A DNA stretch of 64,000 nucleotides from Szabonella alba. Its GTDB lineage: Bacteria > Pseudomonadota > Alphaproteobacteria > Rhodobacterales > Rhodobacteraceae. Below, piece after piece: positions 1 to 64,000 of the stretch. Position numbers and translations under genes: made by a program. A model generated the notes under the pieces. The model saw only the letters and a program-made list of their open reading frames with translations. It was not told the origin of the DNA and made no database searches. The stretch spans positions 1-64,000 of the forward strand of contig NZ_JAESVN010000010.1 in NCBI RefSeq assembly GCF_016765775.1. The letters are read 5' to 3'. The first letter of the stretch is position 1. Every line of letters starts with the position of its first letter.

Positions 1-1
1 C

Positions 2-88
2 GACTGGCTATGGACTTACAACAATGAGCGCCCCAACATGGGCATCGGCGGCATCACACCCGCCCAGAAACTGAAGATGGCTGCCTGA
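2..88 (+). pseudogene. IS3-family transposase, C-terminal end (partial at window edge)
   Basis: The first 28 codons read through the edge of the window and end at TGA. They encode a C-terminus of the type WLWTYNNERPNMGIGG followed by TPAQKL, the classic end of the IS3-family OrfB DDE integrase, where the conserved YN-ERP-x-GG-TP pattern lies just after the catalytic glutamate. The rest of the element lies left of the window, so whether the transposase is intact cannot be judged. Confidence 0.8.
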
Positions 89-130
89 AGTCTACTTCTG
101 GGCCCCGTTAAAACGGGGAGGATTACCCCA
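89..130 (+). mobile_element. Probable right terminal region of the IS3-family element
   Basis: Directly after the transposase stop comes a short non-coding tail with a perfect 7-bp inverted repeat (CCCCGTT at 103-109, AACGGGG at 112-118) and then GGATTACCCC. Position and layout fit the right end of an IS3-family element. The exact boundary and target duplication cannot be set because the left end is outside the window. Confidence 0.5.
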
Positions 131-816
131 TGATTGCGACTTCAAGGGACATGGCCGAAGTGACTTCTCGTTCAGAGTGAGCTCAGAGCGTTACCAGCCC
201 CTCTCAACGGCCCCTGGAGTCCGATAATGCGGATTATGCCAACTTGATCGAGGGAAAGGCATGCGGCACGCGTGAAAATCGCTTCCCAGAACGTGTCTCC
301 CGCCGATCTTCGCAACACCAGAACCTTTCTCTATAAATCAAAGGCATACGCCTTTCCGGGAAGTGCCTCCCGAACTGGGAACAGCACTTCCCAGTTCCGA
401 CGACCGGTTGTCGGCCGCGCGGTGCGCCTTCCCGCCCCTGATCCAGCCTGTAACACCCGTTTATCAATGGTTTAAACACCGGCCTCCGAGGTGGCCTCCA
501 AGGCCGCCCAATCGGAGACTTCGCCGCGATTTCGGTCTTTTCGGGGCCCTATGCAGATTTCGCGCCGCGCACCCTCTGCGCCGCCGGGCTGCACCTAAGC
601 CCCTGTTTTCTTGTCGGCTCCCAGATAATACCGGCTGCTTTCACCTGTTCCCGGTCTACTGCAGATTCTCGTGTCACCTTACACGCGGGGAGGGGCTGTT
701 CGCCCAGTTCGGTTGTTGTAGCTCGCCACGGATTCTTGCAGTGATTGACACCGAATGTTGCAGCAGAACGGTTTTCGGGCGGGAGGGCTGCGGCGGGGGT
801 GTTGAAAGATTTGCTT
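131..816. other. Gene-poor stretch next to the IS end; one perfect hairpin
   Basis: I see no convincing gene here; the open frames have atypical composition and no homology I recognise. The only clear structure is a perfect 10-bp inverted repeat with a 6-base loop (372-381 paired with 388-397, arm GAACTGGGAA). It is not followed by a T run, so it is not a standard terminator. The region may be decayed sequence between the IS and the phage fragment. Confidence 0.5.
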
Positions 817-1602
817 TCAGGTCGACGGAGTTTGCCTTTGAGACCCGAGAAAGGGGTTTAGCGGCAGACCTTGGGTAAACCGAACTTGATCTGAAACGAT
901 CAGAAGTGCGCTACCGAGACGCTTAGTTTGTATAGAATACTGAATATCAAAGCTAAACTGGCGACGCGTTCGGTACAAATCTGATATCTCTGGGCAGTTA
1001 TCGTAGGTGGTGACCCGCGTCGTGATCCAGCTGCGCCGGACATTCCCCCCCCCCACCACAAAGGTGGGAACCGCGATCACATCCAGCGTGTGGATCCAGG
1101 TCGAGGCATTCGGCGCATCGGGAATGCTGTTTCTGGCATAGCAATAGCGGCCCAAGGCAAGGTTGCGATCCTTAAGCGGGGTGGACCCGGCCAGCAGGAC
1201 GCCGAAGGCCCCGAGCCCGAAATCCCCCACCTTCATCAGCCGCCCCGATGTGCCGTCCATCGGGTTCTGCGTGACCGCCGTACCGCTCAGCAACCCGTTG
1301 AGGATTGCCCCGGCATTGTTGACCTCAAAGCGATCTGCCCCGCCGGTGACAATGGCGGCGCGATTGGCGCCGGGGCGGCGCAGGCCGGTATCGAGATCCG
1401 TCAGAAAGGCCAGCCCCGGCAGCGCGGCCGTGCCGTCCCCGAACCGCCTGGCCAGCGGCCCATCCAGATAGCCCTGCTGCAAGGCGATCCAGGCCGCGAC
1501 CTGCTGATTGACCCGCTGCGCCCAGCCCTGCGTCGGCTGCCCCGCATACCCGTCACGGAAGCTCTGGGATAAGTCCGTCCGGGGAAAGGGGAACCTCGGC
1601 CA
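817..1602 (-). pseudogene. Phage tail-fibre-like protein fragment (C-terminal part)
   Basis: The frame runs from a stop at 1603-1605 to 817 with no good upstream start; the first ATG is at 1482. The middle holds a pattern common near the C-terminus of prophage tail-fibre proteins: VNNAGAILNGLL, GTAVTQNPMDGTSGRLMKVG and DFGLGA, then a variable tip containing SWITTRVT. No other phage gene adjoins it, so this looks like an orphan remnant. The last ~50 residues, after PEISDLYRTRR, look unlike the family and may be read-through. A run of ten G on the coding strand (1045-1054) lies inside the frame. Family assignment is from pattern memory only. Confidence 0.5.
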
Positions 1603-1813
1603 TCACCCGATTTGCGCAACAGAGCCCCTTCTTCGGCCAGCGGCTTGTGAGACGGGGAACAAAGCTTACATTGGAACCGCGTCGTGATCCTTGGAAGGGG
1701 GCGGCGCAACTCATCAAGGTCATCGCCCTGATGCGGATCAGGCAACCGTGATTTTCCTGAGGATCGGTCCATCCGGCATGACGCCGGAGGGTAGTTCGGC
1801 ATATGAGGTTATC

Positions 1814-1945
1814 ATGGGAAAAGGCGACAACAAGCGTGGGAACAAGGAAGTAAAGAAGCCGAAACAGGAAAAGCCCAAGACGCTGGCCACGGCCAATTCC
1901 GGCGCGGTAAAGCCGGTCTCGCTGGGTGAGAAAAAGGGCAAATGA
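1814..1945 (+). CDS. Small conserved basic protein, 43 aa, function unknown
   Basis: This 43-residue protein (MGKGDNKRGNKEVKKPKQ...) is very rich in Lys and Gly, with a GNKEVKKPK core, then KTLATANSG and a KK-containing tail. It matches a short, widespread alphaproteobacterial hypothetical family that I recall as typically 40-60 residues and starting MAKG-N-RGNKE. The frame is open further upstream, but the family similarity begins at this ATG. No function is established. The composition suggests a disordered, possibly nucleic-acid-binding protein, which is inference. Confidence 0.7.
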   Translation: MGKGDNKRGNKEVKKPKQEKPKTLATANSGAVKPVSLGEKKGK

Positions 1946-2333
1946 CCTAAATGGCACTGGGCCTGTTCATCGGCTCACTGCCAGCCGGCCAATCCGCTGT
2001 TCTTTGTCGCGTTGGGGGTCCGTGTCGCGATGCAGGACCGGCCCGGATCTCTGGCCCGCAGATCCAGCGCAGTGCGGGCCTTGTGAAGAGGCCGCATAGC
2101 GTGAAGAGGCGGCATAGCGCCCTGCCACGCCCCTGACGTCAGGCGATCCAAGCATCTGTTTTAAAATCTTTTCCTACAGCCTTCCTGTTGAATCTCGACC
2201 GTTTTCGCCTTGTTGCGATTTCTTAGTCTATCGCGGAATTGTCGGTAAACCGCGCCTTCAGGGGCAGATTGCGGGTGCGTTGCGCGGGGGCATTGAAGGG
2301 CGGAAACTCGTTGGGGCGATGCAGGCTTTGGCG
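1946..2333. other. Intergenic, no gene recognised
   Basis: Between the two small genes I see no supported coding region. A short duplicated phrase (GTGAAGAGGC-GCATAGCG) lies at about 2082-2118. Short open frames on both strands lack ribosome-binding sites and family features. Confidence 0.4.
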
Positions 2334-2543
2334 TCAGCCGACGAGGCGGAAGAGCGATCGCCTTGCCTGAACGACCTCCTGTGCCTCGATCTTCTCGATC
2401 TTCCGGCGGAGTTTCGCAACCCGCGCCTCATGGTCCGTGAACGCCCGCTGCGGTTCCTCGCCCAAGCGCACCCGGGCCACGGATCTCAGATAATCGACAA
2501 AGATGAGTTCCTTCAGTTGATCCTTCAGATCGGCACTGACCAT
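2334..2543 (-). CDS. Hypothetical 69-aa coiled-coil-like protein
   Basis: A 69-residue frame begins at an ATG preceded by GAGG at a spacing of seven bases. The second half (FTDHEARVAKLRRKIEKIEA and onward) has heptad-like charged and hydrophobic spacing suggestive of a short coiled coil. I do not recognise a family. A longer opposing frame (2280-2732, plus) has no ribosome-binding site and is taken as its shadow. Nothing nearby indicates a role. Confidence 0.4.
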   Translation of the reverse strand: MVSADLKDQLKELIFVDYLRSVARVRLGEEPQRAFTDHEARVAKLRRKIEKIEAQEVVQARRSLFRLVG

Positions 2544-2880
2544 TGGGCGACCTCATACTCTTACACTCCAACCTTACGGTGCAACTTATCGTGGCAGAAA
2601 AAGGGCAAAGCGGGCCGGCCCCGTGCGATCGGCAATTTTCGGCAAAAAGCCGTCCACCCCCGGCAGATCGCCCGGTCCGGACGGTCGCGGATCGGCGGCA
2701 TCCGCATCCGGTGGCAAGAAACAGCGCCGTAATCAGGACGGGCAATCGCCAGCGCAGCCGGACAGCGCATCATGCGGGTTCGTTCCGACGGGGGCGCCGG
2801 TCTTGCATCGCGCAGCCCTGACCCTGCGGCAAAGCCCGGGTTTCAAACCCTTGCGACACTCGGCAAAAATATCTGAAAAA
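2544..2880. other. Intergenic, no gene recognised
   Basis: This stretch lies upstream of the small hypothetical gene and before the terminator of the ectoine operon. Open frames exist on both strands, but none has a ribosome-binding site, a family signature or a plausible composition. Confidence 0.35.
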
Positions 2881-2890
2881 CATACAAAAG

Positions 2891-2962
2891 CGGAAAACCC
2901 GCCCCATGAGATATTACAGAGGCGGGCTTTTCGGGGCGGGCTTTCCGGGGCGGGTTTTCCGG
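2891..2962 (-). terminator. Terminator region of the ectoine operon
   Basis: Downstream of the ask stop codon is a cluster of complementary runs. AAAACCCGCCCC at about 2893 pairs with either GGCGGGCTTTT or GGGGCGGGTTTT, and the GGGGCGGG element occurs twice in tandem. On the minus strand the stem is followed by T-rich sequence. It fits a Rho-independent terminator with alternative stems. Confidence 0.6.
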
Positions 2963-2980
2963 CCCTGAAAGCCCCGGCCG

Positions 2981-4408
2981 TCAGGCGGCATGACAGAGCG
3001 CGGGGCGCTGATGTTGTTCGATCAGGGCCTGATGCAGCGCGGCAATGGCCGGGTTCAGCGCGTCGCGGTCCAGAATGAACTGCACATCGACATTGCGCGG
3101 GCCCTGCGTTGCACCGATCGCCTCAAGCCCCGCCCCGGCAATGGCCTGAAGCCCCCGGGTCAGCACCGAAAGCCCCGAAAGATCGCGGCCGACCACTGCC
3201 GCCATCGAGATGCGGCGCGATGAGATTTCAGCCGAGGGATAACGCCGGGCCAGATCCTTTTCGACCCGCCGCAACAGCTTGAGCGAGGCATCGACATAAT
3301 GGGTGATCGTATTGGCGTTCGAAACCTTCGAGACGATCCGCACATTGTGCCGCGTCAGCACCTCAAGCACCGAGGCGTCATAGCCCTTCACCCCGACCAT
3401 GTCCTGTTCAAAGAGTTCCAGCGCGATAAGATCAAGCCCGGTGACGATCTCGACCGCCGGTTCCTCGGCGGGCTGATCGTCGATCAGCGTGCCGGGATCT
3501 TCGGGTTCAAAGGCATTGCTGACCCGCAGCGGCACGCCGGACTGGCGCAGGGTCTTGGCGGCCTTGGGATGGATCGCCTCCATCCCCAGATTGGAAAGCT
3601 GGTCTGCCACGTCGTAATTGGTGCGGCCCAGCTTGCGCACGACCCCTTCCCCGACCAGCTTGGGATCGGCCGATGACAGGTGGAATTCCTTGTGGATGAT
3701 CGCCTCTCGCGCGCAGGTCAGCGCGGCAAGCCGTGAAAAGGTCACCTCGGAATAGCCCCGGTCGAATTCGGTCATCAGCCCTTCGACGCATTGCGCATAG
3801 CCGGTGACGATGGGCATTTCGGTGGCGGGGTCGACCCCTTCCATCGCCGAGGTGATCCGTTCGTCAAGACCCAGATCGCCGCCATCCCGCCAGCCCGACA
3901 GATCGACGAAACGCGCATTCACACCCGCCCGCAACAGCATCAGCGTGGTGACAAAGGCCGAATGCGCCTCACCAAGACCTGACAGCAGTTCCCGCGTCGA
4001 GGCCATATGTTCCGACAGCCGGAAATGCCCGTAGGAGCACAGGCGCTGCAGATCGATCAGGCAGTTGCGCGCGCCCAGAATGCGGTCATGCACGAAGGCA
4101 TCGGCGCGTTCCAGATCGGCGGGATGGTCCAGCACCCGTCCATGGGCCTCGCGCATCGCCTCGGCAGCGCGGTCCAGCCGGTCATGCCAGCCATGGCCGC
4201 TGTCATTGTTGGCAAAGGCGGCAAAGGCCCCCGGCTCCCCTGATTTCTTGTGCTCCAGCAGCAGGTTGGTGATCCCGCCAAAGGCCGAGACCACGAAGAT
4301 GCGGCCATAAAGATCCGCCCCCTTGCGGTCGCCGATGATCAGCGTGTCGCGCAATTCATGGATGCGCGACATCGATGTTCCGCCGATCTTTTCTACGGTA
4401 TGGGTCAT
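2981..4408 (-). CDS. ask: Ectoine-specific aspartate kinase
   Basis: This 475-aa protein is an aspartokinase of the Ask_Ect type, which phosphorylates aspartate to feed ectoine synthesis. The start at 4408 gives MTHTVEKIGGTSM, the nucleotide-binding KxGGTS motif that opens the kinase domain. C-terminal ACT-like segments follow from about residue 330 (GVKGYDASVLEVL, VSKVSNANTITHYV). The frame is open upstream, but that would overlap ectC and push the KxGGTS motif away from the N-terminus. Its start lies one base past the ectC stop, so it is the last gene of ectABC-ask. In related operons this isoenzyme is thought to escape the usual amino-acid feedback; that is family knowledge, not visible here. 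Confidence 0.9.
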   Translation of the reverse strand: MTHTVEKIGGTSMSRIHELRDTLIIGDRKGADLYGRIFVVSAFGGITNLLLEHKKSGEPGAFAAFANNDSGHGWHDRLDRAAEAMREAHGRVLDHPADLERADAFVHDRILGARNCLIDLQRLCSYGHFRLSEHMASTRELLSGLGEAHSAFVTTLMLLRAGVNARFVDLSGWRDGGDLGLDERITSAMEGVDPATEMPIVTGYAQCVEGLMTEFDRGYSEVTFSRLAALTCAREAIIHKEFHLSSADPKLVGEGVVRKLGRTNYDVADQLSNLGMEAIHPKAAKTLRQSGVPLRVSNAFEPEDPGTLIDDQPAEEPAVEIVTGLDLIALELFEQDMVGVKGYDASVLEVLTRHNVRIVSKVSNANTITHYVDASLKLLRRVEKDLARRYPSAEISSRRISMAAVVGRDLSGLSVLTRGLQAIAGAGLEAIGATQGPRNVDVQFILDRDALNPAIAALHQALIEQHQRPALCHAA

Positions 4409-4409
4409 G

Positions 4410-4805
4410 TCAGCCCTCATCGGCAGCGGCATAGGACCCGTCTTCGCGGTGCACTTCGGTGCCGGTGACCGGCGGGTTGAAGACGCAGGCCATGACCAGC
4501 TCTTCCTCGGCCCGCAGCGTATGGCGGTCATGGTTGTTGAGCGCATACATCACGCCGGGTGTGATCTGATGCGTCTCACCGGTGGCCAGATCGGTGATCG
4601 AGCCCTTGCCCTTCATGCAATAGACGTTCTCAAAGTGGTTCTTGTATTCGAACGTATGTTCGGACCCCGCCTCAAGCGTGGTGATATGAAAGGAAAACCC
4701 CATACCGTCACTTGCCAGCAGCATCCGGACCGAGGTCCATTTCGCATCCGACACCATGCGGGACTGGTCGTTTTTCAGAATCTCGTTGAAGTCGCGTACA
4801 ATCAT
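4410..4805 (-). CDS. ectC: L-ectoine synthase
   Basis: This 131-residue cupin-type enzyme cyclises N-gamma-acetyldiaminobutyrate to ectoine in the cytoplasm. The start [10 protein letters not shown] and the cupin motif region with [22 protein letters not shown] and [11 protein letters not shown] are characteristic. Length matches the family (about 130 aa). It follows ectB after a short gap, and its stop is one base from the ask start, so it is an operon member. The highly charged C-terminal tail is normal for the family. Confidence 0.97.
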
Positions 4806-4816
4806 GTCGTCATTCC

Positions 4817-6106
4817 TTATTCTGCAGCCAGCGTGACCCGTTGCGCCATCGCGTCGCGCGTGGCGTCAAGCAGGATGTCAAAGCCCTTGCGGAAGGTCGC
4901 GGCCGGAGTGGTCAGCGGCGCGAGGACCTTGACCACCTGATCTTTATTGCCCGAGGTCTCGATCACCAGCCCCATCTGATAGGCGCGGCCACAGATTTCA
5001 CCGGCAAGTTCACCGGATCCCACATCAACCCCCTGCATCAGACCACGACCCTTGAGCCGTGCACCGGGAACGAGGGCTGCAACCTTCTGCAGCGCATCGC
5101 GCAGCAGGGCGGATTTTTCGGCAAGCTCGCGCTGAAAACGGCCATCGGACCAGAATTTTTCAATCGCGACGCGGGCGGTGACAAAGGCATGGGTATTGCC
5201 GCGGAAGGTGCCGTTATGTTCGGCCGGGCCGAAAACATCATGCTCGGGGCGCACCAGCACCATGGCCATCGGCAGACCAAAACCCGAAAGCGATTTGGCC
5301 ATGGTCACGATATCGGGGGTCACATCCATGGTTTCAAAGGAAAAGAACGTGCCGGTGCGGCCGATACCGGCCTGAATGTCGTCGATGATCAGAAGCGCGC
5401 CATGTTCTTTGGCAAGGGCCGCCACGCGGCGCACCCATTCGGGGCTGGCTGCGTTCAGCCCGCCTTCGCCCTGCACGGTTTCAAGCAGGATCGCCGCAGG
5501 CGCGTCGATACCGCCCGACGGATCGCCCAGCATCTGTTCAAGCAATGCGGCACTGTCCACGCCTTCGGCATAGCCATCGAAAGGCAAGCGCGTCACGCCC
5601 GCCTTGTCCATCCCCGCCCCACCGCGATGATAGCTGTTTCCGGTCGCGGCCAGCGCGCCCATGGTCACCCCGTGAAAGCCGTTGGTGAAGGCGATGATAT
5701 TGCTGCGCCCGGTGACCTTGCGGGCAATCTTCATCGCGGCCTCGACCGCATTGGCGCCGGTGGGTCCGGTGAACATCACCCTGTGATCCATGCCGCGCGG
5801 GGCAAGGATATGGTCCTCAAGGGCGCGCAGAAAGGCGCCCTTGGCCTCGGTATGCAGGTCAAGCCCGTGGGCGATGCCATCCGAGGTGATATGGTCAATC
5901 AGTGCCGCCTTCATATCGGGGTCGTTATGGCCATAGTTCAGCGAGGAACATCCCGCCAGAAAGTCGATGTAGCAATTGCCTTCGGAGTCCTTCAGCTCTG
6001 ACCCGGAGGCGCTGGTGAAGACGGCGGGCATGCCGCGGCAATAGGACCGCGCCGCGCTTTCGCGACGTTCGAAGATAGACGGGGTCGGTGTCATGTCCTT
6101 GGGCAT
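4817..6106 (-). CDS. ectB: Diaminobutyrate-2-oxoglutarate transaminase
   Basis: This 429-residue class III PLP aminotransferase converts aspartate semialdehyde to L-2,4-diaminobutyrate using glutamate, the first step specific to ectoine. It shows the family's [13 protein letters not shown] region, the NGFHG segment, the [13 protein letters not shown] aspartate motif that holds the PLP nitrogen, and the PLP lysine in TMAKSLSG. Length is as expected (about 420-430). It lies between ectA and ectC in the same direction. Confidence 0.97.
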
Positions 6107-6155
6107 GAGTCATCCTTTCGCACTTGGTGCGTTGCTTGTATTTCTGAATTGGGGA

Positions 6156-6689
6156 TCAGGCCGCGCGGGCCAGTGTCGACACCTCGGGCAAGGCGATCGT
6201 CACCATATGCTCGGTCGCGTGCTGGCCGTCGAAATGTTCATCACACTTGAAATGCGGGGCATCGGTCAGCTTGCCGCCGATGATCCGGGCAAAGCTTTTG
6301 AACAGGCCCCAGGACGCGGCGTTGTCCTTGGTGATGGTGGTCTTGAGATGCGTCGCCTCGTCACAGGCGGCGCGATCCACCAGTTCCAGCAGCATCTTGC
6401 GGCCCAGCCCAAGACCACGGGCCTTGGCGCTGACCGCGACCTGCCAGACAAACAATTCGCCCCGGTCGGGGATCATATGACCCGAGACCCAGCCGACGAT
6501 TTCACCATCCAGTTCGGCCACCACGCAGGTATCGCGGAAATGATCGGCCTGAATCAGGTTGGCATACATCGAATTTTCGTCGAGCGGCTTGCATGATCTG
6601 ATCAGCGCCCAGATATCGGCCCCGTCCGTCGCAAGTGGCTTACGCAGGCGAGGCATCCGTTGTCGGGGGGTGGCGATATCTTTCGGCAT
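6156..6689 (-). CDS. ectA: Diaminobutyrate acetyltransferase
   Basis: This 177-aa GNAT-fold enzyme acetylates diaminobutyrate to N-gamma-acetyl-DABA, the substrate of EctC. The acetyl-CoA-binding segment is VAVSAKARGLGLGRKML (Q/RxxGxG/A type), and FVWQVAVS precedes it. The start at 6689 (MPKDIATPRQRMP) is chosen because AAGGAAC lies just upstream; the frame is open further up, but that would run through the promoter region. It is the first gene of the ectABC-ask operon, read divergently from the MarR regulator. Confidence 0.95.
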   Translation of the reverse strand: MPKDIATPRQRMPRLRKPLATDGADIWALIRSCKPLDENSMYANLIQADHFRDTCVVAELDGEIVGWVSGHMIPDRGELFVWQVAVSAKARGLGLGRKMLLELVDRAACDEATHLKTTITKDNAASWGLFKSFARIIGGKLTDAPHFKCDEHFDGQHATEHMVTIALPEVSTLARAA

Positions 6690-6753
6690 CTGTTCCGTTC
6701 CTTCGATTGGCTTGTTGCTCAACTGAAACTGGTTAGACACACACCGCATACTG

Positions 6754-6768
6754 CTTAGGCATGCTAAG
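6754..6768. promoter_or_regulatory. Palindromic operator and probable ectA promoter region
   Basis: CTTAG-GCATG-CTAAG is an interrupted palindrome 65 bases upstream of ectA. It abuts a possible minus-strand -10 box (TATACT, 6767-6772), with a TTGAA-type -35 at about 6788-6793. A MarR-family gene diverges from the other side. In Methylotuvimicrobium, EctR1 represses ectA by binding a pseudopalindrome that overlaps the -10 box; the same arrangement here is an inference from position and symmetry. Confidence 0.5.
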
Positions 6769-6939
6769 TATATCGGTTCGGGATAAAATTCAACCTGTGA
6801 AGCGTTTTTCTTTCCCAGATGCAGCATTTTAGAGGGCATGCAGAGGCATGATGTAGAGTTTTTCAGTCTGTCTGTACCACTCTTCAGGCGCATGATGCTG
6901 CATCTGCCGAATTATTTTTGGCACGTCGCGGAAGGATTG

Positions 6940-7476
6940 ATGCGATGGGATGCTTCATGCGATACTGGCGCGATGGAGACCCAAGGTGATCGCATTGATG
7001 ACTGCCTGATCGCGCTGCGGCGTATCCTGCGCGCAACCTGGCTGCATGAGCGGGAGCTTGCACAGGCCGCCGGTCTGACCCCGGCGCAGCTTCGCGTGCT
7101 TCAGATCCTGAACGGGCGGCCGGATGGCAGCACGACGCCCAAGGCGCTGGCAACCCAGATGGGCGTGGCGCAGGCCACGATCACCGCCCTGCTGGACAAG
7201 CTGGAAACGGCAGGCAAGATTACCCGGCGGCGGTCCCAGGCGGACCGGCGGCAAAGCAATGTGGTCATCACGCCTGCAGGGCGCGCCGCGCTGAAAAACG
7301 CGCCGGATGCGCTGCAACAGCGATTCGTGCGCGCGTTCGAGCGGATGCAGGACTGGGAACAGGCCCAGCTTGTCGCCTCGCTGGAGCGTGTGGCGGCCAT
7401 GCTGAACGCCAAGGATATCGACGCCTCGCCGGTTCTGAGTGCAAGCGACATCCACTCCGCCGACAAGCCGGACTAG
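6940..7476 (+). CDS. ectR: MarR-family regulator of ectoine genes (EctR-like)
   Basis: This MarR-family winged-helix protein has about 178 residues from the chosen start. The core shows AGLTPAQLRVLQILNGRP, the recognition-helix region TPKALATQMGVAQATITALLDKLE and the wing ITRRRSQADRRQSNVVITPAG. It is divergent from ectA, the position of EctR regulators that repress ectABC at low osmolarity. The start is uncertain: ATG 6940 has GAAGGA close upstream, while ATG 6973 is also possible and is nearer the usual domain boundary. A longer open frame from 6838 would cover much of the regulatory region. Confidence 0.85.
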   Translation: MRWDASCDTGAMETQGDRIDDCLIALRRILRATWLHERELAQAAGLTPAQLRVLQILNGRPDGSTTPKALATQMGVAQATITALLDKLETAGKITRRRSQADRRQSNVVITPAGRAALKNAPDALQQRFVRAFERMQDWEQAQLVASLERVAAMLNAKDIDASPVLSASDIHSADKPD

Positions 7477-7583
7477 GGCATCCGACACGCCACAACGATC
7501 ATGTCAGTGCGGCTGCGCGCGCAGTCATCCGGGGCGCCAGATCGCAAGGGCGGGCAAGGGCGATGCCCCCCCGGATACTGCCC

Positions 7584-8342
7584 TCAGTCGGCAACTGCGC
7601 TGCAACCCGATTTATAGGTGACGATCGGCCATTCCTCACGCCGCAGGGCGGTCTTGGCCAGCCAGCCCTGCGTGTCACCAAAGGCCGCCCGGCACCACAG
7701 CCCGTCCGAGGCGACAAGACATTGATTGACGCGGATGCAGGCCCCGTCAGGAATGGTGCCGATCTGGGTGGCATCGCGGCGCGGTTGCCCACGAACGACC
7801 AGATTGCCGAAGATTTCGATCTCGGCCAGCATCCGGTCGCCCTCGGGCGTGAAGATCGGAAGCGCCAGATCCCCCGGACCGGCGCAGACCGGGGTCAGCC
7901 CGACAAAATAACAGCGATGCCGCTGCACTGCGAGCGCAAGCGTCTCGGAGGTGCCATCGCCTTTCGCGCGCTCAACCACAAGACCGCGCTGGTCTTTCAA
8001 GGTGGTTCCGGTGACGCGACGCTGATTGCCCCCCAGTTCGGCGGTCTGGTTTTCGGCGGCATCGAACAGGCGCAGGACACCGCCCTCAATGCTCCAGGAC
8101 GTCAGATCCGCCAGCGCGCCGCTGCAATTTCCCGACGCCCCTTCCAGTCGTCCGTCCCGGCCCGTCTCAGTGGCTGTCAGCGTCAGCGCGCAGGGTTCAG
8201 CCGCCGAGTGGAATCCCGGATCGAAAACGAACCACTCGCCCGAGAAAGCCTCGATCAACTGCGCGCGCGATTGCGCCGAAGCGGATCCGGCAACTGCGAT
8301 GATGGCTGCGGAAAGAAAGGCTAGAACAGGGACTTGGCGCAT
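7584..8342 (-). CDS. Exported Inh/AprI-like and SH3-like domain protein in the curli operon
   Basis: This 252-aa protein has a clear signal peptide (residues 1-23, cut after GSASA). The first half (SGEWFVFDPGF..CALTLTATETGRDGRLEGASGNCSG) resembles the small beta-barrel of protease inhibitor Inh/AprI. A C-terminal bacterial SH3-like segment lies at about 180-235 (GNLVVRGQPRRDATQIGTIPDGACIRV ... DGLWCRAAFGDTQGWL). It contains several Cys residues, consistent with periplasmic disulfides. It is the last gene of an operon with csgH and two curlin-repeat genes, so a role in holding or protecting amyloid subunits in the periplasm is inferred, not shown. Confidence 0.65.
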   Translation of the reverse strand: MRQVPVLAFLSAAIIAVAGSASAQSRAQLIEAFSGEWFVFDPGFHSAAEPCALTLTATETGRDGRLEGASGNCSGALADLTSWSIEGGVLRLFDAAENQTAELGGNQRRVTGTTLKDQRGLVVERAKGDGTSETLALAVQRHRCYFVGLTPVCAGPGDLALPIFTPEGDRMLAEIEIFGNLVVRGQPRRDATQIGTIPDGACIRVNQCLVASDGLWCRAAFGDTQGWLAKTALRREEWPIVTYKSGCSAVAD

Positions 8343-8364
8343 GGGATTACTCTGTCAGATGAAT

Positions 8365-8739
8365 TCAGTCTGCTTCGCGCGTGATCCGGGTCTGGCTATG
8401 CGCCACGATCCCGTCGGCAGCTTCCACCACCAGATCCACGGCAAGTGTCGATGTCGTGTCAAAATTGATCTGGGTCGAGGCGACCGAAAACCGCGCACCC
8501 TGCTGCAGCATCAGCGTTCTTGCCTGCCGCGTGGTCATATTGCCGCCGCTGCCGGAATGCTGAATTTCCAGTCGCGCCGTGGCTTCACCGGTCCCGCCTG
8601 ATACGAAACCCTCTATGCGCAGCGCACCATCCAGTCTTGTCAGTTCAATCGTCGAAACCGGACTATCGTCGGCGCAGGCAACGGTTCCGGCAATCAGACC
8701 GGCCAGAACGCCCGTGCCCAGCTTTGCGCAAGACGGCAT
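8365..8739 (-). CDS. csgH: CsgH-like periplasmic inhibitor/chaperone of curli subunits
   Basis: This 124-residue exported protein looks like CsgH, the alphaproteobacterial counterpart of CsgC, which keeps curli subunits from aggregating in the periplasm. After an N-terminal hydrophobic segment (to about residue 22) it is all beta-strand-like: LRIEGFVSGGTGEATARLEIQHSGSGGNMTTRQA, then LQQGARFSVASTQINFD and TLAVDLVVEAADGIVAHSQ. The ATG sits one base after the stop of the curlin-repeat gene upstream, suggesting translational coupling. A VAC sequence near the signal end could be a weak lipobox. Confidence 0.75.
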   Translation of the reverse strand: MPSCAKLGTGVLAGLIAGTVACADDSPVSTIELTRLDGALRIEGFVSGGTGEATARLEIQHSGSGGNMTTRQARTLMLQQGARFSVASTQINFDTTSTLAVDLVVEAADGIVAHSQTRITREAD

Positions 8740-8740
8740 T

Positions 8741-9427
8741 TCAGAAGGAATACTGGGTGATTGCGACGCTGCCGCCATTCGATATGACGGTGACACCCTG
8801 CGGATTGACGGCATTATTGCCGATCTGGGTATAACTGGCCGTAGTTCCCGCGCCTTCCACAACCAGCGCATTGCTGTTGCCGCTGCCAACTTGGCGCAGC
8901 GTGCCTTCTGCGCCCGCGCCAGTCACGACAAGGCTTGCATCGTTGAAAAAGCCGGTCTGCATAATGCGGCCCGCCGCGGGATTGAGACCGTCAGGCGAAT
9001 TGACCTCCAGCGAGGCATTGTTGCCATCGCCAAGCTGCAGGATGGAACCAAAACCATAAAGCCCGGAAATCACGCCATCCGCCGTATTGCCGATGGCAAA
9101 TCCCGTCAGCGCGTTGTTCTGGTTCAGCGCCACCGAGCCGCCATTGCCGGTAACGGTCAGATTGGCAACATTGGCCGAACCGATCTGCGAGGCGGGCAGA
9201 TCGCCTGCCCTGTCGCCCGCGACCACAGAGCCGGAAGCATCGGACTGGTCGATGTAAAGGGTATTCCCCGCCGCGCCATCAGAAATCTGCAACAGGTTCA
9301 GGCTGTTGCCGTCCCCTGCAAGACCAGCCGCCGCAGAGGCGACCAAGGCCGCGAAGGACACTGCAAGGATCGTGCGCACGAAGGAACCCCAATTCAAATG
9401 AGTCTCTGAGATGCACGACCTTATCAT
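8741..9427 (-). CDS. Curlin-repeat amyloid subunit (228 aa)
   Basis: The protein has a signal peptide ending near SAAAGLAG and then repeats of the curlin type (x-Q-x-G-x-x-N-x-x-x-V/L), for example LQLGDGNNASLEV, MQTGFFNDASLVV, LRQVGSGNSNALVV and YTQIGNNAVNPQGVTV. These repeats stack as beta-arches in curli fibres. The ATG at 9427 shares one base with the stop of the preceding curlin gene (TAATG), favouring coupling; a GTG at 9379 would give a more standard signal length. CsgA-like or CsgB-like role cannot be told apart from sequence. Confidence 0.8.
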   Translation of the reverse strand: MIRSCISETHLNWGSFVRTILAVSFAALVASAAAGLAGDGNSLNLLQISDGAAGNTLYIDQSDASGSVVAGDRAGDLPASQIGSANVANLTVTGNGGSVALNQNNALTGFAIGNTADGVISGLYGFGSILQLGDGNNASLEVNSPDGLNPAAGRIMQTGFFNDASLVVTGAGAEGTLRQVGSGNSNALVVEGAGTTASYTQIGNNAVNPQGVTVISNGGSVAITQYSF

Positions 9428-9927
9428 TAATTTGTCGATTGGGATACAACTATCATGTTGCGCTGACCCGATTGCGAGAAGGCAACATTGTTTCCGATTC
9501 CACTTTGCTGGATCGCCGCCTGGTTGCCGGATCCGGTAATAACGCCGTCAATCACATTCCACTGGCCCTGCTGACGGGTCGCAAAGACATTGTCGCTTCC
9601 CGTGACCTTCAGGCCAAGCTCATTGCCCCAGCCCGATTGACTCAGGCTGCCCGGTTCCAGACCCAGACCGGAAACCAGACGCGAGGCCCAGGGCTGAAAT
9701 CCGCCATTCCGGTCGCCAATGATTTCGACATCAATGATGTTCGCGTCCGGAATTCCGACATCAAGAAATTCCTGCGCTATGTGAATATGATTGTCATCCC
9801 CTTCGACCGCAAAGCGGATTATCTGATTCTCGTGCGAAATGCCATTGGCCGAGACCGGCCCCGAGAATGCGAGCAGCATCAGAAGGCCACCCTTTGCCAC
9901 CGTCATCCACGACATGCCCCACCTCAC
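9427..9927 (-). CDS. Curlin-repeat protein, possible nucleator (166 aa)
   Basis: This is the first gene of the minus-strand curlin operon. The signal peptide (MRWGMSWMTVAKGGLLMLLAFSGPVSA) is followed by about five repeats such as VEGDDNHIHIAQ, LSQSGWGNELGLKV, RQQGQWNVIDGV, IQQSGIGNNVAF and SQSGQRNMIVVSQ. Being short, first in the operon and slightly irregular in its repeats, it could be the CsgB-like nucleator, but that is inference. Its stop overlaps the next start by one base. Confidence 0.8.
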   Translation of the reverse strand: MRWGMSWMTVAKGGLLMLLAFSGPVSANGISHENQIIRFAVEGDDNHIHIAQEFLDVGIPDANIIDVEIIGDRNGGFQPWASRLVSGLGLEPGSLSQSGWGNELGLKVTGSDNVFATRQQGQWNVIDGVITGSGNQAAIQQSGIGNNVAFSQSGQRNMIVVSQSTN

Positions 9928-10061
9928 ATGCTGTCATTTGAGAACAGGCTTGCATCGCGTTGTGGTGACACCTAGGCAAGATCATGGCAAAAGAATTGCC
10001 CGCGTTTCCAATTATTCGGATCGGCAAAGGACTTTGCGAAGCCCCGCAGAAAGGCAACAGA

Positions 10062-10100
10062 AAGGTAAACCGCCCTTGTCCTGACGGGCGCAAGGGCGGT
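10062..10100 (-). terminator. Terminator after csgG
   Basis: A perfect 10-bp stem (10069-10078 with 10091-10100, arm ACCGCCCTTG) with a 12-base loop lies 22 bases past the csgG stop. On the minus strand it is followed by TTACCTTTCTG, moderately T-rich. It separates csgFG from the following curlin operon. Confidence 0.65.
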
Positions 10101-10121
10101 GTGACCGGGTCAGGCCCCCTG

Positions 10122-11180
10122 TCAGCCGATGACTTCGCCATCCTCTGCGGCAGGCGGCGGCGCGGGCGGGGTCGCCTGCGCGGGCGGCAGCACACGCTGG
10201 GTCACGGGACCGGCGCGCTGCGGTGCCGAGCGGGGAAGCGGGCGGGTCTGCACAACGCGGGTCGCATTACGGGTATCGGGCGGCATTGCGACGCTGCGCT
10301 GGGTCTGCATCGTGGTGCCGCGATATTTCTCACGGCGGTAGATTTCCAGCAGCTTCGCGCCATCATTGGGCCGTGCGAAGGACCAGACGCCCAGATCGGC
10401 ACCTTCAAGGATCAGGCTGAACACAGCCTTTTCGATGGCCATCTGGACGGCAACCTGCTTGGCCTCATTCGCGGCGACGCCGGTCTCGATCTCAAGCAGT
10501 TTGTCCAGTTCGACATAGGTGAAGGCCCCGCCCCGCAGTGATGTCGAGGCGATCGGCTTGTCCACCATCACGCTGGCCAGCACCTCACCGGTATCACTGG
10601 ACACGGCGCGCAGGCTGACGGTGACGGTATCAAGCTTCCATTGCTGATCGCCGCCGATGCCCAGATATCGCGCGCCGAAACCGCCGGTCTGCACATTGCT
10701 GTCATAGCCGACAATCGCGCCCTGAATGATGATGCTGGCATGGCGCAGCGGCGGGATGGCATTCGGATCGGGTTCAGTCTCACCCCGGTAAAGGCGCCGC
10801 ATCTCGGTCACGATCTGCCGCTCACGCAGCAGGTCATCCAGCGCGGTGCGGTCAAGGACCGAGAACCACCGACGTTCACCGGCATCCTGCAACGCCTTGA
10901 TCAGGATCGGGCCGCCGCCCTGACTGACAGCGCGGGACAGCGATTGCACATTGTCACGTTCCCGGAACTGACCGGTCAGATCCGGCAGGTCATAGACCGA
11001 AACGGTGATGCGATGGTTGGGCCCCGGAAGCAGCCGCAATTGCAGGTTCTGTTCGGTGACCGCGGTCACCATGGCGGCATCCGGCGGGCCCAGCAGTTTG
11101 GCGCCGATATCGCCGCATCCGGTCAGCGCAAGCGCCGCCAGGCAAAGCGATGCTGCGCGGGTCAATGTCGTCAGGGTCAT
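10122..11180 (-). CDS. csgG: CsgG outer-membrane secretion pore lipoprotein
   Basis: CsgG forms the nonameric outer-membrane channel that exports curli subunits. The signal ends in a lipobox (ALTGCGD, Cys at residue 22). The body follows CsgG: RITVSVYDLPDLTGQF, SRAVSQGGGPILIKALQDAG, WFSVLDRTALDDLLRERQIV, the membrane-strand region SNVQTGGFGARYLGIGG and DTVTVSLRAVSSDTGEVLASV. At 352 aa it is longer than the E. coli protein (277 aa) because of a C-terminal Pro/Arg-rich extension of about 55 residues, which would be periplasmic. Its ATG overlaps the csgF stop (ATGA). Confidence 0.93.
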   Translation of the reverse strand: MTLTTLTRAASLCLAALALTGCGDIGAKLLGPPDAAMVTAVTEQNLQLRLLPGPNHRITVSVYDLPDLTGQFRERDNVQSLSRAVSQGGGPILIKALQDAGERRWFSVLDRTALDDLLRERQIVTEMRRLYRGETEPDPNAIPPLRHASIIIQGAIVGYDSNVQTGGFGARYLGIGGDQQWKLDTVTVSLRAVSSDTGEVLASVMVDKPIASTSLRGGAFTYVELDKLLEIETGVAANEAKQVAVQMAIEKAVFSLILEGADLGVWSFARPNDGAKLLEIYRREKYRGTTMQTQRSVAMPPDTRNATRVVQTRPLPRSAPQRAGPVTQRVLPPAQATPPAPPPAAEDGEVIG

Positions 11181-11632
11181 GGGCCGCTCGCAACCAGCTG
11201 GGGGACGATGATCTCGGTGACCGAACCGTCAAGGGTGTTGGTGATCAGAAGCCGGATTGTCTCCAGGCTGCGCTCAAAGGTGACGGTGGTCGTGCCGAAG
11301 GTCACCGTGCCGCTTTCCTGCGGATTGGTGCCAAAAATCGCATCCGTAACCTGGGCTGCGAGGGCCGACAGCAACCGGCCCTGAAGCTGGCGCACGAAAA
11401 GATCGGCATCGCTGCTGCCGGGCGTGCCGCCATCCACAACGCCCGAGGAACTGCCCGGCGCATCCCGCGCGGTTGCCGTCCGCTGCGCCCCTGCAATCGA
11501 AAGCAGATGCGAGGAATTCAGGGGATTGCCGCCAAAACTTGGGTTTACCGGCCGATAAACAAGATCTTGCGCCTGAACAACTGGCGCAAAAAGCAGTGTG
11601 GCGACGAAGAAAGCGCCCAGTATCGGTTTCAT
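11177..11632 (-). CDS. csgF: CsgF curli assembly factor
   Basis: CsgF binds the extracellular mouth of CsgG and links secretion to fibre nucleation. The 151-aa protein has a signal peptide (MKPILGAFFVATLLFAPVVQA) followed by QDLVYRPVNPSFGGNPLNSS, the conserved N-terminus of mature CsgF that plugs the CsgG pore. The start at 11632 is chosen because it puts the signal peptide at the N-terminus; the open frame continues upstream without sense. It overlaps csgG by four bases, so the two form an operon. Confidence 0.92.
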   Translation of the reverse strand: MKPILGAFFVATLLFAPVVQAQDLVYRPVNPSFGGNPLNSSHLLSIAGAQRTATARDAPGSSSGVVDGGTPGSSDADLFVRQLQGRLLSALAAQVTDAIFGTNPQESGTVTFGTTTVTFERSLETIRLLITNTLDGSVTEIIVPQLVASGP

Positions 11633-13063
11633 TTCATACCTTGCTGCATTGCATTTACCCGATTGGATAAAAGAAACGACAATCTTGAACATCAGGCTAA
11701 CAACCTGCAATCGAAAAGCAATCGGCTTCCATTTTGCCATGCGGCGCAAGTGACGAATTTGCCACTTCGGCGCTGAAGGCGATACCGAACCCTAAAGCAG
11801 CACTGAACTGCCCCGACAGGATTGTCCGGGCATGCCAAAACAGCGGAAAACGATATACTGTTCTGCCGCCACCAAGGCGGCAAAACTCGACTGATGGGAT
11901 GATGGTCTGTGCCCCCCGGACAACAGATGCCCGGACAAAATGCCCGAACGACAAAAGCCCGAACGACAAAAAAATCGTGTCAGTGACTGGAACCCTGCCA
12001 GCACGGATGCCTTCGGGAGCCAGCGGTTGAAAACACCAATACCAGTAAGTCACCGAATCGAAATCGAAGCATCGTGACAATAAAGGCAGGCCCGCAAAAC
12101 ACAAGAAGGTGCCGCTGCCCTGCGATGGACCATGCACCGGCAACCGGCCGATCCGCGTTTTTCCGAGGCGGTCAGGACGGGAAATGGATCTGCAAGGCGT
12201 TGCAGATGCGGAATTCAATCCAGCGGGCCGACGTGGTTCCGCGATTTGCCGATACGCATGGGGCACCGCGATGCGTATGGGGCACCGCAAAGACCGCCAG
12301 ACGATACGCGCGCAGGCCGGCTTGGCGCCGGTGGATTGCCCTTGCGACTGTCCGCGATGCTGCGCGGCTTGCGCATTTTGCCTTTTTACGCCTGCCACGA
12401 ACGATCCGGCCCGGACAGGCGGCGCACACACGGTACAGGGGGCAGGTTGCTCAGGACTGGTTAAGGGATGCGACCACCCGCGCCAGAGGAGTCTCTGCAC
12501 CCCAGGAGCGCAGTGTGTCGGGAACAAAAAGGCCACCGAAACGACGACCCGGCCAGAAGAACTGTCTGGCATTATCGGCGGACCGATGAGCACCGGAAGC
12601 AAGCAACCTGTCCTTTTAGACAGGTGAATCACCGGGAATCAATTCAATGCAAAACCGATATTGCAAGACGCGACGCACAACCTAGCAGTAATTAAATAAA
12701 ATCAATTCCACCAGGGGTTGCAAGTTGTGCATTTTTATCCAGTTATCTGAGACCGGAATGTATATCCACAGTCGTAAATAATGATAACCGGCCTGCATTG
12801 TTCACTCTTATCCGCTGTTTTCCAAGATAAACTGGGAATTTGTGCAAAAGCTCGCAAAAACTTGTTTCAACTATGCGCAATTTTGGTAAATTGTTCCGTG
12901 TTGTGTAGGTTTGGTGAGTGCTCAGGCGAAAGTATCGTCGGCTCCCAGCATGCCGGCGATTACCCAGCTTTTGCCAAGACGACTCTCCTGAACAGACACA
13001 GGTCAAAATTCGAAAGCTGCGGCCCTTGGCTGTGGCATGCCTTACGATTTCAGGGAGAGAATC
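11633..13063. other. 1.43 kb non-coding region between divergent curli operons
   Basis: No convincing gene is seen. A 311-codon open frame (11697-12632, minus) has atypical composition and no start signals. The part at about 12630-12930 is clearly more AT-rich than the surroundings and probably holds the promoter(s) of the plus-strand curlin genes. Short direct repeats occur: GCCCGAACGACAAAA twice at about 11941-11971, and a 17-bp near-repeat (ACGCATGGGGCACCGC / GCGTATGGGGCACCGC) at about 12252-12288. The size recalls the long regulated csgBAC-csgDEFG intergenic region of enterobacteria. Confidence 0.5.
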
Positions 13064-14302
13064 GTGTCCAAGCCCAATCTTTTGCTCGTATCTGCGAGCG
13101 TCCTCGCCATGTCTCTGGCTACAGCCCATGCCGACAACAATGAGGCCTACCTGACCCAGAACGGGGATGGAAACGCATCTCTTGTTCAGCAGGCGGCAGG
13201 TCCGGGCGGAAACCGCGTCGGAACCGCGGTGGCCCCGATCCTGCAGAATGGCGACAATAACAGCTTCAGAGAGACTCAATCGACGGGCGGCGGCTTCAGC
13301 CGTGGCAGCAACGTCATCGACGCTGCCCTGCAAGACGGAAATTCCAACTCGTTTTCCTCGAACTATTCGAACAATGCCGGCAGCAACCTGATTGATGATG
13401 CACGGCAGATCGGCAACAACAACACGCTGTCGGTGGGGCGCAATGCCTCGATCGAGGGTGAGGTGACCAGCGCCCTGCAGCAGGGCAGCGGCAACAGCAT
13501 GGTCATTACCCAGCAATCCGGCACCGGCAACACGATCCTGTCCGTGACCCAGACCGGTGACGGCAATGGCAGCGGCACCGTCAACCGGCACAACCGCGGC
13601 ACGCAGATCGTGCAGGGCGGCGATAACAACCAGATCACCGAGGCCTCGATCACCGGCGACAACAATGACGCCCAGCATCCGAATGCCTCACCTCTGGTTC
13701 CGGGGGGCTATGCCTCGCTGGATATCCGCCAGTCGGGCAGCAATAACGGCGCGGTATCATCGGTGGCGCGGATGATCGGGTCCGGCGGCAACCAGATCGT
13801 GATTGATCAGGCCGGGAATTCGAACGGCTTCTCGATCCTGCAGGGCACGAATATCGGCCAGACCGGCAATGCTGCGCTGCTGGTGCAGACCGGCGATTTC
13901 AACACCGGTGAAGGCACGCAGGACGGCAATGACAACAGCCTGTCGATCACCCAGACCGGCGACAGCAATGGTGTCGGCATCAGCCAGACCGGCGACAACA
14001 ACAGCGCCGTTGTCAACATTCTGGGCGATCTCAACGGCTTTGGCCAGATTTTCAGCGGCAATGCCCTGTCGGTCGGCCTGACCTCAGGCGAGATCTCCCA
14101 GACGGGCAGCATGAACCTCGCCTCGCTGGAGATCATCGGCAGTTCCAACGCCTTCGGCATGGACCAGACCGGGGATTCCAACGACATCGCCGGTTCGGTC
14201 GATGGCAGCTTCAACCAGTCTGCGGTGGCGCAGGGCGGCAACAACAATACCGCCAACTTCAGCCAGACCGGCAGCAGCAACAACGCGGCCATCATGCAGT
14301 GA
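13064..14302 (+). CDS. Large curlin-repeat protein 1 (412 aa)
   Basis: A signal peptide ending at AHA is followed by DNNEAYLTQNGDGNASLVQQ and many curlin-type repeats of about 20-22 residues (Q-x-G-x-x-N). GTG 13064 is chosen because AGGGAG lies six bases upstream; an ATG at 13037 lacks such a site. The last ~100 residues (from GNALSVGL to NNAAIMQ) form a module also seen in the next two genes. It opens a run of five curlin genes in one direction, divergent from csgFG. A secreted amyloid subunit or scaffold is likely; the exact role is unknown. Confidence 0.8.
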   Translation: MSKPNLLLVSASVLAMSLATAHADNNEAYLTQNGDGNASLVQQAAGPGGNRVGTAVAPILQNGDNNSFRETQSTGGGFSRGSNVIDAALQDGNSNSFSSNYSNNAGSNLIDDARQIGNNNTLSVGRNASIEGEVTSALQQGSGNSMVITQQSGTGNTILSVTQTGDGNGSGTVNRHNRGTQIVQGGDNNQITEASITGDNNDAQHPNASPLVPGGYASLDIRQSGSNNGAVSSVARMIGSGGNQIVIDQAGNSNGFSILQGTNIGQTGNAALLVQTGDFNTGEGTQDGNDNSLSITQTGDSNGVGISQTGDNNSAVVNILGDLNGFGQIFSGNALSVGLTSGEISQTGSMNLASLEIIGSSNAFGMDQTGDSNDIAGSVDGSFNQSAVAQGGNNNTANFSQTGSSNNAAIMQ

Positions 14303-14308
14303 TTTCGG

Positions 14309-14333
14309 CCGGGCGGGTCAGTTTCCCGCCCGG
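14309..14333 (+). terminator. Hairpin between curlin genes 1 and 2
   Basis: A perfect 9-bp stem CCGGGCGGG / CCCGCCCGG with a 7-base loop lies seven bases past the stop of curlin gene 1. It has no T run after it, so it may be an attenuator or an RNase-protecting hairpin and not a full terminator. Confidence 0.5.
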
Positions 14334-14376
14334 TCCCAAGACCCGCTGATTCCTGTTCCAGATTATGGAGACGACC

Positions 14377-15639
14377 ATGAAACGTGTGCTTTACACGACC
14401 ACTTGCCTATTGCTTATTTCCACAACCGGCGCATTGGCCGACAACAATGAGGCCTGGCTGGACCAGTCGGGTACCGCAAACGTCGCGCTGATCCAGCAGA
14501 CCGGGGCGGATAACGATGCCGGGTCCAACGCGCAGAACATCCGTCAGGTCAATCAGCGCAACCAGCTGACGATCCTGCAAGGCGGCAGCGGCAATGCGAT
14601 CGGCCTTGAGGCCAACAGCAATGGCGGTGAGGCCGGGATCTATCAGATCAGCAACCGCGATGGCGTGAACGGCAATATCATCGACATCGAACAGGCCTCG
14701 GACAGCAACACGGTCGGCGCGATTTCGCAGACCAGCACCGGGACCATGTCGAACCTGCAGCGCAACACCGTGAACATCGAGCAATCTGGCGGCAACGGAA
14801 ACAGAGTCGGCAGCGTTCAGCAGTGGCGCCAGTCCTCGCGCGGGAACTTTACCGATATCGCGCAGACCGGGGCGAGCAATACGATTGAGCGCGTGTCGCA
14901 ATACAGCCCCAGCAGCGGCGGCGGCAACGCCCGCAATGAGCTGAATGTCACCATGTCGGGTGACGACAATGGCAACGGCGTGCTTACCGGTGCGGCCGAC
15001 ATGTCGGGTGCGATTGCGTCAACCCTGATTCAGGGTGAGGCCGCCAAGCGTGGCAGCAACAACCGTGCGACCCTGATCATCAGCGGCAACACCAACCAGT
15101 TCGGCGTCACCCAATATGGCGACCAGAATACGGTCGGCACCTTGACGATCTCAGGTGACTTGAACGAGGTCGGCACCTATCAGGACGGTTCCCTCAACGT
15201 CATCGCGGTGGCCGAGGTTGACGGCACGTTCAACAATGTCGGGGTTGAACAGATTGGCACGTCCAACAGCGGTTCGGTCGATATCAGCGGCAATTCCAAC
15301 GGGCTGCTGATGCGCCAGATCGGTGGCACCAATATCGCCACTGCGATGATCACCGGCAATGACAATGGCTGGAACCAGTCGCTTTCGGGCAATGCCGGGC
15401 TGGTTGCGGGTGGAATGCCATCGGGTCTGATCGAACAGATCGGCGACAACAACACCGCGCATCTGGCCGTGACCGGCGATATGAACGCCTTCGCGCTCTC
15501 GTCCTTCGGCGCTGGCAACACGATCAACGGTTCGGTCACCGGCGACAGCAATCAGGTCGCCGTGGTGCAGGCTGGCGATATGAACACCGCCAACTTCACC
15601 CAGATCGGCAACGGCAACAACGCCGGCATCCTGCAATAA
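14377..15639 (+). CDS. Large curlin-repeat protein 2 (420 aa)
   Basis: The signal peptide MKRVLYTTTCLLLISTTGALA is followed by DNNEAWLDQSGTANVALIQQ and many curlin-type repeats. ATG 14377 is preferred over 14365 because GGAG sits six bases upstream of it. A non-repeat insert (MSGAIASTLIQGEAAKRGSN) interrupts the repeats at about residue 210; gene 5 has the same insert and gene 4 a related one. The C-terminal module (GNAGLVAGGM ... NTANFTQIGNGNNAGILQ) is shared with genes 1 and 3. A secreted amyloid subunit. Confidence 0.82.
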   Translation: MKRVLYTTTCLLLISTTGALADNNEAWLDQSGTANVALIQQTGADNDAGSNAQNIRQVNQRNQLTILQGGSGNAIGLEANSNGGEAGIYQISNRDGVNGNIIDIEQASDSNTVGAISQTSTGTMSNLQRNTVNIEQSGGNGNRVGSVQQWRQSSRGNFTDIAQTGASNTIERVSQYSPSSGGGNARNELNVTMSGDDNGNGVLTGAADMSGAIASTLIQGEAAKRGSNNRATLIISGNTNQFGVTQYGDQNTVGTLTISGDLNEVGTYQDGSLNVIAVAEVDGTFNNVGVEQIGTSNSGSVDISGNSNGLLMRQIGGTNIATAMITGNDNGWNQSLSGNAGLVAGGMPSGLIEQIGDNNTAHLAVTGDMNAFALSSFGAGNTINGSVTGDSNQVAVVQAGDMNTANFTQIGNGNNAGILQ

Positions 15640-15705
15640 ACCCAGATAGACCTCCCTGCCCCGGTTCCGGGTCAAGGCTTTCCCCTTTTCAACATCGAGC
15701 GAACC

Positions 15706-17898
15706 ATGAAAAACCGTATCACCTTTACTCTGGCCTCCAGCCTTGCGGCGCTGGTCGCATCCGGCGCGCTGGCCGACAATAACGAGGCGCTGCTGTCGCA
15801 AAGCGGCAACAGCAACGCGGCCCTGATCGACCAGTCGGGGGCCAGCAATTCGACCGTCGGAGTCGACGGCCTGCTGTCGGCGGCAACGCAGAACGGCGAT
15901 GACAACGTCCTGACGATCACGCAGTCGAGTGTCGACAACCATGTTGGCAGCAATGCTGCTGGTGCGCAGATGCTGCAGCAGGGCAATTCCAACGAGGCGA
16001 CCGTCACCCAGTCCGGTCCTGTGGTCCCGTTTGACGAAAGCGGAAACGTCGTGAATGTGCTGACCCAGACCGGTGACAACCAGTCGGCCAGCATCACCCA
16101 GACCTCGGGCCGGAACCGCAACTACGCCAATCTTCAGCAATCGGTGGGCGGAACTGCGGGCAATGGCAACACGGCCACGATCCAGCAGACCCACAATGGC
16201 GGCAACGGTCAGCCGAATGCGCGCAACGAGGTTTCCTCGGGCACCGGCGCTGCCGGCGGCGTCATTCAGGCTGGCCAGAGAAACGATGCGGTTGTGACGC
16301 AGGAAGGCAACCGGCTGCGCCTCGACACGCTGCAGCAGACCGGCAACGACAACGCGGCCAATATCTATATGAGCGGCACGCGGATCGGTGGCCCGGGTCT
16401 GAGCGGTGCATCGGCGGAAAGCAACGCGGAAAGCTCCAAGATCCTGCAGACGGGGGATCGCAACCAGACTGCTCTGACGCTGACCGGCGAAGCGACGGCC
16501 TATGGCGTAACGCAGACCGGCGATGACAACCTCGCGCTTGGCATCATCGTCTCGGGCATGGACAACCTTGTGGGTGTCGGCCAGTTCGGGAATGACAACG
16601 AAATCGCGCTTTCGGCCATCACAGGCGACCGCAACAATGTGGGCTTCCGCCAGACCGGCGACAACAATTTTGCCAGCACCAATCTTGGTGGCAATGACAA
16701 CACCGCGCTGACCGTCCAGACCGGCAACAGCAATGACGGCGACATCTCGGTCGTGGGCGATGACAACACAACCGGCATTGACCAGAGCGGATCGTTCAAC
16801 ACCGCATCCGGTGTTATCGGCGGTGATGACAACGCAACCGACCTTGTGCAGGACGGCACGCTGAACAGTGCCACCGCCTCAGTGACAGGCAATGGCAACA
16901 CGACCGGGACCGACCAGACCGGAACGGGCAATTCTGCCATGGCAACGGTTCTTGGTGACAGCAACGCCACCACGGTCCGTCAGGATGGCGTGCTGAACTT
17001 CGGCACCGCCACAGTTGCAGGCAGCGGCAATACCACGCTGACCGATCAGGCTGGCAACGGCAATTCCGGCGATGCGACCGTCTCGGGCGACAGCAATGAG
17101 ACCACTGTCACGCAGGATGGAAACGCGAACACCGGTACCGCCGATGTCGCCGGGAACGGCAACATCACCTCGGTGACGCAGGACGGCAACCTGAATACCG
17201 CCGATGCCATGGTTACCGGCGATGGCAACCTTGCCACCTCGATCCTGCAGGACGGTACGCTGAATGGCGCCGATCTGATGGTTCTGGGCGACAACAATGT
17301 TTCGACCTCGATCCTGCAGGACGGTACGCTGAATGACGCTTCGGCCTCGGTCACCGGCAACTTCAACACGACCAGCATCAGCCAGACCGGCAGCCTGAAC
17401 GAGGGCGCGCTGACCATCGTTGGTTCGTCGAACAGCTCCAGCCTTGGGCAGGACGGCGACCGCAACGTCGCGACCGGAACGGTGACGGGCGACAGCAACA
17501 CGCTGGCCGCTTCGATGAACGGTGATCGCAACCGCCTGCAGATCACGCAGGATGGCGGTGACAACAGCCTGAATGTCAGTGTGACGGGCGACCGCAACAA
17601 CCTGACGCCGGGCTTCTTCAACCCGGGTTCGCCCGATTTCTCGGGTGCGGCCCTGACGGCCAATCTGGGCGGTCTGGTGCGGGGTGAACTGACCCAGCAA
17701 GGCACCGGCAATGACCTTGGCCTGACCGTGGTCGGTGATCGCAACAGCTTTGCCATGGCCCAGATCGGCAGTGAAAACGGCATCAGCGGTTCGATCAGCG
17801 GCAACCAGAACCAGGCTGTGGTTTCGCAGAATGGCAGCTTCAACTCTGTCGGCTTCACACAGACCGGCAACTTCAACAATGCGGGCATCGTCCAGTAA
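15706..17898 (+). CDS. Giant curlin-repeat protein 3 (730 aa)
   Basis: With 730 residues, this is about five times the length of E. coli CsgA. A signal peptide ending GALA precedes DNNEALLSQSGNSNAALIDQ, followed by roughly 30 repeats. The central part (about residues 320-590) is very regular, with 22-residue double units such as VTQDGNANTGTADVAGNGNI and TSILQDGTLNDASASVTGNF. The C-terminal ~100 residues match the module of genes 1 and 2 (LGGLVRGELTQQGTGND ... NSVGFTQTGNFNNAGIVQ). Very rich in Asn, Gly, Thr and Asp with few charges, it is likely a secreted, strongly amyloidogenic fibre or scaffold protein. Confidence 0.82.
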   Translation: MKNRITFTLASSLAALVASGALADNNEALLSQSGNSNAALIDQSGASNSTVGVDGLLSAATQNGDDNVLTITQSSVDNHVGSNAAGAQMLQQGNSNEATVTQSGPVVPFDESGNVVNVLTQTGDNQSASITQTSGRNRNYANLQQSVGGTAGNGNTATIQQTHNGGNGQPNARNEVSSGTGAAGGVIQAGQRNDAVVTQEGNRLRLDTLQQTGNDNAANIYMSGTRIGGPGLSGASAESNAESSKILQTGDRNQTALTLTGEATAYGVTQTGDDNLALGIIVSGMDNLVGVGQFGNDNEIALSAITGDRNNVGFRQTGDNNFASTNLGGNDNTALTVQTGNSNDGDISVVGDDNTTGIDQSGSFNTASGVIGGDDNATDLVQDGTLNSATASVTGNGNTTGTDQTGTGNSAMATVLGDSNATTVRQDGVLNFGTATVAGSGNTTLTDQAGNGNSGDATVSGDSNETTVTQDGNANTGTADVAGNGNITSVTQDGNLNTADAMVTGDGNLATSILQDGTLNGADLMVLGDNNVSTSILQDGTLNDASASVTGNFNTTSISQTGSLNEGALTIVGSSNSSSLGQDGDRNVATGTVTGDSNTLAASMNGDRNRLQITQDGGDNSLNVSVTGDRNNLTPGFFNPGSPDFSGAALTANLGGLVRGELTQQGTGNDLGLTVVGDRNSFAMAQIGSENGISGSISGNQNQAVVSQNGSFNSVGFTQTGNFNNAGIVQ

Positions 17899-17913
17899 TC
17901 GGATGCCTTTGCC

Positions 17914-17936
17914 GCGCGCCCCTTTCAGGGGCGCGT
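17914..17936 (+). terminator. Hairpin between curlin genes 3 and 4
   Basis: A perfect 8-bp stem CGCGCCCC / GGGGCGCG with a 5-base loop (17915-17935) lies 17 bases after the stop of curlin gene 3. No T run follows, as with the hairpin after gene 1, so it may tune read-through or mRNA stability. Confidence 0.45.
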
Positions 17937-17964
17937 GGATCCTCGTTGAACACAAGGTTTCAGC

Positions 17965-19203
17965 ATGTCTTCCGGACGGTTCATCGCCATTCTGATTGCG
18001 AGCATGGCAGCCGCCCCGATGGCGGCGCGCGCCGATGGCAATGCCGCCTTTCTGGTGCAGGGAGGATTGCCGGGGCTGACCGGCGCCGGAAACAGCGCCA
18101 GCATCGACCAGTCCGGCGGCAGTGACAATGCGGCCGGGCGCGCCGGTCTTACCATGCAGCAATCCGGCTTGGGCAATACGCTTTTCCTGTTGCAGACGGG
18201 CGACCGTAACAGCACCGGGACAGCGCCGCTTGCACCCTTGCCCCAGACGGGCCTTGTGCAAGCCTCAGACAGCGCCAGCGGCACGAATCTTGCCCAGATC
18301 ACCCAGCGCAATGACGATAACCGCGTCGGCAGTCTTGCCCAGATCGCCGAGGGTGCAGGGCTAGCGGGATTTGGCACGGGATTTGGCAATGAGCTGATCG
18401 TCGAACAGGGCCTTGCCGAGGTTGCAGCCTCGGGCGGGAATGACCTTGGAATCGCGACCCAGAACCGTTCCGGCGGCGTGGCGGGCAATCACGCCCGGCT
18501 GCAGCAGGCCGGGGCCGGAAACCGCGTTGACGAGATCCGCCAATATGCCGCCGGACCGGCTGGCGCCAGCGCCAACAGCCTGCGCCTCGAACAGACGGGG
18601 GATGCGAACGGGCTTGCCCCGCTGGGCGGTGAGGCGGCGCTGACCGGCGCGCTTGGCGGGCATTTCGTCCAGGGTGAGGCCGGGATGGTGGCCTATGGCA
18701 ATCGTCTTGATCTGCGCATGGTCGGGACCGGCAATCAGGCAGGCACGATCCAGACCGGAAGCGACAACAGCATCGGCGTGGTGCTGCCCGTGCTGCTGCA
18801 GGGCGCCGACAATCACTTGGGCGCGGTGCAGACCGGAACCGCCAATGACCTGTCGATCACGGTTCTGGGCGACCGCAATGATATCGGATCCGTCCAGAAC
18901 GGCGTCGGAAACGGCATCGCGATTGCGATAACCCCCGCCGGATCGGACAACCGACTGTCGATCCGGCAGGACGGCACCGACAATGCGCTGATCGCAACGC
19001 TTTCGGGTGATCTGAACAGCATCGGCCTTATTCAGGACGGCACCGGGAATTCCAGCCTTTTCGACGTGCTGGGTGACCTGAACCGGATTGAAGGCAAGCA
19101 ATCGGGCACCGCGAATGAGGCGGTCGTGACCCAGACCGGAACCCAGAACAGCGCCGTTTTCTCACAACTCGGCGGTTTTAACTCGATAACGATTAACCAA
19201 TAA
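17965..19203 (+). CDS. Large curlin-repeat protein 4 (412 aa)
   Basis: A signal peptide (to about AARA, residue 22) is followed by DGNAAFLVQGGLPGLTGAGNSASIDQSGG and curlin-type repeats. The repeats are less regular than in gene 3, with Ala/Gly-rich inserts such as AEGAGLAGFGTGFGNELIVEQ. The C-terminus ends NSAVFSQLGGFNSITINQ, like the ends of its neighbours. AAGG precedes the ATG. Gene 5 follows after only 16 bases, so these two are probably co-transcribed. Confidence 0.8.
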   Translation: MSSGRFIAILIASMAAAPMAARADGNAAFLVQGGLPGLTGAGNSASIDQSGGSDNAAGRAGLTMQQSGLGNTLFLLQTGDRNSTGTAPLAPLPQTGLVQASDSASGTNLAQITQRNDDNRVGSLAQIAEGAGLAGFGTGFGNELIVEQGLAEVAASGGNDLGIATQNRSGGVAGNHARLQQAGAGNRVDEIRQYAAGPAGASANSLRLEQTGDANGLAPLGGEAALTGALGGHFVQGEAGMVAYGNRLDLRMVGTGNQAGTIQTGSDNSIGVVLPVLLQGADNHLGAVQTGTANDLSITVLGDRNDIGSVQNGVGNGIAIAITPAGSDNRLSIRQDGTDNALIATLSGDLNSIGLIQDGTGNSSLFDVLGDLNRIEGKQSGTANEAVVTQTGTQNSAVFSQLGGFNSITINQ

Positions 19204-19219
19204 TGGCAGGTGCGCGACC

Positions 19220-20620
19220 GTGATCACAGGACCCTTCAGACATTCGGGACTTGCCTTGGCCTTCCTGCTGTCGATGCCGGTGGCGGGCCAGACGCAGAAC
19301 ATTGAAAACAGCACCGTGATCGACCAGAACGGCGCGGACAATGCGGCCGTGGTCGATCAGATCGGCTTGGGCAACATCGCCGGAACCGAGGATCTGATCC
19401 TGTTTCAGGAAGGCTATCACAACAGTCTGGTGATCCGGCAGGATGGCAATGCCAATCAGATCGGGACAACAGGAAGCGGCCTGCTGCAGCGCAACAGTTT
19501 CGGTCGTTTCGACAGCCAGAACCGCGCAACGATCCGCCAGCAGGGCAATAACAACCGCGTTGATGAGGTGGTGCAGCGCGTTCTGGGGCCGGTTCCGACC
19601 GACGCCAACAGCCTGACCATCGAACAGAATGGCGGGGACGGCAATGTCATCCAGCGCATCGACCAGAACCAGCAATCAGGCATGCCGGGCCAGTCGGCCG
19701 ATGTCACGATGACGGGGTTTGGCAATCGCATCGACATGCTGCAACAGGAAAGCGCCTCGGACCTTCTGGACGAATCCAATGATGTTTTCCTGCTGATCAC
19801 CGGGGACAATAACGGCACGACCGCGCTGCGCGGCTATGCGGGCTTTACCGGGGCGATTGCCTCGACCCTGATCCAGCGCCGCGGAACCGAAGATACCGGG
19901 GCCAACGGGAACCTTGCCAATCTTGAAATCCTTGGCAACTCCAATGCGTTCGGCATCCTGCAACGCGGCCGGATCAACCGCACCGGGGCAATTGTCATCA
20001 CCGGCGACGGCAATGCCATCGGCATCGAACAGGACGGAACCGAGAATGACATCGTGCTGTCGCTGGTCGAAGGCAATGACAATGAAATCGGCCTGTCGCA
20101 ACTGGGCACCAATGTCGCGATTCTGTCGCTGCAGGGCAGCAGCAGCCGCAATAAGGTCCTGATCGACCAGATGGGCACCAATGACGCCCTGACCGAGATT
20201 GCCGGAGACCGCAATGTCATCACCACCCGGCAAGGGCTTGAAGCCGGGCTTGGCGGCACCAATCAGGCCGAGACGCGCGTGACCGGCGATGACAACCGGG
20301 CAGACCTGTTACAATCGGGCCGCAACAGCGCACTGATCCTGATCGAAGGCAATGGCAATAACAATACGACCGGGTTTTCCATGGATCTGGCCGATCTTGC
20401 CGTCGGCAGCTATGAACAGCGCGGCTTTGGCAACAGCGCCTCGGTCGCGGTGCTGGGGGATGCCAACATGTCCGCCTTGTTGCAGAACGGTCTGGACAAC
20501 TCGATCCTTCTCAGCGTGCAGGGTAACGAGAATGAGGCAGTCCTGCGCCAGATCGGCAATGGCAATGCCGCCGGCCTGACCCAGAACGGCATCGCCAATA
20601 TCGCCCTGATCCAGCAATAG
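19220..20620 (+). CDS. Large curlin-repeat protein 5 (466 aa)
   Basis: A GTG start 16 bases after gene 4 gives a signal peptide ending AGQTQ, then NIENSTVIDQNGADNAAVVDQ and many curlin-type repeats. It carries the insert GFTGAIASTLIQRRGTEDTG also found in gene 2. The repeats have a more hydrophobic and charged character than in gene 3 (for example VLSLVEGNDNEIGLSQLGTN). It ends NAAGLTQNGIANIALIQQ. It closes the row of five curlin genes; a minor subunit or an anchoring role is possible but unproven. Confidence 0.78.
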   Translation: MITGPFRHSGLALAFLLSMPVAGQTQNIENSTVIDQNGADNAAVVDQIGLGNIAGTEDLILFQEGYHNSLVIRQDGNANQIGTTGSGLLQRNSFGRFDSQNRATIRQQGNNNRVDEVVQRVLGPVPTDANSLTIEQNGGDGNVIQRIDQNQQSGMPGQSADVTMTGFGNRIDMLQQESASDLLDESNDVFLLITGDNNGTTALRGYAGFTGAIASTLIQRRGTEDTGANGNLANLEILGNSNAFGILQRGRINRTGAIVITGDGNAIGIEQDGTENDIVLSLVEGNDNEIGLSQLGTNVAILSLQGSSSRNKVLIDQMGTNDALTEIAGDRNVITTRQGLEAGLGGTNQAETRVTGDDNRADLLQSGRNSALILIEGNGNNNTTGFSMDLADLAVGSYEQRGFGNSASVAVLGDANMSALLQNGLDNSILLSVQGNENEAVLRQIGNGNAAGLTQNGIANIALIQQ

Positions 20621-20679
20621 GGCGCGGAGCGCGCGCTTTCCATCGTCGCGCGACCCGGGGTGCGGGCAATCCGGGGCGG

Positions 20680-21348
20680 TCAGCCCGAACTGGGTTGCCC
20701 TGTCATGCCAACCAGCCGCGACAGCAGGATCACCGTGTAAAGCACACCCAGAACCGCCTCGAAGATCGCGAAGGACTGGGCAAGGAACCCGATCGGAAGC
20801 ACATCGCCATAGCCCACGGTCGTCAGCGTGACATAGCTGTAATAGAACAGGATCTGCCAGTTGACCGCTTCCCCCGAGGACATCACGAAGGAGCCCGGCA
20901 CGATCCATTCGATCAGTGCGAAAATCGCGGCAAAGCCAGATCCGACCACAAGATAGATCGCAGCGGCCGCGATCAGCACATCCGACATCACCTTGGTCGA
21001 CCGGAAGATGTAGATCGTCAGCACCACCGAGATGACAATGTGGTAAAGGATCGAGGATAGATAGACGGCCGCAGGGCTGTAGATGCCCGGCGCATAGGTA
21101 TTGGCAATCTCGGCCCCGATCAGCAGCAGGCTGCTGAACAATGCCAGAAGCCGCAGCCTGACATCCGCCAGCAGGCCGAAGGTGGCAACCGTGAACATCG
21201 ACCCGTAGAAAAGATAGAAGATCAGCGGCAATATCCCGTCCATCCCCGTCACCGGATAGGTCAGATTATGCACAAGGATCGCGACCAGAAGCCCCAGCGT
21301 CACCGGCAGACCACCGGGGGCGGGGATACGGTTGATAAGCCCGATCAT
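20680..21348 (-). CDS. Two-pore-domain-type potassium channel (Ion_trans_2) membrane protein
   Basis: This 222-residue membrane protein has about six hydrophobic segments. Near the C-terminus it carries a pore loop with the potassium selectivity signature TLTTVGYGD flanked by two helices, as in the bacterial Ion_trans_2 family. The ATG at 21348 overlaps the stop of the upstream LtrA-like gene (ATGA), so they are co-translated. Upstream open sequence in the same frame would overlap that gene and is ignored. Selectivity for K+ is inferred from the GYG motif. Confidence 0.8.
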   Translation of the reverse strand: MIGLINRIPAPGGLPVTLGLLVAILVHNLTYPVTGMDGILPLIFYLFYGSMFTVATFGLLADVRLRLLALFSSLLLIGAEIANTYAPGIYSPAAVYLSSILYHIVISVVLTIYIFRSTKVMSDVLIAAAAIYLVVGSGFAAIFALIEWIVPGSFVMSSGEAVNWQILFYYSYVTLTTVGYGDVLPIGFLAQSFAIFEAVLGVLYTVILLSRLVGMTGQPSSG

Positions 21349-22520
21349 TTCGCGCCCCCCTTGCGATGGGACAGGGCCACAAGGGTGACCATCACCGCCA
21401 GAATGCCCGCCCCCAGCCATTCACCATTCAGCCGCAACGCGATCCAGCACCACAGGGCCAGCGCAAGGATTGCCGCCAGATAGGACAAGGGCATCCGTTC
21501 GGCCATGATGTGATGAAAGACCGCCGAGCCGGTCAGAAAGATCGTCGGCCCGAAAAAGGCGATCAGCGCCATCGGCATGGAGACATGCCCGTGCGGATGG
21601 GCAACGATCAGCTCGATGGCGACTGCCATCACGATCGTGCCGCAGATCATCAGCCCATGGGCATAGGCCAGCCCGGCCCGGGCCAGTTGCGCATGATCCG
21701 TTGCATGTTCAAAACGATGTTCCCCGATCTCGGTCAGATGCACGAAATAGATCCACCACAGGGAAACGATCAGCGCGAACCCGATCATCGTGGCCAGAAG
21801 CACATCGAAGCCCAGCTCGTTCTGCACCAGCAATCCGCCGATCAGCAGGATCGATTCCCCCAGGGCGATGATGAAAATCTGCTGATTACGCTCCAGCAGA
21901 TGCAGCCCGCGCAGGGGCCAGCTGGTCATATCCGTGGCGCCCCGGCCTGGCAGCCAGAACCCCAGATAAGGTGCAATGTAGTCGATCAGCACTGCGATCA
22001 GCCAAAGAGCCAGCCGCTGTTCCGGCAGCAGGGCACCGGCAATCCAGAACAGACCCGAAACCACCCCCCACGCGAAAAGCTGGCCGTAATTGCGCCCCAT
22101 CGCCTGCCCGCGGAACAGACAGGCCATATAGCCCGCACGGATCAGCGCCATGGCGACATAGGCCCCGGCAAAAAGCAGCGCGCGGTCGCCATAAGCCTCG
22201 GGCATGGCGGCCGCCATCAGAAGGGCGCAGGCCATCAGCACCGCCATCAGCATCCGCCCGCGATGATGGTTGGTATCCAGCCAGTTCGTGGCCCAGGCGG
22301 TATAGTTCCAGGCCCACCAGACAGCGGCGAAAAGGATCAGCCCCTCAAAGGCCCCCAGCCATGTTTCATGGGCCAGAAGAAAATGGGAAAGCTGAATGAT
22401 CGCAAAAACATAGACCAGATCAAAGAACAGTTCCATGTTGCTGACGCGCGGGGTCTCCCCCGGGCTCAGCCGCCGCAGGGCCGCGACAGGCGCAAGATTT
22501 TCGATGATGGGATGGGGCAT
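21345..22520 (-). CDS. LtrA-family (low temperature requirement A) membrane protein
   Basis: This 391-aa polytopic protein has the LtrA family opening RVSNMELFFDLVYVFAIIQLS and WWAWNYTAWATNWLDTNH, then the repeated ERNQQIFIIALGESILLIG and LWWIYF motifs. About ten or more hydrophobic segments are visible. The name comes from a Listeria mutant; biochemical function is not established. It is the first gene of a two-gene operon with the channel-like protein. Confidence 0.85.
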   Translation of the reverse strand: MPHPIIENLAPVAALRRLSPGETPRVSNMELFFDLVYVFAIIQLSHFLLAHETWLGAFEGLILFAAVWWAWNYTAWATNWLDTNHHRGRMLMAVLMACALLMAAAMPEAYGDRALLFAGAYVAMALIRAGYMACLFRGQAMGRNYGQLFAWGVVSGLFWIAGALLPEQRLALWLIAVLIDYIAPYLGFWLPGRGATDMTSWPLRGLHLLERNQQIFIIALGESILLIGGLLVQNELGFDVLLATMIGFALIVSLWWIYFVHLTEIGEHRFEHATDHAQLARAGLAYAHGLMICGTIVMAVAIELIVAHPHGHVSMPMALIAFFGPTIFLTGSAVFHHIMAERMPLSYLAAILALALWCWIALRLNGEWLGAGILAVMVTLVALSHRKGGAK

Positions 22521-22773
22521 TTCGGGACCTGATACAAAGAGACACTCGTAAACCGGCAGCGCGAAGGTGACGGGGGCAGACCAGCCGAGGCCGACAGCCC
22601 TGCCGGACCTCGCACAGAGGGTCCGACACTGTCAGTCTGAACCACCCGCACCGTTTTTCAAGCCTGAATCCGATGACATTTGTCGCGTTATGCCACCGAG
22701 CCAGCGCGCGTGCAGCTTTGCCCTTGCCGGCCGCCGGAGCCGAAAGCAGGCGCACAGCCCGTCTTTGGCCGGT

Positions 22774-22807
22774 CGGCACCGGCGGCAATACGCTGCCGCC
22801 GGTGCCG
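22774..22807. terminator. 14-bp perfect hairpin downstream of the autotransporter
   Basis: CGGCACCGGCGGCA (22774-22787) pairs perfectly with 22794-22807 across a 6-base loop, ten bases past the autotransporter stop. It is very stable but has no strong T run on the minus strand. Likely a terminator or 3'-end stabiliser for the autotransporter transcript. Confidence 0.55.
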
Positions 22808-22816
22808 GGCATTGTC

Positions 22817-25800
22817 TTACCAGCGGATCCGCAGGCCAAGGGATCCCTGCACGGAACTGTCCAGTTCGGACCGCCCGCCCAGCGACCACATCCGCCCGAT
22901 CTCTCCATAGATCTGCGTATTCTGGCCGACCATGTAGGTTCCCCCGACCGCAAGTTCGGCGCTGGTATAGCCGAACGGGTTAAGCAGGGTGGTCGCAGTG
23001 CTGCCCGATGTGAAGGTTATCCGGTCGCTGCCAGAGCTTTGATGGTAAAGATTGGCACGGATATAGGGCTCGAACAGGCCATCATTCAGCATATAGTCCG
23101 CCTGCGCACGGACCCCCAGACGCAGCAGCAACGCCTCATCGCTTTTGTGGCTGATACGGGTATTGCCGATCACCACATCATCCAGCGACAGCTTGTGATA
23201 GACAAGCTGCGCCTGCGGCTCGATCATCCAGGGACTGTTATCCAGTTGGAAAGGCTTGCCGATCTCGGCCGAGGCGGTCAGCGCCCTGCCCTTCTGGTCG
23301 CCCTCGCTGCCGCTGCGGGCAGACAGATCCGCGTCATGGCGTGAGGCTTGCAGCACCAGATCCAGATAGGTGCCATCCGCCCAGGTCCGGGTGCCATAAA
23401 GGCCCAGATACCATGAATTGCTCTCGGATCTGCCGACATGGCCGATACGGCCGCTGGCAAAGCCCGAAACATCCATCCGGCCCTGAAGCGTGCCGATATA
23501 GACCCCGCTGCGCCAGTCGCTGTTCCGCCAGACATCGACGCCAAGCTGAAGACCGGTAAGCGATCCCTCCGAATGCGGGCTGACAGCGCTGTCGATGCGA
23601 TTTTCATACCGGCTGCCGATCAGGCGCCCCCAGACGAGCTGACGTTCATCGGTAATGGTCTCCCCCAGCCGGCGGTGCATGTTGCCAAGCATGGTCGTAT
23701 CCGCAAAGCGGAACTGCCCCGGCGCGGCACCATAAAGCGCGGCCTCCGGCCGATAGGTCGGGACCGGATCCGTGGGATCGGTCGGATCGGTAGGGAAGGT
23801 GGGATCGGTCGGGTCAGTGGGATCCGTCGGGTCGGTGGGATCCGTGGGATCCGTTGGATCGGTGGGGTCCGTCGGATCGGTGGGATCCGTCGGGTCGGTC
23901 GGATCCGTTGGATCGGTAGGATCCGTCGGATCAGTGGGATCCGTCGGGTCAGTGGGGTCCGTTGGATCGGTAGGATCCGTCGGATCAGTGGGGTCCGTCG
24001 GATCGGTAGGATCCGTTGGATCAGTAGGATCCGTCGGATCCGTTGGATCAGTAGGATCCGTTGGATCAGTAGGATCCGTCAGATCGGTGGGGTCCGTCGG
24101 ATCAGTGGGGTCCGTCGGATCGGTAGGATCCGTCGGATCGGTGGGGTCCGTCGGATCAGTGGGGTCCGTCGGATCGGTAGGATCCGTCGGATCAGTGGGG
24201 TCCGTCGGGTCAGTGGGATCCGTTGGATCGGTGGGGTCCGTCGGGTCGGTCGGATCCGTTGGGTCGGTGGGATCCGTCGGGTCGGTCGGATCCGTCGGGT
24301 CGGTCGGATCCGTCGGGTCAGTGGGATCTGTCGGGTCGGTGGGGTCCGTTGGATCGGTGGGGTCCGTCGGATCGGTGGGATCCGTCGGGTCAGTGGGATC
24401 CGTCGGATCAGTGGGGTCCGTCGGGTCAGTGGGATCCGTTGGATCGGTGGGGTCCGTCGGGTCGGTCGGATCCGTTGGGTCGGTGGGATCCGTCGGGTCG
24501 GTCGGATCCGTCGGGTCAGTGGGATCTGTCGGGTCGGTGGGGTCCGTTGGATCGGTGGGGTCCGTCGGATCGGTGGGATCCGTCGGATCAGTGGGATCCG
24601 TCGGATCAGTGGGGTCCGTCGGATCGGTGGGATCCGTCGGGTCGGTTGGATCCGTTGGGTCGGTCGGATCCGTTGGGTCGGTCGGATCCGTCGGGTCAGT
24701 GGGATCTGTCGGGTCGGTGGGATCCGTTGGATCGGTGGGATCCGTCGGGTCGGTGGGATCCGTTGGATCGGTGGGGTCCGTCGGATCGGTGGGATCCGTT
24801 GGATCGGTGGGGTCCGTCGGATCGGTGGGATCCGTCGGGTCGGTCGGATCCGTCGGGTCGGTGGGGTCCGTTGGATCGGTGGGGTCCGTCGGGTCGGTGG
24901 GATCCGTCGGGTCGGTCGGATCCGTTGGGTCGGTGGGATCCGTCGGGTCAGTGGGGTCCGTCGGATCGGTGGGATCCGTCGGATCGGTGGGATCCGTCGG
25001 GTCGGTGGGATCCGTCGGGTCGGTGGGATCCGTTGGGTCAGTGGGATCTGTCGGGTCGGTGGGATCCGTTGGGTCAGTGGGATCTGTCGGGTCGGTGGGA
25101 TCCGTCGGATCAGTGGGGTCCGTCGGATCGGTGGGGTCGGTGGGATCCGTCGGGCTCAGTTCCGACCGCAGATACCAGCTTTCATCCGCCCCGTCCGTCG
25201 CCGCATGAAACAGCCGGTATTCGAAGGCGCCCGCGACCAGAAATTCATCCATCAAGGCAAAGGCGTCACTGGTGCTGCTTCCGACGATTTCAACGACACG
25301 GATGCCATTGCCGACCGTCATGGCCCCCAGACCGCCCGCATTGGCGATATCCAGAACGGTGCTGCCCGATGCGTCACCCCCGATGCGCACAGCATCCGTC
25401 AGGCTGGTGTCATCCGCCATGACCGTATCCAGACGGATCGTGCCGCCCTGACCAAGGTAATCACCGTCAATCGACAGAAGATCGCCCGCTAGCCCGTCCT
25501 GCAGGTCGATCACTCCGGCATGGCTGACATCACCGCTCACGGTATACTGTCCCGCACCGCCGCCCAAGGCATGCATCGTGCCATCGGCCGCGATCCGCAG
25601 GCTGCCGGTCAGATCAAAAACCGACCCGGCGGCCAGAACGCCGCCATTCCTCACATGCAGCCCCAGACCATCAGCGCTGCCCGTCGTCAGCGCATTGTCG
25701 GTAAAGCTGATCTGCCCGCCGTCAACCTCGACAATCTCGGCATTCAGGATAGTCGCCCCGGTCATCGCCAACGACATGCCGCGCAGTGTCAGGGTATCGA

Positions 25801-27076
25801 CCCAGCCATCGGCACTGTCCAGATCGTCACCCAGATCCAGGGTCGTGATCGTTGAAACATCGGTCAGTCCGTCAAGGATCAGATGATCCGATCCGTCACC
25901 AAGGGCAAAAGATCCGGAAACCTCGGCGTCCTCGGCCACGGTCACCGTCGCGTTACCGGCATCATCACGATAGGCAATGCCCGAGGCCGCGCTGACCACC
26001 GCATCATCCTGAAAATCCACCGTGACCGCCATGCCTGCAGTGCTTTGCGTGCGCAGGGCGGCGGCTGTTGCGAGACTGCCGCCGGTGATCGTGCCGTCAA
26101 TGATGACGGTCTGGGTCTGCGTGCCACCGACCACAATCGCATTGGCATTCGTGGCCGCGATCGTGGCATCCGCACCGACAGAAACCACCGTCTGACCGGC
26201 CACAAAACCTTGAGTGCTGCCGCCAAGTGCCAGCGTGCCGCCGCTGATATTGACGCCGTTGCCCCCGGCCGTCAGCACTGAACCCTGTTCGGCAATGAAA
26301 TAACCCGCCGACTGGACCAGCGCCGTGCCCGAGGCGTGATTGGCCGTGGCGGTAAGATCGCCCACGATGCGCGTGGTGCCTGAAGTGATAATCGCCATGG
26401 TGGCTGCCGTCGTCGTGGCCATGACATCGCCGCGCAGGGTGGTGGTGCCGTAGCCGCGCAACGCCTGAGCGAGATTCGAGCTCATATCGGCATTTCCGCC
26501 GACATCCAGAAGGCCGCCGCTGACAACCTCAACCGCCGCCCCGCCCGAACCGCCGTTGCGCACGGCCGTCAGGGTTCCGGTGATATAGGCTTCATTGCCC
26601 GCGCCGTTGATGATCAGCCCGCGCCCGTTGTTTGCATTGGTTGCGCGCGCATCCAGATTGCCATTGACGGTCAGGGTGGAGGGGCCGGGTACACGAACAC
26701 CGAGGGAAACGCCGTGCCGGATGCCGGTGGCATTTGCACTGACATTTGCATTCCCGCCGGAAGCCGCGGAAAATGTCAGCGTGGCGCCATTATGCACCAT
26801 GATGGCGTCATTGCCGGTGAAGTTATTGAAAACGCTAAAATTTTCATCGGTGACGACGCAGTTTTCACCGGGACCCGAGGCCGTGTACTGGCCAGGTTCG
26901 ATATAGGTGCAGGCCGCCCATGCCGGATCGCCACCCAGAACAAGAACCGCCCCCGCAGCCCCTGCGACCGACACCGCGAAGGGGGCGATACTGGCGACCC
27001 CACCCTTCCACTTGACCAGTCTGCCACCACGAAAAGCCTGGGAAAAATCGGGCCGGGTCATCACTCGCACACTCAC
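22817..27076 (-). CDS. Autotransporter with a (Thr-Asp-Pro)154 stalk
   Basis: This 1419-aa type V secretion protein starts at GTG 27076 (an ATG at 27061 is possible) and has a long signal region cut near AWA, residue ~54. Residues ~55-640 form a passenger rich in short beta-strand phrases (GATLTFSAASGG, TLTVNGNLDARA, ISGGTLALGGST), typical of a right-handed beta-helix. Residues 643-1104 are 154 uninterrupted Thr-Asp-Pro units with only two altered units (a Leu for Pro and a Phe for Asp). Residues ~1105-1419 are an autotransporter beta-barrel domain ending LGLRIRW, with the terminal aromatic residue. The passenger would be displayed outside the cell; the TDP tract sits where the link between passenger and barrel should be. 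Confidence 0.88.
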   Translation of the reverse strand: MSVRVMTRPDFSQAFRGGRLVKWKGGVASIAPFAVSVAGAAGAVLVLGGDPAWAACTYIEPGQYTASGPGENCVVTDENFSVFNNFTGNDAIMVHNGATLTFSAASGGNANVSANATGIRHGVSLGVRVPGPSTLTVNGNLDARATNANNGRGLIINGAGNEAYITGTLTAVRNGGSGGAAVEVVSGGLLDVGGNADMSSNLAQALRGYGTTTLRGDVMATTTAATMAIITSGTTRIVGDLTATANHASGTALVQSAGYFIAEQGSVLTAGGNGVNISGGTLALGGSTQGFVAGQTVVSVGADATIAATNANAIVVGGTQTQTVIIDGTITGGSLATAAALRTQSTAGMAVTVDFQDDAVVSAASGIAYRDDAGNATVTVAEDAEVSGSFALGDGSDHLILDGLTDVSTITTLDLGDDLDSADGWVDTLTLRGMSLAMTGATILNAEIVEVDGGQISFTDNALTTGSADGLGLHVRNGGVLAAGSVFDLTGSLRIAADGTMHALGGGAGQYTVSGDVSHAGVIDLQDGLAGDLLSIDGDYLGQGGTIRLDTVMADDTSLTDAVRIGGDASGSTVLDIANAGGLGAMTVGNGIRVVEIVGSSTSDAFALMDEFLVAGAFEYRLFHAATDGADESWYLRSELSPTDPTDPTDPTDPTDPTDPTDPTDPTDPTDPTDPTDPTDPTDPTDPTDPTDPTDPTDPTDPTDPTDPTDPTDPTDPTDPTDPTDPTDPTDPTDPTDPTDPTDPTDPTDPTDPTDPTDPTDPTDPTDPTDPTDPTDPTDPTDPTDPTDPTDPTDPTDPTDPTDPTDPTDPTDPTDPTDPTDPTDPTDPTDPTDPTDPTDPTDPTDPTDPTDPTDPTDPTDPTDPTDPTDPTDPTDPTDPTDPTDPTDPTDPTDPTDPTDPTDPTDPTDPTDPTDPTDPTDPTDPTDPTDPTDPTDPTDPTDPTDPTDPTDPTDPTDPTDPTDPTDPTDPTDPTDPTDPTDPTDPTDPTDPTDPTDPTDLTDPTDPTDPTDPTDPTDPTDPTDPTDPTDPTDPTDPTDPTDPTDPTDPTDPTDPTDPTDPTDPTDPTDPTDPTDPTDPTDPTDPTDPTDPTDPTFPTDPTDPTDPVPTYRPEAALYGAAPGQFRFADTTMLGNMHRRLGETITDERQLVWGRLIGSRYENRIDSAVSPHSEGSLTGLQLGVDVWRNSDWRSGVYIGTLQGRMDVSGFASGRIGHVGRSESNSWYLGLYGTRTWADGTYLDLVLQASRHDADLSARSGSEGDQKGRALTASAEIGKPFQLDNSPWMIEPQAQLVYHKLSLDDVVIGNTRISHKSDEALLLRLGVRAQADYMLNDGLFEPYIRANLYHQSSGSDRITFTSGSTATTLLNPFGYTSAELAVGGTYMVGQNTQIYGEIGRMWSLGGRSELDSSVQGSLGLRIRW
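23765..25150 (-). repeat. Tandem 9-bp coding repeat, 154 units
   Basis: 1386 bp of consecutive 9-bp units reading ACS-GAY-CCS on the minus strand. Units differ almost only at third codon positions, and higher-order blocks (for example stretches around 24230-24520) recur. All variation but two units is synonymous. The array creates long but meaningless open frames on the opposite strand. Copy number may be affected by assembly. Confidence 0.97.
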
Positions 27077-27534
27077 AACAGAAAACCATTACACCGATAT
27101 GCATAGCCGGAAAGCGACACATTTGAAAGACCCCGGTATCAACATCGTTTCCCGATGGTCCGCACCTATGTCGGGCCGGCACCGCCCAGTGCCGTGGTGT
27201 TGCGGGATCACGCGGGCACCGATCACGCGGCCCCCGTGCCCGCGCGCCTGATCGGCAGACGGCAGGCATCGTTCCGGCTGGCCTTTCCAGCGCGTGGGAC
27301 GGCATACCGCCGCCACCCTGCCGCTGAACATGCCGGACCCGGGCCACGCGTCTTTCCACAAGCTTTCTGCGGTTGCGGGCAGCTGTTCCGTCCGGTGGGC
27401 CGTCCCGATCCGCGATTGCGGCACCATATCTGCAGGTTTCCGAGGGGCGGGCTGGCGGCAATCGCGTGCCCCGGTCCCTCCGCCCTGACCGCATCGCCGC
27501 TACAGGCGGCGGCGCGCGCAGCCCCGCCCACGCT
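27077..27534. other. Intergenic upstream of the autotransporter
   Basis: About 460 bp between the autotransporter start and the stop of the SDR gene. It should contain the autotransporter promoter, probably in the less GC-rich part at 27070-27150, but I cannot place boxes with confidence. Open frames here have no gene features. Confidence 0.4.
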
Positions 27535-28545
27535 TCAGATCAGCGGCTTGCCCCCGGTCACTGCAATGGTTGCGCCCGAGATGTAGCTTGACATCGGTTC
27601 GGCCAGCATCACGTAGGCCGAGGCCAGTTCCACCGGCTGTGCCGGACGCCCCATCGGATAGTTTTCACCGAAATGCGCGACTTCCCGGCCCGACATGCTG
27701 CCCGGGATCAGCGGTGTCCAGACCGGCCCGGGGGCCACGCAATTCACCCGGATGCCCTTCTCTGCCAGCATCTGTGCCAACCCGCCTGTGAAGTTCTGGA
27801 TTGCCCCCTTGGTCGTGGCATAGGCCAGCAATGAGGGGTTCGGCATATCGGAATTGATCGAGGCGGTGTTGATGATGGCGCTGCCACGGCCCATATGCGG
27901 CAATGCCGCTTTGACCAGATAGAACATGGAATGGATGTTCACCGCAAAGGTGCGCTGCCATTCCTCATCCGGGATGTCGGTCAGCTCGTCAAAGCTTTGC
28001 TGATGGGCGGCGTTGTTCACCAGAATGTCGATCCGGCCGAATTCACGCACCGCGCCCCCGATGATGGCGCGGCAATGCGCGGGATCCGCGATATCGCCCT
28101 TCATCTGCATGCAGCGCCGCCCGCATTGTTCGACCAGCCCTGCGGTATCGGCCGCATCTTCGGACTCGTCCAGATAGCACAGCACGATATCGGCGCCTTC
28201 GCGGGCATAGGCAATCGCGACCGCGCGTCCGATGCCGCTGTCGGCGCCGGTGATCAGCGCGATCATGCCCGCCAGTCGGCCCCTTCCCTGCCAGCTTTCC
28301 TCGCCATGGTCGGGGCGCGGGTCCATCTTGCGGAAACTGCCGGGCAGGTCCTGCGTCTGTTCGGGAAAGGGCGGCCGCGGATAGGCGGCAGGCCGGAGGG
28401 GGGCCTCTTGCCGGTCCGGATCCGGGTTCGGCGGGCGGCCCTCCTGCGCCGGGTCAGACCCTGAAACGCCCGGCGGGGTTTCGCGGACCGGCGCATTGAC
28501 GATGATCACGGAATGGTTGGACGGGTTCTGCTTGGCGTCGGTCAT
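27535..28545 (-). CDS. Stress-type short-chain dehydrogenase/reductase (YghA/YhdF-like)
   Basis: This 336-residue SDR has an N-terminal extension of ~90 Pro/Arg-rich residues before the Rossmann fold. It shows the cofactor motif TGADSGIGRAVA, the NNAAHQ motif, and the catalytic Ser ... YATTKGA (Y-x-x-x-K). Proteins of this shape (YghA, YhdF, GsiB-neighbour type) are commonly stress-induced; the substrate is unknown. ATG 28545 is chosen because it begins MTDAKQNPSNHS after AGTTTCCCC leader sequence. An exact EcfG-type promoter (28576-28600) lies 30 bases upstream, so induction in the general stress response is likely. Confidence 0.85.
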   Translation of the reverse strand: MTDAKQNPSNHSVIIVNAPVRETPPGVSGSDPAQEGRPPNPDPDRQEAPLRPAAYPRPPFPEQTQDLPGSFRKMDPRPDHGEESWQGRGRLAGMIALITGADSGIGRAVAIAYAREGADIVLCYLDESEDAADTAGLVEQCGRRCMQMKGDIADPAHCRAIIGGAVREFGRIDILVNNAAHQQSFDELTDIPDEEWQRTFAVNIHSMFYLVKAALPHMGRGSAIINTASINSDMPNPSLLAYATTKGAIQNFTGGLAQMLAEKGIRVNCVAPGPVWTPLIPGSMSGREVAHFGENYPMGRPAQPVELASAYVMLAEPMSSYISGATIAVTGGKPLI

Positions 28546-28575
28546 GGGGAAACTCCATTGGGGGGACAGGTGTTG

Positions 28576-28600
28576 AACCCGCAGCGGGTCGTGATGTTCC
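28576..28600 (-). promoter_or_regulatory. EcfG-type promoter of the SDR gene
   Basis: On the minus strand GGAAC, 17 bases, then GTTCAA: an exact match to the alphaproteobacterial general-stress consensus GGAAC-N16/17-(C/G)GTT. The -10 element ends 31 bases before the ATG at 28545. Confidence 0.75.
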
Positions 28601-28622
28601 GCCCGGGCTGCCCCAGCGACCG

Positions 28623-28647
28623 GGAACAATCTGCCCCGCCCCCGGTT
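28623..28647 (+). promoter_or_regulatory. EcfG-type promoter of the DUF892 gene
   Basis: GGAAC, 17 bases, GTTCAG on the plus strand, ending 41 bases before the ATG at 28688. It is back-to-back with the SDR promoter in the same 142-bp gap, giving a divergent stress promoter pair. Confidence 0.75.
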
Positions 28648-28687
28648 CAGGACAGACAATCCCCATCCGCGAAACAGGAGTGACGCC

Positions 28688-29185
28688 ATGAAAACGAAAA
28701 CGCTGGAAGATCTGTTCATCGACATGCTCAAGGACATCTATTACGCCGAACGCAAGATCCTGAAGGCGCTGCCCAAGATGGCGCGCAGCGCGCAGTCACC
28801 GGACCTGAAATCGGCCTTTGAGTCCCATCGCGACGAAACCGAAGGGCAGGTCGAACGTCTGCAGCAGGTTTTCGAGATGATCGGCAAGGCGGCGCGCGGC
28901 AAGACCTGCCCGGCCATCGACGGCATCATCGAGGAAGGTGAGGAAGTGATGGAGGGCTTCAAGGATTCCCCCGCGCTGGACGCAGGGCTTGTCGCCACCG
29001 CACAGGCGGTCGAGCATTACGAGATGGCACGCTATGGTACGCTGTGCGCTTGGGCCAAGCTGCTGGGCCACAAGGACGTGGTCGCGTTGCTGAAAAAGAC
29101 CCTGTCGGAGGAAGAAGCCACCGATGTGAAACTGACACGGCTGGCCGAGGGATCGGTCAATCAGGCGGCGGTCGAAGCGGCCTGA
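28688..29185 (+). CDS. DUF892 (YciE/YciF) ferritin-like protein
   Basis: This 165-aa all-alpha protein belongs to DUF892, which forms a ferritin-like four-helix bundle. It begins with the family's signature TLEDLFIDMLKDIYYAERKILKALPKMA. Later helices carry the Glu/His residues of a di-iron-type site (HRDETEGQVERLQQVFE, and VEHYEMARYGTLCAWAKLLG). Family members are stress-induced, but their reaction is unproven. AGGAG lies eight bases before the ATG. A second member is encoded at 38220-38729. Confidence 0.9.
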   Translation: MKTKTLEDLFIDMLKDIYYAERKILKALPKMARSAQSPDLKSAFESHRDETEGQVERLQQVFEMIGKAARGKTCPAIDGIIEEGEEVMEGFKDSPALDAGLVATAQAVEHYEMARYGTLCAWAKLLGHKDVVALLKKTLSEEEATDVKLTRLAEGSVNQAAVEAA

Positions 29186-29201
29186 GGTGACGTGACCTGA
29201 G

Positions 29202-29236
29202 ATGGCGGGCGGGCCAAAACCGGCCCGCCCGTTTTG
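29202..29236 (+). terminator. Terminator after the DUF892 gene
   Basis: GGGCGGGCC (29207-29215) pairs with GGCCCGCCC (29222-29230), followed by GTTTT. This is a standard Rho-independent terminator 20 bases after the stop. Confidence 0.85.
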
Positions 29237-29655
29237 CAAGGCAGGATGCGGATAGCATGAAACCGTCTTCGGGCCCCGGGACCGCAGTTTTCCGGGCCGT
29301 TCTCTGTATGAGATCCCGCAGCTGCAAAGCGGCTTGATCTGCCCTGACCGGAAGGCAGGAGGTCCCGGTGCTGGTCCCGGTGCTGGTCATCGACTGACGG
29401 GAAAGCGGTGTCACACTAACCGGCACCGTCGTTCCCAGCGGTCAGGGCTTTCCCAGCGGTCAGGGCCGCGAGGTGATCGAACGGGCGCAGCCCCCATCAA
29501 CTGGACGCCAAGACCCGCTTTGCCATCGGATCCGACGGCGTGCTGCACGGTCGGGCTTGCGCTGCAAGGTGGCAGAATTCGGTCCGGTGCAGGGCGTTAC
29601 GCCACTGACCCTGCCACCCAATCAGTGATGAACGGCGATCAGTGATGAACGGCGA
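29237..29655. other. Intergenic with three tandem duplications
   Basis: No gene is supported. Three short tandem duplications are visible: a 12-bp unit at 29361-29384 (GGTCCCGGTGCT twice), an 18-bp unit at about 29432-29466 (TTCCCAGCGGTCAGGGC twice), and a 17-bp unit at 29621-29654 (ATCAGTGATGAACGGCG twice), the last ending at the sigma-factor stop codon. Confidence 0.6.
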
Positions 29656-30216
29656 TCAATGGTTCACCACGATAAGATCATCGACGCGCCGCGCCCCAAG
29701 ATCCTCCATTACCAGATTGCGGGCGCGGTTGATGCGGCTTTTCACGGTGCCGATGGCACAATCCGTGATCCGCGCCACCTCCTGATAGCTTTCTCCCATC
29801 AGAAAAACCAGTACCAGCGCCTCACGATAGGTCTGCGGCAGACGGCCGATCGCGGCCATCAGACGATTTCCGGCAATCTGCGCGTCATGCCGGGGAAAGC
29901 AGATCACATTGCCCGAAACGCAATCGCTGGACCCAACCCGTTCCCGCGCGCGCTTGGTCACGCGGGTCAGAAAGGAATTGCGCATGATGGTGAACAGCCA
30001 GGCCCGCAGATTGGTGCCGGTCTGAAAGCTGTCCACATTGGCCAGCGCCTTCATCAGGGTTTCCTGCACCAGATCATCCGCCTCATCCGCGCCGCGCATC
30101 AGGTTGCGCGCGTAGATCCGCAAGGCGGGGATCATTTCAACCAGTTCATCCGCGGTGGTCTCACCCGCTGATGTCTGGTCATATGTCGCTGTTCGGGTCT
30201 TGTCTGATCTGGACAT
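29656..30216 (-). CDS. ecfG: ECF sigma factor of the general stress response (EcfG-like)
   Basis: This 186-aa sigma-70 family protein has region 2 (DLVQETLMKALANVDSFQTG then TNLRAWLFTIMRN) and region 4 (LPQTYREALVLVFLMGESYQ, then EVARITDCAIGTVKSRINRARN). The pattern is that of the EcfG group, which drives the alphaproteobacterial general stress response and is held off by NepR until PhyR is phosphorylated. A NepR-like gene lies upstream in the same direction; no PhyR is in the window. An exact EcfG consensus promoter (30246-30270) lies 30 bases upstream, suggesting self-activation. GGGAG precedes the ATG. Confidence 0.85.
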   Translation of the reverse strand: MSRSDKTRTATYDQTSAGETTADELVEMIPALRIYARNLMRGADEADDLVQETLMKALANVDSFQTGTNLRAWLFTIMRNSFLTRVTKRARERVGSSDCVSGNVICFPRHDAQIAGNRLMAAIGRLPQTYREALVLVFLMGESYQEVARITDCAIGTVKSRINRARNLVMEDLGARRVDDLIVVNH

Positions 30217-30245
30217 CGCAATCTCCCTGATCCTTTGCCGGATTC

Positions 30246-30270
30246 AACCCCGGCCAGATCAGGGCGTTCC
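30246..30270 (-). promoter_or_regulatory. EcfG-type promoter in front of the sigma-factor gene
   Basis: On the minus strand GGAAC, 17 bases, GTTGAA. The -10 ends 30 bases before the sigma-factor ATG, leaving room for a short leader with GGGAG. This matches the autoregulation known for ecfG genes. Confidence 0.75.
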
Positions 30271-30378
30271 GCGTCATTCCCGCCATGGGCGCATATTCGC
30301 GCAATGTGGTCTGTCGCGGTGAAGTAAGGCACGGGGCAATCGGGACCGCCAAAGTCCTGCCGGGTATCCCCGAAGCGA

Positions 30379-30603
30379 TCAGTCCGCCGGTTTTTCAGTA
30401 TCAGACGGCATATCGCGGTCGGAATCCTTCTGCCTGGCATCCAGCGCGCGGCCCAGTTCGGCGGCCATCATCCGCAGCCGTTCCGGCACGGGTTCGGCGG
30501 CGATCTGCTCGGCCAGTTCCTTCGCTTCATGCGAAAGCGGCTCCTCCTCATACGGCGGTTGTGCGGGAGGTTGCCCGGGAAAAGGGATTGCGCGACGATT
30601 CAT
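30379..30603 (-). CDS. nepR: NepR-like anti-sigma factor candidate (74 aa)
   Basis: This 74-residue acidic protein contains LAEQIAAEPVPERLRMMAAELGRAL, which resembles the conserved NepR core (a helix, then NEPVPDRF, then a second helix) that clamps EcfG. It lies just upstream of the EcfG-like sigma gene on the same strand, the usual nepR-ecfG order, with a 160-bp gap holding a sigma promoter. The N-terminal ~25 residues are Pro-rich and likely disordered. The call rests on the short core motif and the context, so it is moderately sure. Confidence 0.65.
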   Translation of the reverse strand: MNRRAIPFPGQPPAQPPYEEEPLSHEAKELAEQIAAEPVPERLRMMAAELGRALDARQKDSDRDMPSDTEKPAD

Positions 30604-30751
30604 AAATCTGTTTCCAGCCTGCCCGAGCGTTTAACGCCCCAATCGCCGACCCTAAGCAATGATCCCGCGCGATTACAGCCCCCCGGTGATCAAATCCTTG
30701 AAAGCGGGGCAGGCCCGCCACGCCGGACCCGTCGGCGTGGCCGGCCATCGG

Positions 30752-31459
30752 TCAGTCCTGCCCGCCGCGCGGCCGGACCATGCCATGGCTGGCGTCATCA
30801 CCGCTGTGTTGATCGTGGCCGTGCATCCCGTCATCGCGCAGGCGCAGATTGTTCTGGATATGGCCAATGCCGGAACAGGCTTCGACGCAGTCCTCGGCCC
30901 AGCGGCGGGCCATGCGGGTATCGACAAACCCATCCAGCGTGACCTCTCCGCCAGCAACCGTGACACTGATGCCCGAGGCATCCAGCTTGTCGTCATGGCC
31001 CAGCAGGTCACAGACATCCTCATGGATCCGTTCATCCGACCGCCTGTAGCCCTTCGGCCCCTTGCCACGATGCGGGCCGGTTTCGGGCTGTGGCGACCTG
31101 TCCTGCGGTCTGTCGGAGCGGGTATCCTGCCGAGAGGGGAAATCTCCCCGGCCCACCGCGTCGTTGCGCGCGGGATCGTCCCAGCCTCCGGCCATTCCCG
31201 GGCCGCGTTCGCGGTTCAGCCCGCCGTAATTGGCCGGATCCCAGTCGCGGCGATCCCGGTCGCGCCCCTCGCCATGCCATAGATCACCGCGATTGCGGCC
31301 CCGGTCATCCTCGGTATAGCCCTGACTGGCCCTTTGGTCACGATATCCGTCTTCATTGCGATCCCGCCCCGACCTGTCCTGTTCGCGACTGTCCTGCGGG
31401 CGTTCGCCCCGGCCACGGTCCGGCGGCATATCCTGCCCGTCATCCCGTCTGGTTGCCAT
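30752..31459 (-). CDS. BON-domain protein with a long charged disordered N-terminus
   Basis: A 235-residue protein. The first ~140 residues are Arg/Asp/Gly-rich repeats (RDRRDWDPANYGGLNRERGP and similar) and look disordered. Residues ~145-215 form a BON domain (DERIHEDVCDLLGHDDKLDA, then VTVAGGEVTLDGFVDTRMARRWAEDCVE, GIGHIQNNLRL), a fold often found in envelope stress proteins that bind membranes or phospholipids. No signal peptide is visible, so location is unclear. ATG 31459 is chosen; the frame extends upstream through the promoter. An exact EcfG-type promoter lies 53 bases upstream. Confidence 0.8.
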   Translation of the reverse strand: MATRRDDGQDMPPDRGRGERPQDSREQDRSGRDRNEDGYRDQRASQGYTEDDRGRNRGDLWHGEGRDRDRRDWDPANYGGLNRERGPGMAGGWDDPARNDAVGRGDFPSRQDTRSDRPQDRSPQPETGPHRGKGPKGYRRSDERIHEDVCDLLGHDDKLDASGISVTVAGGEVTLDGFVDTRMARRWAEDCVEACSGIGHIQNNLRLRDDGMHGHDQHSGDDASHGMVRPRGGQD

Positions 31460-31511
31460 GGATCCACTCCTTCTGTCCTGGGTCTGCGGCACCGCGCCGC
31501 CACGGGGAGTC

Positions 31512-31536
31512 AACCATTCCTCTGCCGCATTGTTCC
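31512..31536 (-). promoter_or_regulatory. EcfG-type promoter of the BON-domain gene
   Basis: On the minus strand GGAAC, 17 bases, GTTGAC; an exact consensus match ending 53 bases before the ATG at 31459. A weaker plus-strand look-alike (TGAAC-N17-GTT, 31572-31596) points toward the GFA gene. Confidence 0.75.
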
Positions 31537-31715
31537 ACCGGACCCCGCCACGGCCCGGCCCGGATCGGATCTGAACATTCTCCACCCGCAGGGGTTCAAC
31601 CTTGCCCGCGACGGCTTCATCTGTTTTCTGAAGGCATCCCGGACCTGCGCCGTAGATCTTGCGACGCAGGTGCGCCAAGACCAGACACGGCAGTTGCAAG
31701 GAAAGGAAAAGGGCC

Positions 31716-32102
31716 ATGCGCTATGAAGGGGGCTGTCTTTGCGGCAAGGTCCGGTTCGTGGCGACGGGTGCGCCCTATCGCGTCGGGATCTGTCACTGCA
31801 TCGACTGCCGCAAGCATCACGGCGCGCTGTTTCACGCCTCGGGCATCTTTCCGGCCGAAGCGGTGACGATCACCGGACCCACGCGCGACTTCCGGGGGCG
31901 GCATTTCTGCCCTGAATGCGGGTCACCGGTCTTCGGGCGCACAGATGATGAAATCGAGATCAATCTGGGTGCGCTGGACCAGACCGATCAACTGACGCCC
32001 AGTTATGAACTCTGGACCCTGCGGCGCGAAAGCTGGCTGCCAGCGTTTCCGCTTCGCGGGTTTCTGAAAGACCGCGAAAGCGGCAGCAGGCATCAGGACT
32101 AA
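31716..32102 (+). CDS. GFA-family (CENP-V/GFA domain) zinc protein
   Basis: A 128-aa protein of the glutathione-dependent formaldehyde-activating (GFA) family. It opens MRYEGGCLCGKVRF and carries the zinc ligand set CLCG, CHCIDCRKHH and FCPECGSPVFG. Family members bind zinc; many have unknown substrates despite the name. AAGGAAAAGG precedes the ATG. It is divergent from the BON-domain gene; a one-mismatch EcfG site at 31572-31596 could serve it, but its distance of ~120 bases makes this tentative. Confidence 0.88.
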   Translation: MRYEGGCLCGKVRFVATGAPYRVGICHCIDCRKHHGALFHASGIFPAEAVTITGPTRDFRGRHFCPECGSPVFGRTDDEIEINLGALDQTDQLTPSYELWTLRRESWLPAFPLRGFLKDRESGSRHQD

Positions 32103-32148
32103 CGCATCCCCCTGTCGCGGCGCGCGCGGATCTTGCCCTGCCCCGGAT

Positions 32149-32832
32149 TCAGCCAAGTTTCGGCGCCGGTACCGCTACCATCGCCCAATTGTCCGCCCCG
32201 CAATTCGGACAGTCCGCCGCAAGATCGCCAAGCCTGCCGCAATTGAGACAGCAGCGCGCGCCGACCTGCGCCCTGTCGGGATCATGGGCTTCGACCGGCG
32301 GCATGATCGGCAGACCGGTCAGCGGCGGATCGGCGGCAAAGACCGAAAGCTGCCCCGATGGTTCCATATAGGCCCGATGAACCGAGCCCAGATTGCGCAC
32401 CCCTTTCAGCCGCAGCAGTTCCATCAGTTCCAGACTGCCAATCTGCCTTGCCCCCATCAGACTAACGCGCATTACCCCGTTGGTCATCACCTCGACCGGG
32501 CGGCCGTCGAAAATCCGCTTGGCGATCTGAACCCGCCGGATCGCGTGATCAATCGCCTTGTCGATGGCGATGATGACAAAGATCACCAGCATCGCATGGA
32601 AAAGCGGCACTTCCGGATAGAACAGCGAATCCCCCACAGCCGAACCCAGCGCGATGACCAGCAGGAACTCGATCAGGGAAAGCTGTGAAATGCTGCGCCC
32701 GCCGATCCAGCGCAAAAGCAGCATGGTCCAGGGCCAGATGATGGCGATCCGCAGCAGGATTTCCAGCAGGAAAAGCGGAGGATCCTCCCCAAGAAACATC
32801 CGCTGCAGGTCAAGGGGAATGACAGGGTCCAT
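32149..32832 (-). CDS. DUF421 (YetF-like) membrane protein with a C-terminal zinc ribbon
   Basis: This 227-residue protein has three N-terminal membrane segments (about residues 18-105) and a cytoplasmic DUF421 domain (VEVMTNGVMRVSLMGARQIG, then ELMELLRLKGVRNLGSVHRAYMEPSGQLSVF), as in YetF/YcaP proteins. The last ~40 residues hold CLNCGRLGDLAADCPNCG, a C-x2-C ... C-x2-C zinc ribbon. Function is unknown. It lies next to the stress genes but without an exact EcfG promoter. Confidence 0.85.
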   Translation of the reverse strand: MDPVIPLDLQRMFLGEDPPLFLLEILLRIAIIWPWTMLLLRWIGGRSISQLSLIEFLLVIALGSAVGDSLFYPEVPLFHAMLVIFVIIAIDKAIDHAIRRVQIAKRIFDGRPVEVMTNGVMRVSLMGARQIGSLELMELLRLKGVRNLGSVHRAYMEPSGQLSVFAADPPLTGLPIMPPVEAHDPDRAQVGARCCLNCGRLGDLAADCPNCGADNWAMVAVPAPKLG

Positions 32833-32906
32833 TCCGGCACAACTCCATCTGACCGATTGCCGCAGGACCGCCCCGAGACTTCACTGGTTTGCAGCATTGG
32901 GGTCGA

Positions 32907-34268
32907 TCAATGTCCGATCGCCTCGCCGGATTGACGAATTTCCGCGACCTCGGCTTCGGTAACGGGTTCTGCCGCATTGCCCCAGGCTTGCCGCAGGAAA
33001 CTGGCCAGTTCGGCAATCTCGGCATCATCCAGCCGGTCCTTGTAGCCCTGCATCACCAGCGGCATCGGCCGTTTCTCGGTGCCCTCGACCCGGGCACCCT
33101 GCAGGATGATCGAGACAAGCGGCGCGATCTCGGACGATGTGACCAGCGAATTGCCCTGCAGCGCCGGGAAGATCCCCGGTGAGCCGCGACCGGTCACGAA
33201 ATGGCATTGCGCGCAATTGTCGAGATAAAGCCGCGCGCCCAAGGGCATGTCGGGTTGCGCCCCGGTCAGCATCCGCGCGGTGTCCGCCCCTTCCGCATTG
33301 GCCTGCGCATAGGGTATCGAAAGCGGGCCAGTGGCCACGGCCTCCTCGGGGGCCTCATGCTGCAGACGATCCGCCGCGCGCAGGAAACGGGCAATGGCGA
33401 TGATGTCATCATCCGTCAGATGTTGCAGCGAATGATCGACGACAAGGCCCATCTCGCCATTGGCGGTGGATTCGAAATTGCGCCCGGTAGCCAGAAAGGT
33501 TGTCAGTTCCTGGATCGGCCAATGGCGGATGCGGCTGCCCTGCCCCCGCAAGGGGGGCGCTTCCTGCCCGGCGATGAAACCGCCGGTCAGAAAGTCAGGT
33601 TCACCGGCGGCAATACCGTCCTGCCCCATATAGACGGTGCGGGGGCTGTGACAAGCCGCGCAATGGCCCGGGCCTTCGACCAGATACTGCCCGCGATCCA
33701 GCACCGGATCGCCCATCGTGCCGTCAAAGCCGTTGTCATGGCTCAGGATCGCCCAGTTCAGCACCCGGATGCCCCACCGCTGATTGAACGGTAAGGGCAG
33801 TTCAGGCTCGGGCACCGGGCTGTTGACCGGTTCCACCTCGTCCATGAAGTAACTGTAAAGCGCGCGGATATCCCGCTCGGTCAGCATGCGGTAGTTTTCA
33901 TAGGGCATCGCGGGGTAAAGATGCGCCCCGTCGGGGCGCAGCCCGTCGATCATTGCGGCGCGGAATTGCGGCAGGGTCCAGCTGCCGATGCCGGTTTCCG
34001 GGTCGGGGGTGATATTGGCGGTATAGATCGTGCCAAGCGGGCTTTCGATGGCGCGACCGCCCGCGAAATCCGGCCCGTTCTCGGCCGTGTGGCAGGCCAT
34101 GCAATCGCCCGCGCGCATGACATATTCGCCTTCACCGGGGCTGGCCGTCCAATCCGCAGGTACTGATTCCGACAGCGGCGAACGGCTGACCGGCAGCCAG
34201 ATGATGGCCACAAGGGCCATAATTCCCATCAGGACAAAAGCGGCGAGGATACGCAGAAATATCATCAT
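32907..34268 (-). CDS. Membrane-anchored triheme cytochrome c (alcohol/gluconate dehydrogenase type)
   Basis: A 453-aa cytochrome with one N-terminal membrane anchor (ILAAFVLMGIMALVAIIWL) and three CxxCH haem sites (CMACH, CAACH, CAQCH), the architecture of the cytochrome subunit of periplasmic gluconate and alcohol dehydrogenases. It passes electrons from the flavoprotein to the quinone pool. It lies just downstream of the GMC flavoprotein and small subunit, so the three form a membrane-bound dehydrogenase. Either of two adjacent ATGs (34268 or 34265) may start it. Confidence 0.9.
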   Translation of the reverse strand: MMIFLRILAAFVLMGIMALVAIIWLPVSRSPLSESVPADWTASPGEGEYVMRAGDCMACHTAENGPDFAGGRAIESPLGTIYTANITPDPETGIGSWTLPQFRAAMIDGLRPDGAHLYPAMPYENYRMLTERDIRALYSYFMDEVEPVNSPVPEPELPLPFNQRWGIRVLNWAILSHDNGFDGTMGDPVLDRGQYLVEGPGHCAACHSPRTVYMGQDGIAAGEPDFLTGGFIAGQEAPPLRGQGSRIRHWPIQELTTFLATGRNFESTANGEMGLVVDHSLQHLTDDDIIAIARFLRAADRLQHEAPEEAVATGPLSIPYAQANAEGADTARMLTGAQPDMPLGARLYLDNCAQCHFVTGRGSPGIFPALQGNSLVTSSEIAPLVSIILQGARVEGTEKRPMPLVMQGYKDRLDDAEIAELASFLRQAWGNAAEPVTEAEVAEIRQSGEAIGH

Positions 34269-34283
34269 GATCCTGTCCCCCTT

Positions 34284-36053
34284 TCAGGCCAGTGGCCCGG
34301 GATTGCGCAGATACTGGCGCCGGATCGCATCCACCGCCCAATAGGCCAGCCCGCCCACCAGTCCGGTGGGATTGTATTGCGTGTTCTGAACGAAAGCCCC
34401 GGCCCCGGTGACAAAGACATTATGTTTGTCCCAGGCCTGCAGATAGCGGTTCACCGCCCCGGTTTCGGGCGTGGCCCCCATGATCGTACCACCGGTATTA
34501 TGCGTGGTCTGATAGGGGCGCACGTCATAGCGGCTGTTATAATCCTTGTAACTCGACTGCATCACATCGGGCTGCATCGACCTCGCGATTTCCTCGATCT
34601 TTTCCTTCAGATAGGCATTCATCCGCAGCTCATTCGGATGCCAGTCAAATGTGATCCGCATCAGCGGACGGCCATGGCGGTCGCGATAGGTGGGATCCAG
34701 ATCGCAGTAATGCCCCCGGTAGGACATGACTGACCCATGATGCCCGATGCTCATCTGATGGCCATACCATTCGGCGATCCCAGATTTCCATTCCGCCCCC
34801 CAGGCCGGCGTGTCCTGCGGCAGCGGCATCGACCGGATCGGCTGGCCATTGGTCTGTGCGGATGAGATATAGGCCCCGCCGATGAAGCCCAGCGCGCCGA
34901 AGTCATTCGCGCTCATCCCGAAATCGTCAATGCAGACGCCGTTGATGCCCGAGCCGATAAAGGGGTTGAAATGCTCATCCCGAAAGAACATCGAGGTGGA
35001 GCCGGTGATCTGATAGCCATAATTCTTGCCGGTCACCCCCTGACCCGAGACCGGATCATAGGGCGTTCCGATGCCCGACAGCAGCATCAGCCGGACATTC
35101 TCGATCTGATAGGCGGCAAGGATCACGATATCGGCGGGCTGAAACACCTCTTCGCCCGCTTCCTCATCGAAATAGGTGACGCCGGTCGCGGTCTGCCCGT
35201 CTGCTGCCATCTCGACACGCAAGACCTCGGCCCCGGTGCGATAGCTGAAATTCGGCTTGCGGAACAATGCCGCAAGGATCGTCGTCTGGGGTGAGGATTT
35301 GGAATACTGGTAGCAGCCATAGCGTTCGCAAAAGCCGCAGAAATTGCACGCCCCCATCTGCATGCCATATTCATTGACATAAGAGGTCGAGGCATTGCCG
35401 CCCGGACGCAGAAAGGGATGATAACCCATCGCCCGCGCGGCCTCGGCGAACTTTATGCCATTATAGGTAACGGGCAACGGCGGCATCGGATAATCGCCCG
35501 ACCGCCAGCCCTCGAACGGATTGCCCCCCTCCTGCACCTCGCCATTGATATTGCCTGCAGCGCCTGTAATCCCGGCAACCCGCTCAAACCGGTCGAAATA
35601 GGGTTCAAGCTCATCATAGGTGACGGGGTAATCCCCGATTGTCATATCCTCGGGAATGATCTCTTCGCCCCATGTGTCGCGGATATGGCTGCGCAACTGC
35701 ATTTCAATCGGCTGCGGCCGCCAGTTCTGGCCGTTCCAGTGCACGCCCGATCCGCCCACGCCATTGCCCAGCAGGAACGACCCCCATTTGCGCATCGGCA
35801 GCGCGGTTTCATTCAGATTGCGGCGGATGGTGACGGTGGACTGGGCCGGGCGGAGCATCATGTTATGCCGCTCTCCCTGGCTCAGCTCGTCAATCATGTT
35901 GGGATAGCGCATCTCGGGCACCGTCTCACGGTTGGGACCGCGTTCCAGCGCCAGAATCTCCAGCCCTTCCTGTGCCAGTTCCATCCCCATGATCGCCCCG
36001 GTCCAGCCAAGGCCCACGATCACCACATCCTTTTTTGCATCGGTTCTGGCCAT
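34284..36053 (-). CDS. GMC-family FAD-dependent dehydrogenase, large subunit
   Basis: This 589-residue GMC oxidoreductase has the FAD-binding VVIVGLGWTGAI near the start and, at the C-terminus, THNTGGTIMG with the catalytic His-Asn region and QNTQYNPTGLVGGLAYWA. A cysteine cluster, CNFCGFCERYGC at about residue 235, resembles the 3Fe-4S ligand region of bacterial FAD-dependent sugar dehydrogenases. With the small subunit upstream and the triheme cytochrome downstream, it is a periplasmic dehydrogenase of the gluconate/glucose/alcohol type; the substrate cannot be named. It is in the operon led by an EcfG promoter. Confidence 0.9.
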   Translation of the reverse strand: MARTDAKKDVVIVGLGWTGAIMGMELAQEGLEILALERGPNRETVPEMRYPNMIDELSQGERHNMMLRPAQSTVTIRRNLNETALPMRKWGSFLLGNGVGGSGVHWNGQNWRPQPIEMQLRSHIRDTWGEEIIPEDMTIGDYPVTYDELEPYFDRFERVAGITGAAGNINGEVQEGGNPFEGWRSGDYPMPPLPVTYNGIKFAEAARAMGYHPFLRPGGNASTSYVNEYGMQMGACNFCGFCERYGCYQYSKSSPQTTILAALFRKPNFSYRTGAEVLRVEMAADGQTATGVTYFDEEAGEEVFQPADIVILAAYQIENVRLMLLSGIGTPYDPVSGQGVTGKNYGYQITGSTSMFFRDEHFNPFIGSGINGVCIDDFGMSANDFGALGFIGGAYISSAQTNGQPIRSMPLPQDTPAWGAEWKSGIAEWYGHQMSIGHHGSVMSYRGHYCDLDPTYRDRHGRPLMRITFDWHPNELRMNAYLKEKIEEIARSMQPDVMQSSYKDYNSRYDVRPYQTTHNTGGTIMGATPETGAVNRYLQAWDKHNVFVTGAGAFVQNTQYNPTGLVGGLAYWAVDAIRRQYLRNPGPLA

Positions 36054-36056
36054 GGG

Positions 36057-36779
36057 TCAGGCCCTCTCGCCGCTGATCGAGACGGGGCCCAGCGGATAGC
36101 GCACGTTATGCTGCCCCACCCAGTCCAGGTAATGCGCCCGCGCGCCCGGAAAACCGATATGCACCCAGGCCGCCATGCCGTGATTGCCGCCATGGATGGG
36201 ATCGGAAAAATACCCTTCCTTGGTATTGGCCAGCAGGATCTTGAAGAAATCCCGGATCTCGGGGGCCAGCGGCACCTCTTCCGCCTCAAGCCGGGTCAGC
36301 GCCTCATCCTGCGCCTCGGTCTCCAGTCCGGCAAAGGGCGCTCCAAGGGTATCGCGGCACCAGTCGTCAAAGACCGGGATCGCCGCGCGATACACCTCGG
36401 CCGGGCTGAGCGGTGTCTGCCAGCCGAATTCGGGCGCTGCATCGGCCTGATGCGGGCCTGCCATGTACCAGTCACTGGCCTGTCCGAAATTTCCGTCCAG
36501 CTGGCGGTCGATGAAAACCGGCACCCGCGCCTCGATCGCGCCCGGTCCCGCGCCCTCTGACGGGATCAGCCGGGCCACGGCCGCCAGTACGAAAGCCCAT
36601 TCCCCGGGGGTGAAGAATTCCGGCGCATAATCCTCAAGCGGCGGCAGGTCCGCCTGTGCCATCGCGGGAAACGGCGCACTGAGCCCGACCATCGCAAGGC
36701 TTGCGGCGGAGACCTGCAGAAACTGGCGGCGGGCGCGGCTGGCGGGGGGGAAAAGCGGGGCCTCGGGGGGAAAGGTCAT
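36057..36779 (-). CDS. Gluconate 2-dehydrogenase subunit 3-like protein with Tat signal
   Basis: A 240-aa protein with a Tat signal (SRARRQFLQVSAASLAMVGLS), consistent with carrying the folded flavoprotein partner across the membrane. The mature part matches the small-subunit family (EFFTPGEWAFVLAAVARLIP, FIDRQLDGNFGQASDWYMAG, and ILLANTKEGYFSDPIHGGNHGMAAW). ATG 36779 is chosen; the open frame extends far upstream without meaning. It leads the operon with the GMC and cytochrome genes. An exact EcfG-type promoter lies 60 bases upstream. Confidence 0.88.
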   Translation of the reverse strand: MTFPPEAPLFPPASRARRQFLQVSAASLAMVGLSAPFPAMAQADLPPLEDYAPEFFTPGEWAFVLAAVARLIPSEGAGPGAIEARVPVFIDRQLDGNFGQASDWYMAGPHQADAAPEFGWQTPLSPAEVYRAAIPVFDDWCRDTLGAPFAGLETEAQDEALTRLEAEEVPLAPEIRDFFKILLANTKEGYFSDPIHGGNHGMAAWVHIGFPGARAHYLDWVGQHNVRYPLGPVSISGERA

Positions 36780-36838
36780 GTCGTTTCCTCGGATGAACTG
36801 GAGGCTGGAAGCGGCATTCGCGATGCGCCTGAGGGTTG

Positions 36839-36863
36839 AACCGGGCAAACCGCGAAATGTTCC
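36839..36863 (-). promoter_or_regulatory. EcfG-type promoter of the GMC dehydrogenase operon
   Basis: On the minus strand GGAAC, 17 bases, GTTCAA: exact consensus, 60 bases before the first ATG of the three-gene dehydrogenase operon. Confidence 0.72.
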
Positions 36864-36915
36864 CGGAATTCGGTAGCCGCATCCGGGGGGTGGTGTTGCG
36901 ACCTCTCGCCGTCCG

Positions 36916-36967
36916 TCTGCACGGCCCGCCTGCACGGGCCGCCTGCACGGGCCGCCTGCACGCGGGC
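36916..36967. repeat. 13-bp tandem repeat, about four units
   Basis: Units based on CCTGCACGGGCCG at 36929-36941 and 36942-36954, with imperfect copies at each end. It sits between two divergent EcfG-type promoters and outside any supported gene. Confidence 0.75.
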
Positions 36968-37008
36968 GTAATGGCACCCGGCTAAACGTTCGGCGGGAAC
37001 ATTTGGCG

Positions 37009-37033
37009 GGAACATTCGGGGGACCGCCCTGTT
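37009..37033 (+). promoter_or_regulatory. EcfG-type promoter of a small hydrophilic protein gene
   Basis: GGAAC, 17 bases, GTTGAA on the plus strand, 50 bases before the ATG at 37083. A second GGAAC at 36996 has no GTT at the right distance. Confidence 0.72.
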
Positions 37034-37082
37034 GAACGGGATGCGCAAGACGACATGCGCCTGTCCGTGAATGGAGGAAATC

Positions 37083-37289
37083 ATGGCAACGCAGAATCAG
37101 CACAATCCCACCCGGGACAATCAGAACCAAAAACACCCGAAGGATCCGGCCACGCAGGGCGGCACCCAGCAGCCGCAAAAGCAGCCCGGTCAGGACCAGA
37201 AAGGTCAGGACGCCCAGCACAAGCAGGGCGAACAGACCGGACGGGATGCCAAGGGCCACACGCCCGATAACCGGGATCAGAAACGCTGA
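37083..37289 (+). CDS. Small Gln/Lys/Asp-rich disordered protein (68 aa)
   Basis: This 68-residue protein is almost wholly hydrophilic (Gln, Lys, Asp, Asn, Pro), for example HNPTRDNQNQKHPKDPATQG, with no hydrophobic core, so it is surely disordered. GGAGGAA lies five bases before the ATG, a strong ribosome-binding site. An exact EcfG-type promoter precedes it. I do not recognise a named family; it resembles small stress-induced hydrophilins in composition. Confidence 0.7.
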   Translation: MATQNQHNPTRDNQNQKHPKDPATQGGTQQPQKQPGQDQKGQDAQHKQGEQTGRDAKGHTPDNRDQKR

Positions 37290-37381
37290 CCCCCACCAGC
37301 GTCACAACACAGGCGGCGGGGCTTCGGCCCTGCCGTCTGGCATTCGTGGCGGGCTTTTCGCGCCGCCAGTTGCAGTGATGC

Positions 37382-37406
37382 GGAACATTTCAAAGGCCAA
37401 AAGATT
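37382..37406 (+). promoter_or_regulatory. Near-consensus EcfG-type promoter
   Basis: GGAAC, 17 bases, ATTGAA: one mismatch in the -10 element (ATT for GTT). It ends 30 bases before the ATG at 37436, the same distance as at the sigma-factor gene. Confidence 0.5.
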
Positions 37407-37435
37407 GAAGCTGCATCAAACCGGAGGAACCCCAG

Positions 37436-37765
37436 ATGCCGAACGAACCCAAATTCGCCGCCGAAAAACGCCCGCCCCGGGCCGTGCCGCGCAAGAATGC
37501 GCAATCGGATCATGAAGGCTCCGCCCATCGGCCCGAGGAGTTCAAGGCCGGTGAATTAGAGGCGGGCGAAATCAAGTCCGGTGCGCCCGATCTGTCGCCT
37601 GAACAGAAACGCGCCGCGCCACAGGAAATCCGCAACGAGTCCACAGTGCAGGACACGGAGCAGGACAGCGATGCACCGTTGATCCCGCGCAGTCGCAACT
37701 TCGACAGCACCATAAGCGAAAATCGCGATCATTCGGGCCGGATCAACAAGCGCGACGACTGCTGA
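37436..37765 (+). CDS. Hydrophilic disordered protein (109 aa), function unknown
   Basis: A 109-aa charged protein (MPNEPKFAAEKRPPRAVPRK...) with Glu/Lys/Arg/Asp-rich sequence and no membrane or signal segment, ending SGRINKRDDC. GGAGGA precedes the ATG with good spacing. A one-mismatch EcfG promoter lies 30 bases upstream of the start. Together with the 68-aa gene just before it, it forms a pair of likely stress-induced hydrophilic proteins. No family recognised. Confidence 0.65.
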   Translation: MPNEPKFAAEKRPPRAVPRKNAQSDHEGSAHRPEEFKAGELEAGEIKSGAPDLSPEQKRAAPQEIRNESTVQDTEQDSDAPLIPRSRNFDSTISENRDHSGRINKRDDC

Positions 37766-38219
37766 AACCACAAGAAGCGACAGCGGCCCAAAAGGCGCTG
37801 CCACAAACAGGCCGGTCGGTACGGGTCCGCCGGTTCTGCCGCCCCCTGCGCGCACGCCTTTTGGTCTGGCCTTTCTCTCGGCGCGCAAAAGGAACCCGTC
37901 CTGCACGGAACATTCGCACCTCTTGCCGGTTGATCCCCTGCTTGCCCCCGAAACGGCAGGAAGAAACCGCAGGCAAGACAGGTCAGGAATCCGTTCGACC
38001 CGCAGCCGCCTGCTTGTCCAAGAACAACCGGTCTTTGCCGGATCAGGACCACGCCCACACCGGTGCCATTCGGGCAGCGGACCCATCGAAGGCCCTCGCA
38101 CCCTTCGGGGTAAATGAAAGCGGCATAGACAGGAACTGCCCACACGGCCGGATCACGACGCGTCTGCCCGTTTCAGCCGCGCGACCAATGATCGCGGCAC
38201 CATATCGAAGGGAAACTGA
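37766..38219. other. Intergenic with an exact EcfG promoter and a ~290-base leader
   Basis: About 450 bp without a supported gene. It contains an exact EcfG-type promoter (37907-37931) that points toward the DUF892 gene at 38220 but is 288 bases away. The transcript would carry a long leader or could encode a small RNA. Open frames here lack ribosome-binding sites. Confidence 0.5.
37907..37931 (+). promoter_or_regulatory. EcfG-type promoter with a distant downstream gene
   Basis: GGAAC, 17 bases, GTTGAT on the plus strand: exact consensus. The next supported start is 38220, a second DUF892 gene. Confidence 0.65.
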
Positions 38220-38729
38220 ATGGACGACAATATCCGTGAAAATTATGTCGCATGGCTTCGCGATGCCCATGCGATGGAAGAGCAGGCCCTGACGATGATG
38301 CGCGGGAAGCTGTCGCGACTTGAGAATTACCCCGAACTCAGCGCCCGGATCAAAACGCATATCTCGGAAACCGAACGCCAGGCGGCGGCCTTGCTGGACC
38401 TTCTGAACACCCGCGCCTCGGGCAGTTCGATGATGAAGGACGCGATGGGAAAGATGGCCGCGTCCGGTCAGGCCCTCAGCGGTTTCTTTGCCATCGACGA
38501 GGTCGTGAAAGACTGCATGGGCAGCTATGCCTTCGAACATATGGAAATCATTGCCTACAAGGTGTTGATCGCCACCGCCGACCGCCTGGGGGATCACAGG
38601 GCGGTGTCCGTCCTTCAGCAGATCCTTGTCGAGGAACAGGACATGGCGGACTGGCTGTTCGAACACACCGACACGATCACACGGGATTTTCTGAAGCGCG
38701 ACGAGGCCGATCTGCAGGCCAGCCGATGA
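38220..38729 (+). CDS. Second DUF892-type ferritin-like protein
   Basis: A 169-residue helical protein: ENYVAWLRDAHAMEEQALTM at the N-terminus, then LSARIKTHISETERQAAALLDLL, FAFEHMEIIAYKVLIATADRLG-like helices and LVEEQDMADWLFEHTDTITR. Regularly placed Glu/His residues match a ferritin-like four-helix bundle of the DUF892 group. AAGGGAA lies upstream of the ATG. It is likely stress-induced, given the promoter 288 bases upstream. It is only distantly similar to the 28688 protein. Confidence 0.85.
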   Translation: MDDNIRENYVAWLRDAHAMEEQALTMMRGKLSRLENYPELSARIKTHISETERQAAALLDLLNTRASGSSMMKDAMGKMAASGQALSGFFAIDEVVKDCMGSYAFEHMEIIAYKVLIATADRLGDHRAVSVLQQILVEEQDMADWLFEHTDTITRDFLKRDEADLQASR

Positions 38730-38807
38730 TGGGTCGGGTGACACGGCCTGTAGCTCCGCCCCGGCTTCCACGCGGCCGGATCGCAGCCCGGTTCTGACCT
38801 GAGCCCT

Positions 38808-38857
38808 CCGTCGCCGCGATCCGGCGACCCAAGCATCCCCGTCGCCGCGATCCGGCG
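38808..38857. repeat. 19-bp direct repeat (two copies)
   Basis: CCGTCGCCGCGATCCGGCG occurs at 38808-38826 and 38839-38857, just upstream of the PRC-barrel gene. The function is unknown; it could form a cruciform with its partly self-complementary GC arms. Confidence 0.7.
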
Positions 38858-38880
38858 GCCCGATCCTCAAGGAGAAGACC

Positions 38881-40026
38881 ATGAGAAAACTTCTTTTGAC
38901 CACCACGCTTGTCTCAGCCCTGTCAGCCGCACCGCTTGTGGCGCAGACCACCGATCCGGCAGTCTCGTCGGACGGAACTGCATCGAGCGGGACCACTGCC
39001 AACCGGGCAGACATGTCCGCCGTCACGGTGCCCGAAGGGTTCAACCAGCAGGACATGGCGCTGACCGCCGACGATCTGCTGGGCGCAACACTTTATGACG
39101 TCACCGGCGACTCGATCGGCGAAGTGGTGGATCTGGTGCTGCATATCGAGGCCTCGGAAGAGGTGATGCCCGGCGCTGGCGCCTCGATGGACACGACCAC
39201 ATCCGGCGGGGCCGGTGTCTCCAGCGCGGGCAACCAAAGCATGACCGGCACGGATCCGGCTGGCACGGATCAGGGCACGGCTGGCACGACCGGCACGGCA
39301 ACCGAATCGGTCAGCGGTGACAGCGGGGTGACAGGCACCGCCCGAACAATGACCGGAACCACGACCGGAACGATGCCCGAATCCGATGGCAGCACGGACG
39401 CGACCGGCGCACCCATCTCGGGCAGCAGCGCGGATGGCATGAGCGGCGGGACCACCGGAACCGACGGGACGACTGCAACCGACGGGTCCGGCGGGCCGCC
39501 CGAAAGCGCTGGCGCCGCCAGCGGTTCGGCAGGGGAATCCAGCAACGCTGACTCCGGCACTTCCGCGACCGGGACCGCCACCGAAGGCTCCGCCAGCACT
39601 GACGCAAACACCTCATCGGGCGCAGGCGGCACGACGGATATGCAAACCGGCACCACCGGCAGCAATACCGCAACCGGCTCGACAATGGCCACCGGCAGCG
39701 ACAGCGCCGCCGTCGACAGCACCCTGCCCGCCACCACCGTGCCCGACACCGGCGGGCCAGCCGCCACCGGCACAGACTCTGGCGGCATGAACAGCAGCAG
39801 TGCCGATCAGGGCCAGCCGACCCATGCCGTTCTGGATATCGGCGGCTTCCTTGGCATCGGCGTGCACAGCGTTGCGGTGCCGGTCAGCGATCTCGCGATC
39901 TACAGCAATGACAGCGAAACCCGCGTCTATCTGCCCTGGACCCGCGAACAGATCGAGGCGCTGCCGGAATATGATGCGGACAACCCGGACTCGCTGGGTC
40001 GTTCGGGCATGCCGATCACGCAATGA
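38881..40026 (+). CDS. Exported PRC-barrel protein interrupted by a Ser/Thr/Gly-rich insert
   Basis: A 381-aa protein with a signal peptide (to about SAAPLVAQ). A PRC-barrel domain begins LLGATLYDVTGDSIGEVVDLVLHIE (residues ~66-90), is interrupted by ~220 residues of low-complexity Ser/Thr/Gly/Asp sequence (about 95-310), and resumes HAVLDIGGFLGIGVHSVAVPVSDLAIY. In ordinary exported PRC-barrel proteins these two halves are adjacent, so the tract is an internal insertion in a loop. AAGGAG precedes the ATG. Its function is unknown; such proteins are frequent near stress genes. Confidence 0.8.
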   Translation: MRKLLLTTTLVSALSAAPLVAQTTDPAVSSDGTASSGTTANRADMSAVTVPEGFNQQDMALTADDLLGATLYDVTGDSIGEVVDLVLHIEASEEVMPGAGASMDTTTSGGAGVSSAGNQSMTGTDPAGTDQGTAGTTGTATESVSGDSGVTGTARTMTGTTTGTMPESDGSTDATGAPISGSSADGMSGGTTGTDGTTATDGSGGPPESAGAASGSAGESSNADSGTSATGTATEGSASTDANTSSGAGGTTDMQTGTTGSNTATGSTMATGSDSAAVDSTLPATTVPDTGGPAATGTDSGGMNSSSADQGQPTHAVLDIGGFLGIGVHSVAVPVSDLAIYSNDSETRVYLPWTREQIEALPEYDADNPDSLGRSGMPITQ

Positions 40027-40142
40027 GCCTGGCAGGATCCGGGGACGCCCCCACCCTTTGAACCGGATCCTGTCCCGACGCCGCCTTGCCGTCTGATACA
40101 AGTCGGCGCCGGTCTTAACCACGATGCCGCGAAAGGCCTCCG

Positions 40143-40346
40143 ATGACCCACTGCCCCAAAGTCCCGGCCCTGCCGGGAAACGAGATCCTGCGTCAGGTCG
40201 AACTTCATGTGATCGACCAACGCCAGCAACAGATTGATCCGGCCGGACGGCACCGGACCGATCCGAACCGCCGCAATGACGGCAACCGCAAGCAACCGGG
40301 CGGCTCCTCGGATCGCAGCCCGCCCGAAACCAGCACAGGAGACTGA
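40143..40346 (+). CDS. Possible small protein upstream of katE (67 aa)
   Basis: A 67-residue frame with AAAGG seven bases before its ATG ends one base before the katE start, so it could be translated together with katE. The first half ([20 protein letters not shown] and onward) has a plausible amphipathic helix; the second half is Arg/Asp/Pro/Ser-rich. No family recognised. It may instead be katE leader sequence. Confidence 0.35.
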
Positions 40347-40347
40347 G

Positions 40348-42435
40348 ATGACCAAGTCCGACCGCGCAAGACTTCACGACCAGACACTTGCCCGGGGGCC
40401 GGGCGGCACGCTGCATCAGACCGCCCCGGAAGGGACGCAACCCCTGACCACTGCACAGGGCGGGCCGGTCGCCGACGATCAGAACACGCTGAAGGCCGGG
40501 GCGCGTGGTCCGGCCCTGATCGAGGATTTCCATTTCCGCGAAAAGCTGTTCCATTTCGACCATGAACGCATTCCCGAACGGGTGGTCCATGCCCGGGGCT
40601 ATGGCGCGCATGGCTATTTTGAGACCTACGACACGCTTTCCGAATATACCTGCGCCGATATCTTCCAGCGCGCCGGAGAGATCACCCCGGTCTTTGTGCG
40701 CTTCTCAACCGTGGCCGGATCCAAGGGCAGCGTCGATCTGGCCCGCGACGCGCGTGGTTTCGCCGTCAAGTTCTATACGCAAGAGGGCAACTGGGATCTG
40801 GTCGGCAACAATATCCCGGTCTTTTTCATTCAGGACGCAATCAAGTTTCCAGACATCATCCATGCGGTGAAGCCGGAACCGGACCGCGGCTTTCCGCAGG
40901 CCCAGTCGGCGCATGACAATTTCTGGGATTTCATCAGCCTGACGCCTGAATCCATGCATATGATCATGTGGGTCATGTCGGATCGCGCCATCCCCCGGTC
41001 CTTCCGCTTCATGGAGGGTTTCGGCGTCCATACCTTCCGCCTGCTGGATGCGCAGGGCAAATCCACCTTTGTCAAATTCCTCTGGAAGCCCAAGCTGGGC
41101 CTGCAATCGGTGATGTGGAGCGAGGCCGTGAAGATCAACGGCGCCGATCCCGATTTCCACCGCCGCGACCTGTGGAATGCCATCGGATCGGGCGATTTTC
41201 CGGAATGGGAGCTGTGCCTTCAGCTGTTCGATCAGGACTTCGCCGACGGGTTTGAGTTCGACATTCTCGACCCGACCAAACTCATCCCCGAAGAGATCCT
41301 CAAGCCGGTGCCCGTGGGGCGGCTGGTGCTGGACCGGATGCCGGACAATTTCTTTGCCGAAACCGAACAGGTCGCCTTCATGACGCAGAACGTGCCGCCG
41401 GGGATCGACTTTTCCGATGATCCGCTGCTGCAGGGGCGGAATTTCAGCTATCTCGACACGCAGTTGAAACGGCTGGGCAGTCCGAATTTCACCCATATCC
41501 CGATCAATGCCCCGAAATGCCCCTTCGCGCATTTTCAGCGGGACGGGCATATGGCGATGCGCAACCCGAAGGGCCGGGCCAATTATCAACCGAATTCATG
41601 GCAGGAAGGTCCACGAGAGGATCCCGCACGCGGACATCTCAGCCATGCCACCCCGGCCGATGGCCCGAAACAGCGGCTGCGGCCCGAAAGCTTTGCCGAT
41701 CACTACAGTCAGGCCCGGCAGTTCTATCAAAGCCAGACCGCCACCGAGCAGAACCATATCGCCGATGCGCTGATCTTCGAATTGTCGAAATGCGAAACGC
41801 CGGTCATCCGCGAACGCATGGTTGCCCATCTGCTGAACATTGACGCCCCGCTGGCCGGGAAGGTTGCCGACCGGCTGGGGATCGCGGCGATGCCCGAGCC
41901 TGCCGACAGCGCCGTGCCTTTGCGCGATCTGCCGGCATCGCCGGCGCTGAGCATCGAGCGCAATGGTCCGGACAGCTTTGCAGGCCGCAAGCTGGGGGTT
42001 CTGGTCTGTGACGGTGTCGATGCCACATTGCTGCAGGAACTGTCGGACGCGCTGCACGAAGAAGGCGCCACGCTGGAGATCGTGGCCCCAAAAATCGGCG
42101 GTGTGACGGCGTCCGATGGCAGCAGGATCCCGGCGATGCATATGGTCGAGGGTGGCCCTTCGGTCCTCTTCGACGCGGTGGCGCTGGTCCTGACGGCCGA
42201 AGGGGCCGCGCGTCTGGCGCAAGAGGCCCCGGCGCGCGATTTTGTCCGCGATGCTTTCGCGCATTGCAAGTTCATCGCCCACAGCCCGGGCGCGGCGGCC
42301 CTGCTGAAGGCCGCGGGGATCGACCCGGCGGCGGATGAGGGGATTATTGCGCTGGAACCCGGCACCTCTGCCGGTTTCGTTGCCGCCTGCCGCCCGCTGC
42401 GGCTCTGGTCGCGCGAAGGGGCGGGCAAACCCTGA
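40348..42435 (+). CDS. katE: Large-subunit (clade 2) monofunctional catalase
   Basis: This 695-aa haem catalase of the HPII/KatE type degrades hydrogen peroxide. It has the catalytic His in [15 protein letters not shown], the Asn in [14 protein letters not shown] and the proximal haem Tyr in [14 protein letters not shown]. The length, and a C-terminal DJ-1/PfpI-like flavodoxin-fold domain from about residue 540 ([20 protein letters not shown]), mark clade 2. ATG 40348 is chosen with AGGAGA seven bases upstream. It sits at the end of the stress island; in many bacteria KatE is under general stress control, but no exact EcfG site is seen here. Confidence 0.96.
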
Positions 42436-42568
42436 AACGACCCGCAACAAGCCGGGGATGTAAGGATCAGGGCGCGGGGATCGTAGGGGCGCGGGGGCTG
42501 CCTGCGCAAAGGCCCGCGCCCCTGACCCGAAACAAGGCGGAAAAACGGGCGCGGCACCCGCAGCGGTC

Positions 42569-43114
42569 TCAGAATTGCCGGCTCAGTCCGCGTTCGCCCG
42601 CAAGACCGAACCGCCAGGGCAGATCGACCGCACGGGAAATGCCGATGCGCGGGCCGCAAACGATGCCGGTCACCGGCGCGGCAGCCGGGCGCAGCCGCAG
42701 ATCGGTGCCGTCGAAGGGCCTGCCATCATCGTCGATCCGCACATCCAGTGCCTGACTGAGCCGCCCCGGTCCCGCACAAAGCGGACCCGTCGGGCGGCGC
42801 TGACGCATCTCGGCGATCCCCCATTCCGGCCGCAGCGCACGGATCAGCACAGCCTCCCCCCGGCGGCCGACGACATTCAGGCACAGATGCAGCCCATAGG
42901 CGCGATAGACATAGGCATGGCCAGCCGGACCGAACATTGCGCGGTTGCGCGGCGTCGGGCCGCGAAAGCTGTGTGAGGCCGGATCATCGGCGGCATAGGC
43001 TTCGGTCTCGGTCACGATGCCGCCCACGCCCCGCACGGTCAGCGCCGCACCGATCAGCGCACGGGCCAACGCGCAGGCATCCAGATCAGGATCGAAGGGC
43101 GGGCTGAAATCCAT
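42569..43114 (-). CDS. DNA-3-methyladenine glycosylase (AAG/Mpg family)
   Basis: This 181-residue enzyme removes alkylated bases in base-excision repair. It carries the AAG-family pattern GGIVTETEAYAADDPASHSF, PRNRAMFGPAGHAYVYRAYGLHLCLNVV and LIRALRP, with the Tyr and Glu of the active site. Length matches the bacterial family. It is convergent with katE and has no operon partner. Confidence 0.93.
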   Translation of the reverse strand: MDFSPPFDPDLDACALARALIGAALTVRGVGGIVTETEAYAADDPASHSFRGPTPRNRAMFGPAGHAYVYRAYGLHLCLNVVGRRGEAVLIRALRPEWGIAEMRQRRPTGPLCAGPGRLSQALDVRIDDDGRPFDGTDLRLRPAAAPVTGIVCGPRIGISRAVDLPWRFGLAGERGLSRQF

Positions 43115-43252
43115 GCGACAAACTCCGTACTGCCCGCCTTAGCGCAACTGCGGCAGAAGATCTTGTCCGAAACGCGTGATGAAGGCCTCTTGACCGGGCC
43201 CGGTGTTGTGACCGCAGCGCGGGACAGAAATGCAAGGTCGCAGGCGTGGCAG

Positions 43253-44158
43253 TCATCGCGGGACCGGTGGCGCCTTGTTTCCGTCCCGCACCATGGCGAT
43301 GAAGGCAGCAAAACCTGCCGAAGGGTTGCGGCGGCCGGGATAATACAGGCTGAACCCCGGGCGCGCGGGCGTCCAGTCCTCCAGCAGGCGGATCATGCGC
43401 CCGGCGGCAAGATCCTCGGCCACATCGCCCTCGATGAAATAGCCGATCCCCGCCCCGTCCAGCACGGCCGCGCGGGCGATGGCGGGCTCATCCATCGTCA
43501 GGCGGCCCTTCGCCTCAAAGGGCAAGGGCGCGCCGTCCTTTTCAAAGGGCCAGCGCAGCAGCGCGCCATTGGGCAGGCGGATACGCAGACAATGCGCCGG
43601 GTCAAGATCGGCGGGGGAACGGGGTGCCGGATGCCGCAGCAGCCATTCCGGCGCGGCCACCACGGCATGACGCTCGGGGCGCCCCAACGGCAGGGCAATC
43701 ATGTCGCGCGGCACCAGATCGGCGGGACGGATGCCCAGATCGAAGCCGTCAGCCACGATATCGACCAGCCGCCCCTCGGTCACCAGATCGACCTGCATCT
43801 CGGGATAGCGGCGCAGGAAATCCAGCACCAGCGGCGCGACCTCCCGGCCCGCCTGTGCCGACGCGTTGATCCGCAGCATTCCTGAGGGCGTTTCGCGTTG
43901 CGACCGGGCCGTGTCCATCGCGGCGCGGATCTCGGCAATGGCGGGGGCGACGCGGGCAACAAAATCGCGCCCGGCATCGGTCAGGGAAACGCTGCGGGTG
44001 GTGCGGTTGAACAGCCGCACACCAAGCCCCGCCTCCAGCCGCCCGATCGTATGCGACAGCGCGGTGGTCGACAGGCCCAGATCCAGCGCAGCCGCGCGAA
44101 AGGATCCGCGCCGCGCGATGGCCAGAACCGCCTCAAGCCCCTTCAGACCGGTTTCCAT
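43253..44158 (-). CDS. LysR-family transcriptional regulator
   Basis: This 301-aa protein has a typical N-terminal LysR helix-turn-helix ([20 protein letters not shown], then [22 protein letters not shown]) and a substrate-binding C-terminal half. It is divergent from an NTF2-like gene and an SDR gene, its likely targets. A 15-bp interrupted palindrome lies in the shared gap (44197-44211). The effector is unknown. Confidence 0.92.
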
Positions 44159-44196
44159 TTATTATCCCGATTTCGTCATCATCAGATGCCACTTTA

Positions 44197-44211
44197 TCCC
44201 GATTATCGGGA
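44197..44211. promoter_or_regulatory. Likely LysR-type operator
   Basis: TCCCGAT-T-ATCGGGA is a perfect interrupted palindrome in the LysR/NTF2 gap. The half site TATCCCGAT also occurs at 44163-44171, exactly 32 bases (about three helical turns) from its copy at 44195-44203, as expected for recognition and activation sites. Confidence 0.55.
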
Positions 44212-44258
44212 AGCGCGTCGAGGGCTATGTTGTTGGCAGAGACATGATGGAGACCGAA

Positions 44259-44591
44259 ATGAACCTGCCCGCCCCGATCCGCACCTATTTCACCGCTGTC
44301 GCGCCGCAGGACGGCGCCGCTTTTGCGGCGGCCTTTGCCCCCGATGCCATCGTCCATGACGAAGGCGCCACCCATCGCGGCCCGGCCGAGATCGAGGCAT
44401 GGTGGAAGGCGGCGAAAGCCAAGTATCGCCACAGCGCCGAGCCGCTGGAACTGACCGAAGCAGAGGGCAAAGCCGTCATACGCGCCCGCGTCAGCGGCGA
44501 TTTTCCGGGCAGCCCGGCGATGCTGACCTTCACTTTTGGCCTGTCGGGCGGGTCCTCGGGAGTCTTTATCCGCGACCTGAGGATCGGCTGA
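44259..44591 (+). CDS. NTF2-like (SnoaL-type) protein
   Basis: A 110-residue NTF2-like protein ([20 protein letters not shown], then [24 protein letters not shown]) of the SnoaL-like group, cone-shaped folds that bind small hydrophobic molecules. ATG 44259 is preferred because GGAG lies six bases upstream; 44244 is also possible. Its stop overlaps the start of the SDR gene (TGATG). Function unknown. Confidence 0.8.
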
Positions 44592-45370
44592 TGGACAATT
44601 TTCTGACATTGCAGGGCAAGCGCGCTCTGATCACCGGCGGCACGCAGGGTGCAGGGGCCGCGACCGTCGCGCTGTTCCGCGAACTGGGCGCACAGGTGCT
44701 GACCACGGCGCGCAGCCAACCCAAGGGCCTGAGGCAAGCAGAATTCGTCGCCGCAGACCTGACAACGCCCGAGGGCTGCGAGGCGGTGGCCGCGGCCATT
44801 CACGACAGGCTGGGCGGGGTGGATATCATGGTGCATATGCTGGGCGGCTCCTCGGCCCCCGGCGGCGGTTTCGCCGCCCTGGGTGAGGCCGAATGGCAGG
44901 CCGAACTGAACCTGAACCTGATGCCCGCCGTGCGGCTGGACCGCGCCTTGCTGCCGGGCATGGTGGCGCAGGGGTCGGGCGTCGTGGTGCATGTCACCTC
45001 GATCCAGCGCGAATTGCCGCTGCCCGAGGCGACCACCGGTTATGCGGCGGCAAAGGCCGCGCTGTCGGTCTACAGCAAAAGCCTGTCAAAAGAGGTGGCA
45101 CCCGAAGGTGTGCGCGTGGTGCGCGTTTCGCCCGGCTGGATCGCCACCGATGCCTCGATCCGGCTGGCAGAGCGGTTGGCGGCCGAGGCGGGCACCGATC
45201 TGGAGGGCGGCAAGCGGATGATCATGCAGAGCCTTGGCGGCATCCCCCTTGGCCGCCCCTCGACCCCCGACGAGGTTGCAAACCTGATTGCGTTCCTGTC
45301 CTCGGACCGGGCAGGCAGCATCACCGGGACTGAATATGTGATCGACGGCGGAACCGTGCCCACGGCCTAG
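44591..45370 (+). CDS. SDR-family oxidoreductase
   Basis: This 259-aa classical short-chain dehydrogenase has the Rossmann motif [12 protein letters not shown], the NAG-equivalent region HMLGGSSA, the catalytic Ser in VHVTSIQRE and Tyr/Lys in GYAAAKAA, and ends IDGGTVPTA. It is translationally coupled to the NTF2-like gene, divergent from the LysR regulator. The substrate is unknown. Confidence 0.92.
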
Positions 45371-45687
45371 CGATGACCGGCCCGGGTTTGCCTCTGTCCT
45401 GCCTGCGACAGGCGATGCCCGACCAACGGGGCCCTGAGCGCAATCAACAGCCATCTTGCCGGAAAATCCGCCCGGCATCCGGAACGATGGGCGCAGCCGG
45501 GTCGTTATCGGCGCATGAAACGCGCGGTCATCCGGGTTGCGCGGCAAGTCGATCCCCGCCTTGGGGGCCGGGTCTTGAGTTCCGGGCCTTCAGGTCTTCC
45601 AACAGCGCGGTCCGGGCTCCCGCAGGGGCAGCAGGCTGCGCGGCCATTCAGCAGGATCGGCACCGAGCAACGGAAAGGTCTTTCTTC
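45371..45687. other. Intergenic, possible distant EcfG-like site
   Basis: About 315 bp without a gene. GGAAC at 45481, then 18 bases, then GTTATC (45481-45506) is a slightly long-spaced EcfG look-alike (GGAAC-N17-CGTT), 180 bases from the next gene. Confidence 0.4.
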
Positions 45688-46059
45688 ATGGGAGCCGAGC
45701 AACGGCAGACATATCTGGAAATCATAGCCCAATTGCTTGAGTTCTGCGGAGTTCTGGCAATCCTTGCGGGGATCGTCCTTGCGATCTGGGAGGCCCTGCG
45801 CCACGCGCTGCGCCAAAGGGACGGATCGCTGATCTTCGATCTGTTCCGCACGCGTCTTGCCCGCAGTATCCTGATCGGCGTCGAATTCCTGATCGCCGCC
45901 GATCTGATCGGCACGGTCACAGTGGATCCCACGCTGCAGAACCTTGGCGAACTGGCGATCATCGTTGTGATCCGCACCTTCCTCAGTTTCACGCTGGAGG
46001 TTGAGATTGCCGGTCGCTGGCCCTGGCAGCGCCACCGCGACCGACCCAGTGAGGGTTGA
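45688..46059 (+). CDS. DUF1622 membrane protein
   Basis: A 123-residue protein with three hydrophobic segments (LEIIAQLLEFCGVLAILAGIVLAI, LIGVEFLIAADLIGTV and ELAIIVVIRTFLSFTLEVEI) matching DUF1622, a small integral-membrane family of unknown function. ATG 45688 is chosen from the protein pattern; the frame continues upstream without features. A weak EcfG-like site is about 180 bases upstream. Confidence 0.8.
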   Translation: MGAEQRQTYLEIIAQLLEFCGVLAILAGIVLAIWEALRHALRQRDGSLIFDLFRTRLARSILIGVEFLIAADLIGTVTVDPTLQNLGELAIIVVIRTFLSFTLEVEIAGRWPWQRHRDRPSEG

Positions 46060-46269
46060 CCCAAGCCGCTCATGGCTCCGGTCTTGATGGGGGCCCCACA
46101 CCGCCCGCAAACGGTGATTTAACGCGCCGGGGATGCTTCCCTGCTCCGCCCAAGCCGTGCTAGACCGCATGTCCTGCCCGGGCGCTGCCCCCGGATCAGC
46201 GGACAGGAAAGACGGCAGGCACCGAGACATCTTCCGCAAGGACAGACCGGCGACGGGAGTGACATCGCG

Positions 46270-47268
46270 ATGACCCAGAACATCCTGCCCCATGATCACG
46301 GCAGTCACCGCCTGTCCGTCGCCCCGATGATGGATTGGACCGACCGGCATTGCCGGGTGTTTCACCGCGCGATGACGCGCCGTGCGATGCTTTACACCGA
46401 GATGGTCACGGCAGCGGCGGTGATTCATGGGCCGCGCGCGCGGCTGCTGGATTTCCACGCAGTCGAACATCCCGTCGCGCTGCAGCTTGGTGGCTCGGAT
46501 CCGGCGGAACTGGCCCGGGCCACGCGGATTGCAGGCCCCTGGGGCTATGACGAGATCAATCTCAATGTCGGCTGCCCTTCGGACCGGGTGCAATCGGGCT
46601 GTTTCGGCGCGGTGCTGATGGAACGGCCCGCGCTGGTCGCCGACTGTCTGGCCGCGATGATCGGCGAAAGTCCGGTGCCCGTCACGGTGAAATGCCGCAT
46701 CGGCGTCGATGACCAGATCCCCGAGACGGTGCTGCCCGATTTCATCGAAAAGGTCGCGGGCGCGGGCGTGCGCCATATCATCATCCATGCCCGGAAGGCC
46801 TGGCTTCAGGGCCTCAGCCCCAAGGAAAACCGCGAGATCCCGCCGCTGGATTATCCGCTGGTGCTGCGGATGAAACGGGACTTTCCCGAACTGACGATCT
46901 GCCTCAATGGTGGCGTCACGACATTGGCGCAGGCCGAGGCGCTGCTGGCCCAGGGTCTGGACGGGGTGATGATCGGGCGTGCGGCCTATCACGATCCGGC
47001 TGCGGTGCTGATCGGGGCAGACAGGCTCTGGGGGGAGGATCATGCCCCCGACGCGGTGGCGGTGGTGCAGGCGATGCGGCCCCATATCGCCGCACATCTG
47101 GCAGACGGCGGGCGGCTGCACCAGATCACGCGGCATATGCTGGGGCTGTTTCACGGACGACCGGGCGCGCGCGGCTGGCGGCGGGTGCTGTCAGAAAACG
47201 CCTCGCGCCCCGGGGCGGGTCTGGATGTGGTCGACATGGCGCTGGAACGCGTGACCGTTCCGGTCTGA
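46270..47268 (+). CDS. dusA: tRNA-dihydrouridine(20/20a) synthase
   Basis: This 332-aa flavoprotein reduces uridine to dihydrouridine at tRNA positions 20/20a. It shows LSVAPMMDWTDRHCRVFHR, the catalytic-Cys region INLNVGCPSDRVQSGCFGA, IIIHARKAWLQGLSPKENRE and the FMN site LNGGVTTLAQAEALL and GVMIGRAAYHDP. These features and length match DusA and not DusB/C. The upstream sequence ends GGGAGTGACATCGCG before the ATG. Confidence 0.95.
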   Translation: MTQNILPHDHGSHRLSVAPMMDWTDRHCRVFHRAMTRRAMLYTEMVTAAAVIHGPRARLLDFHAVEHPVALQLGGSDPAELARATRIAGPWGYDEINLNVGCPSDRVQSGCFGAVLMERPALVADCLAAMIGESPVPVTVKCRIGVDDQIPETVLPDFIEKVAGAGVRHIIIHARKAWLQGLSPKENREIPPLDYPLVLRMKRDFPELTICLNGGVTTLAQAEALLAQGLDGVMIGRAAYHDPAAVLIGADRLWGEDHAPDAVAVVQAMRPHIAAHLADGGRLHQITRHMLGLFHGRPGARGWRRVLSENASRPGAGLDVVDMALERVTVPV

Positions 47269-47420
47269 ACACCGCATCACACAGCGGCTCTGACCGACCG
47301 CCAGGGGCGGTGCAGGCAAGGGACCCCGGCCCGATTGATACATCCGGCGCGCGCAGCACCTCTGGTCCTTTCGCGCCTTGCGGTCTATGGCTGGGCGGAA
47401 ATCTGCCCCGGAGACCTGCC

Positions 47421-48239
47421 ATGCACGATCTTTCCACGCTGCTGCCGATGCTTGCGCTGCTTCTGGTGATCGGCGGCTTTGCCGGGATCATCGCCGGATT
47501 GCTGGGGGTCGGCGGCGGGATCGTGCTGGTTCCGGCTTTCTTCTACATGTTCTCGCATCTTGGCTATGGGTCCGATCAGCTGATGCAGGTCTGTCTTGCA
47601 ACCTCGCTGGCCACCATCGTCGTGACCTCGGCACGGTCGGTGATGTCGCATCACAAGCGCGGCGCGGTGGACTGGTCGGTGCTGCGCGGCTGGTGGCCCT
47701 TCATAGCGGCGGGCGCGGTGCTGGGAATGCTGACAGCGGCGCAACTGCGCTCGGTCACATTGCAGATCATCTTCGGCGTGCTGGCGCTGATCGCGGGGCT
47801 TTACATGGCCTTCGGGCGGTCCCACTGGCGGCTGGGATCGGAGATGCCCAGGGGCGCGCGGCGCGCAGGGATCGGGGGCGCAGTCGGATTCTTTTCGGTG
47901 CTGATGGGCATTGGCGGCGGGTCCTTCGGTGTGCCGGTCATGACGCTTTATAACATGACGATCCACCGGGCGGTGGCCACCGCGGCGGGCTTCGGGCTGA
48001 TCATCGCCCTGCCCTCGGTCATCGGCTTTCTGTTTCTCAGGATCGACGCGCCGCCCCCCTATACGGTCGGCGCGGTCAATCTGCCCGCCTTCGGCATCAT
48101 CATCGCAATGACGCTGCTGACCGCCCCGCTGGGCGTGCGGCTCGCGCATTGGATGGATCCCGCACCGCTGAAACGCGCCTTTGCGATCTTCATCACGCTG
48201 GTCGCGCTGAACATGCTGCGCAAGGTCGCGGGGTTCTAA
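47421..48239 (+). CDS. TauE/SafE-family sulfite exporter-like permease
   Basis: A 272-aa membrane protein of the TauE/SafE family with about eight helices. It shows the opening GGFAGIIAGLLGVGGGIVLVPAFFYMF and a matching second repeat VGFFSVLMGIGGGSFGVPVMTLYNMTIH. Family members export sulfite, sulfoacetate or related anions. ATG 47421 starts MHDLSTLLPMLALLL and is chosen from the family start. Confidence 0.88.
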   Translation: MHDLSTLLPMLALLLVIGGFAGIIAGLLGVGGGIVLVPAFFYMFSHLGYGSDQLMQVCLATSLATIVVTSARSVMSHHKRGAVDWSVLRGWWPFIAAGAVLGMLTAAQLRSVTLQIIFGVLALIAGLYMAFGRSHWRLGSEMPRGARRAGIGGAVGFFSVLMGIGGGSFGVPVMTLYNMTIHRAVATAAGFGLIIALPSVIGFLFLRIDAPPPYTVGAVNLPAFGIIIAMTLLTAPLGVRLAHWMDPAPLKRAFAIFITLVALNMLRKVAGF

Positions 48240-48269
48240 GGCCTCACCCGGACGCCTCTGCCCCCTCCG

Positions 48270-48350
48270 CCCTTTTTCTGTCCATAAATATCCCGGGGGG
48301 TGAATTTGGCATAGCCAAAGAGGGGGGCAGCGCCCCCCTGCGCCCCTGCC
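48270..48350. repeat. Rhodobacterales-type intergenic repeat (REP-like)
   Basis: The sequence around CATAAATATCCCGGGGGGTG, then TTTGGCATAGCCAAAG, then GGGGGCAGCGCCCCC is a form I recall as common between genes in Rhodobacter/Paracoccus-like genomes, with two nested inverted repeats (TTTGGC/GCCAAA and GGGGGCAGCGCCCCC). It lies just past the TauE gene stop and may act as a transcription terminator or mRNA end. Confidence 0.6.
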
Positions 48351-48421
48351 CCGGCCCGCAACTTCGCGCTTGCACTTCGCAGCACATCCGCAAGGATGCC
48401 CCGGACAGGATGGAGGCGTGG

Positions 48422-49390
48422 ATGACGGAACGGAAGCTCAACCAACCCCTTGGCGGCAACGAAATGCCCCGTTTCGGCGGCCCGGCCACCATGATGCGCC
48501 TGCCCGTGCAGGACAGTGCCGCGGGGCTGGATGCCTGTTTCATCGGCATCCCGCTGGATATCGGCACCTCGAACCGTCCGGGCACAAGGCTTGGCCCCCG
48601 CCAGATCCGTGATGAAAGCAGGATGCTGCGCCCCTATAACATGGCGACCGGGGCCGCCCCTTTTGACCATCTGCAGGTGGCCGATATCGGAGATGTCCCC
48701 ATCAACACCTTCGATCTGAAGAAATCGGTCGGGATCATCGCGGACCACTATCGCGCGGTGCTGGCGCATGGGACAATCCCGCTGACACTGGGCGGCGATC
48801 ATACGCTGACATGGCCGATCCTGCGCGCAATGAAGGAACGGCACGGCCCTGTCGCGCTGATCCATGTCGATGCCCATGCTGATGTCAGCGACATAATGTT
48901 CGGCGAAAAGGTTGCCCATGGCTGCCCCTTCCGCCGTGCATGGGAAGAGGGCTGCCTGATCAATGACAAGGTGTTCCAGATCGGGCTGCGCGGCACCGGC
49001 TACAGCCCCGAGGATTTCAATTGGGGCCGTGCAAAAGGCTGGACCGTGGTGCAGGCCGAGGCGTGCTGGCACCGCTCGCTTGCGCCACTGATGGCGGATA
49101 TCCGCGCGAAGATCGGCGATGCGCCGGTTTATCTCAGCTATGATATCGACAGTCTTGACCCCGCCTTTGCCCCCGGCACCGGCACGGTCGAACCCGGCGG
49201 CCTGACCATCTGGCAAGGGCTGGAGATTGTGCGCGGCTGTGCGGGCCTGAACCTTGTCGGGGCCGATCTGGTTGAGGTTTCGCCCCCCTATGACCCATCG
49301 GGCAATACAGCACTGGTCGCCGCGAACCTGCTTTATGAAATGCTCTGCGCTCTGCCCGGCGTGCCGCAAGGGGCTCCCCCCCCTCGCTGA
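48422..49390 (+). CDS. Agmatinase / ureohydrolase family protein
   Basis: This 322-residue manganese ureohydrolase has metal-ligand motifs GGDHTLTW, HVDAHADVSD and SYDIDSLDPAFAPGTGTVEPG. It cleaves urea from a guanidino substrate such as agmatine or guanidinobutyrate; which one is not clear from sequence. ATG 48422 is chosen (GGAGG five bases upstream, MTERKLNQPLGGNEMPRFGG). The TetR regulator follows and may control it. Confidence 0.9.
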   Translation: MTERKLNQPLGGNEMPRFGGPATMMRLPVQDSAAGLDACFIGIPLDIGTSNRPGTRLGPRQIRDESRMLRPYNMATGAAPFDHLQVADIGDVPINTFDLKKSVGIIADHYRAVLAHGTIPLTLGGDHTLTWPILRAMKERHGPVALIHVDAHADVSDIMFGEKVAHGCPFRRAWEEGCLINDKVFQIGLRGTGYSPEDFNWGRAKGWTVVQAEACWHRSLAPLMADIRAKIGDAPVYLSYDIDSLDPAFAPGTGTVEPGGLTIWQGLEIVRGCAGLNLVGADLVEVSPPYDPSGNTALVAANLLYEMLCALPGVPQGAPPPR

Positions 49391-49440
49391 GGTCTGCCAC
49401 GATGCCGAGGATTTGCCTTCCCCGTCGCTCCGCGCTAATT

Positions 49441-49453
49441 TGAACGGCGTTCA
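49441..49453. promoter_or_regulatory. Possible TetR operator
   Basis: TGAAC-GGC-GTTCA is a perfect interrupted palindrome 38 bases before the TetR-type gene, in the position of an autoregulatory operator. Confidence 0.4.
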
Positions 49454-49490
49454 GAATGACGTCACGGCGGGACAAGGACGGGGGCAGCAC

Positions 49491-50108
49491 ATGGCCGGAA
49501 AGATCAGCAAGACCGACCAGCGGCGTGAGGAATTGCGCGAACGCCTGATCGGGATTGCCGAGGCCCGGATCGCCGCGCAGGGGCTGGCCTCGGTCAAGGT
49601 CCGCGATCTGGCGCGCGAGGCGGGTTGCGCGGTCGGCGCCATCTACAATGTCTTTACCGATCTCAACGGTCTGGTGATGGCGGTGAACGGGCGCACCTTC
49701 CGCAAACTGGGCAGCCATGTGTCCGAAACGGTGGCAGAACGCCCGCAGGACCGCGCGCAGGACCAGTTGATCACCATGTCGCTGGCCTATCTGCATTTCG
49801 CGCAAGGCAATCACAACCTGTGGCGCGCGCTGTTTGATCTGGACATGTCCACGGATATGGACGTGCCGCAATGGTATCTGGCCGAACTGGGCGCGCTGTT
49901 TGCCCTGATCGCCGCCCCGATCGCGCGGATCTTTCCCGACTGGCCGGGCGACCGGGTCGATCTGATGACCCGCACGCTGTTTTCCTCGGTCCATGGGATC
50001 GTGCTTCTGGGCCTGCAGAAAAGGATTTCCGGCGTCCCGCTGGACCGGATCGAGGCGATGATCGCGGCCTTGCTTTCGAATGTGACGGCACAAGCCGGGA
50101 AACCCTGA
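49491..50108 (+). CDS. TetR/AcrR-family regulator
   Basis: A 205-aa TetR-type regulator with a helix-turn-helix (VKVRDLAREAGCAVGAIYNV FTDL region) and a C-terminal helical ligand-binding half typed as the DUF/WHG-like tail (LFDLDMSTDMDVPQWYLAEL). ATG 49491 gives MAGKISKTDQRREEL, the usual short N-terminus. A palindrome (49441-49453) precedes it. Targets may be the ureohydrolase or its own gene. Confidence 0.85.
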   Translation: MAGKISKTDQRREELRERLIGIAEARIAAQGLASVKVRDLAREAGCAVGAIYNVFTDLNGLVMAVNGRTFRKLGSHVSETVAERPQDRAQDQLITMSLAYLHFAQGNHNLWRALFDLDMSTDMDVPQWYLAELGALFALIAAPIARIFPDWPGDRVDLMTRTLFSSVHGIVLLGLQKRISGVPLDRIEAMIAALLSNVTAQAGKP

Positions 50109-50263
50109 CCAAAAGGCTGCGCCATGACTGGCGCTGATCCAATGCCTTTAGTCCACATGCCCGGTGCCGCCCCTTCCGGACGCCGACCCTTTCCCGACGC
50201 AGCCGCCCGTGACAGACTGTTGCGACCCGCCCGGACCCATCCCGCCAGAGGAGCCCGCAGACC

Positions 50264-51277
50264 ATGCACCGCATTCCCCGCCTTCCTGCCTGTCTGCCCG
50301 GGCTTGTCCTGCTGATCTGCCTCGCGCTGAGCAGTGCGGCGCAGGCGCAATGCCGGGGCACGGATCTGCTGGAGGTGATGCCCGCCGCCGAGCGGCAGGA
50401 GCTCATGGCCCGGGCCGCCGCAGTCCCCTATCCCGAGGGCAATCTGTGGCGCGCCACGCGGGGCGAGGCCGAACTTATGCTGGCAGGCACCTATCATCTG
50501 GACGATCCGCGCCATGACGGGGTGATGGACCGTCTGCTGCCGCTGCTGGAGCGCGCGACGGTGCTGCTGGTCGAGGCGGGCCCCGAGGAGGAGGAGGCCC
50601 TGCGCGACCGCATGGCGGCCGATCCCGGAACCATGCTGGCAGAGGGCGGATCAGCTGTATTCGACCGGCTTGGGTCGGAAGAACGCGACCGCCTTGCCGA
50701 TGCGCTGCTGCAACGCGGTATCCCCGGCCCGATTGCCGAACGGCTGCGGCCGTGGTTTCTGTCGATGATGCTGGCCATTCCACCCTGCGCCCTGCCCATT
50801 GCCGCCCGCGATGCCGGGCTGGACAAGCGGCTGATAGAGGCGGCCGACCTGCGCGGCATCCCGGTCCGGGCGCTGGAACCCTATGACACCGCGCTGCGGC
50901 TGTTCGACGGGATGACCGAGGCCGAACAGGTCGCCATGATCCGCAATGCGCTGTCCTTTGAGGACCGCGCCGCCGATCTGCTGCACACCACCTCCGAGGC
51001 CTTTTTCACCGCGCGCACAAGGCTGATCTGGGAGTTGAACCGCCATCTTTCCTTGAAACAACCCGGTGCCGATGCCGCAGAGGTCGAGGCCGAGTTTGCA
51101 AAGCTGGAAGAAACCCTGATGAGCCAGCGCAACCGCGACTGGCTGGCCGCCCTTATCGACGCTGCCACGAAAGGCCCCGCCTTTGCCGCCTTCGGCGCGC
51201 TGCATCTGCCCGGCAAGGCAGGCGTGCTGGCGCTGTTGGAGGCCGAGGGTTTCACGCTGGAACGGCTGCCCGAATAG
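50264..51277 (+). CDS. TraB/GumN-family exported protein
   Basis: A 337-aa protein with a signal peptide (to about AAQAQ) and the TraB/GumN pattern: LWRATRGEAELMLAGTYHLD, LLVEAGPEE, PWFLSMMLAI and a C-terminal FAAFGALHLPGKAGVLALLE. These proteins are thought to be metallo-proteases; GTYH and GALHLPG hold the conserved His residues. Periplasmic location is inferred from the signal peptide. Confidence 0.85.
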   Translation: MHRIPRLPACLPGLVLLICLALSSAAQAQCRGTDLLEVMPAAERQELMARAAAVPYPEGNLWRATRGEAELMLAGTYHLDDPRHDGVMDRLLPLLERATVLLVEAGPEEEEALRDRMAADPGTMLAEGGSAVFDRLGSEERDRLADALLQRGIPGPIAERLRPWFLSMMLAIPPCALPIAARDAGLDKRLIEAADLRGIPVRALEPYDTALRLFDGMTEAEQVAMIRNALSFEDRAADLLHTTSEAFFTARTRLIWELNRHLSLKQPGADAAEVEAEFAKLEETLMSQRNRDWLAALIDAATKGPAFAAFGALHLPGKAGVLALLEAEGFTLERLPE

Positions 51278-51381
51278 CGCGCGGCCCCTTGCCTGTCGGC
51301 CTGCCTCCCGCCTGACCGCGTGACAAGCCCGCCCGGCCCGCCTATAACCCGGCGCGAAACCGTACTTTCCGAGGCAGATCC

Positions 51382-52302
51382 ATGACCACGCTCGTTTTCG
51401 GCCACAAATCCCCTGATACCGATTCCACCGGCTCCCCCGTCATCTGGGCCTGGTATCTGTCCGAGGTGAAGGGCATCCCCGCGACCGCGATGCTGCTGGG
51501 CGAACCCAATACCGAAGCCGCCTTCATGCTGCGCCACTGGGATCTGCCGAAACCCGACCTTTTGGGCGATCTGGCCCCCGACACGCCGGTGGTGATCGTG
51601 GATACGAACAACCCCGCCGAACTGCCCGCCACTGTGAATGAGGCGCGCATCGAGGGCATCATCGACCATCACATGCTGGTGGGCGGGCTCAAAACACGCA
51701 GCCCCATCGACATCACCATCCGTCCGCTGGCCTGCACCGCCACGATCATGCATGACCTGATCGGCGATGATCTGGCCCGCGCACCGCGCGGCATCAAGGG
51801 CGCGATGCTGTCCTGCATCCTGTCGGACACGCTGGAATTCCGGTCGCCCACCACCACGCCGCATGACCGCGCCGTGGCCGAAAGCCTTGCCGCCGATCTG
51901 GGCGTTGCGATCCCTGACCTCGCCGCCGCGATGTTTGCCGCGAAATCCGATGTCTCGGCCTTCTCGGATGCCGAATTGCTGCGCATGGACAGCAAGGAAT
52001 ACAGCGTCGCGGGCCGCGAACTGCGCGTCTCGGTGCTGGAAACCACCGCGCCGCAGGTGGTGCTGGACCGCAAGTACAGCCTGATGCGGTCTATGGAAGG
52101 CGTCGCGGCCGAGGACGGGGCCGATCAGGTCTTGCTGTTCATCGTCGATATCCTGCGCGAGGAGGCCACGCTGCTGGTCCCGAATGATCTGGTGAAATCA
52201 CTGGCCGAGGCCTCCTTCGGCGTCAGCGTCAGCGGCGACACCGTCACCCTGCCCGGCGTGATGAGCCGCAAGAAACAGATCCTTCCCGCGCTGCGCTTCT
52301 GA
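51382..52302 (+). CDS. ppaC: Manganese-dependent (family II) inorganic pyrophosphatase
   Basis: A 306-aa family II pyrophosphatase of the DHH superfamily. It has the metal-ligand motifs GHKSPDTDS, VDTNN and IDHHM, and the C-terminal DHHA2 motif SRKKQILPAL. It hydrolyses pyrophosphate to drive biosynthesis. Length matches the family. Confidence 0.95.
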   Translation: MTTLVFGHKSPDTDSTGSPVIWAWYLSEVKGIPATAMLLGEPNTEAAFMLRHWDLPKPDLLGDLAPDTPVVIVDTNNPAELPATVNEARIEGIIDHHMLVGGLKTRSPIDITIRPLACTATIMHDLIGDDLARAPRGIKGAMLSCILSDTLEFRSPTTTPHDRAVAESLAADLGVAIPDLAAAMFAAKSDVSAFSDAELLRMDSKEYSVAGRELRVSVLETTAPQVVLDRKYSLMRSMEGVAAEDGADQVLLFIVDILREEATLLVPNDLVKSLAEASFGVSVSGDTVTLPGVMSRKKQILPALRF

Positions 52303-52386
52303 TCCGGCCCTTTGATGCGCCAGTCTGAAATGCCTGTCTGATCCGCATAGCTCCGCCCTTTCCCCAGCCCAATCCGAAAGGTTCCC

Positions 52387-53280
52387 ATGACCCGTATCAT
52401 CCGCCGCCTGTCCGATACCGGCACAAGCTATCGTGCGCTGTTCTGCGATCTCTGGGGTTGCGTCCATAACGGCAAGACCGCATGGCCCGAGGCGGTGGCG
52501 GCCTTGCAGGAGTTTCGCGCGGGTGGCGGGCGGGTGATCCTTGTCACCAATTCGCCGCGCCCCAAAGGTCCGGTCGCGGAACAGATTGCGGGTATGGGCG
52601 TGCCGCGCGATGCCTGGGACGATATCGCGACCTCGGGCGATGCGGCGCAATATGCGCTGTTTGCGGGCGCGGTCGGGCATCGGGTGCATCATATCGGGTC
52701 CACGCCCAAGGATGATCCGTTCTTCACCGATGTCCCGCCCGAGCTTGAGGCCCTGCGCGCCGAAGGCCCCGCGATCGAACGGGTGGATCTGGATCAGGCC
52801 GAGGGCATTGTCTGCACCTCACCGCTGAACGAATATGACGACCGTCCCGAAGATTACCGCGCGGCATTCCTTTACGCCAAGGCGCGCGGGATGAAGATGC
52901 TTTGCGCCAATCCCGACCTCATTGTAGATTTCGGCGAAACCCGGCTGCTTTGCGCCGGATCGCTGGCGAAATTCTATGAGGAACTGGGGGGCGAAGCCCT
53001 GTATTTCGGCAAGCCCCATCCGCCGGTCTATGATCTGGCCCGCCGCCGCCTTGCCGCCATTGACGGCACGCTGACCGACCGAGACATCCTGTGTGTCGGG
53101 GACGGGATCGGCACCGATATTCTGGGCGGCGAGATGGAGGGGCTGGACACGCTTTTCCTGACCGAAGGGTTGCAGGCAGGCAATTTCGGCCCGGCCGAAC
53201 GGCTGGATGCCGAGCGGCTGGAGGCGTTCCTGACCGCCGAAGGGCGCAATCCGACGCTGACCACAGGGTTTCTGCGCTGA
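52387..53280 (+). CDS. HAD-superfamily IIA hydrolase (TIGR01459-like)
   Basis: A 297-residue HAD phosphatase of class IIA with ALFCDLWGCVHNG (the first Asp motif, with Asp-x-Trp), VILVTNSPRPKGPV (Thr/Ser motif), the lysine region YFGKPHPPVYDLA and ILCVGDGIGTDILGG. Substrate unknown; relatives are often found near riboflavin genes, as here with ribF two genes downstream. Confidence 0.88.
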   Translation: MTRIIRRLSDTGTSYRALFCDLWGCVHNGKTAWPEAVAALQEFRAGGGRVILVTNSPRPKGPVAEQIAGMGVPRDAWDDIATSGDAAQYALFAGAVGHRVHHIGSTPKDDPFFTDVPPELEALRAEGPAIERVDLDQAEGIVCTSPLNEYDDRPEDYRAAFLYAKARGMKMLCANPDLIVDFGETRLLCAGSLAKFYEELGGEALYFGKPHPPVYDLARRRLAAIDGTLTDRDILCVGDGIGTDILGGEMEGLDTLFLTEGLQAGNFGPAERLDAERLEAFLTAEGRNPTLTTGFLR

Positions 53281-53397
53281 ATTGACCCAGAAATAATATT
53301 GCTCTCCGCACCAACTTAACGAAAATATCTTGCGTGACGGATTGCGCTGCATCGCAGCAGGCGCTAGGCTCTGACCCGTATAGCGGGAGCATCCGGC

Positions 53398-53841
53398 ATG
53401 ACCGACAACCAGCCACGCGGCACGATCTGCATTGAGGATATCGAGATCGGCATGACGCGCCATCTGCAAAAGACCGTGACCGACCGGGATATCGCGCTCT
53501 TTGCCGAGGTCTCGACCGACCGCAATCCGGTGCATCTGGATGACGTTTATGCGCGGGACACGATCTTTCAGGGCCGCATCGCGCATGGCATGCTGACCGC
53601 AGGGCTGATTTCAGCGGTGATCGGCGAGCAGCTTCCCGGTCATGGCGCGGTCTATCTGGGCCAGAGCCTGAAATTCATGGCCCCCGTTCGCCCCGGCGAC
53701 TGTGTCCATGCCGAGGTGCGCGTCACCGCCATTGACCACGCCCGCCGCCGGGTGACCCTTGAAACCCATTGCGCCGTGGGCGATACGGTTGTGCTGAAGG
53801 GCGAGGCGCTGGTTCTGGCGCCGTCGCGCAAGTTCGACTGA
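53398..53841 (+). CDS. MaoC-like hot-dog dehydratase
   Basis: A 147-aa MaoC-type (R)-specific hydratase-like protein. It has VTDRDIALFAEVSTDRNPVHLDDVYARDTIFQ, where the Asp and His of the (R)-hydratase motif are visible, and IAHGMLTAGLISAVIGEQLPG. These hydrate trans-enoyl-CoA or related substrates; the exact substrate is unknown. It precedes ribF by 28 bases. Confidence 0.9.
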   Translation: MTDNQPRGTICIEDIEIGMTRHLQKTVTDRDIALFAEVSTDRNPVHLDDVYARDTIFQGRIAHGMLTAGLISAVIGEQLPGHGAVYLGQSLKFMAPVRPGDCVHAEVRVTAIDHARRRVTLETHCAVGDTVVLKGEALVLAPSRKFD

Positions 53842-53869
53842 GGCGCGGGCCCGGGCCCGCAGGGGCATA

Positions 53870-54808
53870 ATGCGCATCTATCACGACTGGCAGGATATTG
53901 CAGGAGGCGACCGGGGTGCTGCGGTTGCCATGGGCAATTTCGACGGAGTGCATCTGGGCCACCAGCATGTCATCGGACTGGCGTCAGAACAGGCGGCCCT
54001 GACAGGGGGACCGCTGGGCGTCGTGACATTCGAGCCGCATCCCCGCAGCTTCTTTGCGCCCGAGGCCCCGCCCTTTCGCCTGATGAACCCCGAGGCGCGG
54101 GCCAACCGCCTTGCCAAGCTGGGGGTAAAGGTTCTGTTCGAACTGCCCTTCGATGCGCGCCTTGCCGGTCTGTCGCCCGAGGCTTTCGTTACCGATGTTC
54201 TGGCCAAAGGTCTGGGCATCTCGCATGTCGTCGTAGGGGCAGATTTCTGTTTCGGCAAGGGCCGCAAGGGCACGGCGGCCGATCTGCAGCGGCTATGCGC
54301 GGAACAGGGGATCGGCGTCACGCAGGCAGGGCTGATCCAGACTGACGGGGTTGATATTTCCTCAACCCAGATCCGCCGCGCGCTGACCGAGGGGGAACCC
54401 GTGCGCGCCCGCGACATGCTGGGCCATTGGCACCGCATCGAGGGCGAGGTGATCCATGGCGCGAAACGGGGCCGCGAGCTGGGTTATCCGACCGCGAATA
54501 TGGCGGTGGAAAATCTGCATCTGCCGAAACCCGGCATCTATGCGGTACTGGTCGATGTGCTGACCGGCCCGCATCAGGGCCGCTATCACGGCGCGGCCAA
54601 TCTGGGGGTGCGCCCGATGTTCGGGGAAAACCCGCCCAATCTGGAAACATACCTGTTTGATTTCTCAGGCGATCTTTACGGCCAGCACCTGTCAGTTGCC
54701 TTTGTCGAGTTCCTGCGTGGGGAGGCGAAGTTTGACGGCCTGCCCGCCCTGATCGCCCAGATGGATGCCGATTGCGCCCGCGCGCGCCAGAGTCTGGGCG
54801 CGCTTTGA
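53870..54808 (+). CDS. ribF: Bifunctional riboflavin kinase / FAD synthetase
   Basis: A 312-aa RibF that makes FMN and FAD from riboflavin. The adenylyltransferase half has AVAMGNFDGVHLGHQHVI (HxGH type) and SSTQIRRAL, and the kinase half has the PTAN motif in ELGYPTANMAVENL. Its stop overlaps the ATG of the next gene (TGATG), so the genes are co-translated. Confidence 0.95.
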   Translation: MRIYHDWQDIAGGDRGAAVAMGNFDGVHLGHQHVIGLASEQAALTGGPLGVVTFEPHPRSFFAPEAPPFRLMNPEARANRLAKLGVKVLFELPFDARLAGLSPEAFVTDVLAKGLGISHVVVGADFCFGKGRKGTAADLQRLCAEQGIGVTQAGLIQTDGVDISSTQIRRALTEGEPVRARDMLGHWHRIEGEVIHGAKRGRELGYPTANMAVENLHLPKPGIYAVLVDVLTGPHQGRYHGAANLGVRPMFGENPPNLETYLFDFSGDLYGQHLSVAFVEFLRGEAKFDGLPALIAQMDADCARARQSLGAL

Positions 54809-55296
54809 TGGCCCCGCCGCGCCGCCCCGGCCTGATCGCCGATCCCGGCAAACTGCGGGACCGGTTCTGGGAAACCGTGCCAATGAAAAAGATGTCCGGC
54901 GCGGAATGGGAGGCACTGTGCGACGGCTGCGGCAAATGCTGCCTGAACAAGATCGAGTATGAGGATACGGGCGAGGTGGATTTCACCCGCCTTGCCTGTC
55001 GCCTGCTGGATGGTGAGACCTGCCGCTGCAGCCAGTATCCGATCCGCCATCAATTCGTGCCCGATTGCGTCAGCCTGACCCCTAACAAGCTGGAACAGAT
55101 CGCCTATTGGCTGCCCCGAACCTGCGCCTATCGCCTGCTGCATGAGGGCAAGCCGCTGGAAGACTGGCATCCGCTGATCTCGGGCGATCCGGAATCGGTA
55201 CACCGTGCCGGGGCCTCGGTGCGCGGCTGGACCGTGCCGGAAAACGAGGTCGCGGAAGAGGATTGGGAAGATTACGTCATTCAGGAGCGGCCCTGA
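54808..55296 (+). CDS. YcgN-like (UPF0260) Cys-cluster protein
   Basis: A 162-aa protein of the YcgN/UPF0260 family, with clusters CDGCGKCC, CRLLDGETCRC and FVPDCVSL, a cysteine pattern expected to bind metal. The function is unknown. Both ends overlap neighbouring genes by a TGATG junction, giving a ribF-ycgN-like-aldolase operon. Confidence 0.88.
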   Translation: MAPPRRPGLIADPGKLRDRFWETVPMKKMSGAEWEALCDGCGKCCLNKIEYEDTGEVDFTRLACRLLDGETCRCSQYPIRHQFVPDCVSLTPNKLEQIAYWLPRTCAYRLLHEGKPLEDWHPLISGDPESVHRAGASVRGWTVPENEVAEEDWEDYVIQERP

Positions 55297-56327
55297 TGTT
55301 CTTTGCCTCGGACAATGGCGCAACGGTCGCGCCCGAGATCATGGCCGCGATCATGGCGGCCAATGCAGCGCCCTCGCTGTCCTATGGCGATGATGCAGCA
55401 ACCGCCGCGCTGACCGCGACGATCCGCGCGGTGTTCGAGGCTCCGGATGCGGCAGTGTTTCTGGTCTCGACAGGCACGGCGGCCAATGCGCTGGCGCTGG
55501 CGATACTGGCCCCGTCCTGGTCGACGATCTTCTGCCACCGCCACGCCCATATCGCCGAGGATGAATGCAACGCGCCCGAGTTTTTCACCGGCGGCGCAAA
55601 GCTGACACTGGTGGATGGCGCGCATGGCCGGATTGCCCCGCAGGCGCTGGCGACGGCCATCGCGGGTGCGGGCGGGTCGGTTCACGGCGCGCAGCGCGGT
55701 GCGCTCAGCCTCAGCACTGTGACTGAGGCGGGCAGCGTCTATTCCACCGCCGATCTGGCCGCCCTTGCCACGCTGGCGCGGGATCACGGCCTGCCGGTGC
55801 ATCTGGACGGCGCGCGCCTTGCCAATGCGCTGGCCACGACCGGGGCCAGCCCCGCCAACATGACATGGCGGGCGGGGGTGGATATCCTGTCGCTGGGGGG
55901 CACCAAGAACGGCCTGATGGCGGGTGAGGCGGTGGTTATCTTCGATCCGGCCCGCGCATGGGAATTTCAGCTGCGGCGCAAGCGGGCCGGGCATCTGGGG
56001 TCGAAACTGCGTTATATGGCAGCGCAGTTCGAGGCGTGGTTTGCGGATGACCTCTGGCTGCGTCTGGCCGGGGCGGCCAATGCCAAGGCCGCACGGCTGG
56101 CGGCAGGGCTGACCGATCAGGGCGCGACACTGCTGCATCCGGTTGAGGCGAATATGATCTTTGCCCGCCTGCCAGCCAGCGCCCATAGCCGCGCAACCGG
56201 GGCGGGGGCGGTCTATTACCGGATGGACGCGCAGCTGTGCCGGCTTGTGACCGGCTGGGACACGCCCGAGGCCGATATCGACGCGCTGCTGGCGGCCTTT
56301 CTGGGGCCGGCGGCGCGGGGGGTGTGA
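55296..56327 (+). CDS. Low-specificity L-threonine aldolase-like PLP enzyme
   Basis: A 343-aa fold-type I PLP enzyme resembling threonine aldolase: FFASDNGATVAPEIMAAIM at the start, FLVSTGTAANALAL, the PLP-Asp region HLDGARLANAL and the PLP lysine in LSLGGTKNGLMAG. It cleaves threonine or related beta-hydroxy amino acids to glycine and aldehyde. The start ATG overlaps the preceding stop (TGATG). Confidence 0.88.
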   Translation: MFFASDNGATVAPEIMAAIMAANAAPSLSYGDDAATAALTATIRAVFEAPDAAVFLVSTGTAANALALAILAPSWSTIFCHRHAHIAEDECNAPEFFTGGAKLTLVDGAHGRIAPQALATAIAGAGGSVHGAQRGALSLSTVTEAGSVYSTADLAALATLARDHGLPVHLDGARLANALATTGASPANMTWRAGVDILSLGGTKNGLMAGEAVVIFDPARAWEFQLRRKRAGHLGSKLRYMAAQFEAWFADDLWLRLAGAANAKAARLAAGLTDQGATLLHPVEANMIFARLPASAHSRATGAGAVYYRMDAQLCRLVTGWDTPEADIDALLAAFLGPAARGV

Positions 56328-56373
56328 CCGGTCGGGCCTGACTGGCGATGCCCCGATTGGCCGGGCCTTGCCC

Positions 56374-57174
56374 CTATGCCGACGCGCCCAAAAAGTTCCG
56401 CAACAGGGCCGCGCAATCGGCGGAATGGGTTATCGGCAGCATATGCCCCGCCCCTGCGATCTGTCCGCGTGCCACCTGCGGCAGGCGGCGCGCCAGCTCG
56501 GTCTGGATTGCCGCGATGACCGGCGGCGACAGCGCCCCCTCGACCAGCAGCACCGGCAGGCCCAGCGATTCCAGCCTGCCATGATCCAGCAATCCCGCGC
56601 TGTCCTCGACCAGCACCGCATTCTGCGCCGCGATCAGATGGATCCGCGCCGCGATGTAATCCTGCTGCGCCAGAGTCAGCGACCCGAAACCCTGCCCGGT
56701 GCCCCAGATCGCCTGAAACGCCGTGGCGGCGGCGCGCATGTCACCTGCCCGCAGCGCCGCATCAAAACCCTGATGCGCCCGCAGATGGTCAGGAAATTCC
56801 GGCCCGCCTGCCGCCCGCGCGGCCGCAAACAGAACCGGTTCGAACAGCACCAGCCGTTCCACCAGATCGGGTTCTTCCAGCGCCAGACGCAACGCCACAG
56901 TCGCCCCGAAACTGTGGCCGATCACCGGAACCGGCGCATCCATGCTGCGAAGGATGGTCAGGGCCTCCCGAGTGGCCTCGGCATGGATGTCCGATTGCGC
57001 CATGCGGGCCAGCGGCCATTCCGGCGCCCGGCCATGGCCGGGCAGGTCGGGCGCGGTGATCTGCCAGTCCGGCAGCGCGGCGGCAAGGCCCGCGAAGGCC
57101 CCGCCATGGGCAAGCGAGCAATGCAGCGCCAGGGCGGGACGCCCCGCGCCGAAAACCCGCAGCGGAAGCGTCAC
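56374..57174 (-). CDS. Alpha/beta-fold hydrolase
   Basis: A 266-aa alpha/beta hydrolase with the nucleophile elbow VIGHSFGATVAL (Ser in GHSFG) and the C-terminal GAGHMLPITH holding the catalytic His; an Asp lies in the strand before it. Overlaps the start of the next upstream gene (ATGA at 57171-57174), so it is the second gene of a pair. Substrate unknown. Confidence 0.88.
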   Translation of the reverse strand: MTLPLRVFGAGRPALALHCSLAHGGAFAGLAAALPDWQITAPDLPGHGRAPEWPLARMAQSDIHAEATREALTILRSMDAPVPVIGHSFGATVALRLALEEPDLVERLVLFEPVLFAAARAAGGPEFPDHLRAHQGFDAALRAGDMRAAATAFQAIWGTGQGFGSLTLAQQDYIAARIHLIAAQNAVLVEDSAGLLDHGRLESLGLPVLLVEGALSPPVIAAIQTELARRLPQVARGQIAGAGHMLPITHSADCAALLRNFLGASA

Positions 57175-57779
57175 AGCGCCCCCGACAGATGCAGATCCAG
57201 ATCGTCCAGCCGGTCCTGCCCCCAGAACATTTCCTCCCCCACCACAAAGAAGGGCGCGCCGAACACACCACGCGCGGTCGCCTCCTCCAGATTGGCGGCA
57301 TAGGTTTCCGCCCCCAGCAAAAGGCTGCTATCCACAATGCCCGGATCGAAGCCCGCTGCCGTCAGGCAGTCGCGGATCACGCTGTCCTCGGCAATGTCGC
57401 GATCCTCGGCCCATGCCGCGCGCCCGAAGCCGTGCAGCAGCGTGGCCAGATCGCCCGTCGCCCCCTTGTCCTTCGCCGCCTGCGCCCCGATCAGCGCATA
57501 AGAGGCCGGGGCCGGATTGGTCGGCCAACGCGCGGGCGCGGGATTCAGGACCAGCCCCGCCTTTTTCGACTGGCGGCGCAATTCCTGCAACCGGTAGGCG
57601 CGGCGGCTTTCATGCCGGTCTTTCAGCGCCAGCCCCCCGGTGCGGGCAAAAAGCGCATTGGCGTCCAGCGGAAAATAGCGCAGCTCTGCCCCGTTGCGCG
57701 CCGCAATTTCGGCGGGCCGGGTGCCCGCAAGATAGACATAGGGCGAAAGCACTGTGAAATAGTAGTCGATCCGGGCCAT
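57171..57779 (-). CDS. 2-hydroxychromene-2-carboxylate isomerase-like (DsbA-fold) protein
   Basis: A ~202-aa thioredoxin-fold protein of the HCCA isomerase group: [18 protein letters not shown] at the start, where family members have the glutathione-binding strand, and [22 protein letters not shown] at the end. ATG 57779 is favoured over GTG 57785 for Shine-Dalgarno spacing (AAGGA, nine bases). It may be a glutathione-dependent isomerase; the actual substrate is unknown. Confidence 0.85.
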
Positions 57780-57880
57780 TTGCACACATCCTTCCAGCCA
57801 TTGGTTTGCAAGACCCTACCCCGGTGATAAGCGGTGTCAACGCCGCCCGCGCGTTGCGAATCCCTGATCCGAGGTCAGCC

Positions 57881-58900
57881 ATGCCCGCCATCACCGAACC
57901 GAAGCTTATTTCCGGCAATGCCAATATGCCGCTGGCCCGCGCCATCGCGCGCCGCATGTCCATGCATCGCGGCATGTCCGTCGGGCTGGTCGATGCCAGG
58001 GTCGAGCGCTTCAACGATCAGGAGATCTTCGTCGAGGTCTATGAGAATGTGCGCGGCGAGGACATGTATATCATTCAGCCGACCTCGAACCCTGCCAATG
58101 ACAATCTGATGGAGCTTCTGATCATCGCCGATGCGCTGCGGCGGTCCTCGGCGGACCGGATCACCGCCGTGATCCCCTATTTCGGCTATGCAAGGCAGGA
58201 CCGCCGCGCCAAGGCCCGCACGCCGATCTCGGCCAAGCTGGTTGCCAATCTGATTGCCGAAGCAGGGATTGACCGGGTGCTGACACTGGATCTGCACGCC
58301 GCCCAGATTCAGGGTTTCTTCGACATTCCGGTGGACAACCTCTATTCCGCGCCGGTCTTTGCACTGGATATCGAACACTCGTTCCGCAACCGCCTGCAGG
58401 ATGTAATGATCATCTCACCGGATGTGGGCGGCGTCGGCCGGGCGCGTGAGATCGCCAAACGCATCGGCGCACCGCTGGCCATCGTCGACAAGCGCCGCGA
58501 AAAGGCGGGCGAAGTGGCCGAAATGACCGTGATCGGCAATGTCACCGGCAAGACCTGCATCATTGTCGATGACATCTGCGATACGGCCGGCACGCTGTGC
58601 AAGGCGGCCGAAGTTCTGGTCGAAAATGGCGCGACCGAGGTGCACAGCTATATCACCCATGGCGTGCTGTCGGGGCCAGCGGTGGAGCGAATCACGAAAT
58701 CGGTGATGAAAAGCCTTGTCATCACGGACAGCATCGAACCGTCCGAGGCCGTGCGGTCAGCCCCGAATATCCGCATCGTGCCGACCGCACCGATCTTTGC
58801 GCAGGCGATCCTGAACATCTGGAACGGCACCAGCGTGTCGTCCCTGTTCGAAACCGAAACCCTCGCCCCGATCTATGAGGGAATGTATAGCCGGGGGTGA
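57881..58900 (+). CDS. prs: Ribose-phosphate pyrophosphokinase
   Basis: A 339-aa PRPP synthetase that makes PRPP for nucleotides, His and Trp. Key features: [24 protein letters not shown] region, [35 protein letters not shown] and the PRPP-loop [16 protein letters not shown] 57881 with GAGG seven bases upstream. It is a stand-alone gene, divergent from the HCCA-like pair. Confidence 0.96.
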
Positions 58901-58973
58901 CGCCCGCCCCGTCCTGACCCACCCTCGTTCTGCATGGCCTGCGCGGAGCGCGCTGCAGCGCGGGCCGCAGCCT

Positions 58974-59324
58974 TCAGTCAACTTCCCATTCATCCGTATC
59001 GCGCAGGGGGCCGATGGCCATCCAATCGGCGCGGATCCGGGCCACGCGCGTATCGCCCCAGGTCTTGAACACCAGATGGAAGCCTTTGGCCGTCACCTTG
59101 TCGGCTGCGATATCCGCGCGGCCATTGGCGCCGCTGTCCATATCCCACATCGCAATCGAAACATGCACGGCGGGAACGTCGATGAACGCCTCCCGGAACT
59201 GCACGATATGGCGGGACTCGCGGGGGCCCTGTCCGGTCCACATCACCCCGTCATCAATGAAATCGGAAAACAGCACCCGGCTGCCCTGTTCGATTCCGAA
59301 ACTGTTTGTTCTGAAACGTCGCAT
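58974..59324 (-). CDS. H-type lectin domain protein
   Basis: A 116-aa H-type lectin-like protein (RVLFSDFIDDGVMWTGQG, then PRESRHIVQFREAFIDVPAV HVSIAMWDMD region, and GFHLVFKTWGDTRVARIRADWMAIG). Homologues sit downstream of atpC in Rhodobacterales, as here. It may bind sugars; no role is known. ATG 59324 is chosen (AGGGA upstream). Confidence 0.8.
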   Translation of the reverse strand: MRRFRTNSFGIEQGSRVLFSDFIDDGVMWTGQGPRESRHIVQFREAFIDVPAVHVSIAMWDMDSGANGRADIAADKVTAKGFHLVFKTWGDTRVARIRADWMAIGPLRDTDEWEVD

Positions 59325-59401
59325 GTGATCCCTGTGCCGCCCTGCCCGCAGCTTGCCGACCAGAAAGCGGCAATTCGAGGTCCTGTGCAAGGCGCGCCAT
59401 G

Positions 59402-59458
59402 AAAAAAAGGCCCCGTTTCCGGGACCTTTCTCGAATGCTTTTGCACCGGCACGGGGCC
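59402..59458 (-). terminator. Terminator of the ATP synthase operon
   Basis: On the minus strand GGCCCCGT ... ACGGGGCC flanks an inner loop, followed by seven T (59402-59408). This is a Rho-independent terminator 15 bases past the atpC stop. Confidence 0.85.
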
Positions 59459-59473
59459 GATGTCAGGCGGGTT

Positions 59474-59872
59474 TCAGGCCGCGATGACCGACCGAAGATT
59501 GATCAGATCCTGAATGAACTTCTCCATCGAATCGCGATCATCCGCAGCCGCAAGGGCCGCCTGTTCACGGGCCTCGGCCACATAGCTGTCGATCAGCGCG
59601 CCGGTCGCCTCTTCCAGCGGAACGGCGCGTTCGGCCAGAACCGACACACCCGATGCGGTGATCTCGGCAAAGCCGCCCGTCACCGCAAAGGACCGCGTCG
59701 CTTCCGCCGAAACCACTTTCAGGACACCGGGGCGCAGCGTGGTGATGACGGGGGCATGCCCCTCCATCGCCGTCAGATCGCCATCCGCCCCGGGGATCTG
59801 CACCTCGACCACCTGAAGCGACGCAAGGCGGCGCTCCGGGCTCACGAGGTCGAATTGCAGTGCTCCTGCCAT
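59474..59872 (-). CDS. atpC: ATP synthase F1 epsilon subunit
   Basis: A 132-aa epsilon subunit, part of the central stalk that regulates catalysis. The beta-barrel N-terminal half shows [30 protein letters not shown], then [18 protein letters not shown]. It is the last gene of atpHAGDC and is just upstream of the terminator. Confidence 0.95.
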
Positions 59873-59881
59873 GATGCCCCC

Positions 59882-62204
<2,323 letters not shown>

Positions 62205-62226
62205 CTACCTACCCCCTGCCCCGCCC

Positions 62227-63765
62227 TCAGGCGAAGTCTTTTGCAAAAGCGTCGAGTGCGGCCTTGATCTTGTCTTCAAGCTCGCCCTTCACCTTGCGGT
62301 CATTGTTGGTGATGTCGGCCAGAAGGTCGGCATGGTTGGCGCGCAGATGCTTCAGCAAACCGGCCTCATAGCGGCCCACATCCTTGACACCGACCTTGTC
62401 GAGATAGCCCTTGGTGCCCGCGAAGATAACACAGACGATCTCGGCATTGGTCAGCGGCGCATATTGCGGCTGCTTCATCAGCTCCGTCAGACGTGCGCCC
62501 CGGTTGAGCAGCGCCTGCGTCGAGGCGTCCAGATCCGAACCGAACTGCGCAAAGGCCGCCATTTCGCGATACTGCGCCAGTTCCAGTTTCACCGGACCAG
62601 CAACCGACTTCATCGCATTGGTCTGGGCCGAGGAACCCACACGCGACACCGAAAGACCGGTGTTCACGGCCGGGCGGATGCCCTGATAGAAGAGTTCGGT
62701 TTCAAGGAAGATCTGCCCGTCGGTGATCGAGATCACGTTGGTCGGAATGAAGGCCGACACGTCGCCGCCCTGCGTTTCGATGATCGGCAGCGCGGTCAGC
62801 GAACCCGAGCCATGATCGGCGTTCAGCTTGGCCGAACGCTCCAGCAGACGGGAGTGCAGGTAGAACACGTCGCCCGGATAGGCTTCACGCCCCGGCGGAC
62901 GGCGCAGCAGAAGCGACATCTGACGGTAAGCAACGGCCTGTTTGGACAGGTCATCATAGATGATCAGCGCATGACGGCCATTGTCGCGGAAATATTCCGC
63001 AATCGCGGTCGCCGAATAGGGCGCCAGAAACTGCATCGGCGCGGGGTCGGATGCGGTGGCGGCCACGACGATCGTGTAGTCGATGGCGCCGGTTTCTTCC
63101 AGCTTCTTCACCAGCTGTGCCACGGTCGAGCGCTTTTGTCCGATTGCGACGTAGATACAGTAAAGCTTCTTCGACTCGTCGTCGCCGGCGGCCTCGTTAT
63201 AGCTTTTCTGGTTCAGGATCGTGTCCAGCGCAATCGCGGTCTTGCCGGTCTGGCGGTCACCGATGATCAATTCGCGCTGGCCACGGCCAACGGGGATCAT
63301 CGCGTCAACCGATTTCAGGCCGGTCGCCATCGGCTCATGCACCGACTGGCGCGGAATGATGCCGGGGGCCTTGACGTCGGCCACGCGGCGCTCGGTCGCC
63401 TCGATCGGGCCCTTGCCGTCGATCGGGTTGCCCAGACCGTCCACAACGCGGCCCAGAAGCGCGTCACCGGCAGGCACGTCCACGATGGACTTGGTGCGCT
63501 TGACGACATCGCCTTCCTTGATGGCGCGGTCGTCGCCGAAGATCACGATACCGACATTGTCGACTTCGAGGTTCAGCGCCATCCCGCGGATGCCGCCGGG
63601 GAATTCCACCATCTCACCGGCCTGGATATTGTCCAGCCCGTGGACGCGGGCGATCCCGTCGCCGACGCTGAGAACGCGGCCAACCTCGGCCACTTCCGCC
63701 TCGGTCCCGAAGTTCTTGATCTGCTCCTTGAGGATCGCAGAAATCTCAGCTGCTTGGATACCCAT
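62227..63765 (-). CDS. atpA: ATP synthase F1 alpha subunit
   Basis: A 512-aa non-catalytic alpha subunit with P-loop [27 protein letters not shown] and the conserved [15 protein letters not shown]-terminus [19 protein letters not shown] is standard. Its ATG overlaps the atpH stop by one base (TAATG). Confidence 0.98.
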
Positions 63766-64000
63766 TATCCGACCTCTTTCATTGCATTCTGGAGGGCCGC
63801 GAGCTTTGCCTTGACCGACGTGTCGATCATGGTCGAGCCCAGCTTGACGACAAGACCGCCGATGAGGCTTTCATCGACGGCGGTTTTCAGTTTCACATCC
63901 TTGCCGACACGCGCCTTGAGCGTCGCGGCGAGTTCCTTGGCCTGCGCGGCCGAGAGCTTCACGGCCGAGGTCACCTCGGCCATCACTTCGCCCTTTTCGG
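63765..64000 (-). CDS. atpH: ATP synthase F1 delta subunit, C-terminal part (cut by window edge)
   Basis: The frame continues off the right edge. The visible ~77 C-terminal residues ([61 protein letters not shown]) match the C-terminal domain of the delta/OSCP subunit, including the conserved DxSLIGG-V-K-GS-xDxSVxxxL pattern. It leads the operon. Confidence 0.93.

Follow-up and report, generated by a model that had tools for sequence, protein, structure and literature searches.

A cluster of candidate variant promoters around a non-canonical EcfG-type sigma factor gene in Szabonella alba

Described EcfG paralogues

In one survey, extra EcfG copies are present in about half of the complete genomes of Alphaproteobacteria; the accessible part of that paper calls their occurrence not satisfactorily explained (PMC3892343). 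The same text covers Rhizobium etli EcfG2 (PF00052), which, like the sigma factor analysed here, is encoded outside the nepR-phyR locus; unlike for the present locus, with its putative promoter variant and candidate anti-sigma gene, it reports that no promoter motif was found for the regulon and no anti-sigma gene nearby. Sinorhizobium meliloti RpoE5 is described in the available sections of PMC6180224 as a second ECF15 sigma factor and a direct RpoE2 target with a GGAACC promoter, adjoined by an unannotated open reading frame (ORF) similar to RsiA (NepR-type) anti-sigmas. However, its overexpression yielded a single putative target, and those sections describe no clustered regulon. Paralogues with shared or graded promoter use and flexibility in the -10 element are also described for Sphingopyxis granuli (EcfG1 and EcfG2) and Methylobacterium extorquens (EcfG1-6), although in the accessible portions of these reports no orphan sigma gene is surrounded by a local block of variant promoters. 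Among the matches listed for the open-access literature, no title or abstract deals with variant promoters grouped near an orphan EcfG gene.

The locus described here lies in the first 64,000 nt of contig NZ_JAESVN010000010.1 (the window). If such extra EcfG copies have a NepR-like partner and a promoter variant that marks a regulon grouped around them, this would offer a concrete, checkable role for them.

Sites and genes of the island

A first-pass annotation of this DNA had listed seven exact GGAAC-N17-GTT sites with their positions and strands. All are confirmed; they are the only exact matches in the window, and all fall inside 9.4 kb. Six of the seven, and a one-mismatch copy, had been placed 30-60 bases before start codons, and the measured distances from GTT are 29-59 bases. 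In 100 dinucleotide shuffles of the window, the mean number of exact matches is 1.3 and the maximum 4, with at least seven in none. Other spacers give 0-2 matches each (N12-N16, N18, N19, N21 and N23), apart from N20 with seven scattered matches and N22 with five, four of these at 15163-18864.

On the minus strand, the site at 28576..28600 (GGAACATC..GGGTT) has its GTT 30 bases before the gene of a 336-aa SDR oxidoreductase (27535..28545; Pfam adh_short_C2, 7.5e-61), while the plus-strand site at 28623..28647 (GGAACAAT..CGGTT) stands 40 bases before that of a DUF892 (YciF-like) protein (28688..29185; Pfam DUF892, 1.3e-65). The sigma gene (29656..30216, minus strand) is preceded at 29 bases by the site at 30246..30270 (GGAACGCC..GGGTT), which alone among the island sites lacks A at position 6 (GGAACG..GGGTT). 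Just upstream of it, on the same strand, lies a divergent NepR-like ORF of 74 aa (30379..30603). A BON-domain protein with a long hydrophilic N-terminus (30752..31459, minus strand; Pfam BON, 2.9e-14) has its site at 31512..31536 (GGAACAAT..TGGTT), 52 bases before the gene. The minus-strand site at 36839..36863 (GGAACATT..CGGTT) stands 59 bases before a three-gene dehydrogenase operon (32907..36779), which encodes a gluconate 2-dehydrogenase subunit-3-like protein (36057-36779) with a TAT-signal match at the cut-off (NCBIfam TIGR01409), a GMC oxidoreductase (34284-36053; Pfam) and a cytochrome c with three Cytochrom_C stretches (32907-34268; Pfam).

The remaining sites are on the plus strand. 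The one at 37009..37033 (GGAACATT..CTGTT) lies 49 bases before the ORF of a very hydrophilic 68-aa protein (37083..37289); a 13-base direct repeat (36992-37016) contains its -35 region. The one-mismatch site at 37382..37406 (GGAACATT..GATT) is 29 bases before the gene of a hydrophilic 109-aa protein (37436..37765). For the seventh exact site (37907..37931, GGAACATT..CGGTT), a scripted scan found no plausible start codon within 130 bases downstream, and a folding z-score of -0.17 lends no support to a structured leader or small RNA there; the next called gene, for a second DUF892/ferritin-like protein (38220..38729; Pfam DUF892, 7.9e-43), begins 288 bases on.

This second DUF892 gene is a doubtful regulon member, and the genes for catalase (40348), PRC (38881), YetF and GFA were rejected as members; none of the five has an exact site wholly within 300 bases, and the GFA gene has a one-mismatch match. 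The shortlisted stress candidates are the DUF892, SDR and BON proteins, the GMC dehydrogenase and the small hydrophilic proteins. The proposal of the first-pass annotation that such genes, the dehydrogenase included, are new stress candidates gains support from a second island on a Roseivivax plasmid (L176). There, the subunit 3, GMC and cytochrome genes follow the same order (GMC 52% and subunit 3 41% identical to those of the window), and the operon is preceded by a one-mismatch site.

The sigma factor and its NepR-like neighbour

The 186-aa sigma factor matches Sigma70_r2, Sigma70_r4_2 and PhyR_sigma2 (2.7e-15); its sigma2 and sigma4 domains are akin to the sigma-like domain of PhyR, as in ECF15. 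Called EcfG-like in the first-pass annotation, it is not the canonical EcfG of this genome, an identity that we reject, since the canonical phyR/nepR/ecfG locus lies on another contig (C11), with PhyR and the only PF18557 match of the genome at 147.8-148.9 kb. The window sigma is 40% identical to the canonical EcfG. Its gene does not adjoin canonical nepR and phyR, as an ECF15/EcfG gene in the strict sense would; it lies outside the nepR-phyR locus of a genome that also holds a canonical system, the arrangement of non-canonical EcfG genes. In a tree whose orphan rows were picked by similarity to the window sigma, with four rows missing, 34 of 36 orphan-type sigmas form one clade apart from 30 canonical EcfG proteins, the orphan and canonical forks each having a support of 90, under the tool's mark of 95. 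The window sigma groups with orphan rows only (supports 98 and 99), not with canonical EcfG. It is thus best read as a non-canonical, EcfG2-like paralogue with an adjacent regulon.

The NepR-like ORF, absent from the first-pass annotation as was the base before GTT, resembles NepR (PF18557) in the small size of its product, in its place directly before an EcfG-type sigma gene and in an E-P-V-P-E-R-L core. It differs in having R-L for the R-F of NepR and a tail of L-A-x-x-L-x-x-A-L for L-L-x-x-L-K. The family profile aligns with canonical NepR at an hhalign E of 4.7e-7 (probability 92.6), a similarity inflated by the gathering of members with a NepR-like regular expression; for NepR in the PDB (3t0y chain B), the E is 0.042. 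Fifteen of 22 family members match Pfam NepR at E<=1 (best 2e-4), while the window ORF has no Pfam match and so falls under the NepR gathering cut-off. Judged from these sequence features, the protein may act as the anti-sigma of the local sigma.

The tight grouping of sites around the sigma gene had been regarded as unusual, but such clusters are common around its relatives. Around 80 of them, we count 471 matches at N17 and 214 at N18, against 27-35 each at N15, N16 and N19; in 33 non-redundant loci (window included), the numbers are 198 and 55, while ten further spacers give 10-28. A strict promoter position fits 137 of 246 N17/N18 sites compared with 9 of 81 sites of other spacing. In annotated plasmid DNA of Paracoccus aminovorans, 10 of 12 N17 sites stand 29-63 bases before an annotated start. 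Paracoccus denitrificans is another relative that has the orphan sigma in such an island (L107 in DSM 413). A plasmid of R. etli IE4803 carries a presumed EcfG2 counterpart next to yciF, with yciE and P450 genes in the vicinity, among 11 GGAAC-N17-GTT sites, of which six stand 21-86 bases ahead of annotated starts; this sigma is about 42% identical to that of the window and is unplaced in the tree, not assigned to the window clade. Few sites were found in three islands (L249, L250 and L253), and in 12 of the 33 loci the sigma start lacks an exact site within 150 bases.

The base before GTT

The sites had been called exact copies of the EcfG consensus. The published canonical form, GGAAC-N16-CGTT, is however found in none of the seven, which the local sigma presumably uses: six read GGTT and one TGTT. 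Outside the island, C precedes GTT in 28 of the 41 non-coding sites that the genome holds (p=0.001 against 0/7) and in 9 of 48 coding sites. In the 33 loci, C is found in 16 of 22 sigma-gene sites, the window's own non-CGTT site included, versus 43 of 231 sites at neighbouring genes (p=3e-7), and in further loci the sigma-gene promoter is CGTT in 5 of 5. C precedes GTT in 0 of 11 N17 sites of the R. etli plasmid island and 4 of 12 in P. aminovorans; one island (L246) mixes both promoter types. Position 6 follows the reverse trend, with A in 5 of 22 sigma-gene and 149 of 231 neighbour sites (p=2e-4). At 30 canonical nepR/ecfG loci, C precedes GTT in 46 of 70 sites and A at position 6 together with GGTT occurs in none; here, two divergent promoters overlap, so the two positions are coupled. 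A at position 6 was rejected as a criterion that would by itself single out island promoters, because S. meliloti RpoE2 targets include GGAACAA..CGTT. Per genome, the variant GGAACAW-N14-GGTT averages 8.5 sites where the orphan sigma is present (10 genomes) and 4.0 where it is absent (236 genomes; p=2e-4, or 6e-4 when the window's genome is left out). The island itself accounts for half of the variant sites in the genome of the window and for 5 of 15 in another (G246); the reversed control runs opposite (0.7 versus 2.9).

The sites are most economically explained by joint control through the local EcfG-like sigma. We consider it probable that this sigma governs the block as a local regulon, read through a variant promoter and subordinate to PhyR-NepR-EcfG. 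The sigma would direct RNA polymerase to GGAACA(A/T)-N14-(G/T)GTT before the SDR, DUF892 and BON genes, the GMC operon and the hydrophilic proteins, while canonical EcfG would serve promoters of the CGTT type in the rest of the genome. The NepR-like protein would probably restrain the local sigma. Its place below the main response is suggested by the usual CGTT form of the relatives' sigma promoters and by the finding of close relatives only alongside NepR, which is matched in all 12 genomes that have the orphan sigma and in 23 of 55 that lack it. As the window's own sigma promoter is non-canonical, the proposed cascade rests on the relatives rather than on this copy. One genome (G012) lacks a NepR match yet has a 42% identical sigma (1.6e-32), placed outside the orphan set by score.

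That the sites are chance matches is extremely improbable. The 4.2-Mb genome does hold only 96 exact N17 matches against 135 for the reversed control, so a genome-wide enrichment of the 8-base pattern is rejected; the local density, however, is enriched. With 0.21 sites expected per 9.4 kb, the Poisson probability of at least seven is ~3e-9, uncorrected for the post hoc choice of the stretch, six of them stand at promoter distance, and the enrichment around relatives is specific to spacing. The implication of the first-pass annotation that intergenic DNA elsewhere would not match this density holds in part: over 9.4 kb, the island has the highest density of such sites in the genome, whereas four sites in 2.6 kb at C51:30772-33344 are locally as dense and the relatives have clusters too. 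All four sites at C51 have the form GGAACAA..CGCGTT. Another concentration, of five sites, surrounds the canonical phyR/nepR/ecfG genes (C11:143766-151942). Promoter strength or local composition is also an unlikely source of the difference before GTT. A change of TGTT/CATT to CGTT raised in vitro transcription in S. granuli, according to the available part of PMC7083833, but the difference between sigma-gene and neighbour sites recurs inside the same loci, 12 one way and 2 the other.

A further explanation is an ordinary general stress regulon in which canonical EcfG reads all island promoters and the orphan sigma amplifies with the same specificity, as Caulobacter SigU does mildly in the accessible text of PMC4814048. 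The -35 element and spacing are common to both promoter types. Moreover, GGTT/TGTT boxes occur among EcfG-dependent genes of S. melonis Fr1 and in the canonical S. granuli regulon, and the M. extorquens consensus is C/GGTT, as far as the available parts of these sources go, so canonical EcfG may read island promoters too; the genome without a NepR match and the two other site concentrations also raise this prospect. We nonetheless find it rather unlikely, given the split between island and other non-coding sites and the variant sites that are on average commoner in orphan-sigma genomes, though partly as the island itself. Conversely, the sigma might be autonomous, autoregulating from 30246-30270 and restrained by its NepR-like partner alone, free of input from canonical EcfG. 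Its GGAACG..GGTT promoter and the adjoining ORF would suit such autonomy, which we regard as improbable in light of the mostly CGTT sigma promoters of relatives and the constant company of NepR.

Under the favoured reading of a subordinate local regulon, the -10 variant leads to a one-base test of specificity between EcfG paralogues. More tentatively, and with some doubt on our side, the unit could be a transferable second-tier stress cassette of orphan sigma, NepR-like anti-sigma and contiguous G/T-type regulon, switched on through canonical EcfG at a CGTT sigma promoter, with canonical EcfG reading the G/T variant poorly. If true, this could account for the failed motif search on the small R. 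etli EcfG2 regulon. Islands with an orphan sigma recur in Rhodobacterales and Rhizobiales, both on chromosomes and on plasmids.

Distribution of EcfG-type sites in the window

The pattern scan of the 64 kb window revealed seven exact GGAAC-N17-GTT matches, all inside 28576 to 37931 and all at the positions reported in the first-pass annotation, with no further exact match elsewhere. Shuffled versions of the window gave a mean of 1.3 and a maximum of 4 matches. For other spacers, N20 returned 7 scattered matches and N22 returned 5, four of them at 15163-18864. Across the own genome (4.2 Mb, 52 contigs), the 96 N17 matches are outnumbered by the 135 of the reversed pattern, indicating that the pattern by itself says little and that density matters. 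With 0.21 sites expected per 9.4 kb, the probability of seven is about 3e-9, uncorrected for the post hoc choice of stretch. The proposed enrichment over the genomic background holds insofar as the island is the genome's densest 9.4-kb stretch for such sites, but two further concentrations exist: 5 sites at C11:143766-151942, around the canonical phyR/nepR/ecfG genes, and 4 in 2.6 kb at C51:30772-33344. The latter four all carry CGTT (GGAACAA..CGCGTT) and possibly form a second cluster of canonical-type promoters.

Six of the seven island sites end 29-59 bases 5' of a start codon, a promoter distance that had already been outlined, and precede genes for an SDR, a DUF892 protein, the sigma factor, a BON protein, the dehydrogenase operon and a 68-aa protein. 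A one-mismatch site ends 29 bases 5' of the start of a 109-aa protein. At the seventh site, the scripted search returned no plausible start codon in promoter range, and the folding test no unusual RNA fold downstream. A 13-base direct repeat (36992-37016) places a second copy of the GGGAACATT -35 element 5' of the 68-aa gene. Downstream of the island, the PRC-barrel protein (38881-40026, +) and the long catalase (40234-42435, +) have no exact or one-mismatch GGAAC-N17/18-GTT within 300 bases.

A probable promoter variant in the island

The sigma gene of the island (29656-30216, -) encodes an orphan, that is, non-canonical EcfG-type factor with 40% identity to the own canonical EcfG. Contig C11 holds the sole Pfam NepR match of the genome, flanked by PhyR (148112-148945, +) and a minus-strand EcfG gene, and we rejected the window sigma as the canonical EcfG on these grounds. 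Two divergent promoters serve the C11 locus, each of the form GGAACCAAACG..CGTT. A quick tree with 69 rows (four rows absent after a cutting error) groups 34 of 36 orphan-type sigmas in one fork and the 30 canonical EcfG, along with two other own paralogues, in another. Each fork has a support of 90, short of the 95 that the tool sets as its mark, and two rows, one of them the R. etli plasmid sigma, obtained no placement. Majority residues (60% or more) of the two sets differ at fifteen alignment positions, a comparison that includes badly cut rows; at one, tryptophan occupies 30/30 canonical sequences and isoleucine or leucine the orphan type.

The canonical EcfG promoter is given as GGAAC-N16-CGTT in passages of PMC7083833 and PMC3892343. 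We scored the flanks of all 96 own-genome sites for local coding potential, with a threshold calibrated on window genes, leaving 48 non-coding sites (7 in the island, 41 elsewhere; overlapping opposite-strand matches counted separately). C precedes GTT in 0/7 island sites versus 28/41 other non-coding sites (p=0.001), and in 9/48 coding sites. The combination of A at position 6 with G or T before GTT occurs in 6/7 island sites and 5/41 non-coding sites elsewhere, and the script called a downstream gene start for none of these five; its background among coding sites is 17/48. These counts suggest that this genome has both a local variant regulon and, elsewhere, a canonical one. In a second genome (G246), 7 of 124 sites, judged from a listing of 100 of them, lie at most 8 kb from the orphan sigma: five read GGAACAA..GGTT, making up 5 of the genome's 15 GGAACAW-N14-GGTT matches, and the sigma's own site carries CGTT. 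GGAACATGTATTCCGAACACGGGTT-like strings recur in many family genomes (e.g. own contig C4 at 30477) and are probably a conserved element mimicking the pattern, unrelated to promoters.

The island sites were initially read as exact EcfG-consensus promoters, and the observation that they cluster stands. GGTT boxes among EcfG-dependent genes of S. melonis (passages of PMC6599016) and the GGTT permitted in EcfG promoters of S. granuli and M. extorquens (passages of PMC7083833 and PMC4814048) speak against a separate variant regulon. With the CGTT -10 element in none of the seven sites, the initial reading as ordinary EcfG consensus sites does not stand. The best account, which we hold to be reasonably probable, is that the island genes form a regulon local to a non-canonical EcfG sigma and that their promoters carry a variant -10 element.

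Relatives of the sigma and its possible control

Genome contigs were scanned with the window sigma, and the best 80 of 543 loci contained 471 N17 and 214 N18 sites, along with 35 at N15, 33 at N16, 27 at N19 and 52 reversed. A non-redundant set of 33 loci (sigma identity < 70%, window included) contained 198 N17 and 55 N18 sites versus 10-28 at each of ten other spacers. The tight grouping around the sigma gene had been considered unusual; on these counts, site clustering is instead typical of the orphan sigma type. A strict promoter test (start 10-90 bases on, ribosome-binding-like motif, ORF of at least 60 aa with codon bias) was passed by 137/246 N17/N18 sites versus 9/81 for six control spacers in 32 of the 33 loci. 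In Paracoccus aminovorans plasmid DNA, 10/12 N17 sites lie 29-63 bases 5' of an annotated start. PhyR matched in 2/84 loci. Such sites precede 150 candidate proteins, 122 of which were scanned after leaving out ten, 16 sigma genes and two others (two sigma genes were kept in); the families include DUF892 (15), SDR (6), BON (5), Ku (3), PLD (3), catalase (2), Mn-catalase (2) and Cu/Zn SOD (2).

Sites of the sigma genes themselves differ from those of their neighbours. In 21/33 loci, a total of 22 exact sites lie no more than 150 bases from the start of the sigma gene, with C before GTT in 16/22 versus 43/231 neighbour sites (p=3e-7) and A at position 6 in 5/22 versus 149/231 (p=2e-4); counted per locus, the two trends run 12 to 2 and 13 to 4, respectively. 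Another ten loci, drawn from nine genomes, show a sigma-gene site in nine cases, with CGTT among the sites in eight of nine. Four of these ten repeat the DNA of earlier loci; the remaining six have a sigma-gene site in 5/6, all CGTT, and three of those sigmas share 71-86% identity with earlier ones. The S. meliloti gene rpoE5 is described as having a GGAACC promoter and as being targeted directly by RpoE2 (passages of PMC6180224). These relatives suggest a cascade from canonical EcfG to orphan sigma, but the window's own copy, with GGAACG..GGGTT, is not of canonical type, and a near relative (L032) has GGAACC..GGTT. The orphan sigma occurs at E<=1e-43 in 10/246 family genomes, the window's included, and NepR matched in 12/12 genomes with it versus 23/55 without. 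G012 has no NepR match, yet a 42% identical sigma at 1.6e-32, and was left out of the orphan set. The cascade is a weaker proposition than the local variant regulon.

The same holds for anti-sigma function of a 74-aa NepR-like protein encoded just upstream of the sigma (30379-30603), a placement matching that of canonical nepR before ecfG; the sigma's own site separates the two genes. Across 83 loci, a regular expression for the core of this ORF picked up 32 small ORFs: 17 lie no further than 1.5 kb from the sigma and 15, all in rhizobial records, at 4.3-5.2 kb; a looser length limit and wider set gave 34. Only 5/33 non-redundant loci have one within 1.5 kb. Among 1052 small ORFs taken from the window and from stretches of the own genome, the expression matched 2, namely the true NepR and the 74-aa ORF; among shuffled ORFs it matched 0/10923. 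An alignment of 22 members (the window ORF and 21 of the 34) matched canonical NepR at E 4.7e-7. Against Pfam NepR, 15/22 members reached E<=1, with 2e-4 as the best value, but the window ORF itself did not. In the PDB, NepR 3t0y (E 0.042) ranked below an unrelated kinase (0.017). All these figures are inflated by the choice of members by a NepR-like core.

The dehydrogenase operon and other features

On a Roseivivax marinus plasmid (L176), the three dehydrogenase-operon genes occur in unchanged order near orphan sigma, BON and PRC genes (GMC 52%, subunit 3 41% identical). The operon is preceded by no exact site but by a one-mismatch site, GAAACATC..CTGTT. Judged by order, neighbours and this site, the operon is a recurrent island member in two genera; among the best 80 of 543 loci, a GMC homologue was found in only 1, at 26%. 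Similar GAAACAT..TGTT sites precede the PRC and CBS genes of L176, so that its island promoters (G2dh3, PRC, CBS) seem to have GAAACAT with TGTT in place of GGAACAT, possibly a lineage shift of the -35 element.

Elsewhere in the window, a large autotransporter-like protein (22817-27076, -) contains a very long Pro-Thr-Asp repeat, encoded by about 76 tandem copies of an 18-base unit (23765-25147). Curlin-associated repeats in three proteins (13037-14302, 15706-17898 and 17965-19203, +) suggest a curli-like fibre locus.
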